From NCBI RefSeq assembly GCF_017163755.1, contig NZ_JAFIWC010000031.1, forward strand, positions 1 through 59,214: 59,214 bases of DNA. The letters run 5' to 3'. Shown piece by piece: positions 1 to 59,214 of the stretch. The translations under genes were made by a program, and so were the position numbers. Numbering within the stretch: position 1 is the stretch's first letter; each line of letters begins with the position of its first letter. The notes beneath the pieces were generated by a model, which saw only the letters and a program-made list of their open reading frames with translations, was not told the DNA's origin and made no database searches. This stretch comes from Xanthomonas sp. Lineage in GTDB: Bacteria > Pseudomonadota > Gammaproteobacteria > Xanthomonadales > Xanthomonadaceae.

Positions 1-139
1 ACGGCGTCGTACATGCGATCATTTTAGCTTGGCTGGCGCCCGTCCCCTACTCCCGGGACGCGCCGGTTCAGCCGGCCGCCGGCCGTTGCGACCGTTTGTC
101 GCAGGCGGCTTCACCGATCACCGCATACGATGGGCCGCG

Positions 140-1363
140 ATGAACCCCTCCGACGCTTCGTTCCTGCGCACGCTGTGCAGCCTGCGCTGGCTGGCCACCG
201 CCGGCCAGGCCGCCACCATCCTGGTGGCCACCTGGCCGATGCGGCTGCCGCTGCCGCAACTGCCGCTGTGGGCCGGCGTGGCCGCGCTGGCGCTGTTCAA
301 CCTGTATGCCCAGCTGCGCCTGCGCCATGCCGACGCGGCGTCGCCGGCCACCGCGTTCGGCCACATCCTGGTCGACGTGACCGTGCTGACCTGGATGGTC
401 GGCTGGAGCGGCGGCATCGCCAACGCCTTCGGTTCGCTGTTCCTGGTGCTGATCGCGCTGGCGGTGCTGGCGCTGCCGCTGCGCTGGGCGCTGGCGGTGG
501 CGGTGGCCTGCGTGGCCGGCTACGCGGTCAGCGCGATCTTCGGCATCCCGCTGCCGCCCGGCCCGCACCAGCCGCTGGACCTGCAGCGCTGGGGCATGGC
601 CGCCAACTTCCTGCTGTCCACCGGCGTGGTGCTGGTGTTCTCGACCCGGCTGGCGCTGGCGTTGCGCGAACGCGAGCGCGAGCTGGCGCTGCTGCGCGAA
701 CGCTTCACCCGCAACGAGGGCATCGTCGCCCTGGCCACCCATGCCGCGTCGGTGGCGCACGAACTGAACACGCCGCTGGCGACGATGACCCTGCTCACCG
801 ACGACATCGTCGAGCAGAGCACTCAGCCGGAACTGCGCGAGGACCTGGAAACCCTGCGCGAACTGCTGGTGCAGTGCCGCGAGCGGGTATTGGCGCTGGC
901 CGCGCCGGCGCAGCGCGCCGGCGGCGGCAGCGTGTCGCTGGCGCACGTGCTGCACCAGTGGCAGCTGGTGCGGCCGACGGTGGAACTGCGCCGCAACGAC
1001 GATGCGCCGCTGCAGCTGAGGCTGGAGAGCGCGGTCGGCCACCTGCTGCAGGTGCTGCTGAACAACGCCGCCGACGCCGGCGAACGCGCCGGTCACCCGC
1101 TAGTCGACCTGAGCGTGCGCGTGGCCGACGGCGAGCTGCACGGCGAAGTGCGCGACTACGGCGGCGGCTTCGATGCCAACCAGGTCGCGCTGCCGGCGAC
1201 CCTGTTCCGCAGCGGCAAGCCGGAGAGCATGGGCGTGGGCCTGGCGCTGTCGCATGCGACCATCGAACGTCTCGGCGGCGAGCTGTGGACCCAGCCGGCG
1301 CCCGGCCACGGCGCCCGGGTCGGCTTCCGGCTGCCGCTCATCGCCCTGGAGACTGCGCCATGA
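140..1363 (+). CDS. regB: RegB/PrrB-type redox-sensing membrane histidine kinase
   Basis: Sensor kinase of 407 residues. The N-terminal half holds about six hydrophobic membrane segments (residues ~10-170). It contains WSGGIANAF (~90-97), which resembles the quinone-binding GGxxNPF heptad of RegB/PrrB. The H-box SVAHELNTPLATM puts the phospho-accepting histidine at about residue 207. A cysteine at ~246 in LVQCRERVL lies where RegB carries its redox-active cysteine; that match is my inference. The HATPase domain follows, with NNAADAG and GVGLALSHATIE. I chose ATG 140 because the reading frame upstream of it encodes unlikely Arg-rich sequence. The stop overlaps the next ATG (ATGA), so the pair is translationally coupled to the regulator. 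Expected role: phosphorylating the partner in response to the redox state of the quinone pool. Confidence 0.88.
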   Translation: MNPSDASFLRTLCSLRWLATAGQAATILVATWPMRLPLPQLPLWAGVAALALFNLYAQLRLRHADAASPATAFGHILVDVTVLTWMVGWSGGIANAFGSLFLVLIALAVLALPLRWALAVAVACVAGYAVSAIFGIPLPPGPHQPLDLQRWGMAANFLLSTGVVLVFSTRLALALRERERELALLRERFTRNEGIVALATHAASVAHELNTPLATMTLLTDDIVEQSTQPELREDLETLRELLVQCRERVLALAAPAQRAGGGSVSLAHVLHQWQLVRPTVELRRNDDAPLQLRLESAVGHLLQVLLNNAADAGERAGHPLVDLSVRVADGELHGEVRDYGGGFDANQVALPATLFRSGKPESMGVGLALSHATIERLGGELWTQPAPGHGARVGFRLPLIALETAP

Positions 1364-1935
1364 ACGATTCCCCGCTCGGCCTGCTGGTCGACGACGACCC
1401 GCTGTACCTGCGCACGCTGCAACGCACGCTGGCGCGGCGCGGCATGCAGACCCTCACCGCCGACAACGGCGCGGCGGCGCTGGCCCTGGCCGCCGACACG
1501 CCGCCCGACTACGCGCTGATCGACCTCAAGCTCGGCGACGAATCCGGGCTGGCGCTGATCCAGCCGCTGCGCGCGATCCGCGCCGACATGCGCATCCTGC
1601 TGGTCACCGGCTACGCCAGCATCGCCACCGCGGTGGAGGCGATCAAGCTCGGCGCCGACGACTACCTGCCCAAGCCGGCCACGGTGCCGATGATCCTGCG
1701 CGCGCTGGAGCTGGACGGCGAGCCGGTCGAGGACGACGACGCCGGCGACCTGGTTCCCGATGCGATGACCCCGCTGAGCCGGCTGCAGTGGGAGCACATC
1801 CAGCAGGCGATGCACGAGACCGGCGGCAACATCTCCGCCGCCGCGCGCCTGCTCGGCATGCACCGCCGCTCGCTGCAGCGCAAGCTGGCCAAGCGCCCCA
1901 GCCCGCAGAATCCGCCGCGCGATCCCTTGCGCTGA
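1360..1935 (+). CDS. regA: RegA/PrrA-type response regulator with Fis-like HTH
   Basis: Response regulator of 191 residues. The receiver domain (1-~115) has the acidic pair D11/D12, the phospho-acceptor D55 in ALIDLKL, T83 in LLVTGYAS and K105 in DYLPKP. A short linker leads to a Fis-type helix-turn-helix (~155-185, GGNISAAARLLGMHRRSLQRKL region), which is the compact RegA/PrrA/ActR architecture. It overlaps the kinase gene by four bases. In other proteobacteria this pair controls respiration and energy genes; the targets here are unknown. Confidence 0.9.
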   Translation: MNDSPLGLLVDDDPLYLRTLQRTLARRGMQTLTADNGAAALALAADTPPDYALIDLKLGDESGLALIQPLRAIRADMRILLVTGYASIATAVEAIKLGADDYLPKPATVPMILRALELDGEPVEDDDAGDLVPDAMTPLSRLQWEHIQQAMHETGGNISAAARLLGMHRRSLQRKLAKRPSPQNPPRDPLR

Positions 1936-2056
1936 ACGGCTCTGCCCGGGCCGCCGGTGCCCGCGCCGACATGACGTGGCGGCCTCACGGCCCGACGGTG
2001 ATGGCATCCCACACGCAGGGGGGCGATCCGCTTCCGGCGCCGCAGCGAGGCGGGAT

Positions 2057-2902
2057 ATGCTGCACGCCCCGACCTGCCGCACCGTGCCGATGGACACCGC
2101 AGCCCGCACTCCGCCGTCGCAGGCCCTGCCGAGGTACGTGGCCGCGCAGCTGACCCAGGCCATCGCCCTGCTCGGCCGCGAACGCGGCCACCTCCATCGC
2201 GGCATCCACCAGGGGCGCAAATGCATCCGCCGCAGCCGTGCCGCGCTGGCCCTGGCCGCGGACGCGCTCGGCCCCGCCGGCGCGGCGCTGGACGCGCAAC
2301 TGCGCACGATCAACCGCAGCCTGTCGGCGGCGCGCGATGCGCAGGCGCTGGTCGAGGCCGTGGCCCGGCTGGAAGACCAGGCGCAGGGCGAGAAGCGGCG
2401 CAAGCTGCTGCACCGCGCGCGCCGCCGCGCGGCGAAGGCGCGCGCGCCCGCGCTGCGCGCGGTGCTGGCCGCGGATCCGGGATTCGCGCGGCTGCGCCGG
2501 CAGCTGTTCGACCTGCAGACCGCGATCGCCGGCCTGCCGTGGCGCGAACTGAGCGAGGAGATCATCGAGGACGCGCTGGCCGCCAGCGCCGCACAGGTCC
2601 GGCGCGCCGCGCGCAAGGCGGCCAAACGCGGCGACGACGAACACTGGCACCGCTGGCGGCGGCGCGCGCGCCGGCTGTCGCAGCAACGCGGCCTGCTCGG
2701 CGAACTCGGCTGGCGGCTGCCGAAGGACCGCGACAAGGCCGTGGCGCTGGTCCTGGGCGAACAGCAGGACTACTCGCTGCTGCTCGCGCACTGCGGCGAC
2801 GCCTCGCCGTTCAAGCCGGGCGACCGCGCCGAACTGCGCGCGCTGGCGCAGGCCAAGCTGCACAAGCTGCGGCGCCGGCTGGCCAAGTCGGTGGCGCGCT
2901 GA
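2057..2902 (+). CDS. CHAD domain protein
   Basis: A strongly basic, helical protein of 281 residues. It matches the CHAD (conserved histidine alpha-helical) fold: repeated Arg/Lys-rich helices with regularly placed His, for example HLHRGIHQGRKCIRRSRAAL near the N-terminus and DDEHWHRWRRRARRLSQQRG near residue 200. CHAD proteins are known to bind polyphosphate. No CYTH triphosphatase domain is fused and none lies next to it. ATG 2057 is preferred because GAGG lies six bases upstream; ATG 2090 is an alternative. The gene converges on the symporter gene across a perfect hairpin. Confidence 0.8.
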   Translation: MLHAPTCRTVPMDTAARTPPSQALPRYVAAQLTQAIALLGRERGHLHRGIHQGRKCIRRSRAALALAADALGPAGAALDAQLRTINRSLSAARDAQALVEAVARLEDQAQGEKRRKLLHRARRRAAKARAPALRAVLAADPGFARLRRQLFDLQTAIAGLPWRELSEEIIEDALAASAAQVRRAARKAAKRGDDEHWHRWRRRARRLSQQRGLLGELGWRLPKDRDKAVALVLGEQQDYSLLLAHCGDASPFKPGDRAELRALAQAKLHKLRRRLAKSVAR

Positions 2903-2907
2903 GCCTG

Positions 2908-2934
2908 GCGCGGTGCCGGTCGCCGGCACCGCGC
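2908..2934. terminator. Bidirectional hairpin between convergent genes
   Basis: Perfect inverted repeat of GCGCGGTGCCGG and its complement (12-bp arms, TCG loop), starting five bases after the CHAD stop and ending 16 bases before the stop of the convergent symporter gene. There is no T-tract on either side, so it would act as a hairpin-only terminator or a transcript-end stabiliser. Confidence 0.55.
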
Positions 2935-2950
2935 ACGAGGCGGCGCGCGC

Positions 2951-4513
2951 TCACCAGAACGTGGCGTACAGCGCGATCAGGATCGCCAGCACGCCGGCGG
3001 CGCCGGCCTTGAAGCTGATCGTGGTGCCGTAGGCGACGTCGTCGGTGCGGATGGTGTCGCGCCCGGGCGCGGCCGGGGTGGCCAGCGAGACCACCACCGC
3101 CAGCAGCAGCGACAACAGGAACACCAGGCCGATGCGGTCCATGAACGGCAGCGCCGGCCAGGCCAGCTTGAGCACGATCGACAGCGCGAACGAGCCCAGC
3201 GCCGCGGCCAGCGCGCCGGCCTCGTTGGCGCGCTTCCAGAACAGGCCGAGCATGAAGATCACCACGATGCCCGGGGTGAAGAAGCCGGTGTACTCCTGGA
3301 TGTACTGGAAGGCCTGGTCGAAGCCGCCGAGCAGCGGCTTGGCGGTCAGGATCGCCAGCACCACCGATACCGTCGCGGCGATGCGGCCCACCCGCACCAA
3401 GCGCTTCTGCTCGGTGTTCGGGCGCGCCTTGGCGTAGAAGTCCAGGGTGAAGATGGTCGCCACCGAATTGATCTTCGACGCCAGCGAGGCCACGATCGCC
3501 GCCACCAGCGCCGCGAACACCAGGCCGAGCACGCCGGTCGGCAGCAGCTGCATCATCGTCGGGTACGCGTGGTCCGGCTTGCCCAGCCCGGGCGCGAGCA
3601 TCACCGCGGCGATGCCCGGCACCACCACCACCGCCGGCATCAGCAGCTTCAGGAACGCGGCGAAGACGATGCCCTTCTGCGCCTCGCCGATGTCCTTGGC
3701 GGCCAGCGCGCGCTGGATGATGTACTGGTTGAAGCCCCAGTAGCTGAGGTTCATCACCCACAGGCCGCCGATCAGCACGCTCAGCCCCGGCAGGTCCTTG
3801 TAGAACGGGTTGTCCTTGGACAGGATCATCTGGAAATGCTCCGGATGGTTCTGCCACAGGGTGTGGAAGCCGGCGAGCATGCCTCCGTCGCCGCCGATCT
3901 TGCTCAGGGTCAGCCCGGTCACCAGCAGCCCGCCGAGCACCAGCAGCGAGACCTGCACGATGTCGGTGAGCGCCACCGCCTTCAGCCCGCCGTAGATCTG
4001 GTAGGCCAGCGCGAACAGGCCCATCAGGGTCAGCGCCAGCACCTGGTCCATGCCGGTGACCTGCGCCACCGCGATCGAGCCCAGCCACAGGATCGAGGTC
4101 AGGTTGACGAACACGTACAGGCCCAGCCAGAACACCGCCATCAGCGTGCGGATGCGGTTGCCGTAACGCTGCTCGAGGAACTGCGGCATCGTGTAGATGC
4201 GGTTGCGCAGGAAGATCGGCAGGAAGAACTTGCCGACGATCAGCAGGGTCAGCGCGGCCATCCACTCGTAGGACGCGATCGCCAGGCCGATGGCGTAGCC
4301 GGAGCCGGCCATGCCGATGATCTGCTCGGCGGAGATGTTGGCCGCGATCAGCGACGCGCCGATCGCCCACCACGGCAGCGTCTTGCCGGCGAGGAAATAG
4401 TCCTCGGCGCTCTTGCTGTGCCCGGCCTTCTCCCGCGACACCCACTGCGCCAGGATGAAGATGCCGGCCAGATAGACCAATACGATGGTTACGTCCAACG
4501 TCGCCAGACCCAC
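2951..4513 (-). CDS. Sodium:solute symporter (SSS family, SglT-like sugar transporter)
   Basis: Integral membrane protein of 520 residues with about 13-14 hydrophobic helices. It carries SSS-family features: an early DYFLAGKTLPWWAIGASLIAANIS region, EQIIGMAGSGYAIGLA, and YGGLKAVALTDIVQ. These match bacterial Na+/glucose-galactose symporters. GTG 4513 is chosen because GGGAG lies eight bases upstream and the membrane helices start right after it; the frame continues upstream but encodes Arg-rich sequence. It lies 274 bp downstream of the GH3 beta-glucosidase gene on the same strand. This fits import of glucose released by that enzyme, although the substrate is inferred from context. Confidence 0.88.
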   Translation of the reverse strand: MGLATLDVTIVLVYLAGIFILAQWVSREKAGHSKSAEDYFLAGKTLPWWAIGASLIAANISAEQIIGMAGSGYAIGLAIASYEWMAALTLLIVGKFFLPIFLRNRIYTMPQFLEQRYGNRIRTLMAVFWLGLYVFVNLTSILWLGSIAVAQVTGMDQVLALTLMGLFALAYQIYGGLKAVALTDIVQVSLLVLGGLLVTGLTLSKIGGDGGMLAGFHTLWQNHPEHFQMILSKDNPFYKDLPGLSVLIGGLWVMNLSYWGFNQYIIQRALAAKDIGEAQKGIVFAAFLKLLMPAVVVVPGIAAVMLAPGLGKPDHAYPTMMQLLPTGVLGLVFAALVAAIVASLASKINSVATIFTLDFYAKARPNTEQKRLVRVGRIAATVSVVLAILTAKPLLGGFDQAFQYIQEYTGFFTPGIVVIFMLGLFWKRANEAGALAAALGSFALSIVLKLAWPALPFMDRIGLVFLLSLLLAVVVSLATPAAPGRDTIRTDDVAYGTTISFKAGAAGVLAILIALYATFW

Positions 4514-4787
4514 TGCACATTCTCCCGTTCGGCCGCAGCCATGTCGTAGTCGATTGCCGATCGCCTGGCCCTGCCCCGATGGGCACCGGGGACAGGGTTC
4601 GGGCGAAGCCTCGGACGGTCCGGCGCAGGAAACCGCGCCATCGCTCGTCCGTTCTTGCGAGTAACGTGTTGCCTGGTGCCGTGGTCGCGGCGCCGGACCG
4701 GCGCGGCCGCCTCGCGCGCGGCGCCGCGATCCTCGGGATCGCCCTGCCCCTGCGGATGCCCGCAGGAGCGGGACTATCGGTGCCGGG
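4514..4787. other. Gap between GH3 and symporter genes
   Basis: 274 bp without a gene. It contains one short hairpin, CCTGCGG/CCGCAGG, at 4749-4766 (4-base loop), just past the GH3 stop codon. There is no T-tract. No promoter was recognised with confidence. Confidence 0.4.
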
Positions 4788-7370
4788 TCAGCGCACCGGG
4801 CAGTCGAGCACCGTCTGCGCCTCGTTGCTGGCGCCCAGCGCGATCCGCGACACCGCCAGGTCCAGCGCGCCATCGCTCTCGATCACCGGGATGCGCTCGA
4901 GCTTGGACACGTCGCCGCCGGCCACCGCGAAGCACTTCAGCGGCACGCCCAGCGTGCGCCATTCGTTCTTCGGGAACGCCGCCAGCGTCTTGCCCAGTTC
5001 GAGCCTGGGCGCGCAGCCCTGGCCGCAGGCCACGCCCAGCGTCGGGTTGCCGCCCGGCGCCGCGCCGAGCTTCAGGGTCAGGATCAGCTGCACGTCGCCG
5101 TTGCTTTCGCGCGACACGTCCAGCGGCTTGGGCAGCACCAGCGCCGCGGCCGCCTTGCCGCCGCCCGACCACACGAAGCGGCGCGCGTCCTCCTGCGCCT
5201 TGTGGTCGATCGCGCTGACCTTCAGCGTGCCGTCGGCCAGCGCCGCCGGCATCGTCGCCGCCGGCAGGTTGGCCTGGCTGGCGCCCTGCAGGACCAGGTT
5301 GATCCCCGGCGCCGGCTTGCCGCGCTCGAAGTACACCCCGCCCACCGCCTGCGCGCCGGACACGCCGGACACCTCCGACAGCCGCGGCAGTTCGCCCTTG
5401 TCGGCGTAGGTCAGGCCGTAGCCGAACGCGAACTGCGGGTTGTAGTTCTTCTGCCCGACGTTGTTGGCGTACTGCGTGGCGGTGCGCGGCCAGGAGAAGC
5501 TCAGCTTGCCCTTGAAGTCGTGCTGGATGCCGCCATCGGGCTTGCGCAGCAGCACGTCGGCGACGCCGGCGCCTTCCGAGCCCGGCAGCCACGCGGCGAC
5601 GAACGCGTCGGCGGCGTTGATCTCGCGGTTCATCCACAGCGGACGCCCGCTCAGGAACACCGCCACCACCGGGATGCCGTCGGCCTTGAGCCGCTTGATC
5701 AGCTGCAGGTCGCTGTCGTCGCCGGGCTTGTACAGCAGCGTGGCGATGTCGCCCTGGAACTCGGCGTAGGGGTTCTCGCCGAACACCACCACCGCCACGT
5801 CCGGCTTGGCCTGGTACTTGCCGTCGATCGCCAGTTCGGCGCTGCCGCCGGCGGCCTTGACCTGCTGCTGCAGGCCTTCCCATATCGTGTTGCCGTTCGG
5901 GTAGTCGGCGCGCTTGGTGCCGGTGCCCTGCCAGTTCAGGGTCCAGCCGCCGGACTGTTTGCCCATGTCGTTGGCGCCGTCGCCGGCGACCAGCACCTTG
6001 CTCTGCGGCTTCAGCGGCAGCAGCTGCTTGTGGTTCTTCAGCAGCACCAGCGACTCGCGCACCGCCTGCCGCGCGATGGCGCGGTGCGCCGGCGCGCCGA
6101 GCAGTTCGAATTTGCCGCCGAGCGGGCGCTGCGACGGCTTGCCGGCCTCGAACAGGCCCAGGCGCAGCTTGACCCGCAGGATGCGGCGCACCGCGTCGTC
6201 GAGCCGGGTCATCGGGATCTCGCCCGTCTGTACCGCCTTCAGCGCGCTGTGGTAGTAGCCCTTCCAGCTGTCCGGCGCCATCAGCATGTCCACGCCGGCG
6301 TTGAACGAGGCCGGGCAGTCGTCGTTGCTGCAGTCGGCGACCTGGCCATGGCCGTTCCAGTCGCCGACGACGAAGCCACCGAAGTTCATCCGGCCCTTGA
6401 GCACGTCGGTCAGCAGCGGCTGGTTGCCGTGCATCTTGACCCCGTTGAAGCTGTTGAACGAGGCCATCACCGTCTGCGCGCCGGCCGCGATCGCGGACGG
6501 ATAGCCGGCGCCGTGGATGTCGCGCAGCTGTTCCTCGCTGATCCGGGTGTCGCCCTGGTCCTTGCCGTCGGTGGTGCCGCCATCGCCGAGGAAGTGCTTC
6601 ACCGAGGCGATCACGTGCGAGCCGTCGAGGAAGCCCGGCTGCCCGGGGATGCCCTGCAGGCCTTCGACGACCTTGCCGGCGAAGCTGGCGACCACCTCCG
6701 GCGACTCGGAATAGCCTTCGTAGCTGCGGCCCCAGCGGTCGTCCTGCGGCACCGCCACGGTCGGAGCGAAGGTCCACTCCATGCCGGTGGTGCGCGTCTC
6801 GGCGGCGGTGACCTCGCCGATCTGGCGCATCAGCTCCGGGTTGCGCGTGGCGCCCAGGCCGATGTTGTGCGGGAACAGCGTGGCGCCGACGATGTTGCTC
6901 TGCCCGTGCACCGCGTCGATGCCGAAGATGATCGGGATCGCGTGGCGGCCGCCGGCGCTGTCCATCGACGCGTCGTAGAAGGCGTCGGCCAGCGCCAGCC
7001 ACTGCGCCGGCGTCGCGTCGTACTTGCCGCCCGGGTCGGAGTTGCCGCCAGCCAGCACCGAACCGATGTGGTACTTGCGCACGTCGTCGGGGGTCATGCT
7101 GGCGATGTCGCCCTGCACGATCTGCCCGACCTTCTCCTCCACCGTCATCTGCGCCATCAGCTTGGAAATGCGCGCTTCCAGCGCCGGATCCTCGGCCAGC
7201 GGCCACGCCGGCGCGGGCCAACGTTCCGGATGCACCGGTGGGGTGGCGGTGGCCGCGGCGGGCGCCGACTGCCCGGGGCCGATCGCGGCCAGCATCAACA
7301 AGCCGAGCGCGGCCGCCATGGCCAACGGATTGCGGGTCGGCGCAGACACGCCACTGGACTGCTTTTCCAA
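4788..7370 (-). CDS. Secreted glycoside hydrolase family 3 beta-glucosidase (ExoP-type C-terminus)
   Basis: Beta-glucosidase/exo-1,3-1,4-glucanase of 860 residues. A signal peptide is visible (AMAAALGLLMLAAIGPGQSA), so it probably acts in the periplasm or outside. The GH3 N-terminal barrel has FGIDAVHGQSN, KHFLGDGGTTDGKDQGD and FVVGDWNGH, whose Asp is the family nucleophile. The second domain follows, with VVFGENPYAEFQGD and LSGRPLWMN. The last ~170 residues resemble the ExoP galactose-binding-like domain. TTG 7370 is chosen because GGAGGGG sits just upstream and the signal peptide begins there; an ATG at 7478 would add an Arg-rich stretch. The symporter follows. Likely role: cleaving cello- or xyloglucan-derived oligosaccharides to glucose. 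Confidence 0.9.
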   Translation of the reverse strand: MEKQSSGVSAPTRNPLAMAAALGLLMLAAIGPGQSAPAAATATPPVHPERWPAPAWPLAEDPALEARISKLMAQMTVEEKVGQIVQGDIASMTPDDVRKYHIGSVLAGGNSDPGGKYDATPAQWLALADAFYDASMDSAGGRHAIPIIFGIDAVHGQSNIVGATLFPHNIGLGATRNPELMRQIGEVTAAETRTTGMEWTFAPTVAVPQDDRWGRSYEGYSESPEVVASFAGKVVEGLQGIPGQPGFLDGSHVIASVKHFLGDGGTTDGKDQGDTRISEEQLRDIHGAGYPSAIAAGAQTVMASFNSFNGVKMHGNQPLLTDVLKGRMNFGGFVVGDWNGHGQVADCSNDDCPASFNAGVDMLMAPDSWKGYYHSALKAVQTGEIPMTRLDDAVRRILRVKLRLGLFEAGKPSQRPLGGKFELLGAPAHRAIARQAVRESLVLLKNHKQLLPLKPQSKVLVAGDGANDMGKQSGGWTLNWQGTGTKRADYPNGNTIWEGLQQQVKAAGGSAELAIDGKYQAKPDVAVVVFGENPYAEFQGDIATLLYKPGDDSDLQLIKRLKADGIPVVAVFLSGRPLWMNREINAADAFVAAWLPGSEGAGVADVLLRKPDGGIQHDFKGKLSFSWPRTATQYANNVGQKNYNPQFAFGYGLTYADKGELPRLSEVSGVSGAQAVGGVYFERGKPAPGINLVLQGASQANLPAATMPAALADGTLKVSAIDHKAQEDARRFVWSGGGKAAAALVLPKPLDVSRESNGDVQLILTLKLGAAPGGNPTLGVACGQGCAPRLELGKTLAAFPKNEWRTLGVPLKCFAVAGGDVSKLERIPVIESDGALDLAVSRIALGASNEAQTVLDCPVR

Positions 7371-8006
7371 GATATCCCCTCCAGGAACGGTGATTGCGAC
7401 ATGCGCGCCTGCAGCCGGAACCGATCCGGGGCGCTCAGCCCGCCTACGCTTTCTCAATCGGCGGACGGTGTCAACCAACGTGCGGAGTATGCCATTCGCG
7501 CAATGGCATATCGGATTGCGCTATAGCGAAGGAATACCTCATCGCCTGTGATCCCACGTCCGGTGCATGCGCGCCTGCGTGTGCATGGCCGGTGGCGTCG
7601 ATGCGATTGCTGCAGCACAGCATGAGCCCGATGGCGCACTGCGCAAAACAGGCGCGTCCCACGCCGGGCGGCCCGGTCCGGTTCGGCCGCCCGGATCCGG
7701 GCGTCGGCAGGCAGCCAGCCGGCGTTGGCGGCCGCGACTGCTGCGTGCGGCCTGTGCATTGCGAAAGACACCGACGTGCGGCCAGCGGCGGTCGGCCAGC
7801 ATGCCTGGCGCTACGCCCACCGCATGGGTTTGCCTCCACGCCCCTTCGTCCATCAAAGAAGGCCGACGTTCGCCCAGCGCACTCGCGACACGGCGAACGC
7901 CCCGGCTCGGATGCTTCGAAAGCTGCACCGCGCGACCGGGCATCCGCAGGCAGCTTCCACGCATCCCCACCCCGAATGCCCAATCGCGCGCCACCGCGCG
8001 CTTGGC
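7371..8006. other. Gene-free region upstream of GH3
   Basis: 636 bp with no convincing coding sequence on either strand. The open frames overlap one another, are Arg/Pro-rich and lack ribosome binding sites. The part near the GH3 gene carries two palindromes, described separately. Composition is somewhat less GC-rich around 7450-7540, as expected for a promoter region. Confidence 0.5.
7488..7510. promoter_or_regulatory. Palindromic operator candidate upstream of GH3
   Basis: Perfect 9-bp inverted repeat TATGCCATT-CGCGC-AATGGCATA, 118 bp upstream of the GH3 start codon. The size and CG-centred symmetry are typical of LacI- or GntR-type operators. A second perfect palindrome, CGCTATAGCG, is at 7519-7528. 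No regulator gene lies next to it in this window. Confidence 0.5.
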
Positions 8007-8705
8007 CTATTGCAACTTCTTCGCCGCTTCCAGGTGCTGGGCCACGTGCTCGCGGGTCATCTTCAGGTGCGCCACCACCGCGTTGGTCTTGGCGCTGGGA
8101 ATCAGTTGGTCGTCGAGCAGGGTCAGCGCCTCCTGGTGGCCCTTGACCATGGCCTGCACGTACGCCTTCTGGAAGGCCGCACCGTCCAGGCCGCGCAGGC
8201 TGCGCAGTTCCGCCTCGCTCTTCTTGAGTTGCGCGGAGACCTTGGCATCGTCGCTGTCGGGCATCAGCTTGTCGGTGGCCTGCTTGTTGGCGCTGTGCTC
8301 CTTGATCATCATCTCGGCGTAGTCGCGCACCGGCGTGTCGACCTTCTTCTCCACGGCCAGGCGGCCGCTGTCGATCTCGTGGTTGTTGATCGCGTTCAAC
8401 ACGCCCAGCCCGACGCGTTCGTCCGCGGTGGCCGGGCTGTTGGCGGCGGCATTGCCCTGGGTGCCGGCCGCCGCGGTGTCGCCGGCCGCCGTGTCGCCGG
8501 CCGCGGTACCCGCCGCGCCGGCGTCCGCCCGCGCCATGCCCGCGGCGCCCTGCCCGCCCGCCGGGCTGCCGTCGGCGCCGGTGGATGCGGTGCCGTCCGC
8601 CACGCCGGGCGTATTGCTGTCGTGGGCGGTGTCGTCGCGGCGCTCGCATGCCGTCGCCAGCGCGACGGTCAGCGCCAGCACCGTGATCTTGGATAGGGTC
8701 TTCAT
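8007..8705 (-). CDS. DUF4142 lipoprotein
   Basis: Lipoprotein of 232 residues. The signal peptide is MKTLSKITVLALTVALATAC with the lipobox cysteine at residue 20. A low-complexity Ala/Gly/Thr linker (~25-85) includes repeated AAGDT units. The C-terminal ~140 residues are the helical, ferritin-like DUF4142 domain (LGVLNAINNHEIDSGRLA; VRDYAEMMIKEHSANKQATD). ATG 8705 has AGGAGG upstream. Members are envelope proteins of unknown function, often linked to stress. No clear operon partner. Confidence 0.85.
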   Translation of the reverse strand: MKTLSKITVLALTVALATACERRDDTAHDSNTPGVADGTASTGADGSPAGGQGAAGMARADAGAAGTAAGDTAAGDTAAAGTQGNAAANSPATADERVGLGVLNAINNHEIDSGRLAVEKKVDTPVRDYAEMMIKEHSANKQATDKLMPDSDDAKVSAQLKKSEAELRSLRGLDGAAFQKAYVQAMVKGHQEALTLLDDQLIPSAKTNAVVAHLKMTREHVAQHLEAAKKLQ

Positions 8706-8818
8706 GCGCAAAGCCTCCTGGTTGGACCTGCGCAGTGTCTTTGCCCCACGGTGACCGGCCCGTGCAGCCGGCGTATACGCGGCGCGAGACGCGGCGGCCT
8801 CGGCCTGGGCCGCGCTCG

Positions 8819-9016
8819 CTACATCGAACCGGCGCGCGGCGCCGGATCGGTCGCCAGCAGTTCCACGCAACGCTCGCAGGCGGTGTCGATCTTCTCCAGG
8901 CAGTCGCGCAGCATCTCCTCCTGCCCGAGCTCGGCCGCGCGCTTGGCCAGGCGCCCGGCCATGCAGATGGAGTTCACCTGGTTGCGGATGTCATGCAGCA
9001 GCTCTCGCTCGCCCAT
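8819..9016 (-). CDS. 65-residue H-box (DHp-like) micro-protein
   Basis: Small protein of 65 residues with GAGGAAAG upstream of its ATG. It begins MGERELLHDIRNQVNSI; LLHDIRNQ resembles the phospho-accepting H-box of histidine kinases. The remainder is two amphipathic helices (MAGRLAKRAAELGQEEML; DCLEKIDTACERCVELL). There is no ATPase domain. It lies 71 bp downstream of the CheB-CheR hybrid kinase gene on the same strand and is probably co-transcribed. It could be a stand-alone phosphotransfer or dimerisation partner; that role is inference. Confidence 0.65.
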   Translation of the reverse strand: MGERELLHDIRNQVNSICMAGRLAKRAAELGQEEMLRDCLEKIDTACERCVELLATDPAPRAGSM

Positions 9017-9087
9017 CGTCTTTCCTCGCCGACACCGACCTTGCACCGAGCATAGCCGCAGCGCGTGAAAGGCACGCGCAAAAAACG

Positions 9088-12000
9088 CTAACGCGACTTG
9101 CGGCCGCGCGCGCGGGTCTGGATCCGGATCTCCGACAGCAGCGTATCGATCGCCACCGGCTTGTTGATGTGCGAAGTGAAACCGGCCGCCAGCGCGCGCG
9201 CCACGTCCGCCTGCGCGCCGAAGCCGGACAGCGCGAACGCCGGCACCTGCTCGTAGCCGGGCAGCTGGCGCAGCCGGGTGATCAGCGCCAGGCCGTTCAT
9301 GTCGGGCATGCCGATGTCCGAGAGCACGATGTCGAAGCGCGAGGCCGCCGCCAGTTGCAGCGCCTCGGCGCCGCTGGTCGCCACGCTGACCATCGCACCC
9401 TCCAGCTCCAGCAGCGCCGCCAGCGATTGGACCGTGTCGCGGCTGTCGTCCACCACCAGCGCGTGCAGCCCTGTGAACGGCTCCGCCCCGGCTTCGGTCT
9501 GCAGCGCCGTGCGCGCGACGGCCGGCTTGGCCAACGGCAGCCACACCACGAAGGTGCTGCCGCTGCCCAGGCCCTGCGACAGCGCCTCGACCCGCCCGCC
9601 CTGCTGGTCCACCAGCTGCCGCACCAGCGCCAGGCCGATGCCCAGCCCGGTCTGCTTGCTCGCCACCCGCGCCGCCGCCTGCCCGAACATGTCGAACACG
9701 CGCGGCAGGAAATCCGGGCTGATGCCCAGGCCGGTATCCTCCACCGCCAGCCGGCCGTAGCCGCCGACCTTGCTCAGGTGCACGGTGACGCGGCCGCCTG
9801 GCGGGGTGAACTTGATCGCGTTGGACACCAGGTTCCACACGATCTGCTCCACCCGCTGCGGGTCGCCGCGCACCAGCAGGTCCTCGTCGTCGCACAGCAC
9901 GCTCAGCTGCAGCTCGGAGGCCGCCGCATCGGCCGCGGCCACCTCGACGATGTTGCGGGTCAGCGGCAGCAGCGGCAGGTCGGTGATGTTCAGGTGCAGC
10001 TTGCCGGTGCGGATGCGCGACAGGTCCAGCAGGTCGTCGATGATCTTCGACTGCCCATGGATGGCGCGCTTGACCACATCGATGATGCCCACGCTCTTGC
10101 TCGAGTTGCGGAACTCCGGCATGCGCGACAGCAGCTCGATGTTGACGCTGATCAGGTTCAGCGGATGCTTGAGCTCGTGCGACATCACCGCCAGGAAATC
10201 GCCCTTGAGGTCCTGCTCGCTGCGCGTATCGGCATCCAGCGCCGCGGCCGGCGCGCTGGCCGACGCCAATGCGCGTTCCGGCGCCTGGCGCCAGAGCAGC
10301 TTCAGCGACTCGGCGGCGGCGACGCCGAGCGGGATCGTCATCTCGAACAGGTCGACGAGCTCGCCGTCCCGGCAGCGCAGTGCGCGGCGCTCGGTGCGCG
10401 GCTCGCGGCCCGGTGCCGGCGCGGCCGCCTCGCCGCCGGGCGCGCGCGCCTGCGACGGCGGATACAGCTGCGCGAACGGCGTGCCGAGCATGGCGTCGGC
10501 GTCGTAGCCGAGGATCTGGCCGGCGCCGGCGCTCCAGCAGCGGATCGCGCCGTCCGCATCGACCGCGACCACGCCAAGCTCGCCGCCGTCGCCGGGCGGC
10601 ATGCCGGCCGACGGCCCCAACTCGCGCGCCTGCTGTTCGGCGCGGCGCAGGCTGGTCACGTCGACGAAGGTCAGTACCGCGCCGTCGATGCGGTTTTCCT
10701 GGGTGCGGTACGGCAGCACCCGGGCGATGTAGCTGCGGCCGTCGATCGCCCGCACCTCGCGCTCGCGCACCTGCAGCGAGGAGAACGCGGCCTGCGCGTC
10801 GGCCGCCAGTTCCGGATAGTCCAGGCGGTGGGTGATGTCCAGCAGGCGCCGGCCGACGTCGGCCGGGATGATGCTGAAGATGCCCTCGGCATGCGGCGTG
10901 TAGCGCTTGATGCGCAGTTCGGCGTCGACGAAGATCGTGGCGATCTCGGTGGAGGCGATGAAATTGCGCAGGTCGTCGTTGACCTCCGCCGCCTCGTCCA
11001 CCTTGGTCTTCAGCTCGTAGTTGACCGTGGTCAGCTCCTCGTTGAGCGACTGCAGTTCCTCCTTGCTGGTTTCCAGTTCCTCGGTGGCCGAGCGCAGTTC
11101 CTCGTTGATCGCCTGCAGTTCCTCGTTGGAGGCCTTCAGCTCCTCGGTGGAGGTCTCGGACTGTTCGATCGTGGTCTGCAGCCGGTCGCGGGTGGCCTGC
11201 AGTTCCTCCTCCAGCCGCAGCAGCACCGCGTCCTTGGCCGGCGATGCGTCCTGCGTCGCCTGCTTGGGGCTGAGCGTGTCGTCGACCTCGTCGAAGAACA
11301 CCAGCATGAAGTCGGCATCGGCATCGGGGTCGCGGAACGGCCGCACCACCATGTTGAGATAGCTGCGCATGCCGTTGCGTTCCAGCCGCACCTGCCGCGC
11401 CTCCACGCTGCGCTTGGTGTGCACGGCCTGGAACAGCGCGCTGCGCAGCTCCAGCCGCAGCGCCGGGTCCACGACCGACAGCAGGTTGTAGCTGGGCTCG
11501 CCGCCGGCGAACTTCATGAACCGGCCCACCTCGCTGGACATGTGCACGATGCTGTAGTCCTGCGCGACGATCACGCTCGGCGGCGCGTAGTGCTCGAGCA
11601 CGCGCTGGTGCACCTCGGCGAAGGAGAACCCGCGCGCGCGCGCGGACGGCAGCGGCAGCGCGCTCGCCGGCTGGCCCGCGCGCAGCGGCAGGCTCGGCGT
11701 CAGCAGGCTGCGCGACTGCGCGCGGGCGCGGAAGATGCGGCTCTTCTTGTCCACCGGCTCGAACAGCGCCGAGGCCGCGTCGGCCGATTCGGAACTGCCC
11801 AGGAACAGGTAGCCGCCGGGGTTGAGCGCGAAATGGAACATCTGCAGCAGCCGCGCCTGGATGTCGCGGTCCAGGTAGATCAGCAGGTTGCGGCAGCAGA
11901 TCAGGTCCACGCGCGAGAACGGCGGATCGCGCAGCACGTTGTGCAGCGCGAACAGCACCCGGTCGCGCACGTGCTTCTTGACCCGGTACTGATGGTGCTC

Positions 12001-13212
12001 GCGGCCGAAATACTCGCGCAGCCGCGCCGGCGGCACGTCGGTCACGATCGAGTCCGGGTACAGCCCGGCGCGCGCGCGCGCCAGCGCGCGCTCGTCGATA
12101 TCGGTGGCGAACACCTGGACCGGCGGCGGCGACTCCATCCGCGCCGCTTCGTCGCACAGCAGCATCGCGATCGAATACGGCTCTTCGCCGGTCGCGCAAC
12201 CCGGGGTCCAGACCCGCACCGCGCCGCTGTCGCGCCCGCGTTCCATCAGGCTGGGCACGATGTCCCGTTCCAGCGCCTCGAACGCCTCGCGGTCGCGGAA
12301 GAAATTGGTGACGCTGATCAGCATGTCGCTCAGCAGCGCGCCGGTCTCGGCCTCGTTGGCGGCCAGGAAGTCGCGGTAGCTGGCGATGTCCTTGAGCAGG
12401 TTGACCTGCAGCCGGCGCTCGATGCGGCGCAGCACGGTGGCGCGCTTGTAGTGGTGGAAGTCGTGGCCGGTGCGCACGCCGAGCATGCTCAGGATATCGC
12501 GCAGCGTCTCCTCGTCGCTGCGGCTGGCCTGGACCTTGGTGGCCATCGTCGGCTCGTCGATCTCGCCCTTGGCCGGCAGCACGATCTGGCGCGCGTTGAG
12601 CCACAGCTGCATCAGCTTCTGCGGCATTTCCGCGGTGGGCAGCACGAAATCGACGAAGCCGCTGGCGATCGCGTTGCGCGGCATGTCCTCGTACTCGCTG
12701 TCGTCCGGCGATTGCGCCAGGGTGACGCCGCCGTATTCCTTGAGCGAGGCGATGCCGACCGAGCCGTCCGAGCCGGTGCCCGACAGCACCACCCCGACCG
12801 CGCGGTCGCGATGCGCCAGCGACAGCGTGCGGAAGAAGGTGTCGATGGCGGTATGGCGCCCGCGCGGGCGCTCGGCCTGTTGCACGATCAGGCTGCCGTC
12901 GTTCATCAGCAGGTCGACCGACGGCGAGATCACGTAGACGTGGTTGCGCTCGATCTTGCGCGGCTCGGTGACCTGGACCACTGGCATGCGCGTGGCGCGC
13001 TGCAGCAGCTGGTCGGCGCTGCTCTCGTGCTTGGGCGACAGGTGCAGGATGACCACGAACGCCATGCCGTTGTCCGCGGGCAGGTTCGACAGCAGCGTCG
13101 ATACCGCGGCCAGGCCGCCGGCCGAGGCGCCGATGCCCACCACCGGAAAATCCAGATGGCTGATCTGGATGGTGCACTCGTCGCTTTCGGCTGCATCGGC
13201 TGAGATCGTCAT
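9088..13212 (-). CDS. CheB-CheR-PAS-histidine kinase-receiver hybrid
   Basis: Multidomain signalling protein of 1,374 residues. Domains in order: CheB-like methylesterase (~22-200) with likely catalytic S30 in GASAGG, H57 and D149 in GTGSDG; CheR-like methyltransferase (~215-480) with the SAM-binding VWTPGCATGEEPYSIAMLL; PAS-like segment; a long coiled coil (~690-780) of EEL-rich heptads; further PAS domains; HisKA (VMSHELKHPLNLIS); HATPase (NAIKFTPPGG, TGLGIGLALVRQL); C-terminal receiver (ALVVDDSRDT, IVLSDIGMPDMNG). No transmembrane segment is visible, so it is cytosolic. No methyl-accepting protein is encoded nearby, so the methylation target and output are unknown. The start is ATG 13212; the micro-protein gene follows. 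Confidence 0.92.
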   Translation of the reverse strand: MTISADAAESDECTIQISHLDFPVVGIGASAGGLAAVSTLLSNLPADNGMAFVVILHLSPKHESSADQLLQRATRMPVVQVTEPRKIERNHVYVISPSVDLLMNDGSLIVQQAERPRGRHTAIDTFFRTLSLAHRDRAVGVVLSGTGSDGSVGIASLKEYGGVTLAQSPDDSEYEDMPRNAIASGFVDFVLPTAEMPQKLMQLWLNARQIVLPAKGEIDEPTMATKVQASRSDEETLRDILSMLGVRTGHDFHHYKRATVLRRIERRLQVNLLKDIASYRDFLAANEAETGALLSDMLISVTNFFRDREAFEALERDIVPSLMERGRDSGAVRVWTPGCATGEEPYSIAMLLCDEAARMESPPPVQVFATDIDERALARARAGLYPDSIVTDVPPARLREYFGREHHQYRVKKHVRDRVLFALHNVLRDPPFSRVDLICCRNLLIYLDRDIQARLLQMFHFALNPGGYLFLGSSESADAASALFEPVDKKSRIFRARAQSRSLLTPSLPLRAGQPASALPLPSARARGFSFAEVHQRVLEHYAPPSVIVAQDYSIVHMSSEVGRFMKFAGGEPSYNLLSVVDPALRLELRSALFQAVHTKRSVEARQVRLERNGMRSYLNMVVRPFRDPDADADFMLVFFDEVDDTLSPKQATQDASPAKDAVLLRLEEELQATRDRLQTTIEQSETSTEELKASNEELQAINEELRSATEELETSKEELQSLNEELTTVNYELKTKVDEAAEVNDDLRNFIASTEIATIFVDAELRIKRYTPHAEGIFSIIPADVGRRLLDITHRLDYPELAADAQAAFSSLQVREREVRAIDGRSYIARVLPYRTQENRIDGAVLTFVDVTSLRRAEQQARELGPSAGMPPGDGGELGVVAVDADGAIRCWSAGAGQILGYDADAMLGTPFAQLYPPSQARAPGGEAAAPAPGREPRTERRALRCRDGELVDLFEMTIPLGVAAAESLKLLWRQAPERALASASAPAAALDADTRSEQDLKGDFLAVMSHELKHPLNLISVNIELLSRMPEFRNSSKSVGIIDVVKRAIHGQSKIIDDLLDLSRIRTGKLHLNITDLPLLPLTRNIVEVAAADAAASELQLSVLCDDEDLLVRGDPQRVEQIVWNLVSNAIKFTPPGGRVTVHLSKVGGYGRLAVEDTGLGISPDFLPRVFDMFGQAAARVASKQTGLGIGLALVRQLVDQQGGRVEALSQGLGSGSTFVVWLPLAKPAVARTALQTEAGAEPFTGLHALVVDDSRDTVQSLAALLELEGAMVSVATSGAEALQLAAASRFDIVLSDIGMPDMNGLALITRLRQLPGYEQVPAFALSGFGAQADVARALAAGFTSHINKPVAIDTLLSEIRIQTRARGRKSR

Positions 13213-13815
13213 CGTTGGATCGAGGGAGAGCGCCAGGGCCGTTCATGTTACCGCCCGGCTTGTGATTTCTCCGCATTCAACGAACGTTCACCCGCCTTTT
13301 CGCGCGCGGCGACGTCTGGAGCTCTTCGCTTTCTGCCGGCCGAACAGGCCGCAGCACGTGCTCTGGCAGGCGTGTATTTCCGCGCGATATGCGTCGTTAT
13401 GCGGTTTTCCCGCGCATTCATGAGGATGTGCAGCATCGCGAACGAACATCGCGGGCGTACGGTCTCACAACTGCATCTGTCTACGGCGCAGGTCCAAGAC
13501 GCTGGCGCAGGATCTTCTTCTACTACCGTGCCTTGCGCAGCCCTCGCTGGCCAACCGCCCTGCACGCGCGCCAAGGCGCGCGCCCAGCCATGCGCAGGCG
13601 CATGGGACGGGACGGGACGCGGCGCATCGCGATCGCACCGCGTGGGGAGCGGCAGGCGCGATCGCGTCTATTCACCGCGGCCTGCAGCGATCGTCCGCCG
13701 AGTTGACGCGGATTTCGTTCGTTCGCGATTCCTTCGCAGGCCTGGCCGGCCGCCGTTGCACCCGGCGCGAGCGCACCGGGCGCGCCCGCGCTACGCCCGC
13801 GCACGCCAGCGAAGC
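13213..13815. other. Gene-free region upstream of the hybrid kinase
   Basis: 603 bp between the hybrid kinase start and the pgi stop. Its GC content is lower around 13250-13500 than in the flanks. Short open frames on both strands (13248-13574 and 13389-13706) have no recognisable domain, poor composition and no ribosome binding site, so I do not call them genes. It should hold the hybrid kinase promoter. Confidence 0.45.
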
Positions 13816-15336
13816 TCAGCCGCCGGCCTGCAGCCGCGCCAGCACCGCGCGGGTCACCGGATCGGCGATCTCGGTGTCCTCGCCCTGCAGCGCCGGCAGC
13901 AGCTGGCTGGCCAGCTGCTTGCCCAGCTCGACGCCGAACTGGTCGAAGGCGTTGATGCCCCAGATCACCGACTGCACGTAGACGCTGTGCTCGTACATCG
14001 CGATCAGCGCGCCCAATGCCTGCGGGGTCAGCGCATCGAGCAGGATCAGCGTGCTCGGGCGGCCGCCCGGGTAGTCGCGGTGCGGATCGTCGCTGCCCTG
14101 CCCGTTGCCCAGCGCCTCGGTCTGCGCCAGCAGGTTGGCCAGCAGCGCCTGGTGGTTGACCAGGTAGGGATCGTCGTTGCGGATGGTGCCGATGAAATCG
14201 GCCGGCACCACGCTGGTGCCCTGGTGCAGCGCCTGGAAGAAGCTGTGCTGCACGTCGGTGCCGGCGCCGCCCCACCACACCGGCACGGTATCGGTCTGCA
14301 CCGGCGTGCCGTCCAGCCGCACGCGCTTGCCCAGGCTCTCCATCACCAGTTGCTGCAGGTAGGCCGGCAGCAGCGCCAGGCGCTGGTCGTAGGTCATCAC
14401 CGCCTGCGTGGCGTAGCCGAGCGCGTTGCGGTTCCACAGCGTGGTCAGCGCGTGCAGCACCGCCACGTTGCGCTGCAGCGGCGCGGTCAGCGCGTGCTCG
14501 TCGAACTGCGCCGCGCCGGCGAGCAGTTGCTCGAAGCCGTCGGCGCCGATCGCCAACGCGATCGGGAAGCCCACCGCCGACCACAGCGAATAGCGCCCGC
14601 CGACCCAGTCCCACATCGGCAGCACGCGCCCGGCGGCGATGTCGAAGGCCTTGGCGGCGCGCTCGGGATTGGCGCTGACCGCGTACAGGCGCTCGCTGCC
14701 GCCGAGCCAGTCGCGCAGGATCTGGCCGTTGAGCAGGGTTTCCTGGGTGCCGAAGGTCTTGGAGATCAGCACGCCGGCGGTGCGCGCCGGGTCCAGCGCG
14801 GCCAGCGTGCGCTGCATCGCCGCGCCGTCGACGTTGGAGACGAAATGCACGCGGAACCGGCCGCCGTCGACCGGGCGCAGCGCGTCGGCGACCAGGCGCG
14901 GGCCCAGGTCCGAACCGCCGATGCCGACGCTGACGATATCGGTGACCTCGGTCTGCGCCAGCGCATCGATCAGCGCGCGCATGCGTTGCTGCACCTCGCG
15001 CGCGGTGGCATTGGCCTGCGCGGCCACCGGCGCGCCGCTGAGGTCGCCGCGCAGCGCGGTGTGCAGCGCCGCGCGGCCCTCGGTGACGTTGACCGTCTCG
15101 CCCTGGAACAGGCGCTTGAACGCGCCGGCCACGTCGTGCTCGGCGGCCAGCGCCAGCAGCGCATCGAGCGCGGCGCGGTCGTATTTCTGCCGCGCGAAAT
15201 TGAAGTACAACGGCCCGACCTGCACTGCCAGCGCTTCGGCACGACCGGGCTCGGCGGCCAGCAGTTCGGGAAGACGGGCCCCGCGCAGGCGCTGGGCGTG
15301 GGAGTGCAGTGCGTGGAAACCGTTGGACTGTGTCAT
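13816..15336 (-). CDS. pgi: Glucose-6-phosphate isomerase
   Basis: Glycolytic and gluconeogenic enzyme of 506 residues interconverting glucose-6-phosphate and fructose-6-phosphate. Family signatures are clear: [28 protein letters not shown]-like [12 protein letters not shown], and [20 protein letters not shown]. The C-terminal [17 protein letters not shown] contains the catalytic lysine. ATG 15336 overlaps the panD stop (ATGA), so it is translationally coupled as the last gene of the pcnB-folK-pan string. Pairing with pan genes is a Xanthomonas arrangement rather than a metabolic link. Confidence 0.95.
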
Positions 15337-15713
15337 GCGGCCTGCTTCGGGATGCTGTGGTTGGTGTGGGTGATCTTGTTGGCGCCGTCCACGTAGACCA
15401 GGGTCGGCTGGAAGCGCGCGGCCTCCTCCTCGCTCATGCCGGCGAAGGCGGCGATGATGATCAGGTCGCCGACCTGCACATGGCGCGCGGCGCCGCCGTT
15501 GAGCGAGACGATGCCGCTGCCTTCGTCGGCGCGGATCGCGTAGGTGCTGAAGCGCGCGCCGTTGGTGACGTCCCAGATGTGCACCTGCTCGAACTCGCGG
15601 ATGCCGGTGGCGTCCAGCAGCAGCCCGTCGATGGCGATCGACCCTTCGTAGTTCAGCTCCGAATGGGTGACGGTGGCGCGATGGATCTTGGTCTTCAACA
15701 GGCTCAGTTGCAT
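15333..15713 (-). CDS. panD: Aspartate 1-decarboxylase proenzyme
   Basis: 126-residue pyruvoyl-dependent enzyme making beta-alanine for pantothenate. The self-cleavage site is G24-S25 in [10 protein letters not shown]; Ser25 becomes the pyruvoyl group. The N-terminus [20 protein letters not shown] and [16 protein letters not shown] match the family. It lies downstream of panC across the REP array and upstream of pgi with a four-base overlap. Confidence 0.96.
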
Positions 15714-16335
15714 GGCTCGCGGTGCTGCGGTGGGGAAAGGCGCGCAGTTTAGCAGCCGGGGGGTTAAGCGGCAGCGGCAGCAAGGCCCGGCGGCCCGTGC
15801 GGGCGTTGTCCGATAGCGTCCCGGCATGCCGACCGCAGGACATGATTGGCTGCCTGATGCGGCAATGCGCGGCGCGAACAACGTCGGCCGCGGCCGAGCG
15901 GCGGATCCCGCGGCACGGATAGCGTTGCCAAGCGGCAAGCCTGCCAGCGTCGGGGCTGAAGCCCCTCCCACAGTGCACCCAGCTGGCTCGCCGCAAGTCC
16001 CTGTAGGAGCGGCTTCAGCCGCGACGAACGAAGCGGAAGGCTCGACGGCTTCGGACACCGACGGGGCTGAAGCCCCTCCTACAGTGCACCCAGCTGGCTC
16101 ACAGCAAACCCTGTAGGAGCGGCTTCAGCCGCGACGAACGAAGCGAGAGACCCGACGGCTTCGGACACCGTCGGGGCTGAAGCCCCTCCTACAGTGCACT
16201 CGGCCGGCTCACAGCAAACCACTGTGGGAGCGGCTTCAGCCGCGACGCGCGACGCCGACCTGCGATCCGTCCCTTCGACCACATTCGGCACGGTGCCGAC
16301 GCCGACGCCACGGCAGCCACTGCGCGCTGCCGCGC
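15714..16335. other. panC-panD intergenic region
   Basis: 622 bp without a gene, about half of it the REP array. The segment next to panD (15714-15948) has no recognisable element; an internal promoter for panD-pgi could lie there but I cannot point to one. The segment 16247-16335 leads to the panC stop codon. Confidence 0.4.
15949..16246. repeat. Three tandem REP doublets (REPIN-like), ~111-bp period
   Basis: Three direct copies at 15949-16025, 16060-16135 and 16170-16246. Each copy has a left half GTCGGGGCTGAAGCCCCTCC and an inverted right half GTAGGAGCGGCTTCAGCCGC. Both halves are hairpins, and together they form a larger inverted repeat around ~30 bases. The spacers between copies (GACGGCTTCGGACACC) are also repeated, so the whole unit was amplified in tandem. 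The GTAGGAGC head resembles RAYT-transposase-mobilised REP sequences of Stenotrophomonas and Pseudomonas. No RAYT gene is in the window. The array lies between panC and panD in one transcription unit. Confidence 0.85.
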
Positions 16336-17990
<1,655 letters not shown>

Positions 17991-18021
17991 TAGCTCATGC
18001 GGTGCGGTGATAAGCCGGGCA

Positions 18022-18534
18022 TTATCTACCGATTGGCGCGATTCCGTCGGTTTCGATGCGGTCGCGTATGTCACGCACCGTTCCATGCCCGGGAATGACC
18101 GCCCCGGCGGCGATCTCGGCCAGCGGCAGCAGCGCGAAGGCCCGCTGGTGCAGGTAGGGATGCGGCACCTGCAGCCCGGGCAGGTCGATCACCGCGTCGG
18201 CGTACAGCAGCAGGTCCAGGTCCAGCGTGCGCGGGCCCCAGCGCTCGCCCGGGTCGCGGCGGCGGCCATGGCGGCGCTCCAGCGCCAGCAGCGCGTCCAG
18301 CAGCGCCGGCGCCGGCAGCGTGGTGCCCAGCACCGCGGCGGCGTTGATGAAGTCCGGCTGCGCCTGGTTGCCCCAGGCCGGGCTGCGGTACAGCTGCGAG
18401 GCGCGCAGCAGGCGGGTCTGCGGCAAGCCGTCCAGCTCGGCCAGGGCGGCGCGCAGCGTGGCCACGGCGTCGCCCAGGTTGCCGCCCAGGCCGACGCAGG
18501 CTTCGACCGGCGCGGCGGCGGTCGGCGCGCTCAC
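18022..18534 (-). CDS. folK: 2-amino-4-hydroxy-6-hydroxymethyldihydropteridine pyrophosphokinase
   Basis: 170-residue folate-pathway kinase. It has the HPPK signatures [14 protein letters not shown] near the N-terminus, [19 protein letters not shown], and [15 protein letters not shown] with the paired Mg2+-binding Asp residues, then [16 protein letters not shown]. The start is GTG 18534, overlapping the pcnB stop (GTGA), so translation is coupled. The folate product feeds the methylene-THF used by PanB next door. Confidence 0.95.
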
Positions 18535-19856
18535 TCGGCCGGCGCGGTGCTGTCCGGGCGCCGCCGCCGGCGCCGGCGGCGCTTGGGCATTTCCTCGCTG
18601 TCGGCCGGCGCCAGCGCGACCTCGTCGCCGACGTAGTCGATTTCCGGGTCGAAGCCGCGCGGCGGCGGCGCGAAGCCCGGCTGCTGCTGCAGTTCGCGCC
18701 AGTAGGCGATGTCGGCCTCGTGCTCGGCCGAGGCGAACTGGCGCAGGATCAGGAAGTCGAACGCGGCGCGGAAGCGCGGATGCGACAGCGTGCGCACCAC
18801 CCGCTTGCGCAGGCGCGAGCTGAAGCGCGACTGCAGCAGCCAGATCTCCTGCATCGGCAGCGAGAAGCGGCGCGGCAGCGCCACCGTGGTCAGTTGGTGC
18901 AGGGTCACCCGGTCGGCGGCGCGGCGCTGCGCCTCCTCCAGCTGCATGCCCTGCTTCTGCAGCGCCATCAGCGCGCGGCAGTAGGCCGGCCACAGCAGCA
19001 GCGCGAACAGGAACGCCGGCGATACCGGTTCGTCGTTGGCCACCCGCGTGTCGGTGTTGCGCAGGCCCTCGACCAGCATCCGCCGCAGCGCGCCGCTGCG
19101 GTTGGACTTCAGCGCGGCCGCGCTCTCCGGGAACAGCGCGGCGAACAGGCCGTAGCGCTCCAGGCCTTCGAAGCTGGCCACGCCGTTGCCGGACAGGAAC
19201 AGCTTCAGCACTTCCTCGAACAACCGCGCCGGCGCCGCTTCGGACAGCAGCCCGGCCAGGCGCGGGATCGGCTCGGCGGTGGCCGCCTCGATCTGGAAAT
19301 CCAGCTTGGCCGCCAGCCGCACCGCGCGCAGCATGCGCACCGGGTCTTCGCGGTAGCGCTGCTCTGGGTCGCCGATCAGGCGCATCAGCCGCGCCTGCAC
19401 GTCCTCGAAGCCGCCGGTGTAGTCGCGCACCGAGAAATCCTCGATCGCGTAGTACAGCGCGTTGCAGGTGAAGTCGCGGCGCACCGCGTCGTCCTCGATG
19501 CTGCCGTAGACGTTGTCGCGGACCAGGCGGCCGTTGTCGAGCTCGCGGTCGCCGCTGCCGTCGTCGACGTTGGCGCGGAACGTGGCCACCTCGATGATCT
19601 CGCGCCCGTACACCACGTGCGCCAGGCGGAAGCGGCGGCCGATCAGGCGGCAGTTGCGGAACAGCTGCTTGACCTGCTCGGGGGTGGCGTCGGTGGCGAC
19701 GTCGAAGTCCTTGGGCTGCAGCTCGACCAGCAGGTCGCGGACCGCGCCGCCGACCAGGTACGCGCCGAAGCCGGCTTCGCGCAGCCGGTAAAGCACGCGC
19801 AATGCATTGGGGCTGATGTCCTTGCGCGAAACGTTGTGCTGGTCGCGCGGGATCAA
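18531..19856 (-). CDS. pcnB: Poly(A) polymerase I
   Basis: Nucleotidyltransferase that adds 3' poly(A) tails to RNA and promotes decay. Signatures: AYLVGGAVRDLLV and KDFDVATDATPEQ (catalytic Asp pair), RLIGRRFRLAHVV, RRDFTCNALYY and ERYREDPVRMLRAVRLAAKL. The C-terminus is a basic PKRRRRRRRR tail. The coordinates use TTG 19856, the first conventional start, but it falls inside a conserved motif (L-IPRDQHNVSRKDIS). The frame is open back to ~19936 with no ATG, GTG or TTG. The real start may be ATC at 19892, with GGAAG seven bases upstream. In E. coli pcnB is known to start at AUU. Confidence 0.93.
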   Translation of the reverse strand: MIPRDQHNVSRKDISPNALRVLYRLREAGFGAYLVGGAVRDLLVELQPKDFDVATDATPEQVKQLFRNCRLIGRRFRLAHVVYGREIIEVATFRANVDDGSGDRELDNGRLVRDNVYGSIEDDAVRRDFTCNALYYAIEDFSVRDYTGGFEDVQARLMRLIGDPEQRYREDPVRMLRAVRLAAKLDFQIEAATAEPIPRLAGLLSEAAPARLFEEVLKLFLSGNGVASFEGLERYGLFAALFPESAAALKSNRSGALRRMLVEGLRNTDTRVANDEPVSPAFLFALLLWPAYCRALMALQKQGMQLEEAQRRAADRVTLHQLTTVALPRRFSLPMQEIWLLQSRFSSRLRKRVVRTLSHPRFRAAFDFLILRQFASAEHEADIAYWRELQQQPGFAPPPRGFDPEIDYVGDEVALAPADSEEMPKRRRRRRRRPDSTAPAE

Positions 19857-19920
19857 GTGCAGAGTGAACGGCGATGGAACTGGCGGATTGATGATGGCGC
19901 TTCCGTATCGAGTTGCGGGA

Positions 19921-19949
19921 TTGCCGACGGGCGGCTAGCCCCATATACT
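19921..19949 (+). promoter_or_regulatory. Sigma70 promoter of tRNA-Glu
   Basis: TTGCCG (19921-19926) and TATACT (19944-19949) with a 17-bp spacer, 28 bp upstream of the tRNA. It lies within the pcnB 5' region, so the two genes are divergent with overlapping control sequence. Confidence 0.75.
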
Positions 19950-19977
19950 AGCGCCCTGCAATCGGCGCGACCAATAC

Positions 19978-20052
19978 GCTCCCTTCGTCTAATGGTTAGG
20001 ACGTGGCCCTCTCAAGGCTAAAACAGGGGTTCGAGCCCCCTAGGGAGCACCA
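19978..20052 (+). tRNA. tRNA-Glu (anticodon CTC)
   Basis: 75 bases with encoded CCA. Acceptor stem GCTCCCT/AGGGAGC; D arm with AATGGTTAGGA; anticodon stem TGGCC/GGCTA with loop CTCTCAA giving anticodon CTC; T arm AGGGGTTCGAGCCCCCT. It reads GAG, the favoured Glu codon in such GC-rich DNA. No integrase or duplicated 3' end lies next to it. Confidence 0.92.
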
Positions 20053-20080
20053 ACTTCGCACCGGTCGCAGTGAAAACCAC

Positions 20081-20106
20081 AAAAGCCCCGCCATCGCGGG
20101 GCTTTT
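20081..20106. terminator. Strong bidirectional intrinsic terminator
   Basis: AAAAGCCCCG-CCAT-CGGGGCTTTT type hairpin with A-tract on one side and T-tract on the other. It terminates tRNA-Glu rightward, and its symmetry would also end the leftward xyloglucan/xylose transcript. Two further GC hairpins without T-tracts lie at 20206-20228 and 20268-20289, before the transporter stop codon. Confidence 0.85.
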
Positions 20107-20302
20107 GCGTTTCCGGCGGGCGCCGGCATGCGGCGGCCCACGGCGCCATGCCCCGCCGGCCCGGCCGGGCGGTCGCGAGCCGGGCGCGTGGCGGCGGCAA
20201 CGCGAACGGGCGCCCCAGTGGCGCCCGTCCCCTGCGGCGGCGCATCGCGCCACCGCGTCGTCCCCTGCCCGGCACGTACCCGTGCCGGGGGCGGGTCCGG
20301 CC

Positions 20303-21730
20303 TCAGCCCTGCATCTGTTCCAGCTCGCGGCCCTTGGTCTCGTACACGTACTTGAGCACGAAGAACACCGAGATGAAGGCGGCCACGGTGTAGATGCCGT
20401 AGGCGCCGGCCAGGCCGATGCTGCCGAGCAGGATCGGGAAGCTGACGGTGATGGCGAAGTTCGAGGTCCACTGCGCCGCGCCGGCCACCGCTAGGCCCGA
20501 GCCGCGGATTTGGTTGGGGAACATCTCGCCCAGCATCACCCACATCACCGGGCCCCAGGACATGTTGAAGAAGATCACGTAGACGTTGGCGGCGATCAGC
20601 GCCAGCCGGCCCATGCCCGGCGACAGCGCCAGCTTGCCGGCCTCGTCCAGCGACGCGCTGGCGAAGGCCAAGGTCACCAGCGCCAGCGACACCGCCATGC
20701 CGGCCGAGCCGATCCACAGCAGCGGCTTGCGCCCGATCTTGTCGATCAGCATCACCGTGACCAGGCAGGCGCCGATGCTCAGGCCGCCGGACAGCACGTT
20801 GATCAGCAGCGCGTCGCTTTCGGAGAAGCCCACCGCCTGCCACAGCACCGCGCCGTAGTAGAACACCACGTTGATGCCGACCAGCTGCTGGAACGTGGCC
20901 AGGCCGATGCCGATCCACACGATCGGGCGGATCTTGCCGGTGGCCTTGCTGACCAGGTCCGACAGCTTGGGCCGGTGCTGGTCGGCGGCCAGCGAGCCGG
21001 AGATCTCAGTGAGCTTGGTCTGCGCCTCGCGCGGGCCGTACAGCTTGGTCAGCACGGTCAGCGCATGCTCGCGGCGGCCCTTGACCACCAGATAGCGCGG
21101 GCTTTCCGGGATCGCCAGCAACAGCAGCAGGAACACCAGCGATGGGAACGCCTGCATCCAGAACATCCAGCGCCACGCCGCCTGCCCCAGCCACAGCGCC
21201 TCGGTCGAGGCCCCGGCCGCCTTGGCCAGGAAGTAGTTGCTGAGGAAGGCGCAGAACAGGCCGCTGATGATCGCGATCTGCTGCACCGTGGCCAGGCGCC
21301 CGCGGTAGCGCGCCGACGCCACTTCGGCGATGTACGCCGGCGACATCACGCTGGCCGCGCCGACCGCGAAGCCGCCGAGCACGCGCGCGAGGATGAACAC
21401 CAGCGAGGTGTGCGCCGCGCCGGCCGCCAGCGCCGACACCAGGAACAGCACCGCCGAGATGATCAGCACCACCCGGCGGCCCCACAGGTCGGCCAGGCGC
21501 CCGGCGAAGAACGCGCCGATCGCGCAGCCGAGCAGCATCGAGGCGACTTCGAAGCCGATGCCGGCCTCGCTGGACTGGAAGGTCTGCTTGAGTCCGTCGA
21601 CGGTGCCGTTGATCACGCCGCTGTCGAAGCCGAACAAAAAGCCGCCGATCGTCGCCACGCAGCTGATCAGGACGATGAAGCGGGTGTTTTCGCCGGCACT
21701 GGCGGCGGTGTCGAGTGAAGCGCTGGACAT
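20303..21730 (-). CDS. XylE-type sugar:H+ symporter (MFS)
   Basis: 475-residue, twelve-helix sugar porter. Signatures: GGFLFGFDSGVINGT (first helix), GRLADLWGRRVVL (loop 2-3), AIPESPRYLV (end of helix 6), QQLVGINVVFYYG (helix 7), IDKIGRKPLLW and YETKGRELEQ at the C-terminus. These match xylose/glucose/arabinose transporters of the XylE group. It is the last gene of the leftward cluster, 91 bp after xylA. That points to inner-membrane import of xylose (or glucose) released from xyloglucan in the periplasm; the substrate is inferred from its neighbours. Confidence 0.9.
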   Translation of the reverse strand: MSSASLDTAASAGENTRFIVLISCVATIGGFLFGFDSGVINGTVDGLKQTFQSSEAGIGFEVASMLLGCAIGAFFAGRLADLWGRRVVLIISAVLFLVSALAAGAAHTSLVFILARVLGGFAVGAASVMSPAYIAEVASARYRGRLATVQQIAIISGLFCAFLSNYFLAKAAGASTEALWLGQAAWRWMFWMQAFPSLVFLLLLLAIPESPRYLVVKGRREHALTVLTKLYGPREAQTKLTEISGSLAADQHRPKLSDLVSKATGKIRPIVWIGIGLATFQQLVGINVVFYYGAVLWQAVGFSESDALLINVLSGGLSIGACLVTVMLIDKIGRKPLLWIGSAGMAVSLALVTLAFASASLDEAGKLALSPGMGRLALIAANVYVIFFNMSWGPVMWVMLGEMFPNQIRGSGLAVAGAAQWTSNFAITVSFPILLGSIGLAGAYGIYTVAAFISVFFVLKYVYETKGRELEQMQG

Positions 21731-21821
21731 GGGATCACCTGGATTCGTGCAAGGGGCCGGGGACGCCGGGCATGTGCGGATACTGGCACGGCGCGCCGCG
21801 GCGCGCCGGCCCGGGCAAGCG

Positions 21822-23162
21822 TCAGCGCAGCAGGTACTGGTTGATCAGGTTCTCGTAGGCTTCCTGGCGGCCGCTGCGCTGCTGCGGCGCGCCGGCCTTG
21901 AGCGCATGCGCGTGCAGCTGCGCCAGCGTGCTGCGGCCGGCGGCGAACTCGGCGCCGGCGCCGCTGTCGAAGCTGGCGTAGCGCTCGGCCCGCCACTGCT
22001 CCAGCGGCGAGGACGTCAGCAGCGCATGCGCCACCTCCAGCCCGCGCGCGAACGCGTCCATGCCGCCGATGTGCGCCAGGAACAGGTCCTGCGGGTCGGA
22101 CGACTCGCGCCGCACCTTGGCGTCGAAGTTCAGTCCGCCCGGCGCCAGACCGCCCTGCCGCAGCACCACCAGCATCGCCCCCACCGTGTCGTACAGGTCG
22201 GTCGGGAACTGGTCGGTGTCCCAGCCGTTCTGCGGGTTGCCGCGGTTGGCGTCGATGCTGCCCAGCAGCCCCGCATCGGAAGCCACCTGCAGGTCGTGCT
22301 CGAAGCTGTGCCCGGACAGCGTGGCGTGGTTGGCCTCGATGTTGAGCTTGAAGTCCTTGTCCAGCCCGTGCTCGCGCAGGAAGCCGATCACCGTGGCGCT
22401 GTCGAAGTCGTACTGGTGCTTCATCGGCTCCATCGGCTTGGGCTCGATCAGGAAGTTGCCGGTGAAGCCGATGCTGCGCCCGTAGTCGCGCGCGGCGGTC
22501 AGGAACCGCGCCATGTGCGCCTGCTCGCGCTTCATCTGCGTGTTGTGCAGGCACGCATAGCCTTCGCGCCCGCCCCAGAACACGTAGTTCTCCCCGCCCA
22601 GCGCCACCGTGGCGTCCAGCGCCGCCTTGACCTGCACCGCCGCGCGCGCCACCACGTCGAAATCCGGGTTGGTCGAGGCGCCGTTCATGTAGCGCGGGTG
22701 GCTGAACAGGTTCGCCGTGCCCCACAGCAGCTTGATCCCGGTGTCGGCCTGGCGCTGCCTGGCGATGCCCACCATGTGCTGCAGGTTGGCCTCGTACTCG
22801 CCGATGTCCTCCGCGTCCGGCGCCAGGTCGATGTCGTGGAAGCAGTAGTACGGCACGCCGAGCTTGGTGAAGAACTCGAACGCCGCATCGGCCTTGGCCT
22901 CGGCGCGCGACAGCGCCGCGCCGCCGGCATCCCACGGATAGGCGCGCGTGCCCGGCCCGAACGGATCGGCGCCGTTGCCGCAGAAGCTGTGCCAGTACGC
23001 CACCGCAAAGCGCAGGTGCTCGGCCATGGTCTTGTCGCCGATCCGCTTGTCGGCGTCGTAGACCTTGAACGCCAGCGGGTTGTCCGAGGCCTTGCCTTCG
23101 AACGGGATGCGGCCGATGCCGGGGAAATATTCCTGGGCGCCGACGAAAACGGAAGTGCTCAT
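21822..23162 (-). CDS. xylA: Xylose isomerase
   Basis: 446-residue class II xylose isomerase converting D-xylose to D-xylulose in the cytosol. Catalytic and metal-binding signatures are present: [61 protein letters not shown] and [20 protein letters not shown]. The start is ATG 23162. It follows xylB by 50 bp. Xylose here would come from the GH31 enzyme encoded upstream in the same unit. Confidence 0.96.
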
Positions 23163-23212
23163 GACGAAGTCCTGGTTGCGTTTGGGGGAATGCGGAACGG
23201 GAACGAAAATAC

Positions 23213-24706
23213 TCAGCCGGCGTAGAGCGGGCCGATGGCGTGCAAGTGTTGCAGGAAAGTCCGGTAGTGCGCCTGGTACTGCGCACCGCGCTGCGGGTCC
23301 GGCCGCGCGGCCAGCGACGCGTCGTCCTGCTGGTGCGCCAGCACCACCTCGGCCAGCGTGGCGCGCGCGCCCTGCGCGTGGCCGTCGGCCCACAGCGCCT
23401 GCAGCGCGGCGCCGAACGCGGCGCCCTCGGCCTGCGCCGGCACGTGCACCGGCAGCGCGAACAGGTCGGCGACCAGCTGCCTCCAGCCGGCGCTCTTGCT
23501 GCCGCCGCCGGTGACGTAGATCGAGTCGAAGCGCAGCCCGGCGTCGACGAAGGCGTCGAAGCCGTTGCGCAGGCTGTAGGTCGCCCCTTCCATCGCCGCA
23601 CGGTAGAAGTGCGCCGGGGTGGTGTTGTGCAGGTCCATGCCGGTCAGGCAGCCGCGCGCGGCCGGCAGGTTCGGGGTGCGCTCGCCGTTGAAGAACGGCA
23701 GCAGCACCAGCCCGCCGGCACCGGGCTCGGTGGCGGCCAGCAGCGCCTCGCCTTCGCCGGTCCTGATCCCGAACAGGCGCGAGATGGTCTCGGTGGCGAC
23801 GGTGCAGTTCATCGTGCAGATCAGCGGCAGCCAGCCGCCGCTGGACGAGCAGAACGCGGCCCAGCGCGCGGCGTCGTCGACCACCGGCCGGTCGGCGTAG
23901 GCGAACAGCGTGCCCGAGGTGCCCAGGCTCATCGTCAGCCGCCCCGGCACCACGTTGCCGGTGCCGATCGCGGCCATCATGTTGTCGCCGCCGCCGGTGG
24001 CCACGCGCACCTGCCGCGGCAGGCCCAGCGTCTGCGCCGCCGCCGCGGACAGCGCGAAGGTGGTCTCGGTCGGCACCAGCGGCGGCAGCGCCGCGGCCAG
24101 GTCGCGCTGCGGGTCGATCGCCGCCAGCAACGGCGCCGACCACTGCCGGGTGCGCACGTCGAGCCAGCCGCTGCCGGAGGCGTCGCCGAATTCGGTGTAG
24201 CGCTCGCCGGTCAGCCAGAAGTTGACGTAGTCGTGCGGCAGCATCACCGAGCGCATCGCCGCGTATGCGTCGGCGCGGTGCTTGCGCGTCCACGGCAGCT
24301 TGGAGGCGGTGTAGCCGGCGAGGATCGGGTTGCCGGCCAGCTCCACGCAGCGCTGCGCGCCGCCGGCGGCGGCCATGATCTCGTCGCATTCGCGCTGGGT
24401 GCTGGTGTCGCACCACAGCTTGACCGGCGCGGTCACCTGCCCTTGCGCGTCCACCGGCACGAAGCCGTGCTGCTGGCCGGACACCGCGATCGCGCGCACC
24501 TGCGCACGCTGCTGCGCGCTGAGCGCGGCGAAGCAGGCGACGATGCCGTCGATCCACCACTGCGCCTGCTGCTCGCGGGTGCCGTCGTCGCGGCTGATCA
24601 GTTCCAGCGCGTGGCCGTGCGTGGCGACCACGCGGCGGCTGTCCGCGTCGTAGGCCAGCAGCTTGACGCTCTGCGTGCCCACATCCAGGCCGATGTACAG
24701 GCTCAT
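23213..24706 (-). CDS. xylB: Xylulokinase
   Basis: 497-residue FGGY-family kinase phosphorylating D-xylulose. The N-terminal phosphate loop is [27 protein letters not shown] contains the catalytic Asp region; [14 protein letters not shown] and [18 protein letters not shown] form the ATP site. ATG 24706 overlaps the GH95 stop codon (ATGA), so synthesis is coupled to the fucosidase. xylA follows. Confidence 0.95.
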
Positions 24707-27075
24707 CGCCGCACCAGCGTGTCGTTGCGCAAAACCAGTTCCATCGTCGCTCCAGGTTGAAGGTCGGCGCTCAGGGTCTGCCCGCCGTATACCACGGTGT
24801 AGTGTCCGCCGCGATCGCTGGACAGGCGAGCGCTTTGCAGGCGTCCGTCACGCCATGCCAGGTCCACGCCGGCGGCGCCGCGCACGCGCAGCCCGCGCAC
24901 CTGCCCCTGCGGCCATGCCTGCGGCAGCGCCGGCAACAGCCAGATGCTGCCGCCCCAGCTTTGCAGCAACATCTCGGTGATGCCCGCGGTGCCGCCGAAG
25001 TTGCCGTCGATCTGGAACGGCGGGTGCGCGTCGAACAGGTTCGGGTAGCTGCGCTGCGGCGACAGCAGCTTCTTCAGGATCGCGTAGGCGTGCTCGCCGT
25101 CGCCCAGCCGCGCCCACAGGTTCAGCCGCCAGCCGATGCCCCAGCCGGTGGCGTCGTCGCCGCGGATCTGCAGCGAGCGCTTTGCCGCGGCCGCCAGGTC
25201 CGGGGTGTCGCGCGGGTTGATCTGCGCCGACGGGTACAGCGCGTACAGATGCGAGACGTGGCGGTGGTGGATTTCCGGCGCCTCCATGTCCCAGTCCTGC
25301 TGCCACTCCTGCAGCTGCCCGGCCTTGCCGATGCGGTGCGGCGGCAGCTGCGCGCGCAGCGCCGCCAGCTGCGCGGCGAACTGCGCGTCGCGCCCGAGCA
25401 GCCGCGCGGCCTCGATGCACTGCCCGAACAGGTCGCGCAGCAGCTGCGCGTCCATCGACGGGCCGGCGCACAACGCCGCGCCGAACGGATGCTGGTTCTC
25501 CGGCGAGATCGACGGATTGGTGACCATCGCGCCGGTGCCCGGGTCGCGCACCAGGGTGGCGGCGAAGAACTCGGCCGCGCCCTTGAACAGCGGGTAGACG
25601 CGCTGCAGGTAGGCGCGGTCGCGGCCGTAGTCCCAGCGGTCCCACAATTGCTGCAGCAGCCATACCCCGCCCAGCGGCCACAGGCTCCACTTGGCGCCGT
25701 CGATCGGCCCGGCCTGGCGCCACAGGTCGGTGTTGTTGTGCACCACCCAGCCCGGCGCGCCGTACAAGGTGCGCGCGGTGCGCGCGCCGGTGCGCGCCAG
25801 GTCGAACAGCATCGCCTCCAGCGGCTCGACGCATTCGTGCAGCGCATTGGCCTCGCTGGGCCAGTAGTTCATCTCGGTGTTGACGTTGATGGTGTACTTG
25901 CTTTCCCACGGCGGGTCCATCAGGTCGTTCCACACCCCCTGCAGGTTGGCCGGCTGGCTGCCGGCGCGCGAGCTGCAGATCAGCAGGTAGCGGCCGTACT
26001 GGTGGTACAGCGCGTCCAGCGCCGGATCGTCCTGCGGCTGCGCGCGCACGCGCTCGTCGGTGGGCCGCTGCGCCGCGGCGTGGCCGCCCAGGTCCAGGGA
26101 CACGCGGCGGAACAGGCGCCGGTGCTCGGCGAGGTGGCGCGACAGCAGTTGGGCGTAGTCCAGCGCGGCCGCCTTGCGCAGGGTCTGCTCGGTGGCGCGC
26201 AGCGGGTCGCCGCCGACGTCGTCGTAGCGCCGGTAGCTGGTGGCCGCGGCCAGCAGCAGCACCACCTCGTCGGCGCCGTCGATGCGCAGGCGGTCGCGCT
26301 CGAACGCCAGCTGGCCGCCGCGCACCCGCGGCAGCACGCGCAGCGCGAAACCGAGCTTGCCGTCGATGCCGTAGCGCGCCGCATTGCGCCCGTGGAACAG
26401 CAGGCCGTCGCCGTCGCGCAGCACCTCGCCGGCCTGCGGGCTGTCGATGCCCACGCGCAGCGACAGCGCGCCCGGCCTGTCGGCGCTCAGGCGCACCACG
26501 ATGCACTGTTCGGTCGGCGAGACGAACACCTCGCGCCGGTACGTGGTACCGCCGCTGACGAAGCGCGTGGTCGCCACCGCGCTGTCCAGGTCCAGCTCGC
26601 GCCGGTACTCGCCGATGTCGTCGGCGCGCGCGTGGTCCAGCAGCAGGTCGCCGAGCGGCTGGAACGGCATCTGCTTGAGCGGGCGCGACAGGAACTTGGC
26701 ATCGGCCAGCGCCTCGGCCTCGGCGTAGCGCCCGGCGAAGACCAGCGCGCGGATCTGCGGCAGCGCTTCCAGCCCTTCCGGGCTGTCGGCATGGTACGGG
26801 CCGCCGGCGTACAGCGTGTCCTCGTTCAACTGCACGCGCTCGTGGGCGATCCCGCCCCATACCATCGCGCCGAGCCGGCCGTTGCCGACCGGCAACGCCT
26901 CGACCCACTGCGTCGCCGGCTGCCGGTACCACAGCGTCAGCGCGTCGGGGCCGGGCGGCGGCGGCGCGGCCTTGGCCGCGGCGGCGCGCGCCGACGACGG
27001 CCACGGCAACGCCGCCGCGGCCACGCCGACGCCCAGCGCGGCGCACAGGCCGCGGCGGGTCAGGTCCGCGCTCAT
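24703..27075 (-). CDS. GH95 alpha-L-fucosidase
   Basis: 790-residue glycoside hydrolase family 95 enzyme. The family is known for alpha-1,2-L-fucosidase (some alpha-L-galactosidase) activity and removes the fucose cap of xyloglucan side chains. The signal peptide [20 protein letters not shown] has adjacent arginines and may use the Tat route. Signatures: [96 protein letters not shown] region and [16 protein letters not shown] 27075 is chosen over an upstream in-frame ATG because the signal peptide starts there. It lies 103 bp after GH31. Confidence 0.92.
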
Positions 27076-27178
27076 CGCCGGGCTCCGTGGCGCGCACGGC
27101 GCGCGCCGCGCGATGCATCGCGGCACGGTCCGGTGGCGATGCGCGGAGGCGGCAGGCCGGCCGCGTTCCCCGGCCCGC

Positions 27179-30064
27179 TCATCGCGCCTTGCGCTTGGCG
27201 CCGGCCGCCGGCGCCTTGACCGTCTTCGCGCGGCCGTCGTAGACGAAGCTGGTGTCGGCCTTGGGCTCCAGCGCGCCGGCATCGGTGCGCGGGCCGCCGA
27301 CGAAACGCACGCGGATGGTGCGCTTGGCCAGCATGCCCGGGTAGCCGCCTTCGCGCGCGCCCACGCTCAGTTCGCCCTTGGCCTGGTTCCAGACCAGCGG
27401 GATGCGGCTGAACTCGCCCTTCTCGTAGCCGTAGCCCTTGCCGTCGTCCTCGTACAGCGAGAACGCGCCGTCGGCGCCGGTGTAGACGACCACGGTCAGC
27501 GGCGCGTCCGGCTTCTCGTCGACGTACTGCTGCACCGTGGTGGTCGGCACGATCGCGCCGGCGCGCACGAACAGCGGCATGCGCTGCAGCGGCGCGTCGG
27601 CCTCGATGCGCTGGCCGCCGTCGAAGCGCTTGCCGGTGTAGAAGTCGTACCAGGCGCTGCCGGCCGGCAGGTATACCGGCCGCGAAGTGGCCTTGAACCG
27701 GGTCACCGGTGCGACCAGGAACGCCGGGCCGAACAGGTACTGGTCGGCGATGTCGCGGACCTGCGGGTCGTTGGGGAAATCCATCGGCAGCCCGCGCATC
27801 ATGCTGCCGTCGCGGTGGTAGGTGTCGCCGGCCAGGGTGTAGATGTACGGCAGCAGCGTGTAGCGCAGCTTGTCGTAGTACACCATGCTGTCGTAGTACG
27901 GGGTGCCTTCCGGGGCGATGTTCCAGATCTCGCGGTACGGGAACTGGCCGTGCGAGCGGAACAGCGGCACGAACGCGCCGAATTGGAACCAGCGGGTGTT
28001 GAGCTCGCGCCATTCCGGCAGGTGCGCCGGGTCCTGGTCCTCGTAGCGCTTCTCCACCGAGAAACCGCCGATGTCGAAGGTCCAGTTGGGCAGGCCCGAC
28101 ATGGACACGTTGACGCCGGCGGAGATCTGCTCGCGCATGTCGTCCCAGCGCGAGACGATGTCGCCGCTCCACACCGCCACCGCGTTGCGCTGGGTGCCGG
28201 CATAGCCCTTGCGCGAGAGGATGAACACGCGCTTGCCGTCGGCGGCGCGGTCGCCTTCGTAGACGCCCTGGGTGTGCGGCAGCGGATAGGAGTTGAAGAA
28301 CTCGGTGGACGGGCCGAGCGCGGTGGGCGTGGTGCGCGCCTTGCGCTCGCCGATGTCCAGGTTGGAATGCACGTCCGGCTCGTCGGCGTCCATCCACCAC
28401 GCATCGAAGCCCTTGCTGTTGAGCTTTTCGTTGATCTGGCGCCAGTAGATGGACTGCGCCTGCGCCGAATACGGGTCGTAGAACGAATTCTTGTAGCCCT
28501 TGCCGATCCAGTCCAGCTCGCCGACCTCGACGTTGCGCTTGTACATGTAGCCGGCCGCGTCCAGTTCCTTGTAGTTGGCGGTGGTCGGGTAGAACTTGGG
28601 CCAGATCGAAATCATGATCTGCCCGTGCAGGTCGTGCACCTGCTTGACCATGCCGTCCGGGTCGGGGAAGTTCACCGTGTCGAAGTCGTGCGAACCCCAC
28701 GCGTTCTCCGGCCAGTACGACCAGTCGAGCACGATGTTGTCCACCGGCAGCTTGCGCCTGCGGTACTCGGCCAGCGCGCCGACCAGTTCGTCCTGGGTCT
28801 TGTAGCGCTCGCGGCTCTGCCAGAAGCCGTAGGCCCACTTCGGCAGCAGCACCGCCTTGCCGGTCAGTTCGCGATAGCCGGCGATGACCTGGTCGGCGTT
28901 GTCGCCGGCGACGAAGTAGTAGTCGATCATCTGCCCGGCCTCGGACCACAGCGACAGGTCCTTGGCCTCGGCGGCCGGCAGCGGGTCGCGGTGCAGCAGC
29001 GCGATGTAGCTGGGGTCGATCAGGTCCCACTCGACCTTGACCTTGTGCCGCTGGCCCGGCTGCAGCGCGAGCGTGAACTCGTGGTGCCACGGGTTCCAGT
29101 TCTGGCGCCAGCGGTCGATCACCAGCTTGCCGTCCACGTACAGCTTGGCGTACTCGCTGGCGTACAGCGAGAAGGTGTGCGCGCCGCCGCGCTTGGCCTC
29201 GATCTCGCCTTCCCAGCTGACCTGCATGCGGCTCTTGTCGCTGGGCTTGGCCTTGCTCGGGAACTTGCTCAGGTCTTTCAGGTATTGGTAGTTGATCTCC
29301 TTCTCGCGGCGCTCGACCACCTGCTTGCCGTTGACCGAATAGCGCGCGGTGAGCGCGCCCGGCTTGCCCTTGGCGTCGTACAGCTTCAGCGACGCCGGCA
29401 GCGGCTGCAGGCCGCGCGGGTCGCCCATGCGGGTGATGGAGTTGTTGTCCCAGAGGATGCCGTAGTTGCGGCTGGACACCAGGTACGGCACCGCCAGGTC
29501 GATATTGCTCTGCAGCAGCTCGACGTTGCGGCCCTTCTGGTTCATCCAGCCCTGCTGGTGCTGGCCGAAGCCGTAGAACGCTTCGTCGTCGGGCGAGGCG
29601 AAGCGCTGGCGTGTGCTCAGGTAGGCCTTGCCCTCCACCTTCAGCGGCGAGAAGCTGCGCCCGCCGGCCACTTCGGCCAGCAGCGGCTTGCCGCCGGCAT
29701 CGACGAAGCTGACATGGCCGTCGACCGTGGACACCTGCGCGGTGACCTTGGCGGTCTTCACCTGCACCGTGTCGCCCTGCTCGTCGAGCTGGAACGCGGT
29801 GTCGCCCTGCACCGGCACCCGCATCAGGCTGGGGGTGCGCTGGAAGTCGCCGTCCGGATCGGCGCTGACGCGGATGATGCCGCTGTCCACCACCTGCAGG
29901 CGCACCGGCGCGGCGCCCTTGGCGCTGGGACGCACGGTGACGCCGTCGGCGTCCTGCTTCACTTCCTGCGCCTCGGCGCCGGCGGCGAGCACGGCCAGCG
30001 CCAGGGCCAGCAGTCGCGGCAGCGGCTTCATCGCCAGGCGGGCGGGTCGGTTCGGGTTGTGCAT
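27179..30064 (-). CDS. GH31 alpha-xylosidase with PA14 insert
   Basis: 961-residue exported alpha-xylosidase. A signal peptide follows MKPLPRLLALALAVLAAG. The N-terminal beta-sandwich (~45-230) carries an inserted PA14 domain (~230-360, YASEYAKLYVDGKLVIDRW), as in the xyloglucan-specific Cellvibrio enzyme Xyl31A. The GH31 barrel follows: nucleophile D559 in WWMDADEPD and acid/base D635 in WSGDIVSRW. ATG 30064 is chosen because AAGGAGTG precedes it. It removes the non-reducing terminal xylose from xyloglucan oligosaccharides. It sits between the GH35 and GH95 genes. Confidence 0.94.
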   Translation of the reverse strand: MHNPNRPARLAMKPLPRLLALALAVLAAGAEAQEVKQDADGVTVRPSAKGAAPVRLQVVDSGIIRVSADPDGDFQRTPSLMRVPVQGDTAFQLDEQGDTVQVKTAKVTAQVSTVDGHVSFVDAGGKPLLAEVAGGRSFSPLKVEGKAYLSTRQRFASPDDEAFYGFGQHQQGWMNQKGRNVELLQSNIDLAVPYLVSSRNYGILWDNNSITRMGDPRGLQPLPASLKLYDAKGKPGALTARYSVNGKQVVERREKEINYQYLKDLSKFPSKAKPSDKSRMQVSWEGEIEAKRGGAHTFSLYASEYAKLYVDGKLVIDRWRQNWNPWHHEFTLALQPGQRHKVKVEWDLIDPSYIALLHRDPLPAAEAKDLSLWSEAGQMIDYYFVAGDNADQVIAGYRELTGKAVLLPKWAYGFWQSRERYKTQDELVGALAEYRRRKLPVDNIVLDWSYWPENAWGSHDFDTVNFPDPDGMVKQVHDLHGQIMISIWPKFYPTTANYKELDAAGYMYKRNVEVGELDWIGKGYKNSFYDPYSAQAQSIYWRQINEKLNSKGFDAWWMDADEPDVHSNLDIGERKARTTPTALGPSTEFFNSYPLPHTQGVYEGDRAADGKRVFILSRKGYAGTQRNAVAVWSGDIVSRWDDMREQISAGVNVSMSGLPNWTFDIGGFSVEKRYEDQDPAHLPEWRELNTRWFQFGAFVPLFRSHGQFPYREIWNIAPEGTPYYDSMVYYDKLRYTLLPYIYTLAGDTYHRDGSMMRGLPMDFPNDPQVRDIADQYLFGPAFLVAPVTRFKATSRPVYLPAGSAWYDFYTGKRFDGGQRIEADAPLQRMPLFVRAGAIVPTTTVQQYVDEKPDAPLTVVVYTGADGAFSLYEDDGKGYGYEKGEFSRIPLVWNQAKGELSVGAREGGYPGMLAKRTIRVRFVGGPRTDAGALEPKADTSFVYDGRAKTVKAPAAGAKRKAR

Positions 30065-30117
30065 GTTCACTCCTTGGTATCGCGTGACGGCGCCACCTCG
30101 ATGGCGGCGCCGAGGTG

Positions 30118-31842
30118 TCAGTAGGTGGCCAGCTTGATCTTCAGCAGTTGCGGCACGCTGGAGAAATTGACCCCGTAGTCGGTCTGGTCGCCGTTCCAGT
30201 TGCGCTGGAACCGCCACTGGCCGCCATCGTAGAAGCCTTCCTCGACCCGGTCGTAGACCATGTTGGCGGTCGCCTCGCTGGCCGGGTGCAGGGTCACTCG
30301 CGCGTGATAGGCGGTGACCAGGAACTCGTCCGGGCCCAGCTCGGCGATCAGCGCCGCGCCGATGGGTTCGGGATTGCCGGGCGGCTCGCCCTTGAACCAG
30401 AACTGCGGCACGCCGTAGGTGATGGTCGCGCTCCAGCGGTCGTTGAGCCGCAGCTCCTGCACCGGCTGTCCGGGTTCCTCGGCGGTGCCGTGCAGCTTGC
30501 CTTCCGAGGCGGCCTTGGCGAACGCGCGCATGCCCAGGCCCACCGACTTGAAGCCGAGCGCGAACGGGGCCAGGGTGGCCTCGTCCACGTTCTTGGCGCC
30601 CAGCGGATAGTTGGAGTAGCGGGTGTAGTCGATGCCGAAGGTGGACCAGCCGATGCCGTCGTGGCCCAGCGTCGGGTACAGGTAGCGCGCGTATTCGGGG
30701 CGGTTGCCGGTCTCGGCCACGAACAGCGCGTTGTCCGCGCGCGCGTAGCGCTCGAGCACCGTGGTGTACATGCGGTACTCGGGCATGTAGATGTCCGGCG
30801 CCAGCAGGTCGATGTGCGGCGCGGCCGCCTTCCAGACGTCGAGCACGTTGTCGGTGGGGCCGCCGCTGGCGTACTGGCCCGGCTGGCCGGGATTGAACGG
30901 TCCGCGCAATGCCGCGTTGACGTACATCGGCAGCGGGTATTCGGCCTTGCCCGCCTCGGCCAGCTGGTCGATGAAGCGGCCGATGTGCCAGGCGTGGAAG
31001 AACTCGTCGGCATCGGCGCCGAACACCTGCGCCCAGGTGCCCGGCTGCCGGCCCAGCTTCTTCACCAGCGCATCGGGCACCGGGCCGTCGAAGGCCTGCT
31101 GCGCCATCGGCGAGAAGTCGCGCACGCTGCCGTAGGTGCCCGGCTCGTTCTCCGGCTGCACCATGATCACGGTGCGTTGCGGATCGGCCTGCTTGAGGTG
31201 CTTCATGAAGGCGACGAAGGCCTTGCGGTCGGCCTCCAGCGTGGCCGGCGCCAGCGGCGACAGCGAGCCGATGCGCTTGCCGTCGCGGGTGACCACGCGC
31301 GGGAAGCGCGCGTTGTCAGTCTTGACCCAGCGCGGCGTGTAGTTCGGTCCGTTGTTCTTCCAGGTGCCGAACCACAGCAGCACCAGCCGCACCTTGCGCT
31401 CGCGCGCCTGCGCCAGCAGCGTGTCGACGAAGGAGAAGTCGAACCTGCCCTCTTCCGGCTCCACCTGCTCCCAGGCGATCGGCACCTGCACGGTGTTGGG
31501 GCCCAGCACTTCCATCGCCGGCCACACCTGCTCCAGCGCCGCCGGATAGTTGCTGGAATTGTTGACCTGCGCGCCGAGGATCAGGAACGGCTCGCCGTCC
31601 ACGAGCAGCGCGTGCCTGCCGTCCTTGCTGACGAACTGCGGGATCGGCGCCTCCTTGGCCGCCGGCGCGGGCGCCGGCGCAGCGCCGGGCTGGCCGGCGG
31701 CGGGATCGACGGCGCCGCTGCGCGCGGCAGGCGGGTCGGGTTCGCCGGACTGGCACGCGGCCAGGGCCAGCGCCAGTGCGGATACCAGCAGCGGACGCCA
31801 GCGCGGGGGCGCGGCGCGATGGCGCGGAACAGGGGTTTTCAT
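30118..31842 (-). CDS. GH35 beta-galactosidase lipoprotein (DUF5597 C-terminus)
   Basis: 574-residue lipoprotein: signal peptide with lipobox LALAAC, then a Pro/Ala linker (~40-65). The GH35-like barrel has [15 protein letters not shown], acid/base E233 in VQPENEPG and nucleophile E377 in [14 protein letters not shown]5597-like C-terminal domain follows. This matches the Cellvibrio Bgl35A type, known to take galactose off xyloglucan oligosaccharides. It is 17 bp downstream of the acetylesterase gene and 53 bp before GH31. The lipid anchor places it in the periplasm or on the outer membrane. Confidence 0.9.
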
Positions 31843-31859
31843 GCGGGTAGGACTCCGTG

Positions 31860-33785
31860 TCACCAGGTGTCGGTTCGGAAGGGGGAAACAGGCAGTTGTT
31901 CGCGGTTGACCAGATTGGCCTCGGCGGGGTTCTCGCTCCAGCCATAGCGCACCGCCAGCGGCTGCGGCACCTGCGCGCTGCCGACCACGACGGTGTCGCC
32001 GTCGATGCGCGCCCGCGCCGGGTGGAAGCGGCGGTCGGCGCCGGCCACGCGGAAGCCTTGCAGCGCGCCGCCGCCGCGCACCGCCAGCGCGCTGCCCATC
32101 GGATCGAAGTGCAGCGTGGCCGTGCCCGCGCCGAATTGCGCGCGCTGCAGCACCGGGGCGCTGTACACCAGCGACTCGCCGTAGGCGACGTGCCGCGCCG
32201 CCAGCGCCAGGCGATGGCCCACGTCCTGCTTGTTGGTCGGATGGATGTCGCCGGGCTCGCCGATGTCGATGGTCACCGCCTGCGCGGTCGCCGGCAGCGC
32301 CAGCGTCCTGGACTGCGATTCGCGCAACAGCGCCCACGGGCTGAAATCGCCCTGGTCGGCGCCGGCCCTGAAGTTGGCCAGCTGCACCCACAGGAACGGC
32401 AGCCGCGGCTGCCCGCGCTCGCTGCGCCACTGCCGGATCATCGCCGCGAACTGCTCGCGGTACTTCACCGCGCCCGACGCGCTGGCGTTGGTCTCGCCCT
32501 GGTACCAGATCACGCCCTTGAGCGGATACGGCTGCAGCGGGTGGATCATGCGGTTGTACAGCAGCGTCGGCAGCTGGTTCTTGTTGTCGGCCAACGACAC
32601 GGTCACCTGCGCCGGGCGGAACGTCCAGTCCTGCAGCGGGCGTCTGGCGCCCTCGCCCACCTGCACGAAACGCTCGGCGGCGTCGCCGTGCATGCCGCCG
32701 CCACCGCTGAGGTCGGTCACCCGCACCGCGACCTGGTTGACCCCGGCCTTCAGCGCCGCCGCCGGCACCCGGTACACGCGCGGCAGGTTCCATTGCTTCT
32801 CGGTCCGGCCGACCGGCTGGCCGTTGACGTAGGTGATGTCCGAATCGTCGATCTGACCCACGCCCAGGCTGATGCCGGCCTGGGCTTCGGCGGCGCTGAG
32901 GGTGAACGAGGTGCGGTACCAGGCGATGCCGTCCATGCCCTCGTAGCCGCTGGCCTCCCATTGCCGGTCGACCGGGATGCGGTCCCAGTCGCGGTCGTCG
33001 AAGTCCGCTGCGCGCCATTGCGGCGGGTCGGCTTGCGCGGCCGGCCAGCGCGCGATGCGCTGCCGCGTGGCCGCGGCGGTACGCGCATCGCGCGCCTGCA
33101 TCCGCGCGCTGGCGTCGGCGCTCTGCCGTGCGTCCAAGCCCAGCGATGCGGCATCCATCCACGCCTCGATCGCGCTGCCGCCCCAACTGCTGTCGACGAT
33201 GCCGATCGGCACGCCGGTGCGCTGGCGCAGCTCGCGCGCGAAGAAGTAGCCCACCGCGGAGAACTCGCCGGCATTGTCCGGCGTGGCCGCCTTCCACTGC
33301 CCGCCGGCCAGCCGCGACTCCGGCTGCGCGGACCACGACTTGGGCACCTTGAAGTGGCGCAGCTGCGGATCGGCCGCTGCGGCCGCCTCGCGCGCGCCAT
33401 CGCGCGCCTGCGCCAGCGGCCATTCCATGTTGGACTGGCCGCTGGCCAGCCACACGTCGCCGACCAGCACGTCGCCGATGCGCCGCCGGGTGCCGTCGCC
33501 CTCGACCTCCAGCACGTACGGCCCGCCGGCCGCATGCGCCGGCAACTGCGCCTGCCAGCGGCCGTCGGCGGAGGCGACGGCGCTTGCGGCCTGGCCGTCC
33601 AGGCGCACCTGGACGCGTGCGCCGGGCGTGGCCCAGCCCCACACCCGCATCGGCACGTCGCGTTGCAGCACGGCGCCGTCGCCGAACAGCAGCGGCAGTT
33701 CCAGCGTCGCCCAGGCCGAGCCGGGCAGCGCCGCCAGCGCCAGCACGGCCAGCCATTTCACGCTCGGGTGCACGGAGTTTGTCAT
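31860..33785 (-). CDS. CE20-type xyloglucan acetylesterase (SGNH hydrolase)
   Basis: 641-residue exported SGNH esterase of the sialate O-acetylesterase group. Signal peptide [17 protein letters not shown]. The catalytic Ser is S118 in GQSNMEWP. The catalytic dyad is D513/H515 in [14 protein letters not shown] ~150-residue insertion (~230-380, with the YRTSFTLSA and YVNGQPVG jelly-roll features) splits the catalytic domain, as described for CE20 of Xanthomonas xyloglucan loci. It would remove O-acetyl groups from galactose on xyloglucan. It lies 114 bp after GH74 and is tightly linked to GH35. Confidence 0.88.
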
Positions 33786-33899
33786 TGCCTCGATCCTGTG
33801 GTGGTCGATCCGTCGATGTACGGCGCGGCGACGGCCGCATCCGGCAGGCGCTGGAACCGGCGCTTCGCCCGCCATACCGCCAGGCCCTGGCCGCACGGA

Positions 33900-36140
33900 C
33901 TACTCGGCATCGCCATACACGATGCCTCGGCCGCCGGTGGCGAAATAGACCCGGCCGACCCGGCGCGGATCGCCGGTGACCGCATAGGGACGGCCGAAGC
34001 GGTGCGCGTCGTCGTCGATGCGTTGCCAGCGGCGGCCTTCGTCCTCGGAGCGGAACACGCCGCTGACGCCGTCGACGCTGCCGGCCAGGAACAGCATCGG
34101 CGCCGCGCCATCGCGCGGCGCGCGGCCCAGGCCGAGCGAGCGTGCCTCCTGCACCTTCGCCAGCACGCTCAGCCCGCCGTTCGCCCAGCGCATCACCCCG
34201 TGGCTGGGGCTGGCCAGATACACCACGCCGGCGCGCGCCGGGTCCGGGCGCAGCTGCGGGCGGCTGCGTTCGGCGCGCGCCGGCACGCCCACGTCCACGC
34301 CGCTGTCGCGGAACTGCCGGCCGCCGTCGTCGCTGAAGTAGAAGCGTCCGCTGGCCGCGTCCACGCCGTACCAGCGCCGCGGATCGACCCGGTCGGCCTC
34401 GATCAGCACGGTATCGGCCAGGCCTTGCACGCGCTGCCAGTGCCGGCCCCAGTCGTCGCTGGCCCACGCGCCGCCGCGCTGCGGCGACCAGATCACGCGG
34501 CTGCCGTCGGCATTGATCGCGATATGCCCGGCGCCCTCGCCCGCCGGCGGTTCGCTGGCGAACGCGGACCAGCTGGTGCCGCCGTCGCGCGACCAGGCGG
34601 CGCGGATCTCGCCGTGGCGCCGGTCGCGTACCGTGCCGCTGCGCACCACGAGCTGCGGCGCCTGGCCGGCGGCATCGATGCTCTCGCCGTTGGTCAGCCG
34701 CGGCCCGGCGAACTGCGACTGCGCGCGGTCCAGCGCATCGTGGCGGAACCCGTCGATGTCGCCGAGCGCGCTGAGCAGCGGCGCGCCCTGCGCCGGGCTG
34801 AGCAGGTCCAGCGGCACCGTCTCCTCCAGTCCGGCGTCGGCGAACCACCACTGCACCTGGCCGCCGGCGTCGAACGCGCGCAGGTTGCGCGAGGCCCAGA
34901 TGCCGTAGCCGGTGACGAACAGCGCGCGGTCGCTGTCGAATGGGTCGATCGCCAGCGACGCCATCCAGTGCGGCCGCGCCTGCGCGGTCCACGGCGCGGC
35001 GTCGTGGTCGAAGCGCGAGCGCGGGAACAGCGGCGCCCAGCTGCGTCCGCCGTCGGTGCTGCGGTAGATGTCGTCGCTCGGCCGGTAGCGGCGGAAGGTG
35101 CTGGCGATGAGCGTGTCCGGCCGGCGCGGGTCCACCGCCACCGCGCCCCAGCCGAAGCCCGGCCCGGCGTCCGGCTGCGGCACCGGCGTGATGTCGGTCC
35201 AGCGCGCCGCGGCCGGCTCGTACTTCCACACCGCGCCGTTGGCCATCAGGTCCGGGCCCGGTTCGTCGCCGTAGCTGAGGTAGTAGATGCCGTCGCCGGA
35301 GCGCGCCATGCGGCTGGGGCGCAACCCGGTCGGCTGCCCCGGTAGCGGCTGCCAGCTGCGCCCGCCGTCCTCGGATACGAACAGGCTCTGCGCGACGGTG
35401 GACACGCCGGCGTAGATCCGCTGCGAGGCCTTGCCACGCTCGGCGCTGGCCGGATCGAACACCACGAACACGATGCCCACCTGCTGGCGGCGTCCGGCAT
35501 GGTTCACCGCGCTGGCCGACGCGCCGCTGGCCACCGCCGGGAACGCGCGCACCGGCTGCCAGTGCTCGCCGCGGTCGTCGCTGCGCCACAGGCCCGCATC
35601 GCGCGAGCCGAGCAGCAGCACGCGACCGTCGTTCGGATCCACCGCCAGGCGTTCGCCGTTGCCGCGGCCCAGTTCGTTGCCGCCCAGCTTGAACGGCAGG
35701 TCGGTGCGGGCGAAGCTGCGGCCCTGGTCGTGCGAGCGCAGGATCGCGGCATGGCCGGCGCGCTCGTGCGTGTAGGTGCCCGCGGCCAGGTACAGCGCCT
35801 GCGGATCGCGCGGATCGATCGCGAACCCATCGATGCCCATCAGGTTCTCGTCCGCCGCGCCGAGCCAGTCGGTCAACGCGGTCCAGCGTGCCGACGCCGC
35901 GTCCCAGCGGTACGCGCCGCCGACGTCGGTACGCGCATACACCAGGCCCTGCTGCGCCGGATGGAACAGCAGCCCGCTGACGAAACCGCCGCCGCCGATG
36001 GCGACGTTGCGCCAGCGGTACGGCACCTGCTCGACCGCGGCCGCCGGCAGGACCAGCAGCGCGGCCAGCAGCACCGAGGCGAGCGCCCACAGCGCGCCGC
36101 GGGCGGCACCGTGGGCGCGACGCGGCGCGCGCATGCGCAT
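33900..36140 (-). CDS. GH74 endo-xyloglucanase
   Basis: 746-residue exported GH74 enzyme that cuts the xyloglucan backbone. A basic N-region is followed by the hydrophobic core [16 protein letters not shown]. Mature sequence begins [22 protein letters not shown]. The fold is two seven-bladed propellers, shown by repeated Asp-box motifs ([40 protein letters not shown]). Likely catalytic Asp residues are in [10 protein letters not shown] and ASLAIDPFD. The start codon is uncertain: ATG at 36140 or 36134. ATG 36140 lies two bases after the stop of a 29-codon upstream frame and has no good ribosome site of its own, which suggests coupled re-initiation. Confidence 0.93.
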
Positions 36141-36596
36141 GCTCAGCCCGCCGCGCATGGCACGGGCGCGCCGCGGCGCGCGCAACGGTGCACGTTCCGC
36201 GGCGGCGGAACATGGCGGTACTGCAACGACATGGATTCCCTCCCAGGACACATGTACTTGGGTCGCCGGACGCAGCGCCGCGGGGCCGGCAGCCGCCCCG
36301 CCGCCTCGGGCGCGGCGCGGCGCCGCGACAGCATCGGCGGCCGTGGCGCAGGCAAAGGCCGCAGCTTGCCGGCGCGGGTCGAGCATAGGCGCGGCAGCCG
36401 ATCGCGCGCAAACCGCCACGTCATGTCCGCGCATCCGTTGCGGCCGGCACGGGGCCGGCGCGGCGACACCTGCGCCGCCGGACACGTATCGCGCGCACGC
36501 CGGTGCCGCAACGCGGCTGCCGGAGCGCACCGGGGTACGCCGCCGGCGCGCACGCGGACACGCCCGGCGACGCCGCGGCGGCGGTCCGTCCCGCAC
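36141..36596. promoter_or_regulatory. GH74 leader region with receptor-like promoter
   Basis: 456 bp between the first receptor gene and GH74. It contains, leftward, a -10-like CCTATGCTCGACCC (complement of 36382-36389 and flank), which closely matches those of the two receptor promoters. About 150 bases of untranslated leader follow, then the conserved block ACATGTGTCCTGGGAGGGAA at ~36234-36253 and the leader peptide. No AATGAAA-type operator was found here. No terminator with a T-tract follows the receptor stop. Confidence 0.5.
36143..36232 (-). CDS. 29-residue leader peptide upstream of GH74
   Basis: ATG 36232 is preceded by CTGGGAGGGAA, a strong ribosome binding site identical to that of the receptor genes upstream. 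The frame encodes 29 residues, beginning [17 protein letters not shown], and ends in TGA two bases before the GH74 ATG. Its start resembles the N-termini of the neighbouring receptors (MSASHSHCPQQRTVAL, MASRHYRGPAIRAAG). It may be a receptor-gene remnant that now delivers ribosomes to GH74. Expression is not proven. Confidence 0.5.
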
Positions 36597-39347
36597 TCAG
36601 TAGCTGGCCCGCAAGCTGAAGCCATAGCGGCGGTCGTTGATCTGCCAGTCCTGCTGCCGCGAACGGAAGCCGGTATAGGTTTCGATCTTGGAATCGAGCA
36701 GGTTGCTGCCGTCCAGCGACACCGACCACACGTCGTTGATGTTGAAGCGCAGCGAGGCGTCCAGCTGGCCGTACTCGTCGTTGTACACCGGCAGGTTGCC
36801 GGTGCCGTTGCCGGCGGTGGTCACCAGCCATTCGCTGCGCCAGTTGTAGGCCACGCGCGCGGAGAAGCGCGCCTTCTCGTACATCAGGATCGCGTTGTAG
36901 CTGTTCTTGGACAGCCCTTCCAGCGGCACGATCAGCGCATTGCCGTTGGTGTCGGTCGCGCCCGGGCTGGGCGCCTCCGAATGCACGTAGGTGTAGTTGG
37001 TCTGGATGCCGAAGCCGCTCAACCAGCCGGGCAGGAAGTCGAAGAACTGGGTGTAGCCGACCTCCACGCCCTTGACCGTGCCCTGGTCGCCATTGACCGG
37101 GCGGGTGATCTGCCACACCTGGCCGTCGTAGACCTCGTTGAACACCGCATTGGCGATGAACCCCTTCACCTTCTTGTAGAACACGGTGCCGTACAGCGTC
37201 GAGCCCTGGCCGAAGTACCACTCCAGCGCGGTGTCGAACTGGTCGGCGGTCATCGGCTGCAGGTCCGGGTTGCCGGCGCCGCCGGTGCGCGTGGTGACGC
37301 CGCCGGCGTCGTTGGCGCTCAGGCTCAGATTGGGATTGAGCTTGTCGAAGGTCGGACGCGAGATGCCGCGCGAGGCGGCCACGCGCCATTGCAGGTTGTC
37401 GCGCAGGAACCAGCGCAGATTGAGGCTGGGCAGCACGTCGGTGTAGGTCTGCTGCGCGCTGACCGGCAGCAGGCCGCCACCCTCGGCATCGGTGGCGGTG
37501 CGCACGCCGGTCGAACTGACTTCGGTGCGCACGACGCGCAGGCCGATGTTGCCGTCGAACGGCACCTCGCCGTCGGTGCCGAAGCGCAGCACGCCGTAGG
37601 CGGCGTAGGTCTTCTCGCCCTGGGTGTTGATGTGGTTGGGGCCGAACTGCAGCGGCGTGGCGCCGAACGCGGCCAGGGTCTGCTCGTAGTTCTCCACCGC
37701 GGCGTCGGATGCGGTCAGGGTCGGCCCGAAGAAGTAGCCATCGCCGCGGAACGCGTCGGTCACCGGGTTCTGCACCAGCGCCACGCCGGGCATCTGCGCG
37801 AACGGCACGCCGGAGCAGTCCTGCGTGGTCGCCGGCAGGCACATGAAGCGCCAGACGTTGCCGCGGTTGGTCGCGTCGCGGTCGGTGTAGCGCACGCCGG
37901 CCTTGAAGCTGCGCGCGAAGCTGTCGTCGAACGCCAGGTCCATGTCGGCGCGCCAGGCGAACTCGGTCGCCTCGTTGTCGTCCTTGTTGTCCAGGTGCCA
38001 GCGCCAGCCGCCGTAGTTGGCCGGGTTGGCGGCGAAACCCTCCGCGCCGTTGGCGTCGGTGATCCACATCCGCGCCAGGTCGCCGCTCAGGTCCATGTTG
38101 AGGTACGGTGCCGGCGACGCGCTGCCGGTGTTGATGATGTAGCGCGTGGACTTGGTGGTGGCGTCGATGTACTGGAAGTCGGTGGACAGGGTCAGGCTCG
38201 GGTTGACCGCCCAGCGCGCGCCGCCGGAGTAGTCGCTGGTCACCGAGTGGCGCCGGGTCAGGCTGGTGTTCGATTCGATCGGCACGTCGCGGAACACGCC
38301 GCGCACCATCTCGCCGCGCTCGTTGAACTCGAAATCGCCGGCATCGATGCTCGGCGTGATCGGGTTGTTCCCGGTCAGCGAGAAGAACGAATAGTCGTGC
38401 CACTGGAAGCGGTAGTCCGAGCGCAGCCCCTGCAGGTAGACCTCCACGTCGTCGTTCGGGCGCCACTGCAGCGCGACGGAGCTGGTCTCGCGTTCGCGGT
38501 CGCCCAGCGTGCTGGTGATGCCGCCGCCATGCGGCACGTACACGTCCTCGCCCACATGGCCGGGAATGTCGTTCTGCAGCCACCAGGTGGAGATCGTGCC
38601 GACGTCGCGGCGGAAGCTGCCGTCCTGCTTGGACGCGTTGACCAGCACGCCGATCTCGCCGATCCCGGTCTGCCAGCGGTTGCTGAACAGCCCCGAGAAC
38701 GCGGTCTCGCCCTCGTCGGCCAGGTCGTAGTAGTTGTACTGCACGCCGCCGGCGAGCTTCATGCCGTCGAAGTCGAACGGCAGGCGCGTACGCAGGTCGA
38801 CGGTGCCGCCCAGGCCGCCTTCGATCATTTCCGCCGACGGGTTCTTGTAGACGTTGACCCCGGCCAGCAGCTCCGCCGACACGTCCTCGAAGCTCAGTCC
38901 GCGGCCGTCATTGGCGGTGAAGATGTCGCGGCCGTTGAGCTCGGTGCGCACCTGGGTCAGGCCGCGTATGGCGATGGTGCTGCCCTCGCCGTAGTTGCGC
39001 GCGATCTGGATGCCGGAGATGCGCTGCAGCGCCTCGGCGACGTTGTTGTCGGGCAGCTTGCCGATGTCCTCGGCGACGATCGAATCGACCACCTGGTCGG
39101 CGTTCTGCTTGATCGACTGCGCCTTGGTGACGCTGCTGCGGGTACCGGTGACCTGCACCGTGTCCAGCTGGGTGGTCGCCTCGGACGTCGCCGGCTCGGC
39201 GCCGGCCACGCGGCCGGTCGCGTCCTGGGCGTAGGCCTGCGTGCTCAGCAGCGCGGCGATGCTGGCGGCGATGAGCGAACGGCGCACATCGCGCGAACTG
39301 CGGTGGCCTGGTGCGAAAACGCGGGCATTGCGGTGGTGCGCTGACAT
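36597..39347 (-). CDS. TonB-dependent receptor (copy 1)
   Basis: 916-residue outer-membrane receptor. Signal peptide LIAASIAALLSTQAYAQ, then a TonB-box/plug start (QLDTVQVTGTRSSVTKAQ), a plug domain with EALQRISGIQIAR and a 22-strand barrel ending RYGFSLRASY with a terminal aromatic. ATG 39347 has GGAGAGAG upstream. It is very similar along its whole length to the next receptor, including GNIGLRVVRTEV and YTQFFDFLPGWLSGFG. Context says it imports xyloglucan oligosaccharides. It has a leader unlike the other two receptors and may be co-transcribed from the copy 2 promoter. Confidence 0.93.
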   Translation of the reverse strand: MSAHHRNARVFAPGHRSSRDVRRSLIAASIAALLSTQAYAQDATGRVAGAEPATSEATTQLDTVQVTGTRSSVTKAQSIKQNADQVVDSIVAEDIGKLPDNNVAEALQRISGIQIARNYGEGSTIAIRGLTQVRTELNGRDIFTANDGRGLSFEDVSAELLAGVNVYKNPSAEMIEGGLGGTVDLRTRLPFDFDGMKLAGGVQYNYYDLADEGETAFSGLFSNRWQTGIGEIGVLVNASKQDGSFRRDVGTISTWWLQNDIPGHVGEDVYVPHGGGITSTLGDRERETSSVALQWRPNDDVEVYLQGLRSDYRFQWHDYSFFSLTGNNPITPSIDAGDFEFNERGEMVRGVFRDVPIESNTSLTRRHSVTSDYSGGARWAVNPSLTLSTDFQYIDATTKSTRYIINTGSASPAPYLNMDLSGDLARMWITDANGAEGFAANPANYGGWRWHLDNKDDNEATEFAWRADMDLAFDDSFARSFKAGVRYTDRDATNRGNVWRFMCLPATTQDCSGVPFAQMPGVALVQNPVTDAFRGDGYFFGPTLTASDAAVENYEQTLAAFGATPLQFGPNHINTQGEKTYAAYGVLRFGTDGEVPFDGNIGLRVVRTEVSSTGVRTATDAEGGGLLPVSAQQTYTDVLPSLNLRWFLRDNLQWRVAASRGISRPTFDKLNPNLSLSANDAGGVTTRTGGAGNPDLQPMTADQFDTALEWYFGQGSTLYGTVFYKKVKGFIANAVFNEVYDGQVWQITRPVNGDQGTVKGVEVGYTQFFDFLPGWLSGFGIQTNYTYVHSEAPSPGATDTNGNALIVPLEGLSKNSYNAILMYEKARFSARVAYNWRSEWLVTTAGNGTGNLPVYNDEYGQLDASLRFNINDVWSVSLDGSNLLDSKIETYTGFRSRQQDWQINDRRYGFSLRASY

Positions 39348-39503
39348 GGTGCTCTCTCCAGTGCCATGTTCCGTTCGTTGGCAGGCAGCGTCGCTGAGGG
39401 GGACCTGCGGCCAGTGCCGCATCCGCGGCCGTCCAAGCAGCCGCCGGACCGGCGGCCGCTGGGCGGCACGTCGGACCGGCGTCGCACGCAGGGCGTGCGC
39501 GGG

Positions 39504-42230
39504 TTACAGGCTCGCGCGCAGGGTGATGCCGTAGCGGCGGTCGTTGATCACGAAGTCGCGCAAGCGCGATTCGTAGCCCAGGTAGCTCTCGTTGCGGGTG
39601 TCGAGCAGGTTCACCCCGTCCACCGAGACCGACCACACGTCGTTGATGTTGTAGCGCACCGACGCGTCCAGCTGGCCGAAGCCCTTGTTGTACACCGGCA
39701 GGTTGCCGGTGCCGTTGCCGGCGGTGGTCACCAGCCAGTCGCTGCGCCAGTTGTAGGCCGCACGCGCCGAGAAACGCGCCATCTCGTAGCTGAGGATCAC
39801 GTTGTAGCTGTTCTTGGACAGGCCCTGCAGCGGCACCGTCAGCGCCTGGCCGTTGGTGTCAGTGGCGGTCGGGCTCGGCGCCTCGCTGTCGACGTAGGTG
39901 TAGTTGGTCTGCAGGCCGAAGCCGCTCAGCCAGCCCGGCAGGAAGTCGAAGAACTGGGTGTAGCCCACTTCCACGCCGCGGACCTTGCCGTCCTTGCCGT
40001 TGACCGGGCGGGTGATCTCCCAGGTGTCGCCGCCGTAGACTTCCTCGAACACCGCATCGGCGATGAAGCCCTCGACCTTCTTGTAGAAGACCGTGCCGTA
40101 CATCATCGAGCCGGTGCCGAAATACCATTCCAGCGCGGTATCGAACTGGTCGGCCTTCATCGGCGCCAGATCCGGGTTGCCGGCCGAGCCGGTGCGGCGG
40201 GTGGTGCCGTCGCCGCCGTCGCTGGTGCCCAGGCTCAGGTTCGGGTTGAGCCGGTTCAGGTCCGGGCGCGAGATGCCGCGCGAGGCGGCGAAGCGCCACT
40301 GCAGGTTGTCGGTGAGCATCCAACGCAGGTTCAGGCTCGGCAGCACGTCGGTGTAGGTCTGCTGCACGTCCACCGGCAGCAGGCCGCCGCCCTCGGCGTC
40401 GGTACCGGTACGCACGCCCTGCGAATCGACCTTGGTGCGCACGATGCGGATGCCGATGTTGCCGTCGAACGGCACCGCGCCGTCGTCCACGCCGAAGCGC
40501 AGCACGCCGTAGGCGGCGTAGGTCTGCTCGCCCTGGGTGTTGATGTTGTTCGGGGCGAAGACCAGCGGCGAGGCGCCGAACATCGCCAGCGTCTGCTCGT
40601 AGTTGCCGACCAGCGCATCGGAGGCGGTCAGCGTGGGGCCGAACGCGCGCGAATCGCCGCGGAAGAAGTCGGTGATCGGGTTCTGCACCAGCTCCGCGTC
40701 CGGATACTGCGAGAACGGCGCGCCGATCGGCATCCAGCGCCACACGTTGCCCTTGTTCTCCGCGTCGCGGTCGGTGTAGCGCACGCCGGCCCTGAAGCTG
40801 CGCGCGAAGCTGTCGTCGAACGCCAGGTCCATGTCCGAGCGCCAGGCGAACTCGGTGGCCTCGTTGTCGTCCTGGTTGTCCAGGTGGAACTTCCAGCCGG
40901 TGTAGTTGGCCGGGTCGGTCAGGTAGCCCTGGTTGCCGCTGGCATCGGTCACCGACAGCCGCGGCAGGTCGCCGCTGAAGTCCACGTTGAAAAACGGCAC
41001 GCTGGTCATGCCGGTGCCGACGATGTAGCGCGTGCCCTTGGTGGTGGCGTCGATGTACTGGAAGTCGGTGCTCAGGGTCAGGTTCGGGGTCACCGTCCAC
41101 TTGGCGCCCAACGAATAGTCGGTGGTCACCGACTTGCGCCGGGTCAGGCTGGTGTTGGAGTCGGCCGGGGTGTTCTGGAAGGTGCCGCTGACGAACTCGT
41201 TGCGGTCGTTGACCACGATGTCGTCGTAGCCCTGCATCGGCGCCTGGCCGCTGTAGGCGAAGAACGAATAGTCGTGCCAGCTGAAGTCGTAGTCCGAACG
41301 CAGCACCTGCGCGGTGACCTCGACGTCGTCGTTCGGGCGCCACTGCAGCGCGAACGCGCCGGTCTTGCGCTTGCGCTCGCCGACGGTGGTGTTGATGCCG
41401 GCGCCGTGCGGCACCGAGATCGCCTGGCCCTGGTAGCCCGGCAGGTCGGTCTGGGTGTACCACGGCTCGACCGAGATCGTGTCCTGGCGGAACGGGCTGG
41501 TCTGCTGCGAATAGTTCACCAGCAGGCCGATCTCGCCGATGCCGGTCTGCCAGCGGTCGCTGAACATGCCCGAGAACGCCGGCTTGCCGTCGTCGGCCAG
41601 GTCGTAGTGGTTGTACTGCACGCTGCCGGCGATCTTGCGCCCGTCGTAGTCGAACGGCAGGCGCGTGCGCAGGTCGACGGTGCCGCCCAGGCCGCCTTCG
41701 ATCATGTCCGCCGACGGGTTCTTGTACACATTGACGCCGGCCAGCAGTTCCGCCGACACGTCCTCGAAGCTGAGCCCGCGGCCGTCGTTGGCGGTGAAGA
41801 TATCGCGGCCGTTGAGCTCGGTGCGCACCTGGGTCAGGCCGCGGATGGCGATGCTGCTGCCTTCGCCGTAGTTGCGCGCGATCTGGATGCCGGAGATGCG
41901 CTGCAGCGCCTCGGCGACGTTGTTGTCGGGCAGCTTGCCGATGTCCTCGGCAACGATGGAGTCGACGATCTGCTCGGAATTCTGCTTGACCAGCTGCGCC
42001 TTGGTGACGCTGCTGCGGGTACCGGTGACCTGCACCGTGTCCAGCTGCGTGGCCGGATCGGCCGTGGTCGAAGCGGGCTCGGCCTGCTGCGCCTGCGCGG
42101 CGGACGCGGCGACCAGGGCGGCAACGGCAAGGGCGATCGCGGAACGGCGCAGCGCGCGATCGGAAAGACCACGGGTAGAACGGAGCGCCACGGTCCGCTG
42201 TTGCGGACAATGGCTATGAGACGCTGACAT
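39504..42230 (-). CDS. TonB-dependent receptor (copy 2)
   Basis: 908-residue outer-membrane receptor, a close tandem paralogue of the copy 1 gene 156 bp downstream. Signal peptide IALAVAALVAASAAQAQ, plug start QLDTVQVTGTRSSVTKAQ, and barrel end RYGITLRASL. The two differ mainly in extracellular-loop regions, which would alter ligand choice. ATG 42230 is preceded by CTGGGAGGGAAGCACC. Its own promoter and a candidate operator are at 42378-42476. Confidence 0.93.
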   Translation of the reverse strand: MSASHSHCPQQRTVALRSTRGLSDRALRRSAIALAVAALVAASAAQAQQAEPASTTADPATQLDTVQVTGTRSSVTKAQLVKQNSEQIVDSIVAEDIGKLPDNNVAEALQRISGIQIARNYGEGSSIAIRGLTQVRTELNGRDIFTANDGRGLSFEDVSAELLAGVNVYKNPSADMIEGGLGGTVDLRTRLPFDYDGRKIAGSVQYNHYDLADDGKPAFSGMFSDRWQTGIGEIGLLVNYSQQTSPFRQDTISVEPWYTQTDLPGYQGQAISVPHGAGINTTVGERKRKTGAFALQWRPNDDVEVTAQVLRSDYDFSWHDYSFFAYSGQAPMQGYDDIVVNDRNEFVSGTFQNTPADSNTSLTRRKSVTTDYSLGAKWTVTPNLTLSTDFQYIDATTKGTRYIVGTGMTSVPFFNVDFSGDLPRLSVTDASGNQGYLTDPANYTGWKFHLDNQDDNEATEFAWRSDMDLAFDDSFARSFRAGVRYTDRDAENKGNVWRWMPIGAPFSQYPDAELVQNPITDFFRGDSRAFGPTLTASDALVGNYEQTLAMFGASPLVFAPNNINTQGEQTYAAYGVLRFGVDDGAVPFDGNIGIRIVRTKVDSQGVRTGTDAEGGGLLPVDVQQTYTDVLPSLNLRWMLTDNLQWRFAASRGISRPDLNRLNPNLSLGTSDGGDGTTRRTGSAGNPDLAPMKADQFDTALEWYFGTGSMMYGTVFYKKVEGFIADAVFEEVYGGDTWEITRPVNGKDGKVRGVEVGYTQFFDFLPGWLSGFGLQTNYTYVDSEAPSPTATDTNGQALTVPLQGLSKNSYNVILSYEMARFSARAAYNWRSDWLVTTAGNGTGNLPVYNKGFGQLDASVRYNINDVWSVSVDGVNLLDTRNESYLGYESRLRDFVINDRRYGITLRASL

Positions 42231-42377
42231 GGTGCTTCCCTCCCAGGACACATGTACCAACGGTTCGACGATCGCGCCGGGATGGCAGGCGTCGCCGTTT
42301 CTAGTTGTCCGGCCACGCCTGCTGATGCGGCGTGTTGCCGTAAGCCGCACGGGCGTTGCGGGATGCAGCGCACATAT

Positions 42378-42394
42378 GGACCGGAAACCGGTCC
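42378..42394. promoter_or_regulatory. GGACCGG inverted repeat downstream of the receptor 2 -10
   Basis: Perfect 7-bp arms GGACCGG/CCGGTCC with a 3-base AAA/TTT centre, 13 bases downstream of the -10-like element. Placed where a repressor operator or an early transcript hairpin would act. Confidence 0.45.
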
Positions 42395-42434
42395 AGGCTC
42401 GATCGAAGCATAGGGCGCGCATACATGCCCCACC

Positions 42435-42449
42435 AATGAAAAATTCACG
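42435..42449. promoter_or_regulatory. AATGAAAWWTTCACG operator candidate (receptor 2)
   Basis: AATGAAAAATTCACG, 21 bp upstream of the -10-like element. It matches AATGAAATTTTCACG at 45866-45880 in 13 of 15 positions, at nearly the same distance from the promoter. The core TGAA-N3-TTCA is palindromic. Confidence 0.55.
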
Positions 42450-42701
42450 CGCAGCTATTGCGATTTCATATATGAAGCAGCTGTCCGCCAGCGATAACGC
42501 TTACATGGCGGCAGCGATTCTGGCGATCCGGCGCCCGCGACCACCCTGCCGCCCTGTCCCGACATCCGCGGCCAGCCGCCGTACCGGCCCGAGGCGTTCC
42601 CCTGGCAGCGGACCGCATCGCCTGCGGGGCGGTCTCGGCTTTCGGTGCGGCGCGGCTCCAATGCGGCAGCGCCGACGGCCCCCAGCGCCCGCCTGCAGCC
42701 G

Positions 42702-42733
42702 AAAAAAAAGCCCGCATGCAGCCGCATGCGGGC
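42702..42733 (-). terminator. Intrinsic terminator of receptor copy 3
   Basis: Leftward: GCCCGCATGC-loop-GCATGCGGGC (10-bp perfect stem, 4-base loop) followed by eight T. It lies 28 bp after the stop codon of receptor 3 and separates it from receptor 2. Confidence 0.92.
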
Positions 42734-42761
42734 GGAGGAAGCGCGAATTTCCCGCGCGCCG

Positions 42762-45683
42762 CTACCAGTTGGCGCGCAGCACCAGCGAATAGCGGCGGTC
42801 GTTGACGAACCAGCTGCGCGTATACAGGCGGTTGTCGATCTCGCCGTCGGCGTAGGACGTCGGCCCCATCAGCACCTTGGTCACCGTGTTGGTCAGGTTG
42901 TTGGCCTGGATGCCCAGCTGCAGGTGCGGGGTGAAGCGGTAGAAGGCCGAGGCGTCGAGCTGGCCGTAGTCGTCCGCCCAGGTCGGCAGCTTGGTCGCCA
43001 CGTCGCTGGCGGTCAGCAGGTAGCGCGAACGCCAGTTGTAGGCCAGGCGCACCGACAGCGGCCCCTTCTCGTAGATGCCGGCCAGGTTGTAGCTGCGCCG
43101 CGACAGCCCTTCCAGCGGCAGCGCGACCCCGGTGACGGTGGTCTGGGTATACGGGTCGGTGGCGCTGTTGACCCCGCCGCTGCTGTCGACGAAGGTGAAG
43201 TTGGCATTGACGCCGAAGCCGCTCATCCAGCCCGGCAGCGAGTCGAAGAACTGGGTGTAGCCGTACTCGAAGCCGCGGATGCGGCCCTTGGCCATGTTGT
43301 ACGGGCGCGTCACCAGCCAGTCCTGGCCGCCGTAGGTTTCGGTGACGGTCTGGGTGGAGAAGTAGTCCTTGACGCTCTTGTAGAACACGGTCAGGTACAT
43401 CATGTCGCTGGTGTCGAAATACCACTCCAGCGCGGTGTCGTACTGGTTGGCCTTCATCGGCTTGAGGTTGGGATTGCCGGCGGTGCCGGTCCACTGCGAC
43501 ACGCTGCCGTCGTCCTCGGTCTCCGCGGCCAGCAGCAGGTACGGCTGCAGCTGGGTGTAGTCCGGGCGCGCCATCGCCTTGGACGCGGCGATGCGCCACT
43601 GCAACGCATCGGAGAACCTGAAGCGCACGTTGAGGCTGGGCAGCACGTCGGTGTAGCGGCCCTGCGCGTTGTTCTCGAAGTACTGGCCGGTGTATTGCGC
43701 CTTGAGCGCATCCGGCGCCGAAGTGTCCGACAGGTCCGGGAACTGGCCGTAGCCGGCCGCCTCGGTCCTGGTCTGCACCACGCGCACGCCGAGGTTGCCG
43801 TCCACCGGCACCCCCAGCGCCTCGTCGTTGCCGAAATACAGCACCGCATAGGCCGCCTGGGTGCGCTCGAACTGGCGGTTGGTGTCCTGCAGCTGGTACT
43901 GGTCCGGCGCCCAGCCCCAGCCGCGCAACGCCACCACCTGCTCGATCAGCGCCGAGGTGCCGGCATAGTCCTTGACCGCGCCGTTGCTGGGGAAGTACAG
44001 GCTGTTGGGCACGCTGACCTTGCCGCGGAACAGGTTCGAATACGAATACAGCGACGAGGACGCGGTCATGTAGCTGGCCAGATCCGCCAGGCCGGTGCTG
44101 TTGCCGGGAATCATCGCCCAGTTGTCGCTGATCACGCCCCAGTTGTAGCCGGAGTTCTTGTTGGTCTGGGTGCGGTCGGTGGCGCGGATGCCGGCGCGGA
44201 AGCTGCGCAGCCATGGGCTGTCGTCGTAGGTGTATTCCAGGTCGAAGCGCGTGGCCAGTTCGCGGCCGCGGTTCTTCGCCAGGTGGTCCATCGCCGCGCT
44301 CCAAAAATAGTTGGAGGGCTCGGCGGTATAACGGCCGTCGGCGATCGCCACCGACGGGTACTTGCCGCCCAGGTCCACGCTCAGCCCGGGCAGGTAGACC
44401 GAACTGAACAAGGTGAAGTCCAGCGAGTCGCTCTCCGAGCGCACCAGCTGCATGTCGCCGCGCAGGGTCAGGTTGCCGGTCAGCCGGTGGCTGAAACCGC
44501 CGGCCAGGTCGGAGGTTGTGGTGCTCTGCTGCGCGTAGCGGTTGTCGGTGTTGAAGCGCACCCCGTCGGTGGTCAGGTTGCCGCGCCAGGAACTGGACAC
44601 CGGCGATCCGCCGACGAAGCGGCCCTGGTCGTCGTATTCGAAACCGGTGCCCGGGGCCGGCAGGATCGTATTGGTGTCGTCGTTGAAGAACGCCGCGCGC
44701 TCCTGCCAGTTCATGTCGTACGTCGAGCGCAGGTACTGCACGTAGATCTCGGTGTCGTCGCTGGGCCGCCACTGGAACGCCCCGGCCACGCCGCGTCGCT
44801 TGCGCTCGAAGTCCAGCTGGCGCCAGTTGACCCCGCCGGGCACGTAGACCTGGTCGAAGTCGGTGCCGGCGAGCAGCGCCGGGTCGTTGCGGCGCACGAA
44901 CGGCTCGACCTGGATGCCGTCGCTGCGCGTGGCCAGCTCCGAATACGCCACGTCGAACATGAAGCCCATCTCGCCCATGCCGGTGTCCCAGCGGTCGCTG
45001 AACAGGAACGAGCCGGACGGCTTGTAGCGCTTGCTGAAATCGCCGTAGTTGACGTCGGCGGTGAAGCCCATGATCCGGCCGGGCTGGTCGAACGGCATGC
45101 GCGTGCGCAGGTTGACCGTGCCGCCCAGGCCGCCTTCGATGATCTCCGCCGACGGGTTCTTGTACACGTCCACGCCCGCCATCAGCTCGGCCGGCACGTC
45201 CTCGAAGCTGAGCCCGCGGCCGCTGGCGGCGCTGAAGATGTCGCGGCCGTTGAGTTCGCCGCGCACCTGGGTCATGCCGCGGATCATCACCCCGCTGCCT
45301 TCGGCGGAGAAATGGTCCGGATCGCTGCGCGCCATGAAGTGGTCGATGGTCACGCCGCTGACCCGCTGCAGGGTCTCGGTGACGCTGCGGTCGGGCAGCG
45401 CGCCGATGTCCTCGGCGCTGACCGAGTCGATGATCTGCTCGGCGTCGCGCTTGATCGTCTGCGACTTGATCAGGCTGGCGCGCACGCCGGTGACCTCGAC
45501 CGCGTCCAGCTGGGTGATCGGGTCGCCGCTGCGGCGTGTCGCCGCCTCGTCGGCCTGCTGCGCCATCGCCTGGGTGCTGAGCAGCAGGCCGATGCCCAGG
45601 GCCATCGCGGAACGACGCAAATCGCAGGTGGAACGCGGGCCTGCGGCCCGGATGGCCGGACCACGGTAGTGACGCGATGCCAT
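42762..45683 (-). CDS. TonB-dependent receptor (copy 3, divergent)
   Basis: 973-residue outer-membrane receptor. Signal peptide LGIGLLLSTQAMAQ, plug start QLDAVEVTGVRASLIKSQ, and barrel ending RYSLVLRANW. It shares the family layout with copies 1 and 2 but is clearly more distant, with a longer plug loop (DHFMARSDPDHFSAEGSG). ATG 45683 is preceded by CTGGGAGGGAAGCATC. It is a single-gene unit, with its own promoter region (45684-46070) and its own terminator. The substrate is unknown; position suggests a xyloglucan- or galactoside-derived ligand. Confidence 0.92.
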   Translation of the reverse strand: MASRHYRGPAIRAAGPRSTCDLRRSAMALGIGLLLSTQAMAQQADEAATRRSGDPITQLDAVEVTGVRASLIKSQTIKRDAEQIIDSVSAEDIGALPDRSVTETLQRVSGVTIDHFMARSDPDHFSAEGSGVMIRGMTQVRGELNGRDIFSAASGRGLSFEDVPAELMAGVDVYKNPSAEIIEGGLGGTVNLRTRMPFDQPGRIMGFTADVNYGDFSKRYKPSGSFLFSDRWDTGMGEMGFMFDVAYSELATRSDGIQVEPFVRRNDPALLAGTDFDQVYVPGGVNWRQLDFERKRRGVAGAFQWRPSDDTEIYVQYLRSTYDMNWQERAAFFNDDTNTILPAPGTGFEYDDQGRFVGGSPVSSSWRGNLTTDGVRFNTDNRYAQQSTTTSDLAGGFSHRLTGNLTLRGDMQLVRSESDSLDFTLFSSVYLPGLSVDLGGKYPSVAIADGRYTAEPSNYFWSAAMDHLAKNRGRELATRFDLEYTYDDSPWLRSFRAGIRATDRTQTNKNSGYNWGVISDNWAMIPGNSTGLADLASYMTASSSLYSYSNLFRGKVSVPNSLYFPSNGAVKDYAGTSALIEQVVALRGWGWAPDQYQLQDTNRQFERTQAAYAVLYFGNDEALGVPVDGNLGVRVVQTRTEAAGYGQFPDLSDTSAPDALKAQYTGQYFENNAQGRYTDVLPSLNVRFRFSDALQWRIAASKAMARPDYTQLQPYLLLAAETEDDGSVSQWTGTAGNPNLKPMKANQYDTALEWYFDTSDMMYLTVFYKSVKDYFSTQTVTETYGGQDWLVTRPYNMAKGRIRGFEYGYTQFFDSLPGWMSGFGVNANFTFVDSSGGVNSATDPYTQTTVTGVALPLEGLSRRSYNLAGIYEKGPLSVRLAYNWRSRYLLTASDVATKLPTWADDYGQLDASAFYRFTPHLQLGIQANNLTNTVTKVLMGPTSYADGEIDNRLYTRSWFVNDRRYSLVLRANW

Positions 45684-45865
45684 GATGCTTCCCTCCCAGG
45701 AGACATGCATACACACGGGCGACGGTCGCGCGCTAACGCGCCGTCCTGCTGGTCATGGCCGGGCTCGCGGCCCGTGCCGTATCGCAGGTCGGGCCGGGAC
45801 GCGGTGCGCGGACCCGTGCCAAACGTCACGATGGACCGAGCCTAGGTCTGGGTTCACGCAATTCA

Positions 45866-45880
45866 AATGAAATTTTCACG
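45866..45880. promoter_or_regulatory. AATGAAAWWTTCACG operator candidate (receptor 3)
   Basis: AATGAAATTTTCACG with the palindromic core TGAAA-T-TTTCA, 20 bp upstream of the -10-like element of receptor 3. The 14-mer CAAATGAAATTTTC (45864-45877) recurs exactly between lysR and dgoA at 47149-47162 (opposite strand). Confidence 0.6.
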
Positions 45881-45883
45881 TCT

Positions 45884-45911
45884 ATCGATACATGTTTTTA
45901 CATGTATCGAT
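45884..45911. promoter_or_regulatory. Large inverted repeat ATCGATACATG-N6-CATGTATCGAT
   Basis: Perfect 11-bp arms with a 6-base TTTTTA centre, in AT-rich DNA immediately upstream of the operator candidate of receptor 3. It is strongly symmetric and unrelated to the REP elements. It looks like a dimeric regulator site; which regulator binds is unknown. Confidence 0.55.
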
Positions 45912-46128
45912 TTAAGTCGAGAATAGCGGCTCGATCGCCACAGATGACCACCCGTTAAAAGTAGTTGCCGCCTGGAGAACAGTTACGGGTGCAAGGACCC
46001 AGGGTTTTCGCGTCGCAAATGCTGCATGACGGCACGATGACAGCGGCTGCGACACATATATATATGTAGGAGGCAGTTCACCGCCACGCCGAGCCAGGCG
46101 CGCCTGCGCATGGCCCGGGCGCGCCGGC

Positions 46129-47088
46129 TCAGTCCGTCGTGCGGTCCGGATACAGGCGCTTGGCGGCGCTGCGCAGCGCGAGCAGGATGCGCTCGGCGCC
46201 CGGCGGCAGCAGGTAGTCGCGGCGCCGGATGATGCCGAACGATTCCATCCGCACCCCCAGCGCTATCGGCAGCACCGTCAGCAGCTTGGCCTGCACGTAG
46301 GGCGCCACCGCGTCGGCCGGCAGCGCCGCCAGCAGGTCGCTGCCGCGCAGCAGGCTGGTCATCACCGGCAACGACGAGGTTTCGATCACGTTCTGCGGCG
46401 TGGGCACGCCGTGTTCGAGGAACATCGCGTCCAGCCGCGCGCGCAGCACGCTATCCACCGGCGGCAGCACCCAGCCATAGCGCGCCAGGTCGGCATGGCG
46501 CAGGTCGCCGCGCGCGGACAGCGGGTGCCCGGCGCGCGCCACCGCCGAATGCGGCTCGTCGGCCAGCGGCTCGAACTCCAGCTCGTCGCCGCCGTGCGGG
46601 CCGAGGATGCGGCCGATCACGATGTCCAGCTGCCCGTCCAGCAGCTTGGCCACCAGCGGCCGGCTGTAGTCCATCTCCACCCGCACCAGGATCCCGGGAA
46701 ACTCGCGCTTGACCTCGGCGATCGCCTGCGGCACCAGGTTGGTGCCCGGGTTGACCACGGTGCCGATCGACACCTGGCCCATGCGGCCCTCGCACAGCGC
46801 GGCGATCTCCTCCTGCGCCCGGCTGATCTCCGACATCGCCGCGCGCGCGCGACGGATCAGCACCTGGCCGTACCAGGTCGGTTCCACGCCGCGCGCATGG
46901 CGCTCGAACAGCTTGACCCCGAGCAGGTCCTCCATCTCCGCCAGCAGCTTCGACGCGGCCGGCTGGGTCATGCTCGCCGCCTCGGCCGCGCGCAGCACCG
47001 AGCGATGCTCGTGCAGTTGCAGCAGCAGCAGCAGGTGTCGGGTCTTCAAGCGCGAGGCATTGAACCAAGGGTTGGCGGAAGCGGTCAT
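46129..47088 (-). CDS. LysR-type regulator, GbpR-like
   Basis: 319-residue LysR-family activator. The N-terminal winged HTH has ASRLKTRHLLLLLQLHEHRSVLRAAEAASMTQPAAS (split motif; key SVLRAAEAASMTQPAASKL). The substrate-binding domain follows (VSIGTVVNPGTNLVPQAIAEV; LDIVIGRILGP). The N-terminal pattern matches the GbpR subgroup, which senses sugars such as galactose or fucose. ATG 47088 is chosen from family length; an ATG at 47178 would add 30 residues. It is divergent from dgoA, which it probably controls, and upstream of receptor 3. Confidence 0.88.
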   Translation of the reverse strand: MTASANPWFNASRLKTRHLLLLLQLHEHRSVLRAAEAASMTQPAASKLLAEMEDLLGVKLFERHARGVEPTWYGQVLIRRARAAMSEISRAQEEIAALCEGRMGQVSIGTVVNPGTNLVPQAIAEVKREFPGILVRVEMDYSRPLVAKLLDGQLDIVIGRILGPHGGDELEFEPLADEPHSAVARAGHPLSARGDLRHADLARYGWVLPPVDSVLRARLDAMFLEHGVPTPQNVIETSSLPVMTSLLRGSDLLAALPADAVAPYVQAKLLTVLPIALGVRMESFGIIRRRDYLLPPGAERILLALRSAAKRLYPDRTTD

Positions 47089-47423
47089 TACAGAGCGGGA
47101 TCCTGAAGTAACGGGGAGTGCGTATTCACCAACGGAATAGGATATGTCGAAAATTTCATTTGCCGTGCATACCTTCACACGCGCACCCTATCGGCCAACC
47201 GCGGCTAGCGCCGCGCCCCGCCCCAACGCCAGACCCGCCTCGTGGACGCGCGGACGCTTCGCCTGCGCACATGATAAGGACGATCAGCCAGGAGGAAGGC
47301 CGATGGCAACCGATAGTTCGTCGCGAGCGGGGTTCCTCTCCCGGGCGCGAGCGCGCTTGCGGCCATGCCGCGCATGCCCCGCCTGCGCTCCCTACCGCGC
47401 CACGCACCCCATCAGGTAAGCCG
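47089..47423. promoter_or_regulatory. lysR-dgoA divergent control region
   Basis: 335 bp. GAAAATTTCATTTG at 47149-47162 is the exact complement of the receptor 3 operator segment and lies 61 bp upstream of the LysR start. That position allows autoregulation and control of dgoA. The dgoA-proximal 200 bp are GC-rich with no clear elements. Confidence 0.5.
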
Positions 47424-48044
47424 ATGCCCGCCGCCTCACCCTTCCAGTTCCCGTTGATCGCGATCCTGCGCGGCATCACCCCGGCCGACGCGCTGGACCA
47501 TGTCGGCGCGCTGGCCGAGGCAGGATACGACGCGATCGAGATCCCGTTGAATTCGCCCGACTGGGCCGACAGCATCGGCCAGGCCGCGCAGGCCTTCGCG
47601 CAGACCTGCTGGATCGGCGGCGGCACGGTGCTGCGCGTGGCCGACGTCGACGCCCTGGCCGACCTGGGCGCACGCTTCATCGTCACCCCCAACACGCGCC
47701 CGCCGGTGATCCGCCATGCGGTCGCGCGCGGCCTGCAGGTGGTGGCCGGCTTCGCCACCGCCAGCGAGGCCTTCGACGCGCTGGACGCCGGCGCGCAGAT
47801 GCTCAAGCTGTTCCCCGCCGCCACCTATGGCCCGGGCCACCTGCGCGCGCTGCGCGCGGTGCTGCCGGGCACGGTGCCGCTGTTCGTGGTCGGCGGCGTC
47901 AGCCCCGCCACGCTGCCGGACTACCTGAGCGCCGGCGCGATCGGCGCCGGCATCGGCGGCGAACTGTACAAACCCGGCCAGTCGCTCGCCCAGACCCGGG
48001 CGCAGGCGGCGGCCTTCCGGCAAGCCTATCTGGACCACGCATGA
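47424..48044 (+). CDS. dgoA: 2-dehydro-3-deoxy-6-phosphogalactonate aldolase
   Basis: 206-residue class I aldolase splitting KDPGal to pyruvate and glyceraldehyde-3-phosphate. It follows the E. coli DgoA pattern closely: [60 protein letters not shown] with the Schiff-base lysine, and [22 protein letters not shown] 47424 has AGGTAA upstream. Its stop overlaps dgoD (ATGA). First gene of a four-gene galactonate operon. Confidence 0.93.
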
Positions 48045-49192
48045 AGATCGTCCGCCTCACCACCTACCACGCCGCGCCGCGCTGGCTGTTCCTGAAGATC
48101 GAGACCGACGAGGGCATCACCGGCTGGGGCGAGCCGGTCATCGAGGGCCGCGCGCGCAGCGTCGACGCGGCCGTGCACGAACTGAGCGGCTACCTGATCG
48201 GCAAGGACCCGGCGCGGATCAACGACCTGTGGCAGCTGCTGTACCGCAGCGGCTTCTACCGCGGCGGGCCGATCCTGATGAGCGCCATCGCCGGCATCGA
48301 CCAGGCGCTGTGGGACATCAAGGGCAAGACCCTGGGCGTGCCGGTCTACGAACTGCTCGGCGGGCTGGTGCGCGACCGCATGAAGACCTATCGCTGGGTC
48401 GGCGGCGACCGCCCGGCCGACATCATCGCGCACATCGAAAGCTATCGTGCGCTGGGTTTCGACACCTTCAAGTTCAACGGCACCGAGGAGATGAAGCTGG
48501 TCGACGGCCCACGCGCGGTGGATGCGGCGGTGGCCAAGGTCGCGCAGATCCGCGAGGCGTTCGGCAACGCGATCGATTTCGGCGTCGACTTCCACGGCCG
48601 CGTCGGCGCGCCGATGGCGCGGGTGCTGCTGCGCGAGCTGGAGCCGTTCAAGCCGCTGTTCGTCGAGGAACCGGTATTGCCGGAACTGGCCGAGTACTAC
48701 CCGCGGCTGGCCGCGTCCACGCCGATTCCGCTGGCGGCCGGCGAACGCATGTATTCGCGCTTCGACTTCAAGTCGGTGCTGCAGGCCGGCGGCCTGTCGC
48801 TGCTGCAGCCGGACCTGTCGCATGCCGGCGGCATCACCGAATGCCTGAAGATCGCCAGCATGGCCGACGCCTACGACGTCGGCCTGGCCCCGCATTGCCC
48901 GCTCGGCCCGGTCGCGCTGGCGGCCTGCCTGCAGGTCGATTTCGTCTCGCACAACGCGGTGCTGCAGGAACAGAGCATCGGCATCCACTACAACGAAGGC
49001 GCCGACCTGCTCGACTACGTGTTGAACAAGGAAGACTTCGCCTGCGACGATGACGGCTGCATCGCCGCGTTGCCCAAGCCGGGCCTCGGCGTGGAAATCG
49101 ACGAGGAACGCCTGCGCCATGCCCACGAGAATCCCCCCGACTGGCACAACCCGGTCTGGCGCCACGCCGACGGCAGCATCGCCGAATGGTGA
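48041..49192 (+). CDS. dgoD: D-galactonate dehydratase
   Basis: 383-residue enolase-superfamily enzyme dehydrating D-galactonate to 2-keto-3-deoxygalactonate. Metal and catalytic residues are in [10 protein letters not shown] (Asp and His), [23 protein letters not shown] and [17 protein letters not shown]. Length and sequence match E. coli DgoD. It overlaps dgoA by four bases. Confidence 0.96.
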
Positions 49193-49196
49193 GCCG

Positions 49197-50102
49197 TTGA
49201 ACCCGCGGCACACCGCCGCGCTGGCGGTGGACAGCCGCTGCGCGCACGGCGAAGGCGTGCTGTGGTGCGAGCGCCGGCAGGCATTGTTCTGGGTCGACAT
49301 CAGCGGCCGCCAGCTGTGGCGCCACGACCCGGCCGGCGCCACCACCCGCCGCTGGGACCTGCCCGACCGCCCCGGCTGCCTGGGCCTGTTCGACGACGGC
49401 CGCCTGCTGCTGGCGCTGGCCAAGGGCCTGTACGCCGCCGATCCCGACGCCGCCGACGGCGCCGCGCTGGCGCTGCACAAGCTGGCCGACGTCGAGCCCG
49501 AACGCGACGACACCCGCAGCAACGACGGCCGCGCCGACCGCCACGGCAACTTCGTGTTCGGCACCATGAGCGAACGCGACGACCAGGCCCCGGTCGGCAG
49601 CTTCTACCAGTGGTCGGCGCGGCATGGCCTGCGCCGCCTGCCGCTGCCGGGCGTGGCCATCCCCAACGCGATCTGCTTCAGCGCCGATGGCCGCACCCTG
49701 TACTACTGCGACTCGGTGCGCCCGCAGATCCTGTGCTGCGACTACGACGCCGATGCCGCGCAGACCGCCAACAGCCGCGTGTTCGTCGAGCTCGACCGCA
49801 CCGATGCCGAGCCCGACGGCGCCATCGTCGATGCCGAAGGCCACCTGTGGAACGCGCAGTGGCGCGCCTGGCGGGTGGTGCGCTATCGCCCCGACGGCAG
49901 CGTCGAGCGCATCGTCGCGCTGCCGGTGAAGCATCCCACCTGCCCCGCGCTGGGCGGCGCCAACGCCGACACGCTGTACCTGAGCACGTCGCGGCTGGAC
50001 CACGAGGACGCCGAACTGCAGCGCACGCCGCAGGCCGGCGGCGTATTCGCCGCCGCGGTCGGCATCGCCGGCCTGCCCGAAGGACGCATCGCAAACGCAT
50101 GA
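49197..50102 (+). CDS. SMP-30/gluconolactonase family lactonase (galactonolactonase)
   Basis: 301-residue six-bladed propeller lactonase. Metal ligands and catalytic residues: CAHGEGVLW (Glu), RSNDGRADRHGNFVFGTM (Asn/Asp), IPNAICFSADG and AEPDGAIVDAEGHLWNA (catalytic Asp). TTG 49197 is inferred from the start of the conserved sequence right after the dgoD stop; GGTGA sits just upstream. The stop overlaps dgoK. In this operon it should open galactonolactone to galactonate. Confidence 0.85.
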   Translation: MNPRHTAALAVDSRCAHGEGVLWCERRQALFWVDISGRQLWRHDPAGATTRRWDLPDRPGCLGLFDDGRLLLALAKGLYAADPDAADGAALALHKLADVEPERDDTRSNDGRADRHGNFVFGTMSERDDQAPVGSFYQWSARHGLRRLPLPGVAIPNAICFSADGRTLYYCDSVRPQILCCDYDADAAQTANSRVFVELDRTDAEPDGAIVDAEGHLWNAQWRAWRVVRYRPDGSVERIVALPVKHPTCPALGGANADTLYLSTSRLDHEDAELQRTPQAGGVFAAAVGIAGLPEGRIANA

Positions 50103-50983
50103 TCGCCATCGACTGGGGTACCAGCAGCCTGCGCGGCTATCGGCTCGGCGCCGATGGCGCGGTCCTGGAGCAGCGCCGCAGCGACCAGGGCATCGGCGCG
50201 TGCGGCGGCCGGTTCGCCGACACCCTGGCGGCGCTGGTCGACGGCTGGGCCGGCGACCTCGTGCTGTGCGGGATGATCGGCAGCCGCAACGGCTGGATCG
50301 AACTGGGCTACGCGCCCTGCCCGGCCGACGCCGCCGCGCTGGCCGCGGCGATGCGGCCGCTGCAGGATCCCGCGCTGCCCGGGCGCACGCTGTGGTTCGT
50401 GCCGGGCGTGTCCAGCGGCGCCGACACGGTGCCGGACGTGATGCGCGGCGAGGAAACCCAGCTGATCGGCCTGCTCGACCGCCTGCCCCACGGCCGCCAC
50501 CAGGTGTGCCTGCCAGGCACGCACAGCAAGTGGGTGGAGCTGCGCGACGGCCGCATCGTCGCCCTGGCCACCGCGATGACCGGCGAGCTGTACGCGGTGC
50601 TGCGCCAGCACAGCCTGCTGGGCCGGCTGATGAGCGGCGACGACGCGCACTTCGACACGCCCGCCTTCGATGCCGGGCTGCAGCGCAGCGGCGAACCCGG
50701 CGGCCTGCTGCACCACCTGTTCGGCGTGCGCAGCCTGGGCCTGTTCGATCGCCTGCACGGCGCCGCCGCGCCGTCGTACCTGTCCGGCCTGCTGATCGGG
50801 CACGAACTGCGCGCACGCCTGCCGTTGGAGGCGCCGGTGCACCTGATCGGCGGCCACGGCCTGCTGAGCCGCTACGCGCATGCGCTGCGGGCGCTGGGCA
50901 TCGACTCGCAGGCGCATCCGGAGGACCTGGCCGCGCGTGGCCTGTACCGGCTGGCGCAACGGCGCGGCGGCATCGGCGACTGA
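50099..50983 (+). CDS. dgoK: 2-dehydro-3-deoxygalactonokinase
   Basis: 294-residue kinase making KDPGal for DgoA. It starts MIAIDWGTSSLRGYRL (phosphate-binding motif). Family signatures are VLCGMIGSRNGWIE, PGVSSGADTVPDVMRGEETQL, VCLPGTHSKWVEL and a C-terminal VHLIGGHGLLSRYAHAL. ATG 50099 overlaps the lactonase stop (ATGA). It completes a galactonate-to-central-metabolism route; no galactose dehydrogenase is in the window. Confidence 0.94.
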   Translation: MIAIDWGTSSLRGYRLGADGAVLEQRRSDQGIGACGGRFADTLAALVDGWAGDLVLCGMIGSRNGWIELGYAPCPADAAALAAAMRPLQDPALPGRTLWFVPGVSSGADTVPDVMRGEETQLIGLLDRLPHGRHQVCLPGTHSKWVELRDGRIVALATAMTGELYAVLRQHSLLGRLMSGDDAHFDTPAFDAGLQRSGEPGGLLHHLFGVRSLGLFDRLHGAAAPSYLSGLLIGHELRARLPLEAPVHLIGGHGLLSRYAHALRALGIDSQAHPEDLAARGLYRLAQRRGGIGD

Positions 50984-51022
50984 GTGCGGGCGCGGGGGCG
51001 GGATCGCGGGCTTGGCGCCTTC

Positions 51023-51050
51023 GGGACCGGGGACCGGGGACCAGGGACCC
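51023..51050. repeat. Four GGGACCN heptamer repeats
   Basis: GGGACCG, GGGACCG, GGGACCA, GGGACCC in direct tandem between dgoK and fdxA. A short intergenic microsatellite. No gene lies in the 250 bp around it. Confidence 0.8.
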
Positions 51051-51234
51051 GGAGAAGCGACTGCCGAGGCGTAACGATCTTGCACGGGATCGCTCTCTCG
51101 ATGCAGCAACCAGGTATGGATATGTGCATCGCCGGAGCGCTCGCCTGCGCGCTGCCCTTCGGCCGCATCCGGTCATTCGCTACGCGGCGGCGCCGACTGC
51201 TTTAGAATTGCCGGGTTAATCGCCGGACCGAACC

Positions 51235-51558
51235 ATGCCTTTTGTCGTCACCGAAAACTGCATCAAGTGCAAATACACCGATTGCGTGGAAGTGTGTCCC
51301 GTGGATTGCTTCCACGCCGGGCCCAACTTCCTGGTGATCGATCCGGACGAGTGCATCGACTGCACGCTGTGCGAGCCGGAATGCCCGGCCAATGCGATCT
51401 ATCCCGAAGACGACGTGCCCGCCGGCCAGGAGGGCTTCGTTGCGCTGAATGCCGAACTGTCCAAGGCCTGGCCGGTGCTGACCACGCGCCAGGAGCCGCT
51501 GCCCGACGCGGCCGACTGGGACGGCAAGCCGAACAAGCTGCCGCTGCTGTTGAAGTAG
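51235..51558 (+). CDS. fdxA: 7Fe ferredoxin [3Fe-4S][4Fe-4S]
   Basis: 107-residue electron carrier. Cysteines C9, C17 and C50 should hold the 3Fe-4S cluster. C21, C40, C43 and C46 should hold the 4Fe-4S cluster (motifs [15 protein letters not shown] and [12 protein letters not shown]). The C-terminal ~50-residue extension is typical of the FdxA/Azotobacter FdI type. A separate transcription unit upstream of a REP doublet. Confidence 0.95.
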
Positions 51559-51751
51559 CGTTCCACATCCAGCGGGGCGGCGGCCGCGTACAGCGCGCTA
51601 CGCCGCCACACACGCTGCCGGGCCACTGCGGCCATTGCCGCGGGGAGCATGAGTGACCCCGCATACGCCACCGAGCCACTTCAGCCATCGCCGCAGCACT
51701 TTGCCGCCGACACTGGTCCGCTATCGCCCCATCTACGCCAATAGCGCTTGT

Positions 51752-51819
51752 TGTGGGAGCGACTTCAGTCGCGACGGGCTTTACCGGTAAGGCCCGTCGC
51801 GACTGAAGTCGCTCCCACA
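51752..51819. repeat. Perfect REP doublet (REPIN-like palindrome)
   Basis: Two inverted copies of TGTGGGAGCGACTTCAGTCG-type REP (28-bp perfect arms, the outer 20 bases shown). They flank a 12-base centre containing the palindrome TTACCGGTAA. It is the same family as the array at 15949-16246, with GACTTCAGTC in place of GGCTTCAGCC and a GTGGG head. It lies between fdxA and the terminator of the bamC-like gene. Confidence 0.88.
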
Positions 51820-51873
51820 GTCGCGCCGGTCGAGCGCCAGCGCCGCCCGCGCAGGCCTTTACCTCTCCCCCAA

Positions 51874-51900
51874 ACGAAACGGGCGCCCTGCGGCGCCCGT
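51874..51900 (-). terminator. Terminator of dapA-bamC unit
   Basis: Leftward: ACGGGCGCC-GCAG-GGCGCCCGT followed by TTCGTTTG. 9-bp stem, about 50 bp after the stop codon of the lipoprotein gene. The same stem sequence recurs at 20206-20228. Confidence 0.65.
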
Positions 51901-51948
51901 TCCCTTGTCTCGCAGCGGTCGGCGCGAACGCCGACGGCCGCCGCCCGC

Positions 51949-52476
51949 TCAGCCGCCCAGCTTGGCCTTCAGCGCCGCGATCAGCTTGACCGGGGCTTCG
52001 CCGGTGGCCGGCAGGCCGCGCGGATCCACCGCCGAAACGTAGACGCCGGCGTCCACCGCGACCACGCGGACCAGGAAGTTGCTGCCTTCGTAGGCCACGT
52101 CGTAGGAACCGAGCACCTGCGCGCGGCTGGCGATGGTGACGCCCTCGGTGCTGCCGAGCGCGTCGCCGACCTTGGCGAACACCGCGTCGCGCGCGCCGGG
52201 CACCACGAAGCCGCTGTTCGACGCCGCCGGCGCCTGGCCCGGCGCGGTCGTGCTTGGGCGCTGCGCCGAGGAGGCCAGCGCCGGCACCTTCATCGCCGCC
52301 GAGGTATCGGGCGCATTCAGATCCGGCGGCACTTCCAGCGGGCGCATCTCGGGGGCCAGCGCGTAGTCGCCGCGCGGCTTGCCCTTGCGGAACCAGCTGC
52401 AACCGCTGGTGGCCGCGACCAGGGTGGTCGCCATGAGGACGGCCGTCAGCACGCGGTAGGAAACGGAAGCACGCAT
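51949..52476 (-). CDS. bamC: BamC-like lipoprotein downstream of dapA
   Basis: 175-residue lipoprotein. Signal peptide with lipobox LVAATSGC; mature sequence SWFRKGKPRGDYALAPEMRPLEVPPDLNAPD in parts resembles the unstructured BamC N-terminus (DYAL-PPLEVPPDL). One compact C-terminal domain follows (~90-172, DAVFAKVGDALGSTEGVTI; YEGSNFLVRVVAVDAG). It is shorter than E. coli BamC (~340) and has only one helix-grip domain. It lies 18 bp after dapA, the usual nlpB/bamC position. Assignment rests on position and N-terminal pattern. Confidence 0.75.
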   Translation of the reverse strand: MRASVSYRVLTAVLMATTLVAATSGCSWFRKGKPRGDYALAPEMRPLEVPPDLNAPDTSAAMKVPALASSAQRPSTTAPGQAPAASNSGFVVPGARDAVFAKVGDALGSTEGVTIASRAQVLGSYDVAYEGSNFLVRVVAVDAGVYVSAVDPRGLPATGEAPVKLIAALKAKLGG

Positions 52477-52494
52477 CGATAAATCTCCTGGGGG

Positions 52495-53403
52495 TCAGGC
52501 CGCGAGCGTTTCGCGGCTGGATAGTTCTTCCAACGCGGCTGCGTCGGTGGCAAGACGGTCGGCGGTGGCCTGGTGCGCCGACGACAGCGGCAACAACGGC
52601 AACCGCAGGCCCTGGCCGATGCCGGCGCGCTGCAGCAGCGCCTTGACCGGGATCGGGTTGGATTCGACGCCGCAGAAGTCGTGGAACGGCTGCAGGCGCG
52701 CGTCCCAGGCCTGCGTGGGTTCGCCCAGGCGCGCGCGGGCCAGGTCGCACAGCCGCCGATAGGCGCCCGGCAAGGCATTGGAACCGACCGATACCAGGCC
52801 GTCGAAGCCGTCCAGCATCGCCCGCGCGGCGCTGCCGTCGTCGCCGCTGAGCACGACGAAGGTCTCGCTGCGCAGCGCCAGCAGCGCGGCGATGCGCTCC
52901 GGTTCGCTGCGCGCCTCCTTGATGCCGACGATGTTCGGGTGCGCGGCCAGCTGCGCCACCGATTCGGGGAGCAGATCGCAGCCGGTGCGTCCGGGGACGT
53001 TGTACAGCACCACCGGCAGGCCGCCGTCTTCGGCCACCTGCAGGTAGTGCGCGACCAGCCCGGCCTGGGTCGGGCGCACGTACGGCGGCGTCACCACCAG
53101 CGCGTACTGCGCGCCGTTGGCGGCGGCACGGCGGGTCTGGGCGACGGTCTTGGCGGTGCCGGACAGCCCGGTGCCGGCCAATACCGGCACCTGCCCGGCG
53201 ATGGCCTTCACCGCTTCGCGCAGCAGCAGGTCGTATTCCTCGTCCAGCAGCGTGGCGGCCTCGCCGGTCGATCCCGCCACCACCACGCCCTGCACGCCGC
53301 CGTCCAGCTGCCGTTTGAGCAGCTGCCGCCAGGCGTCGAGATCGAGGTCGCCGTTGCCCTGGAAGGGCGTGGCCAGTGCGGTGATGATGCCGGAAAGGGA
53401 CAA
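52495..53403 (-). CDS. dapA: 4-hydroxy-tetrahydrodipicolinate synthase
   Basis: 302-residue lysine/diaminopimelate pathway aldolase. Schiff-base Lys K162 in IVGIKEARS, catalytic Tyr Y134 in [12 protein letters not shown] with R139 nearby, and GSTGEAATL at ~45-52. The start is TTG 53403 ([13 protein letters not shown] follows). Divergent from gcvR with 146 bp between. Confidence 0.95.
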
Positions 53404-53549
53404 GTGCCGGTTGCTCGGTGGGAAAAGGAGGGCCGCGTGCGGCCTGCACGGACGGGTTCGCCCCGCATGTTACTTGCGGCCTGAAAGCGCGGGCAAGTAT
53501 GCTGCACACTGCACCGAGCGACCGCCCGGACGCCGTTCAGCCTTACGCA

Positions 53550-54125
53550 ATGCCGGAAGCCCCTTTGACAGACACCACGCCCCGGCCCGCGCCGACCGAA
53601 AACCACCTCCTGATCAACGCCTACACGACGCATCCGGAGTCGCCGCTGTTGCCGGTGACGCGGCGCATCGCCGACAGCGGCTGCAATCTGGTCGACGCGC
53701 GCCTGGCCACGGTGGGCCGCGACGTGTCGGTCACCGCGCTGGCGACCGGCTCCTGGGACTCGGTCGCCAAGCTCGAGGCGATGCTGACCCGGCTCGACCG
53801 CGAGGAAGGCATGAAGCTGGTGTGGTACCGCACCGGCGCCAAGCAGGCGCAGTCGAACCTGCTGCCCTACATCGTCGAGGTCATCGCCGCCGACAAGCCG
53901 GGCATCCTGTTCCAGCTGGCCGACTTCTTCGACCGCCAGGGCATCACCATCGAGAACCTGCAGAGCACCCGCTACCGCGCGATGCAGACCGGCGCGGAGA
54001 TGTTCTCGGCGCAGGTGACGATCGGGGTGCCGGCGAACATGCACATCGCCGCGCTGCGCGACGACTTCCTCGAATTCTGCGACCACCTGAACCTGGACGC
54101 GATCATGGATCCGATGAAGTTCTGA
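53550..54125 (+). CDS. gcvR: Glycine cleavage system transcriptional repressor-like ACT protein
   Basis: 191-residue protein with two ACT domains (~20-95 and ~105-185): LLPVTRRIADSGCNLVDARLATVG and VEVIAADKPGILFQLADFFDRQGI, split here into recognisable halves. GcvR proteins lack a DNA-binding domain and act through GcvA in enterics. ATG 53550 is chosen; ATG at 53499 would add 17 residues. Upstream of bcp, a common Xanthomonas order. Confidence 0.85.
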   Translation: MPEAPLTDTTPRPAPTENHLLINAYTTHPESPLLPVTRRIADSGCNLVDARLATVGRDVSVTALATGSWDSVAKLEAMLTRLDREEGMKLVWYRTGAKQAQSNLLPYIVEVIAADKPGILFQLADFFDRQGITIENLQSTRYRAMQTGAEMFSAQVTIGVPANMHIAALRDDFLEFCDHLNLDAIMDPMKF

Positions 54126-54189
54126 CGCCACGCTGGACATCGGCACATTCGAACGCAGATGATGGCGATGCAAGCGGAGGACTGAGGCG

Positions 54190-54669
54190 ATGAAGGACGG
54201 CGATACCCTGGACCGCAACACGCTGGCGCTGCCGCTGGCGCTGTCCGGCGGCGTCAGCGCCACGCTCGGCGATTACGCCGGACGCTGGCTGGTGCTGTAC
54301 TTCTACCCGAAGGACAGCACGCCCGGCTGCACCACCGAGGGCATCGACTTCAACGCGTTGTTGCCGCGGTTCGAGCAGGCCGGCGCCAGCGTGCTCGGCG
54401 TATCGCGCGATTCGCTCAAGTCGCACGACAACTTCTGCGCCAAGCAGGGCTTCCGCTTCCAGCTGGTCAGCGACGCCGACGAGGCGCTGTGCCGCGCCTT
54501 CGACGTGATCCGCGAGAAGAACATGTACGGCCGCCAGGTGCTCGGCATCGAGCGCAGCACCTTCCTGATATCGCCCGACGCCCGGCTGCTGCGCAGCTGG
54601 CGCAAGGTCAAGGTTCCCGGCCACGCACAGGCCGTGCTGGACGCACTGCAGGCCGCCGCTTCGCAGTGA
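54190..54669 (+). CDS. bcp: Thiol peroxidase BCP (peroxiredoxin)
   Basis: 159-residue peroxiredoxin reducing H2O2 and organic hydroperoxides. Peroxidatic Cys is C47 in DSTPGCTTEG. There is no Cys five residues later as in E. coli Bcp; C83 in HDNFCAKQGF is the likely resolving residue, as in X. campestris BCP where the equivalent pair forms an intramolecular disulfide. A strong GGAGGA ribosome site precedes the ATG. Confidence 0.95.
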   Translation: MKDGDTLDRNTLALPLALSGGVSATLGDYAGRWLVLYFYPKDSTPGCTTEGIDFNALLPRFEQAGASVLGVSRDSLKSHDNFCAKQGFRFQLVSDADEALCRAFDVIREKNMYGRQVLGIERSTFLISPDARLLRSWRKVKVPGHAQAVLDALQAAASQ

Positions 54670-54751
54670 TCATTCGCGCTTCTCGCATCCTTCGTCACCC
54701 TGCCCCGCAGGCGGTGATGGTTCGCCCCTGTCCCAACCCCAGGAATCCAAG

Positions 54752-56152
54752 ATGACCCGAGGCAAGCGCATCTACGTGCTGGATACCAACGTGCTGATGC
54801 ACGATCCGACCGCGCTGTTCAAGTTCGAGGAGCACGACGTGTTCCTGCCGATGCAGGTGATCGAGGAGTTGGACAACGCCAAGAAGGGCATGTCCGAGGT
54901 CAGCCGCAACGCGCGCCAGGTCAGCCGGTTCCTCAACGAGCTGATCGAGGGCGCCGGCGCCGAGCAGATCGAGTCGGGCATCCCGCTGAGCCATCCGCAG
55001 GGCATCCAGCTCAAGAGCAGCGGCAGCATCGGTCGGCTGTACTTCCAGACCCGACCGGTGGAACCCGGGCGCAGCTTCGGCACCGTGGCGCCGGACAACA
55101 AGATCCTGGCCGCGGTGCTGGCGCTGCGCGAGGACGGCCCGGAAACGCCGGTGATCCTGGTGTCCAAGGACATCAACCTGCGGATCAAGGCGGCGATCAG
55201 CGGCCTGGTCGCCGAGGACTACGAGAACGACCGCGCGCTCGACGATTTCAGCCTGCTGTACACCGGCGCGATCGAGCTGCCGGAGGATTTCTGGCAGAAG
55301 CACAACCAGGACCTGCGCAGCTGGAGCGACCGCGGCCGCACCTGCTACGAGATCGCGCTGGCCGACGACGAGGACTGGCACCCGAACCAGTACCTGTACC
55401 TGCCCGGCGACGACGAAGTGGAACTGCGCGTGGTCAAGGTCAGCGGCGAGCGCAAGGCGACGCTGGCGCTGGTCGACGACTTCCGCAGCGGCCAGCACGC
55501 GGTGTGGGGCATCGCCGCGCGCAACCGCGAGCAGAACTTCGCGCTCAACGCGCTGATGGACCCGGAGATCGACTTCGTCACCCTGCTCGGCACCGCCGGC
55601 ACCGGCAAGACCTTGCTGGCGCTGGCGGCGGGACTTGCGCAGACCATGGACCAGCAGCGCTACCGCGAGATCATCATGACCCGCGCCACCGTGAGCGTGG
55701 GCGAGGACATCGGCTTCCTGCCTGGCACCGAGGAGGAGAAGATGACGCCGTGGATGGGCGCGCTGACCGACAACCTGGAGGTGCTGACCCACAACCAGGA
55801 AGGCGGCGCCTGGGGCCGCGCGGCGACCAACGACCTGCTCGCCAGCCGGATCAAGATCCGCTCGATGAACTTCATGCGCGGGCGCACCTTCCTGTCGCGC
55901 TACCTGATCCTGGACGAGGCGCAGAACCTCACGCCGAAGCAGATGAAGACGCTGATCACCCGCGCAGGCCCCGGCACCAAGATCGTGTGCCTGGGCAACG
56001 TCGAGCAGATCGACACGCCGTACCTGACCGAGACCACCTCGGGCCTGACCTATGCGGTGGACCGCTTCAAGGCCTGGCCGCACAGCGCGCACGTGACCCT
56101 GCGCCGCGGCGAGCGCTCGCGCCTGGCCGACTACGCCTCGGAGGTCCTGTGA
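54752..56152 (+). CDS. PIN-PhoH ATPase/ribonuclease
   Basis: 466-residue protein of the PhoH2/YlaK type. The N-terminal PIN nuclease domain (~5-150) has acidic residues in YVLDTNVLMHDP, QVIEELDNAKKG and VSKDINLRIKA. The C-terminal PhoH ATPase domain (~255-455) has Walker A GTAGTGKTLL at 280-289, and Walker B YLILDEAQNLTPKQMK. This fusion is known as an RNA helicase/nuclease in PhoH2 systems. No antitoxin gene precedes it. Overlaps the next gene by GTGA. Confidence 0.9.
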   Translation: MTRGKRIYVLDTNVLMHDPTALFKFEEHDVFLPMQVIEELDNAKKGMSEVSRNARQVSRFLNELIEGAGAEQIESGIPLSHPQGIQLKSSGSIGRLYFQTRPVEPGRSFGTVAPDNKILAAVLALREDGPETPVILVSKDINLRIKAAISGLVAEDYENDRALDDFSLLYTGAIELPEDFWQKHNQDLRSWSDRGRTCYEIALADDEDWHPNQYLYLPGDDEVELRVVKVSGERKATLALVDDFRSGQHAVWGIAARNREQNFALNALMDPEIDFVTLLGTAGTGKTLLALAAGLAQTMDQQRYREIIMTRATVSVGEDIGFLPGTEEEKMTPWMGALTDNLEVLTHNQEGGAWGRAATNDLLASRIKIRSMNFMRGRTFLSRYLILDEAQNLTPKQMKTLITRAGPGTKIVCLGNVEQIDTPYLTETTSGLTYAVDRFKAWPHSAHVTLRRGERSRLADYASEVL

Positions 56153-56637
56153 GCGCGCGCGCGCGGCTGGGCGGCGCGGCGCTGGCGCTGGCCCTGCTCG
56201 GCGCGTGCGCCACCCCGCGCGGACCGAGCAGCGTGCCGACCGCGCTGAAGGCCGGGCAGTCGTGGATCGTCACCCGCAACAGCACCGCCGCACAGGTGCT
56301 CGACACCTGTTCGCGCGACAGCCCGGCGCGCCACGACGGCGCGGTGACCGGCTACTGGGCGCCGACGCTGGAGCAGATCGAGCAGTTGGAAGCGCGCCTG
56401 GCGCAACTGCAGCCGACCATCGCCGAGCCGGCCGCCTACGACCGCCAGTACGTGGGCATCCACTACAACGGCAGGCAGGTGATCTACGTCAACGCGTTCA
56501 AGCCGAACGACGACAGCGGCCTGGATCCCGGCAAGGATGCGGTGCGCGCCTGCGACGGCGGCGCCAACTTCTGGGGCGCGGTGTTCGACCCGGCCAGCGG
56601 CGCGTTCTCCGAGATCGCGGTCAACGGCGCGCTGTGA
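56149..56637 (+). CDS. Small predicted lipoprotein
   Basis: 162-residue protein with signal peptide [14 protein letters not shown] and lipobox Cys at ~20. The rest resembles no family I know well: [48 protein letters not shown], and [14 protein letters not shown]. The paired cysteines could form a disulfide in the periplasm. The start is GTG 56149, with GGAGG four bases upstream, overlapping the PhoH stop. Confidence 0.75.
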
Positions 56638-56672
56638 GCCGCATGGCGCCATGAGCGGGCGGCGCGCCTAGC

Positions 56673-57341
56673 GTGGGCTTCGAGCTGCCGCGCTGGGCAT
56701 GGGCGTTCGCCGGCGCGCTGGCCTGCGTGGCCGGCATGGTCAACGTGGTCGGCTATCTGGGCTTCGAGCACCAGGCGGTGACCCACCTGACCGGCACCAC
56801 CACCCTGCTCGGCGCGGCACTGGCCGACGGCGACATGCGCGCCATCGGCCAGCTGCTCGGCGTGGTGCTGGCCTTCCTGTGCGGCGCGGTGCTCAGCGGC
56901 ATCATCGTGCAGGACAGCCGCCTGCGCCTGGGCCGCCGCTACGGCGTGGCGCTGGCGCTGGAGGCGGTGCTGCTGGTGCTGGCGATGCACGCGTTCAAGC
57001 AACAGCAGATCGCCGGCGCCCTGCTCGCCGCCTGCGCCTGCGGCCTGCAGAACGCGATGACCACCATCTACAGCGGTACCGTGGTGCGCACCACGCACCT
57101 GACCGGCATGTTCACCGACCTGGGCATCGGGCTGGGCCAGGCGCTGCGCGGCCTGCCGTTGCCGCTCAGGCGCATCCGCCTCAGCGCGCTGATCGTCGGC
57201 GGCTTCCTGTGCGGCGGCGTGCTCGGCGCATGGGCCTATCGCCGGTTCGGCTTCGACGCCCTGCTCGCGCCGGCGGCGCTCACCGGCCTGGTCGGGGCGG
57301 CGTACACGCTGCAGGCGCACTACCGGCGGCGCGAACGCTGA
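56673..57341 (+). CDS. DUF1275 (YoaK-type) membrane protein
   Basis: 222-residue protein with about six or seven hydrophobic helices. It shows the DUF1275 pattern: [20 protein letters not shown] in part, [16 protein letters not shown] and [17 protein letters not shown]. Function unknown. GTG 56673 is the likely start; no internal ATG would keep the first helix. Confidence 0.82.
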
Positions 57342-57435
57342 CCGCGCGGCGTGGCGCCCGGGGCTTGCGTGCGTGCCTGCGCCGACCCGGCCACGCGCAG
57401 TCGCCAAGCCGCGCCCGGCGCTGCACAATCGGCGC

Positions 57436-58241
<806 letters not shown>

Positions 58242-58245
<4 letters not shown>

Positions 58246-59084
58246 GCGCAGCGCCGACCGCGATCGACGTCGCCGCCGCCGACGGCCACCGCTGGTCGCT
58301 GCTGGCGTGCGTGCCGCAGGCGGCGCGCAGCGCGCTACTGTGGCTGCCGGCGCTCGGCGTGGCCGCGCGGCACTACCTGCCGTTGGCCGAGGCGCTGTCC
58401 GCGCACGGCGTGGCGGTGTTCGTGCACGAATGGCGCGGCAACGGCAGCAGCCAGCTGCGCGCCTCGCGCGAACACGACTGGGGCTATCGCCACCTGTTGT
58501 GCGAGGACCTGCCCGCCAGCCATGCCGCGCTCGCCGCGCGCAGCGCGCTGCCGCTGGCGATCGGCGGCCACAGCCTCGGCGGGCAACTGGCCTGCTGCTA
58601 CGCCGCGCTGCATCGGCAGGCGTTCGCGCAGCTGTGGCTGGTCGCTAGCGGCACGCCCTACTGGCGCAGCTTTCCGGCGCCACGTCGCTACCTGCTGCCG
58701 CTGGCGTACCGGCTCCTGCCGTGGCTGGCGCGGCGCCAGGGCGCGCTGCACGGACGCCGCCTTGGCTTCGGCGGCACCGAGGCGCGCACCCTGATCGACG
58801 ATTGGGCGCGGGTGGGCTTGAGCAACCGCTACGCGGCGTCCGGGCTCGCGCGCGATCTGGAGGCTGCGCTGGCGCAGCTGACCGCGCCGGTGCGCGGCGT
58901 GCTGCTGCACGACGACTGGATGGCGCCGGAGAGCTCGCTGCGCGCGTTCCTGCGAAAACTCTCGCCGTGCGCCACCGACATCCGCTACCTGAACGCTTCG
59001 CAGCTGGGCACCGCGGCGGATCATTTCGCCTGGATGAAGCGGCCGCAGGCCGTCGCCGCGGCCCTCGCCGGCGCGCCAGGCTGA
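58242..59084 (+). CDS. Alpha/beta hydrolase
   Basis: 280-residue serine hydrolase. Nucleophile Ser in AIGGHSLGGQLACC, probable acid Asp in LLHDDWMAPESS and His in TAADHFAWMK. The start is GTG 58242, coupled to thiD. The substrate is unknown. It differs from the thiaminase-like or esterase genes sometimes next to thiamine genes, so no thiamine role is claimed. Confidence 0.85.
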
Positions 59085-59102
59085 ATTTTTTCGCAAAAAG
59101 CA

Positions 59103-59131
59103 TTGACGGGCCCAGGGGAGTCGGGAATAAT
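59103..59131 (+). promoter_or_regulatory. Sigma70 promoter of tRNA-Arg
   Basis: TTGACG (59103-59108) and AATAAT (59126-59131) with a 17-bp spacer, 15 bp upstream of the tRNA. Close to consensus. Confidence 0.75.
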
Positions 59132-59146
59132 TCCGCTCCTGACGAC

Positions 59147-59214
59147 GCGCCCGTAGCTCAGTTGGATAGAGTACCTGGCTACGAACCAGGCGGTCGGGAG
59201 TTCGAATCTCTCCG
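59147..59214 (+). tRNA. tRNA-Arg (anticodon ACG), cut by window end
   Basis: Starts GCGCCCGTAGCTCAGTTGG; anticodon stem CCTGG/CCAGG with loop CTACGAA gives anticodon ACG (inosine-modified in vivo, reads CGN). The T arm GGGAGTTCGAATCTCTC is complete, but the 3' acceptor strand lies beyond the window. Confidence 0.92.

What the first reader, a model, noticed from the sequence alone, without database searches (positions are those of the whole stretch)
42435..47162. One candidate operator shared by two receptor genes and the lysR-dgo region
AATGAAAAATTCACG (42435-42449) and AATGAAATTTTCACG (45866-45880) lie 20-21 bp upstream of matching -10-like elements of receptors 2 and 3. The 14-mer CAAATGAAATTTTC of the receptor 3 site recurs exactly between lysR and dgoA (47149-47162, other strand). 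In ~70% GC DNA an exact AT-rich 14-mer at a third control region is unlikely to be chance. It suggests the GbpR-like LysR protein governs uptake and galactonate genes together.
Basis: partly seen in the sequence, partly recalled or inferred. Interest (0 to 1): 0.75.

Follow-up and report, generated by a model that had tools for sequence, protein, structure and literature searches.

The report
Shared GamR switch for xyloglucan import
A short DNA switch, very probably bound by a galactose-sensing regulator, sits in front of both the galactonate-breakdown genes and the genes that import plant xyloglucan fragments, and it recurs across related bacterial genera.

Summary
In the 5.07 Mb genome the pattern CAAATGAAAWWTTC with at most one mismatch occurs exactly three times, at the finding's three places. 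The 14-mer is the promoter-proximal half of a larger element, TATTC-N7-GAATA-N9-GAAWWTTTCATTKG: a LysR-type T-N11-A dyad with a second site two helical turns downstream, in sense with the target gene. A site of at least 11 of 14 lies upstream of lysR, toward dgo, in 70 of 70 loci examined, and before TonB-dependent receptor genes in 98 of 106 regions. In a 109-genome family sample all 19 genomes with the regulator gene have a site, against 2 of 90 without. By position the LysR protein is the galactose regulator GamR (XAC1767). The receptor 2 site heads the xyloglucan-utilization gene cluster. In two relatives further copies precede hemicellulase, fucosidase and symporter genes. Best explanation: galactose released from xyloglucan activates GamR, which switches on import, depolymerization and galactonate catabolism together. 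Binding is untested. GamR and the xyloglucan locus are known; my searches listed no held paper linking them through this operator, but the primary GamR paper was not available.

The parts
47122..47162 (+). Composite operator of the dgo operon: dyad TATTC-N7-GAATA (47123-47139, T-N11-A) and downstream half GAAAATTTCATTTG (47149-47162)
   Evidence: 30.5 bits, E 1.9e-6; a site of at least 11 of 14 in 70 of 70 lysR upstream regions examined, window included
42433..42473 (-). Composite operator of receptor 2 and the genes behind it: TATAT-N7-CAATA (42472-42456) and GAATTTTTCATTGG (42446-42433)
   Evidence: 26.7 bits, E 3.1e-5; same spacing as the dgo site
45864..45892 (-). Operator of receptor 3: intact GAAAATTTCATTTG (45877-45864), dyad half degraded or shifted by a neighbouring inverted repeat
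   Evidence: 17.1 bits, E 0.03, only model positions 13-41 match
42407..42413 (-). -10-like element CTATGCT of receptor 2
   Evidence: sequence; similar elements at about the same distance in many relatives
45839..45845 (-). -10-like element CTAGGCT of receptor 3
   Evidence: sequence
46129..47088 (-). lysR gene, GamR-type (319 aa: HTH_1 + LysR_substrate)
   Evidence: relatives 70-96% identical in 70 named loci
47424..48044 (+). dgoA, 2-dehydro-3-deoxy-6-phosphogalactonate aldolase (start inferred; ORF opens at 47118)
   Evidence: NF006600 above cut-off
48041..49192 (+). dgoD, galactonate dehydratase
   Evidence: NF010624 above cut-off
49050..50102 (+). SMP-30/gluconolactonase-type lactonase (ORF extent; true start probably downstream of 49050)
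50111..50950 (+). dgoK, 2-dehydro-3-deoxygalactonokinase (extent of the domain match)
   Evidence: PF05035 over cut-off, the only match in the genome
42762..45683 (-). Receptor 3 (TonB-dependent, TIGR01782); start inferred at 45683 behind GGGAGGGAAGC
39504..42230 (-). Receptor 2 (TonB-dependent, TIGR01782); start inferred at 42230, not 42422, which lies upstream of the -10-like element
36597..39347 (-). Receptor 1 (TonB-dependent), tandem relative of receptor 2, no operator of its own; start inferred
   Evidence: (best score 10 of 14)
33900..36596 (-). GH74-like endo-xyloglucanase (BNR/sortilin repeats); family name by position and recall, not by a GH74 model
31860..33896 (-). SASA esterase with BetaGal_ABD2 (CE20-like; family name recalled)
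30118..31860 (-). GH35 beta-galactosidase-like
27179..30217 (-). GH31 (alpha-xylosidase-like)
24703..27282 (-). GH95 (alpha-fucosidase-like)
23213..24706 (-). FGGY carbohydrate kinase (xylulokinase-like)
42710..42733 (-). Terminator-like hairpin followed by T8, between receptor 3 and the receptor 2 operator
   Evidence: 10 terminator-like sites in the region against 8.7 in shuffles, so consensus alone is weak; this one has the longest stem and T run

Best explanation
The three sites are operators of one regulon, bound by the LysR-family protein encoded at 46129-47088, the counterpart of Xanthomonas GamR. A tetramer is inferred to sit on the T-N11-A dyad (TATTC-N7-GAATA, centred about -64 at receptor 2) and on the second site GAAWWTTTCATTKG about 22 bp downstream (about -46 to -33). 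When a galactose-derived inducer is present it would recruit RNA polymerase. The targets are the dgoA-dgoD-lactonase-dgoK operon, receptor 3, and receptor 2 with the co-directional genes behind it (receptor 1, GH74-like, CE20-like, GH35, GH31, GH95, kinase), that is, the xyloglucan-utilization locus. Galactose cut from xyloglucan side chains would thus switch on import and processing of more xyloglucan fragments together with galactonate catabolism, a feed-forward loop. The divergent lysR gene is presumably autoregulated. Shown by sequence: the element, its spacing, orientation, conservation, rarity and co-occurrence with the regulator gene. Inferred: binding, the inducer, activation, transcription starts and operon read-through.
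For: Exactly three genomic sites. A site of at least 11 of 14 in 70 of 70 lysR upstream regions (69 relatives plus the window; dgoA or dgoD seen beside it in 68), with GAATA in 69 and TATTC in 63. In receptor promoters, where the site was chosen only on the 14-bp half, 98 of 106 regions score >=11 (96 of 103 without the window), in 65 of the 67 loci that have such a region. Of these 98, 80 have TAT and 90 have ATA at the predicted dyad positions, against 0-3 at each of seven shifted offsets; >=13 of 14 was reached by 80 of 106 real regions and by 0 of 2120 resampled ones, >=11 by 98 of 106 and 115 of 2120. Dyad-to-14-mer spacing is identical at dgo and receptor sites, and orientation is the same relative to each target. 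In a family sample of 109 genomes the LysR gene is in 19 and sites are in 21, including all 19; Fisher p about 3e-19, ignoring shared ancestry. Unlinked sites found by the profile fall before a TonB receptor in other Xanthomonas genomes and, in G065 and G012, before GH39, GH5, GH29, Na+:solute symporter and GH43 genes. Published: the X. citri locus XAC1768-XAC1777 is induced by xyloglucan oligosaccharides, and XAC1767 is called GamR there (PMC8245568, passages and sections 6, 8, 11).
Against: No binding or expression data. The receptor 3 site of this window lacks a good dyad half (17.1 bits, model positions 13-41 only). Eight of 106 receptor regions score below 11: receptor 1 of the window, both receptors of L088 and of L100, and the second receptor of L081, L083 and L089. 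Scores of 11-12 are also reached by 115 of 2120 resampled regions, so the 18 weakest of the 98 are not individually secure. A looser 16-mer pattern with one mismatch matches in 66 of 297 family genomes (the reversed control matches in 10), and most of those places were not assigned to genes. Receptor 1 has no site. The -10 of dgo is uncertain: CTAT lies 25 nt beyond the 14-mer, against 18-19 at the receptors. Two genomes have sites without a detected gamR (G080, weak and partial; G092, fragmented assembly). GamR is reported to bind the hrpG/hrpX region, which I did not examine.
Confidence: 0.86

Rival explanations
1. The element is bound by a different, unlinked regulator that controls the same sugar genes, and the LysR protein acts only at its own divergent promoter or elsewhere.
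For: No binding data; one recurring distal site lies just behind a different LysR gene.
Against: T-N11-A dyad and two-turn second site typical of LysR proteins (recalled); the dyad is kept best in the divergent lysR-dgo promoter; co-occurrence with this lysR gene, 19 of 19 against 2 of 90.
Confidence: 0.08
2. The AT-rich 14-mer is an UP element or another core-promoter part that raises basal transcription, not an operator.
For: It lies at about -46 to -33 by the -10-like element and is AT-rich.
Against: Fixed sequence including CATTKG, a coupled dyad at fixed spacing (77 of 98), only three copies in a 5 Mb genome, and no profile match at E<=0.005 in 88 of 90 genomes without the lysR gene.
Confidence: 0.03
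3. The three copies are a chance or duplication remnant: promoter DNA was copied along with receptor genes and keeps no function.
For: Receptors 1-3 are paralogues and all three sites are in one cluster.
Against: Conservation in loci of Xanthomonas, Stenotrophomonas, Luteimonas, Pseudoxanthomonas and Lysobacter while flanks vary; sites before unrelated enzyme genes; the dgo promoter is not a receptor promoter.
Confidence: 0.02

Closest known systems
GamR, LysR-type galactose metabolism regulator of Xanthomonas (XAC1767 in X. citri; Rashid et al. 2016, paper not held)
   Same: LysR gene directly beside galactose/galactonate genes and the xyloglucan-locus receptors; neighbour order fits XAC1767-XAC1769.
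   Different: Known GamR targets, from passages of citing papers and the recalled abstract, are the adjacent galactose genes and hrpG/hrpX. Control of xyloglucan receptors and the composite operator described here are not in the passages I could read.
Xyloglucan utilization locus XyGUL of Xanthomonas (XAC1768-XAC1774; PMC8245568)
   Same: TonB receptors with GH74, esterase, GH35, GH31, GH95, then a sugar kinase and an MFS transporter; the published locus is induced by xyloglucan oligosaccharides.
   Different: Here three receptors instead of two lie before the GH74-like gene; the sections I read (6, 8, 11 and passages) name no regulator for the locus.
Classical LysR-type RBS/ABS promoters (T-N11-A; recalled)
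   Same: Dyad centred about -64 and a second site two turns downstream, divergent regulator gene.
   Different: At the receptors the second site is better conserved than the dyad, and it is not itself a T-N11-A palindrome.

Membership tests
LysR-type transcriptional regulator | N-terminal HTH_1 and C-terminal LysR substrate-binding domain | tested here: met
   PF00126 and PF03466 above cut-offs
LysR-type operator | T-N11-A interrupted dyad in the divergent promoter | tested here: met
   TATTC-N7-GAATA at 47123-47139; GAATA in 69 and TATTC in 63 of 70 loci
LysR-type operator | Protein binds and protects the site | not testable with these tools
   needs gel shift or footprint
GamR | Position beside galactose/galactonate genes and xyloglucan receptors, as XAC1767 | tested here: met
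   synteny in the loci against XAC1767-XAC1770 as described in PMC8245568
GamR | Direct sequence comparison with XAC1767 or XOO_2767 (the latter tag recalled) | not tested
   no sequence labelled with these tags was compared; relatives in 70 named loci are 70-96% identical
GamR | Galactose-dependent activation of the galactose genes | not testable with these tools
   reported for X. oryzae (recalled abstract; paper not held)
GamR | Binding at hrpG/hrpX | not tested
   intergenic region not located here; the own genome has only the three sites
Xanthomonas XyGUL | TonB receptors with GH74, GH31, GH35, GH95 and an esterase, next to xylose genes and MFS transporter | tested here: met
   the GH74 assignment rests on BNR/sortilin repeats and position, the CE20 name on recall; kinase and MFS transporter found, xylose isomerase not identified (the one ORF tried there gave no family)

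The most novel reading that the evidence does not exclude
GamR is a family-wide master activator of galactose-bearing hemicellulose use, not just of galactose breakdown. One composite operator, spread in trans to receptors, GH5, GH29, GH39 and GH43 enzymes and a Na+ symporter in different genera, makes released galactose the signal that turns on the whole xyloglucan import and degradation programme. In hrp-bearing xanthomonads the same protein would couple cell-wall breakdown directly to the reported hrp induction.
Probability: 0.5. Interest if true: 0.65.

Novelty: new member of a known kind. Interest (0 to 1): 0.5.

Why it matters
The xyloglucan locus of Xanthomonas is known to be induced by xyloglucan fragments, and galactose is known to raise hrpX expression; the sections I read name no regulator for the locus itself. 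A defined operator points to GamR as that regulator, gives a testable circuit from wall-derived galactose to import and catabolism, and allows regulon prediction across the Lysobacteraceae, as begun here for unlinked receptors, glycosidases and a symporter.

Tried and rejected
Chance was rejected: three genomic hits with 0 in the reversed control, and no resampled region reached the score of 80 of 106 real ones. UP element and duplication remnant were considered and rejected (see rivals). The 14-mer alone as the operator was rejected in favour of the composite.

The ORF start of receptor 2 at 42422 was rejected: it lies upstream of the -10-like element, a GGGAGGGAAGC leader precedes 42230, and many relatives align only from residue 41-62 on, though others align from earlier. 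The stock sigma-70 scan was uninformative (1 match against 1.5 expected). The inverted repeat at 45885-45910 was checked as a repeat family: its core occurs once in this genome and in 0 of the 19 other genus genomes searched. Reading the primary GamR paper failed because it is not held. Literature searches listed no held paper that by title, start of abstract or the passages I opened describes a GamR operator at xyloglucan receptors; most listed papers were not opened. The hrpG/hrpX region was not examined, for want of a query of known identity.

Caveats on counts: the 71 loci are the 70 plus the window. L068 was left out of the 70 lysR-upstream counts because its contig ends at lysR; in L066 and L094 no dgoA or dgoD was seen. 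The per-column table used 67 of 70 loci anchored on the motif, so its core columns are conserved partly by construction; searches give counts without that anchor. The 106 receptor regions are those with tblastn hits starting within the first 120 residues; L051, L067, L085 and L086 have none. R1 was built from 42 of the sites, the window's three included. The family comparison ignores relatedness; one search scored 58 candidates per genome with strict filters and at most 20, so absences are as seen at that depth. Seven of the 10 distal genus sites were fetched; only two of their downstream genes were profiled (L139, L143). Their scores are weak in part (18.7 to 13.5 bits, E 0.01 to 0.54). Three weak genus hits (G153:835663, G170:1615493, G111:3483001), the site of G028 and G093 and some others, and G080's were not assigned to a gene.

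Full report
Observation. The sequences and coordinates in the finding are right. In the window's own genome (5,069,976 bases, 75 contigs) the pattern CAAATGAAAWWTTC with up to one mismatch has three matches, all within this 4.7 kb, and its reversed control none. All three copies read GAAWWTTTCATTKG in the direction of the gene they precede: receptors 2 and 3 on the minus strand, dgo on the plus strand.

Surroundings. The window comes from a Xanthomonas, probably near X. bonasiae (LysR 96% identical). Rightward from the divergent promoter run a 2-dehydro-3-deoxy-6-phosphogalactonate aldolase, galactonate dehydratase, an SMP-30 lactonase and 2-dehydro-3-deoxygalactonokinase, that is, the lower galactose oxidation (De Ley-Doudoroff) pathway. 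Leftward lie lysR, receptor 3, a terminator-like hairpin with T8, then receptor 2, receptor 1, a GH74-like protein, a SASA esterase, GH35, GH31, GH95 and an FGGY kinase, with an MFS sugar transporter further on. This is the layout of the published Xanthomonas xyloglucan utilization locus, XAC1768-XAC1774 with xylose genes and MFS transporter beside it (PMC8245568, section 6). That paper calls XAC1767 GamR, which matches the lysR gene here by position. Real starts of the receptors, from the shared GGGAGGGAAGC leader, are about 42230 and 45683, leaving long 5' leaders behind the -10-like elements.

The element is larger than the 14-mer. In 70 named lysR loci of several Lysobacteraceae genera plus the window, the region upstream of lysR keeps one block. 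Read toward dgo, it is TATTC-N7-GAATA, then 9 bp, then GAAAATTTCATTTG. TATTC-N7-GAATA contains the T-N11-A of LysR-type sites; its centre is about 22 bp from the centre of GAAAATTTC. Of 70 regions examined (69 relatives and the window; L068 left out, contig end), all 70 have a site of at least 11 of 14; GAATA is in 69 and TATTC in 63. dgoA or dgoD was seen beside lysR in 68 of them.

Receptor promoters. Of 106 receptor regions in these loci (three of them the window's), 98 have a site of at least 11 of 14 in the 850 bp searched (700 bp upstream of the aligned start and 150 bp into the gene) and 80 have at least 13. In 2120 Markov-resampled regions none reached 13, 16 reached 12 and 99 reached 11. 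By locus, 65 of 67 with a receptor region have at least one such site. The site was chosen on the 14 bp alone, yet the dyad half-sites sit at the expected places: TAT in 80 of 98, ATA in 90 of 98, both in 77 of 98, against 0-3 at each of the seven shifted offsets tested. The spacing equals that at dgo. The eight regions below 11 are receptor 1 of the window, both receptors of L088 and L100, and the second receptor of L081, L083 and L089. The element persists where the receptors are only about 41% identical to receptor 3.

Genome-wide and family-wide. A sequence-only profile of 42 sites (R1) finds in the own genome the same three sites and no other at E<=10, with 150 of 224 candidates scored. 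In the genus 20 of 20 genomes have at least one match at E<=5. A further recurring site in 10 of 19 other genus genomes (18.7 to 13.5 bits) lies away from the cluster; seven were fetched, with closely similar site sequences. In the two whose downstream gene was profiled it is a TonB-dependent receptor. The receptor of L143 has no close counterpart in the own genome (best 32%). In a family sample of 109 genomes the lysR gene (E<=1e-85) is in 19 and sites (E<=0.005) are in 21; all 19 are among the 21 (Fisher p about 3e-19, relatedness ignored). The two exceptions are G080 (partial, weak) and G092 (fragmented assembly). Unlinked sites in G065 and G012 precede a GH39, a GH5 with ricin-type lectin domains, a GH29 alpha-L-fucosidase, a Na+:solute symporter and a GH43; the three of G012 match only model positions 8-41 (E about 0.001). 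In G092 a site precedes a SASA esterase. These are functions expected for hemicellulose use, and none of these sites was in the profile. A looser search for one 16-mer form of the proximal half, with one mismatch, gave matches in 66 of 297 family genomes, with 10 genomes matching the reversed control; most of those places were not assigned, so the half alone is less specific than the composite.

Mechanism. Placing -10 at TATGCT, the dyad centre at receptor 2 is near -64 and the second site spans about -46 to -33, the usual place of LysR recognition and activation sites (recalled). I infer a GamR tetramer on both sites, activated by galactose or a product of it, recruiting polymerase; the divergent lysR gene may be autoregulated. 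Because the glycosidase genes follow receptors 2 and 1 closely on the same strand (about 156 nt between receptor 2 and the inferred start of receptor 1, then hardly any gap down to the kinase), the receptor 2 operator probably commands the whole locus, while receptor 3 and dgo have their own. The published data fit: xyloglucan oligosaccharides induce XAC1768-XAC1777, the two receptors are needed for good growth on these oligosaccharides with XAC1769 the more important, and galactose alone raises hrpX. GamR is reported to bind the hrpG/hrpX region (review passage); I did not test that region.

Against. Nothing here shows binding. The window's receptor 3 site has lost a good dyad: a perfect inverted repeat (within 45885-45910), whose core is single in this genome and absent from the 19 other genus genomes searched, stands where the dyad lies in relatives. 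That promoter may have been rewired in this strain. The -10 of dgo is uncertain.

Known and new. The regulator type, GamR itself and the xyloglucan locus are known. The composite operator, its presence at the xyloglucan receptors and its spread to unlinked receptors, glycosidases and a symporter did not appear in my literature searches (listings, plus passages of five papers and three sections of PMC8245568), but the primary GamR paper is not held, so a published binding site at the galactose genes cannot be excluded. I rate it a new member of a known kind, interest 0.5.

Noticed in passing
45885-45910: Perfect inverted repeat ATCGATACATGT/ACATGTATCGAT with a short loop directly upstream of the receptor 3 site, where relatives carry the LysR dyad; its core is single in the genome and absent from 19 other genus genomes. 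Possibly an operator of another regulator.
   Followed up: partly
L139:3971-4009, L143:4003-4041 and 8 further genus genomes: A fourth composite site, away from the xyloglucan locus, before a TonB-dependent receptor gene (profiled in two genomes) and just behind a different LysR gene; the L143 receptor has no close counterpart in the window's genome.
   Followed up: partly
L177-L181 (genomes G065, G012): Unlinked composite or partial sites before GH39, GH5+ricin-lectin, GH29, Na+:solute symporter and GH43 genes, suggesting a wider hemicellulose regulon in relatives.
   Followed up: partly
36597-42422: Receptors 1 and 2 look like tandem relatives (one relative's receptor is 82% and 72% identical to receptors 2 and 1); the X. 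citri locus has two receptors in all, this window three. Receptor 1 has no operator of its own.
   Followed up: no
42230-42253 and 45683-45706: Receptors 2 and 3 share an almost identical leader, with TCCTGGGAGGGAAGC just before their inferred start codons.
   Followed up: no
L184:3843 (G092): A site of the receptor 2 kind stands in front of a SASA esterase gene; in the 9 kb read, receptor 2 and GH74 are not at that place, so the operator seems kept though the first genes are gone.
   Followed up: no
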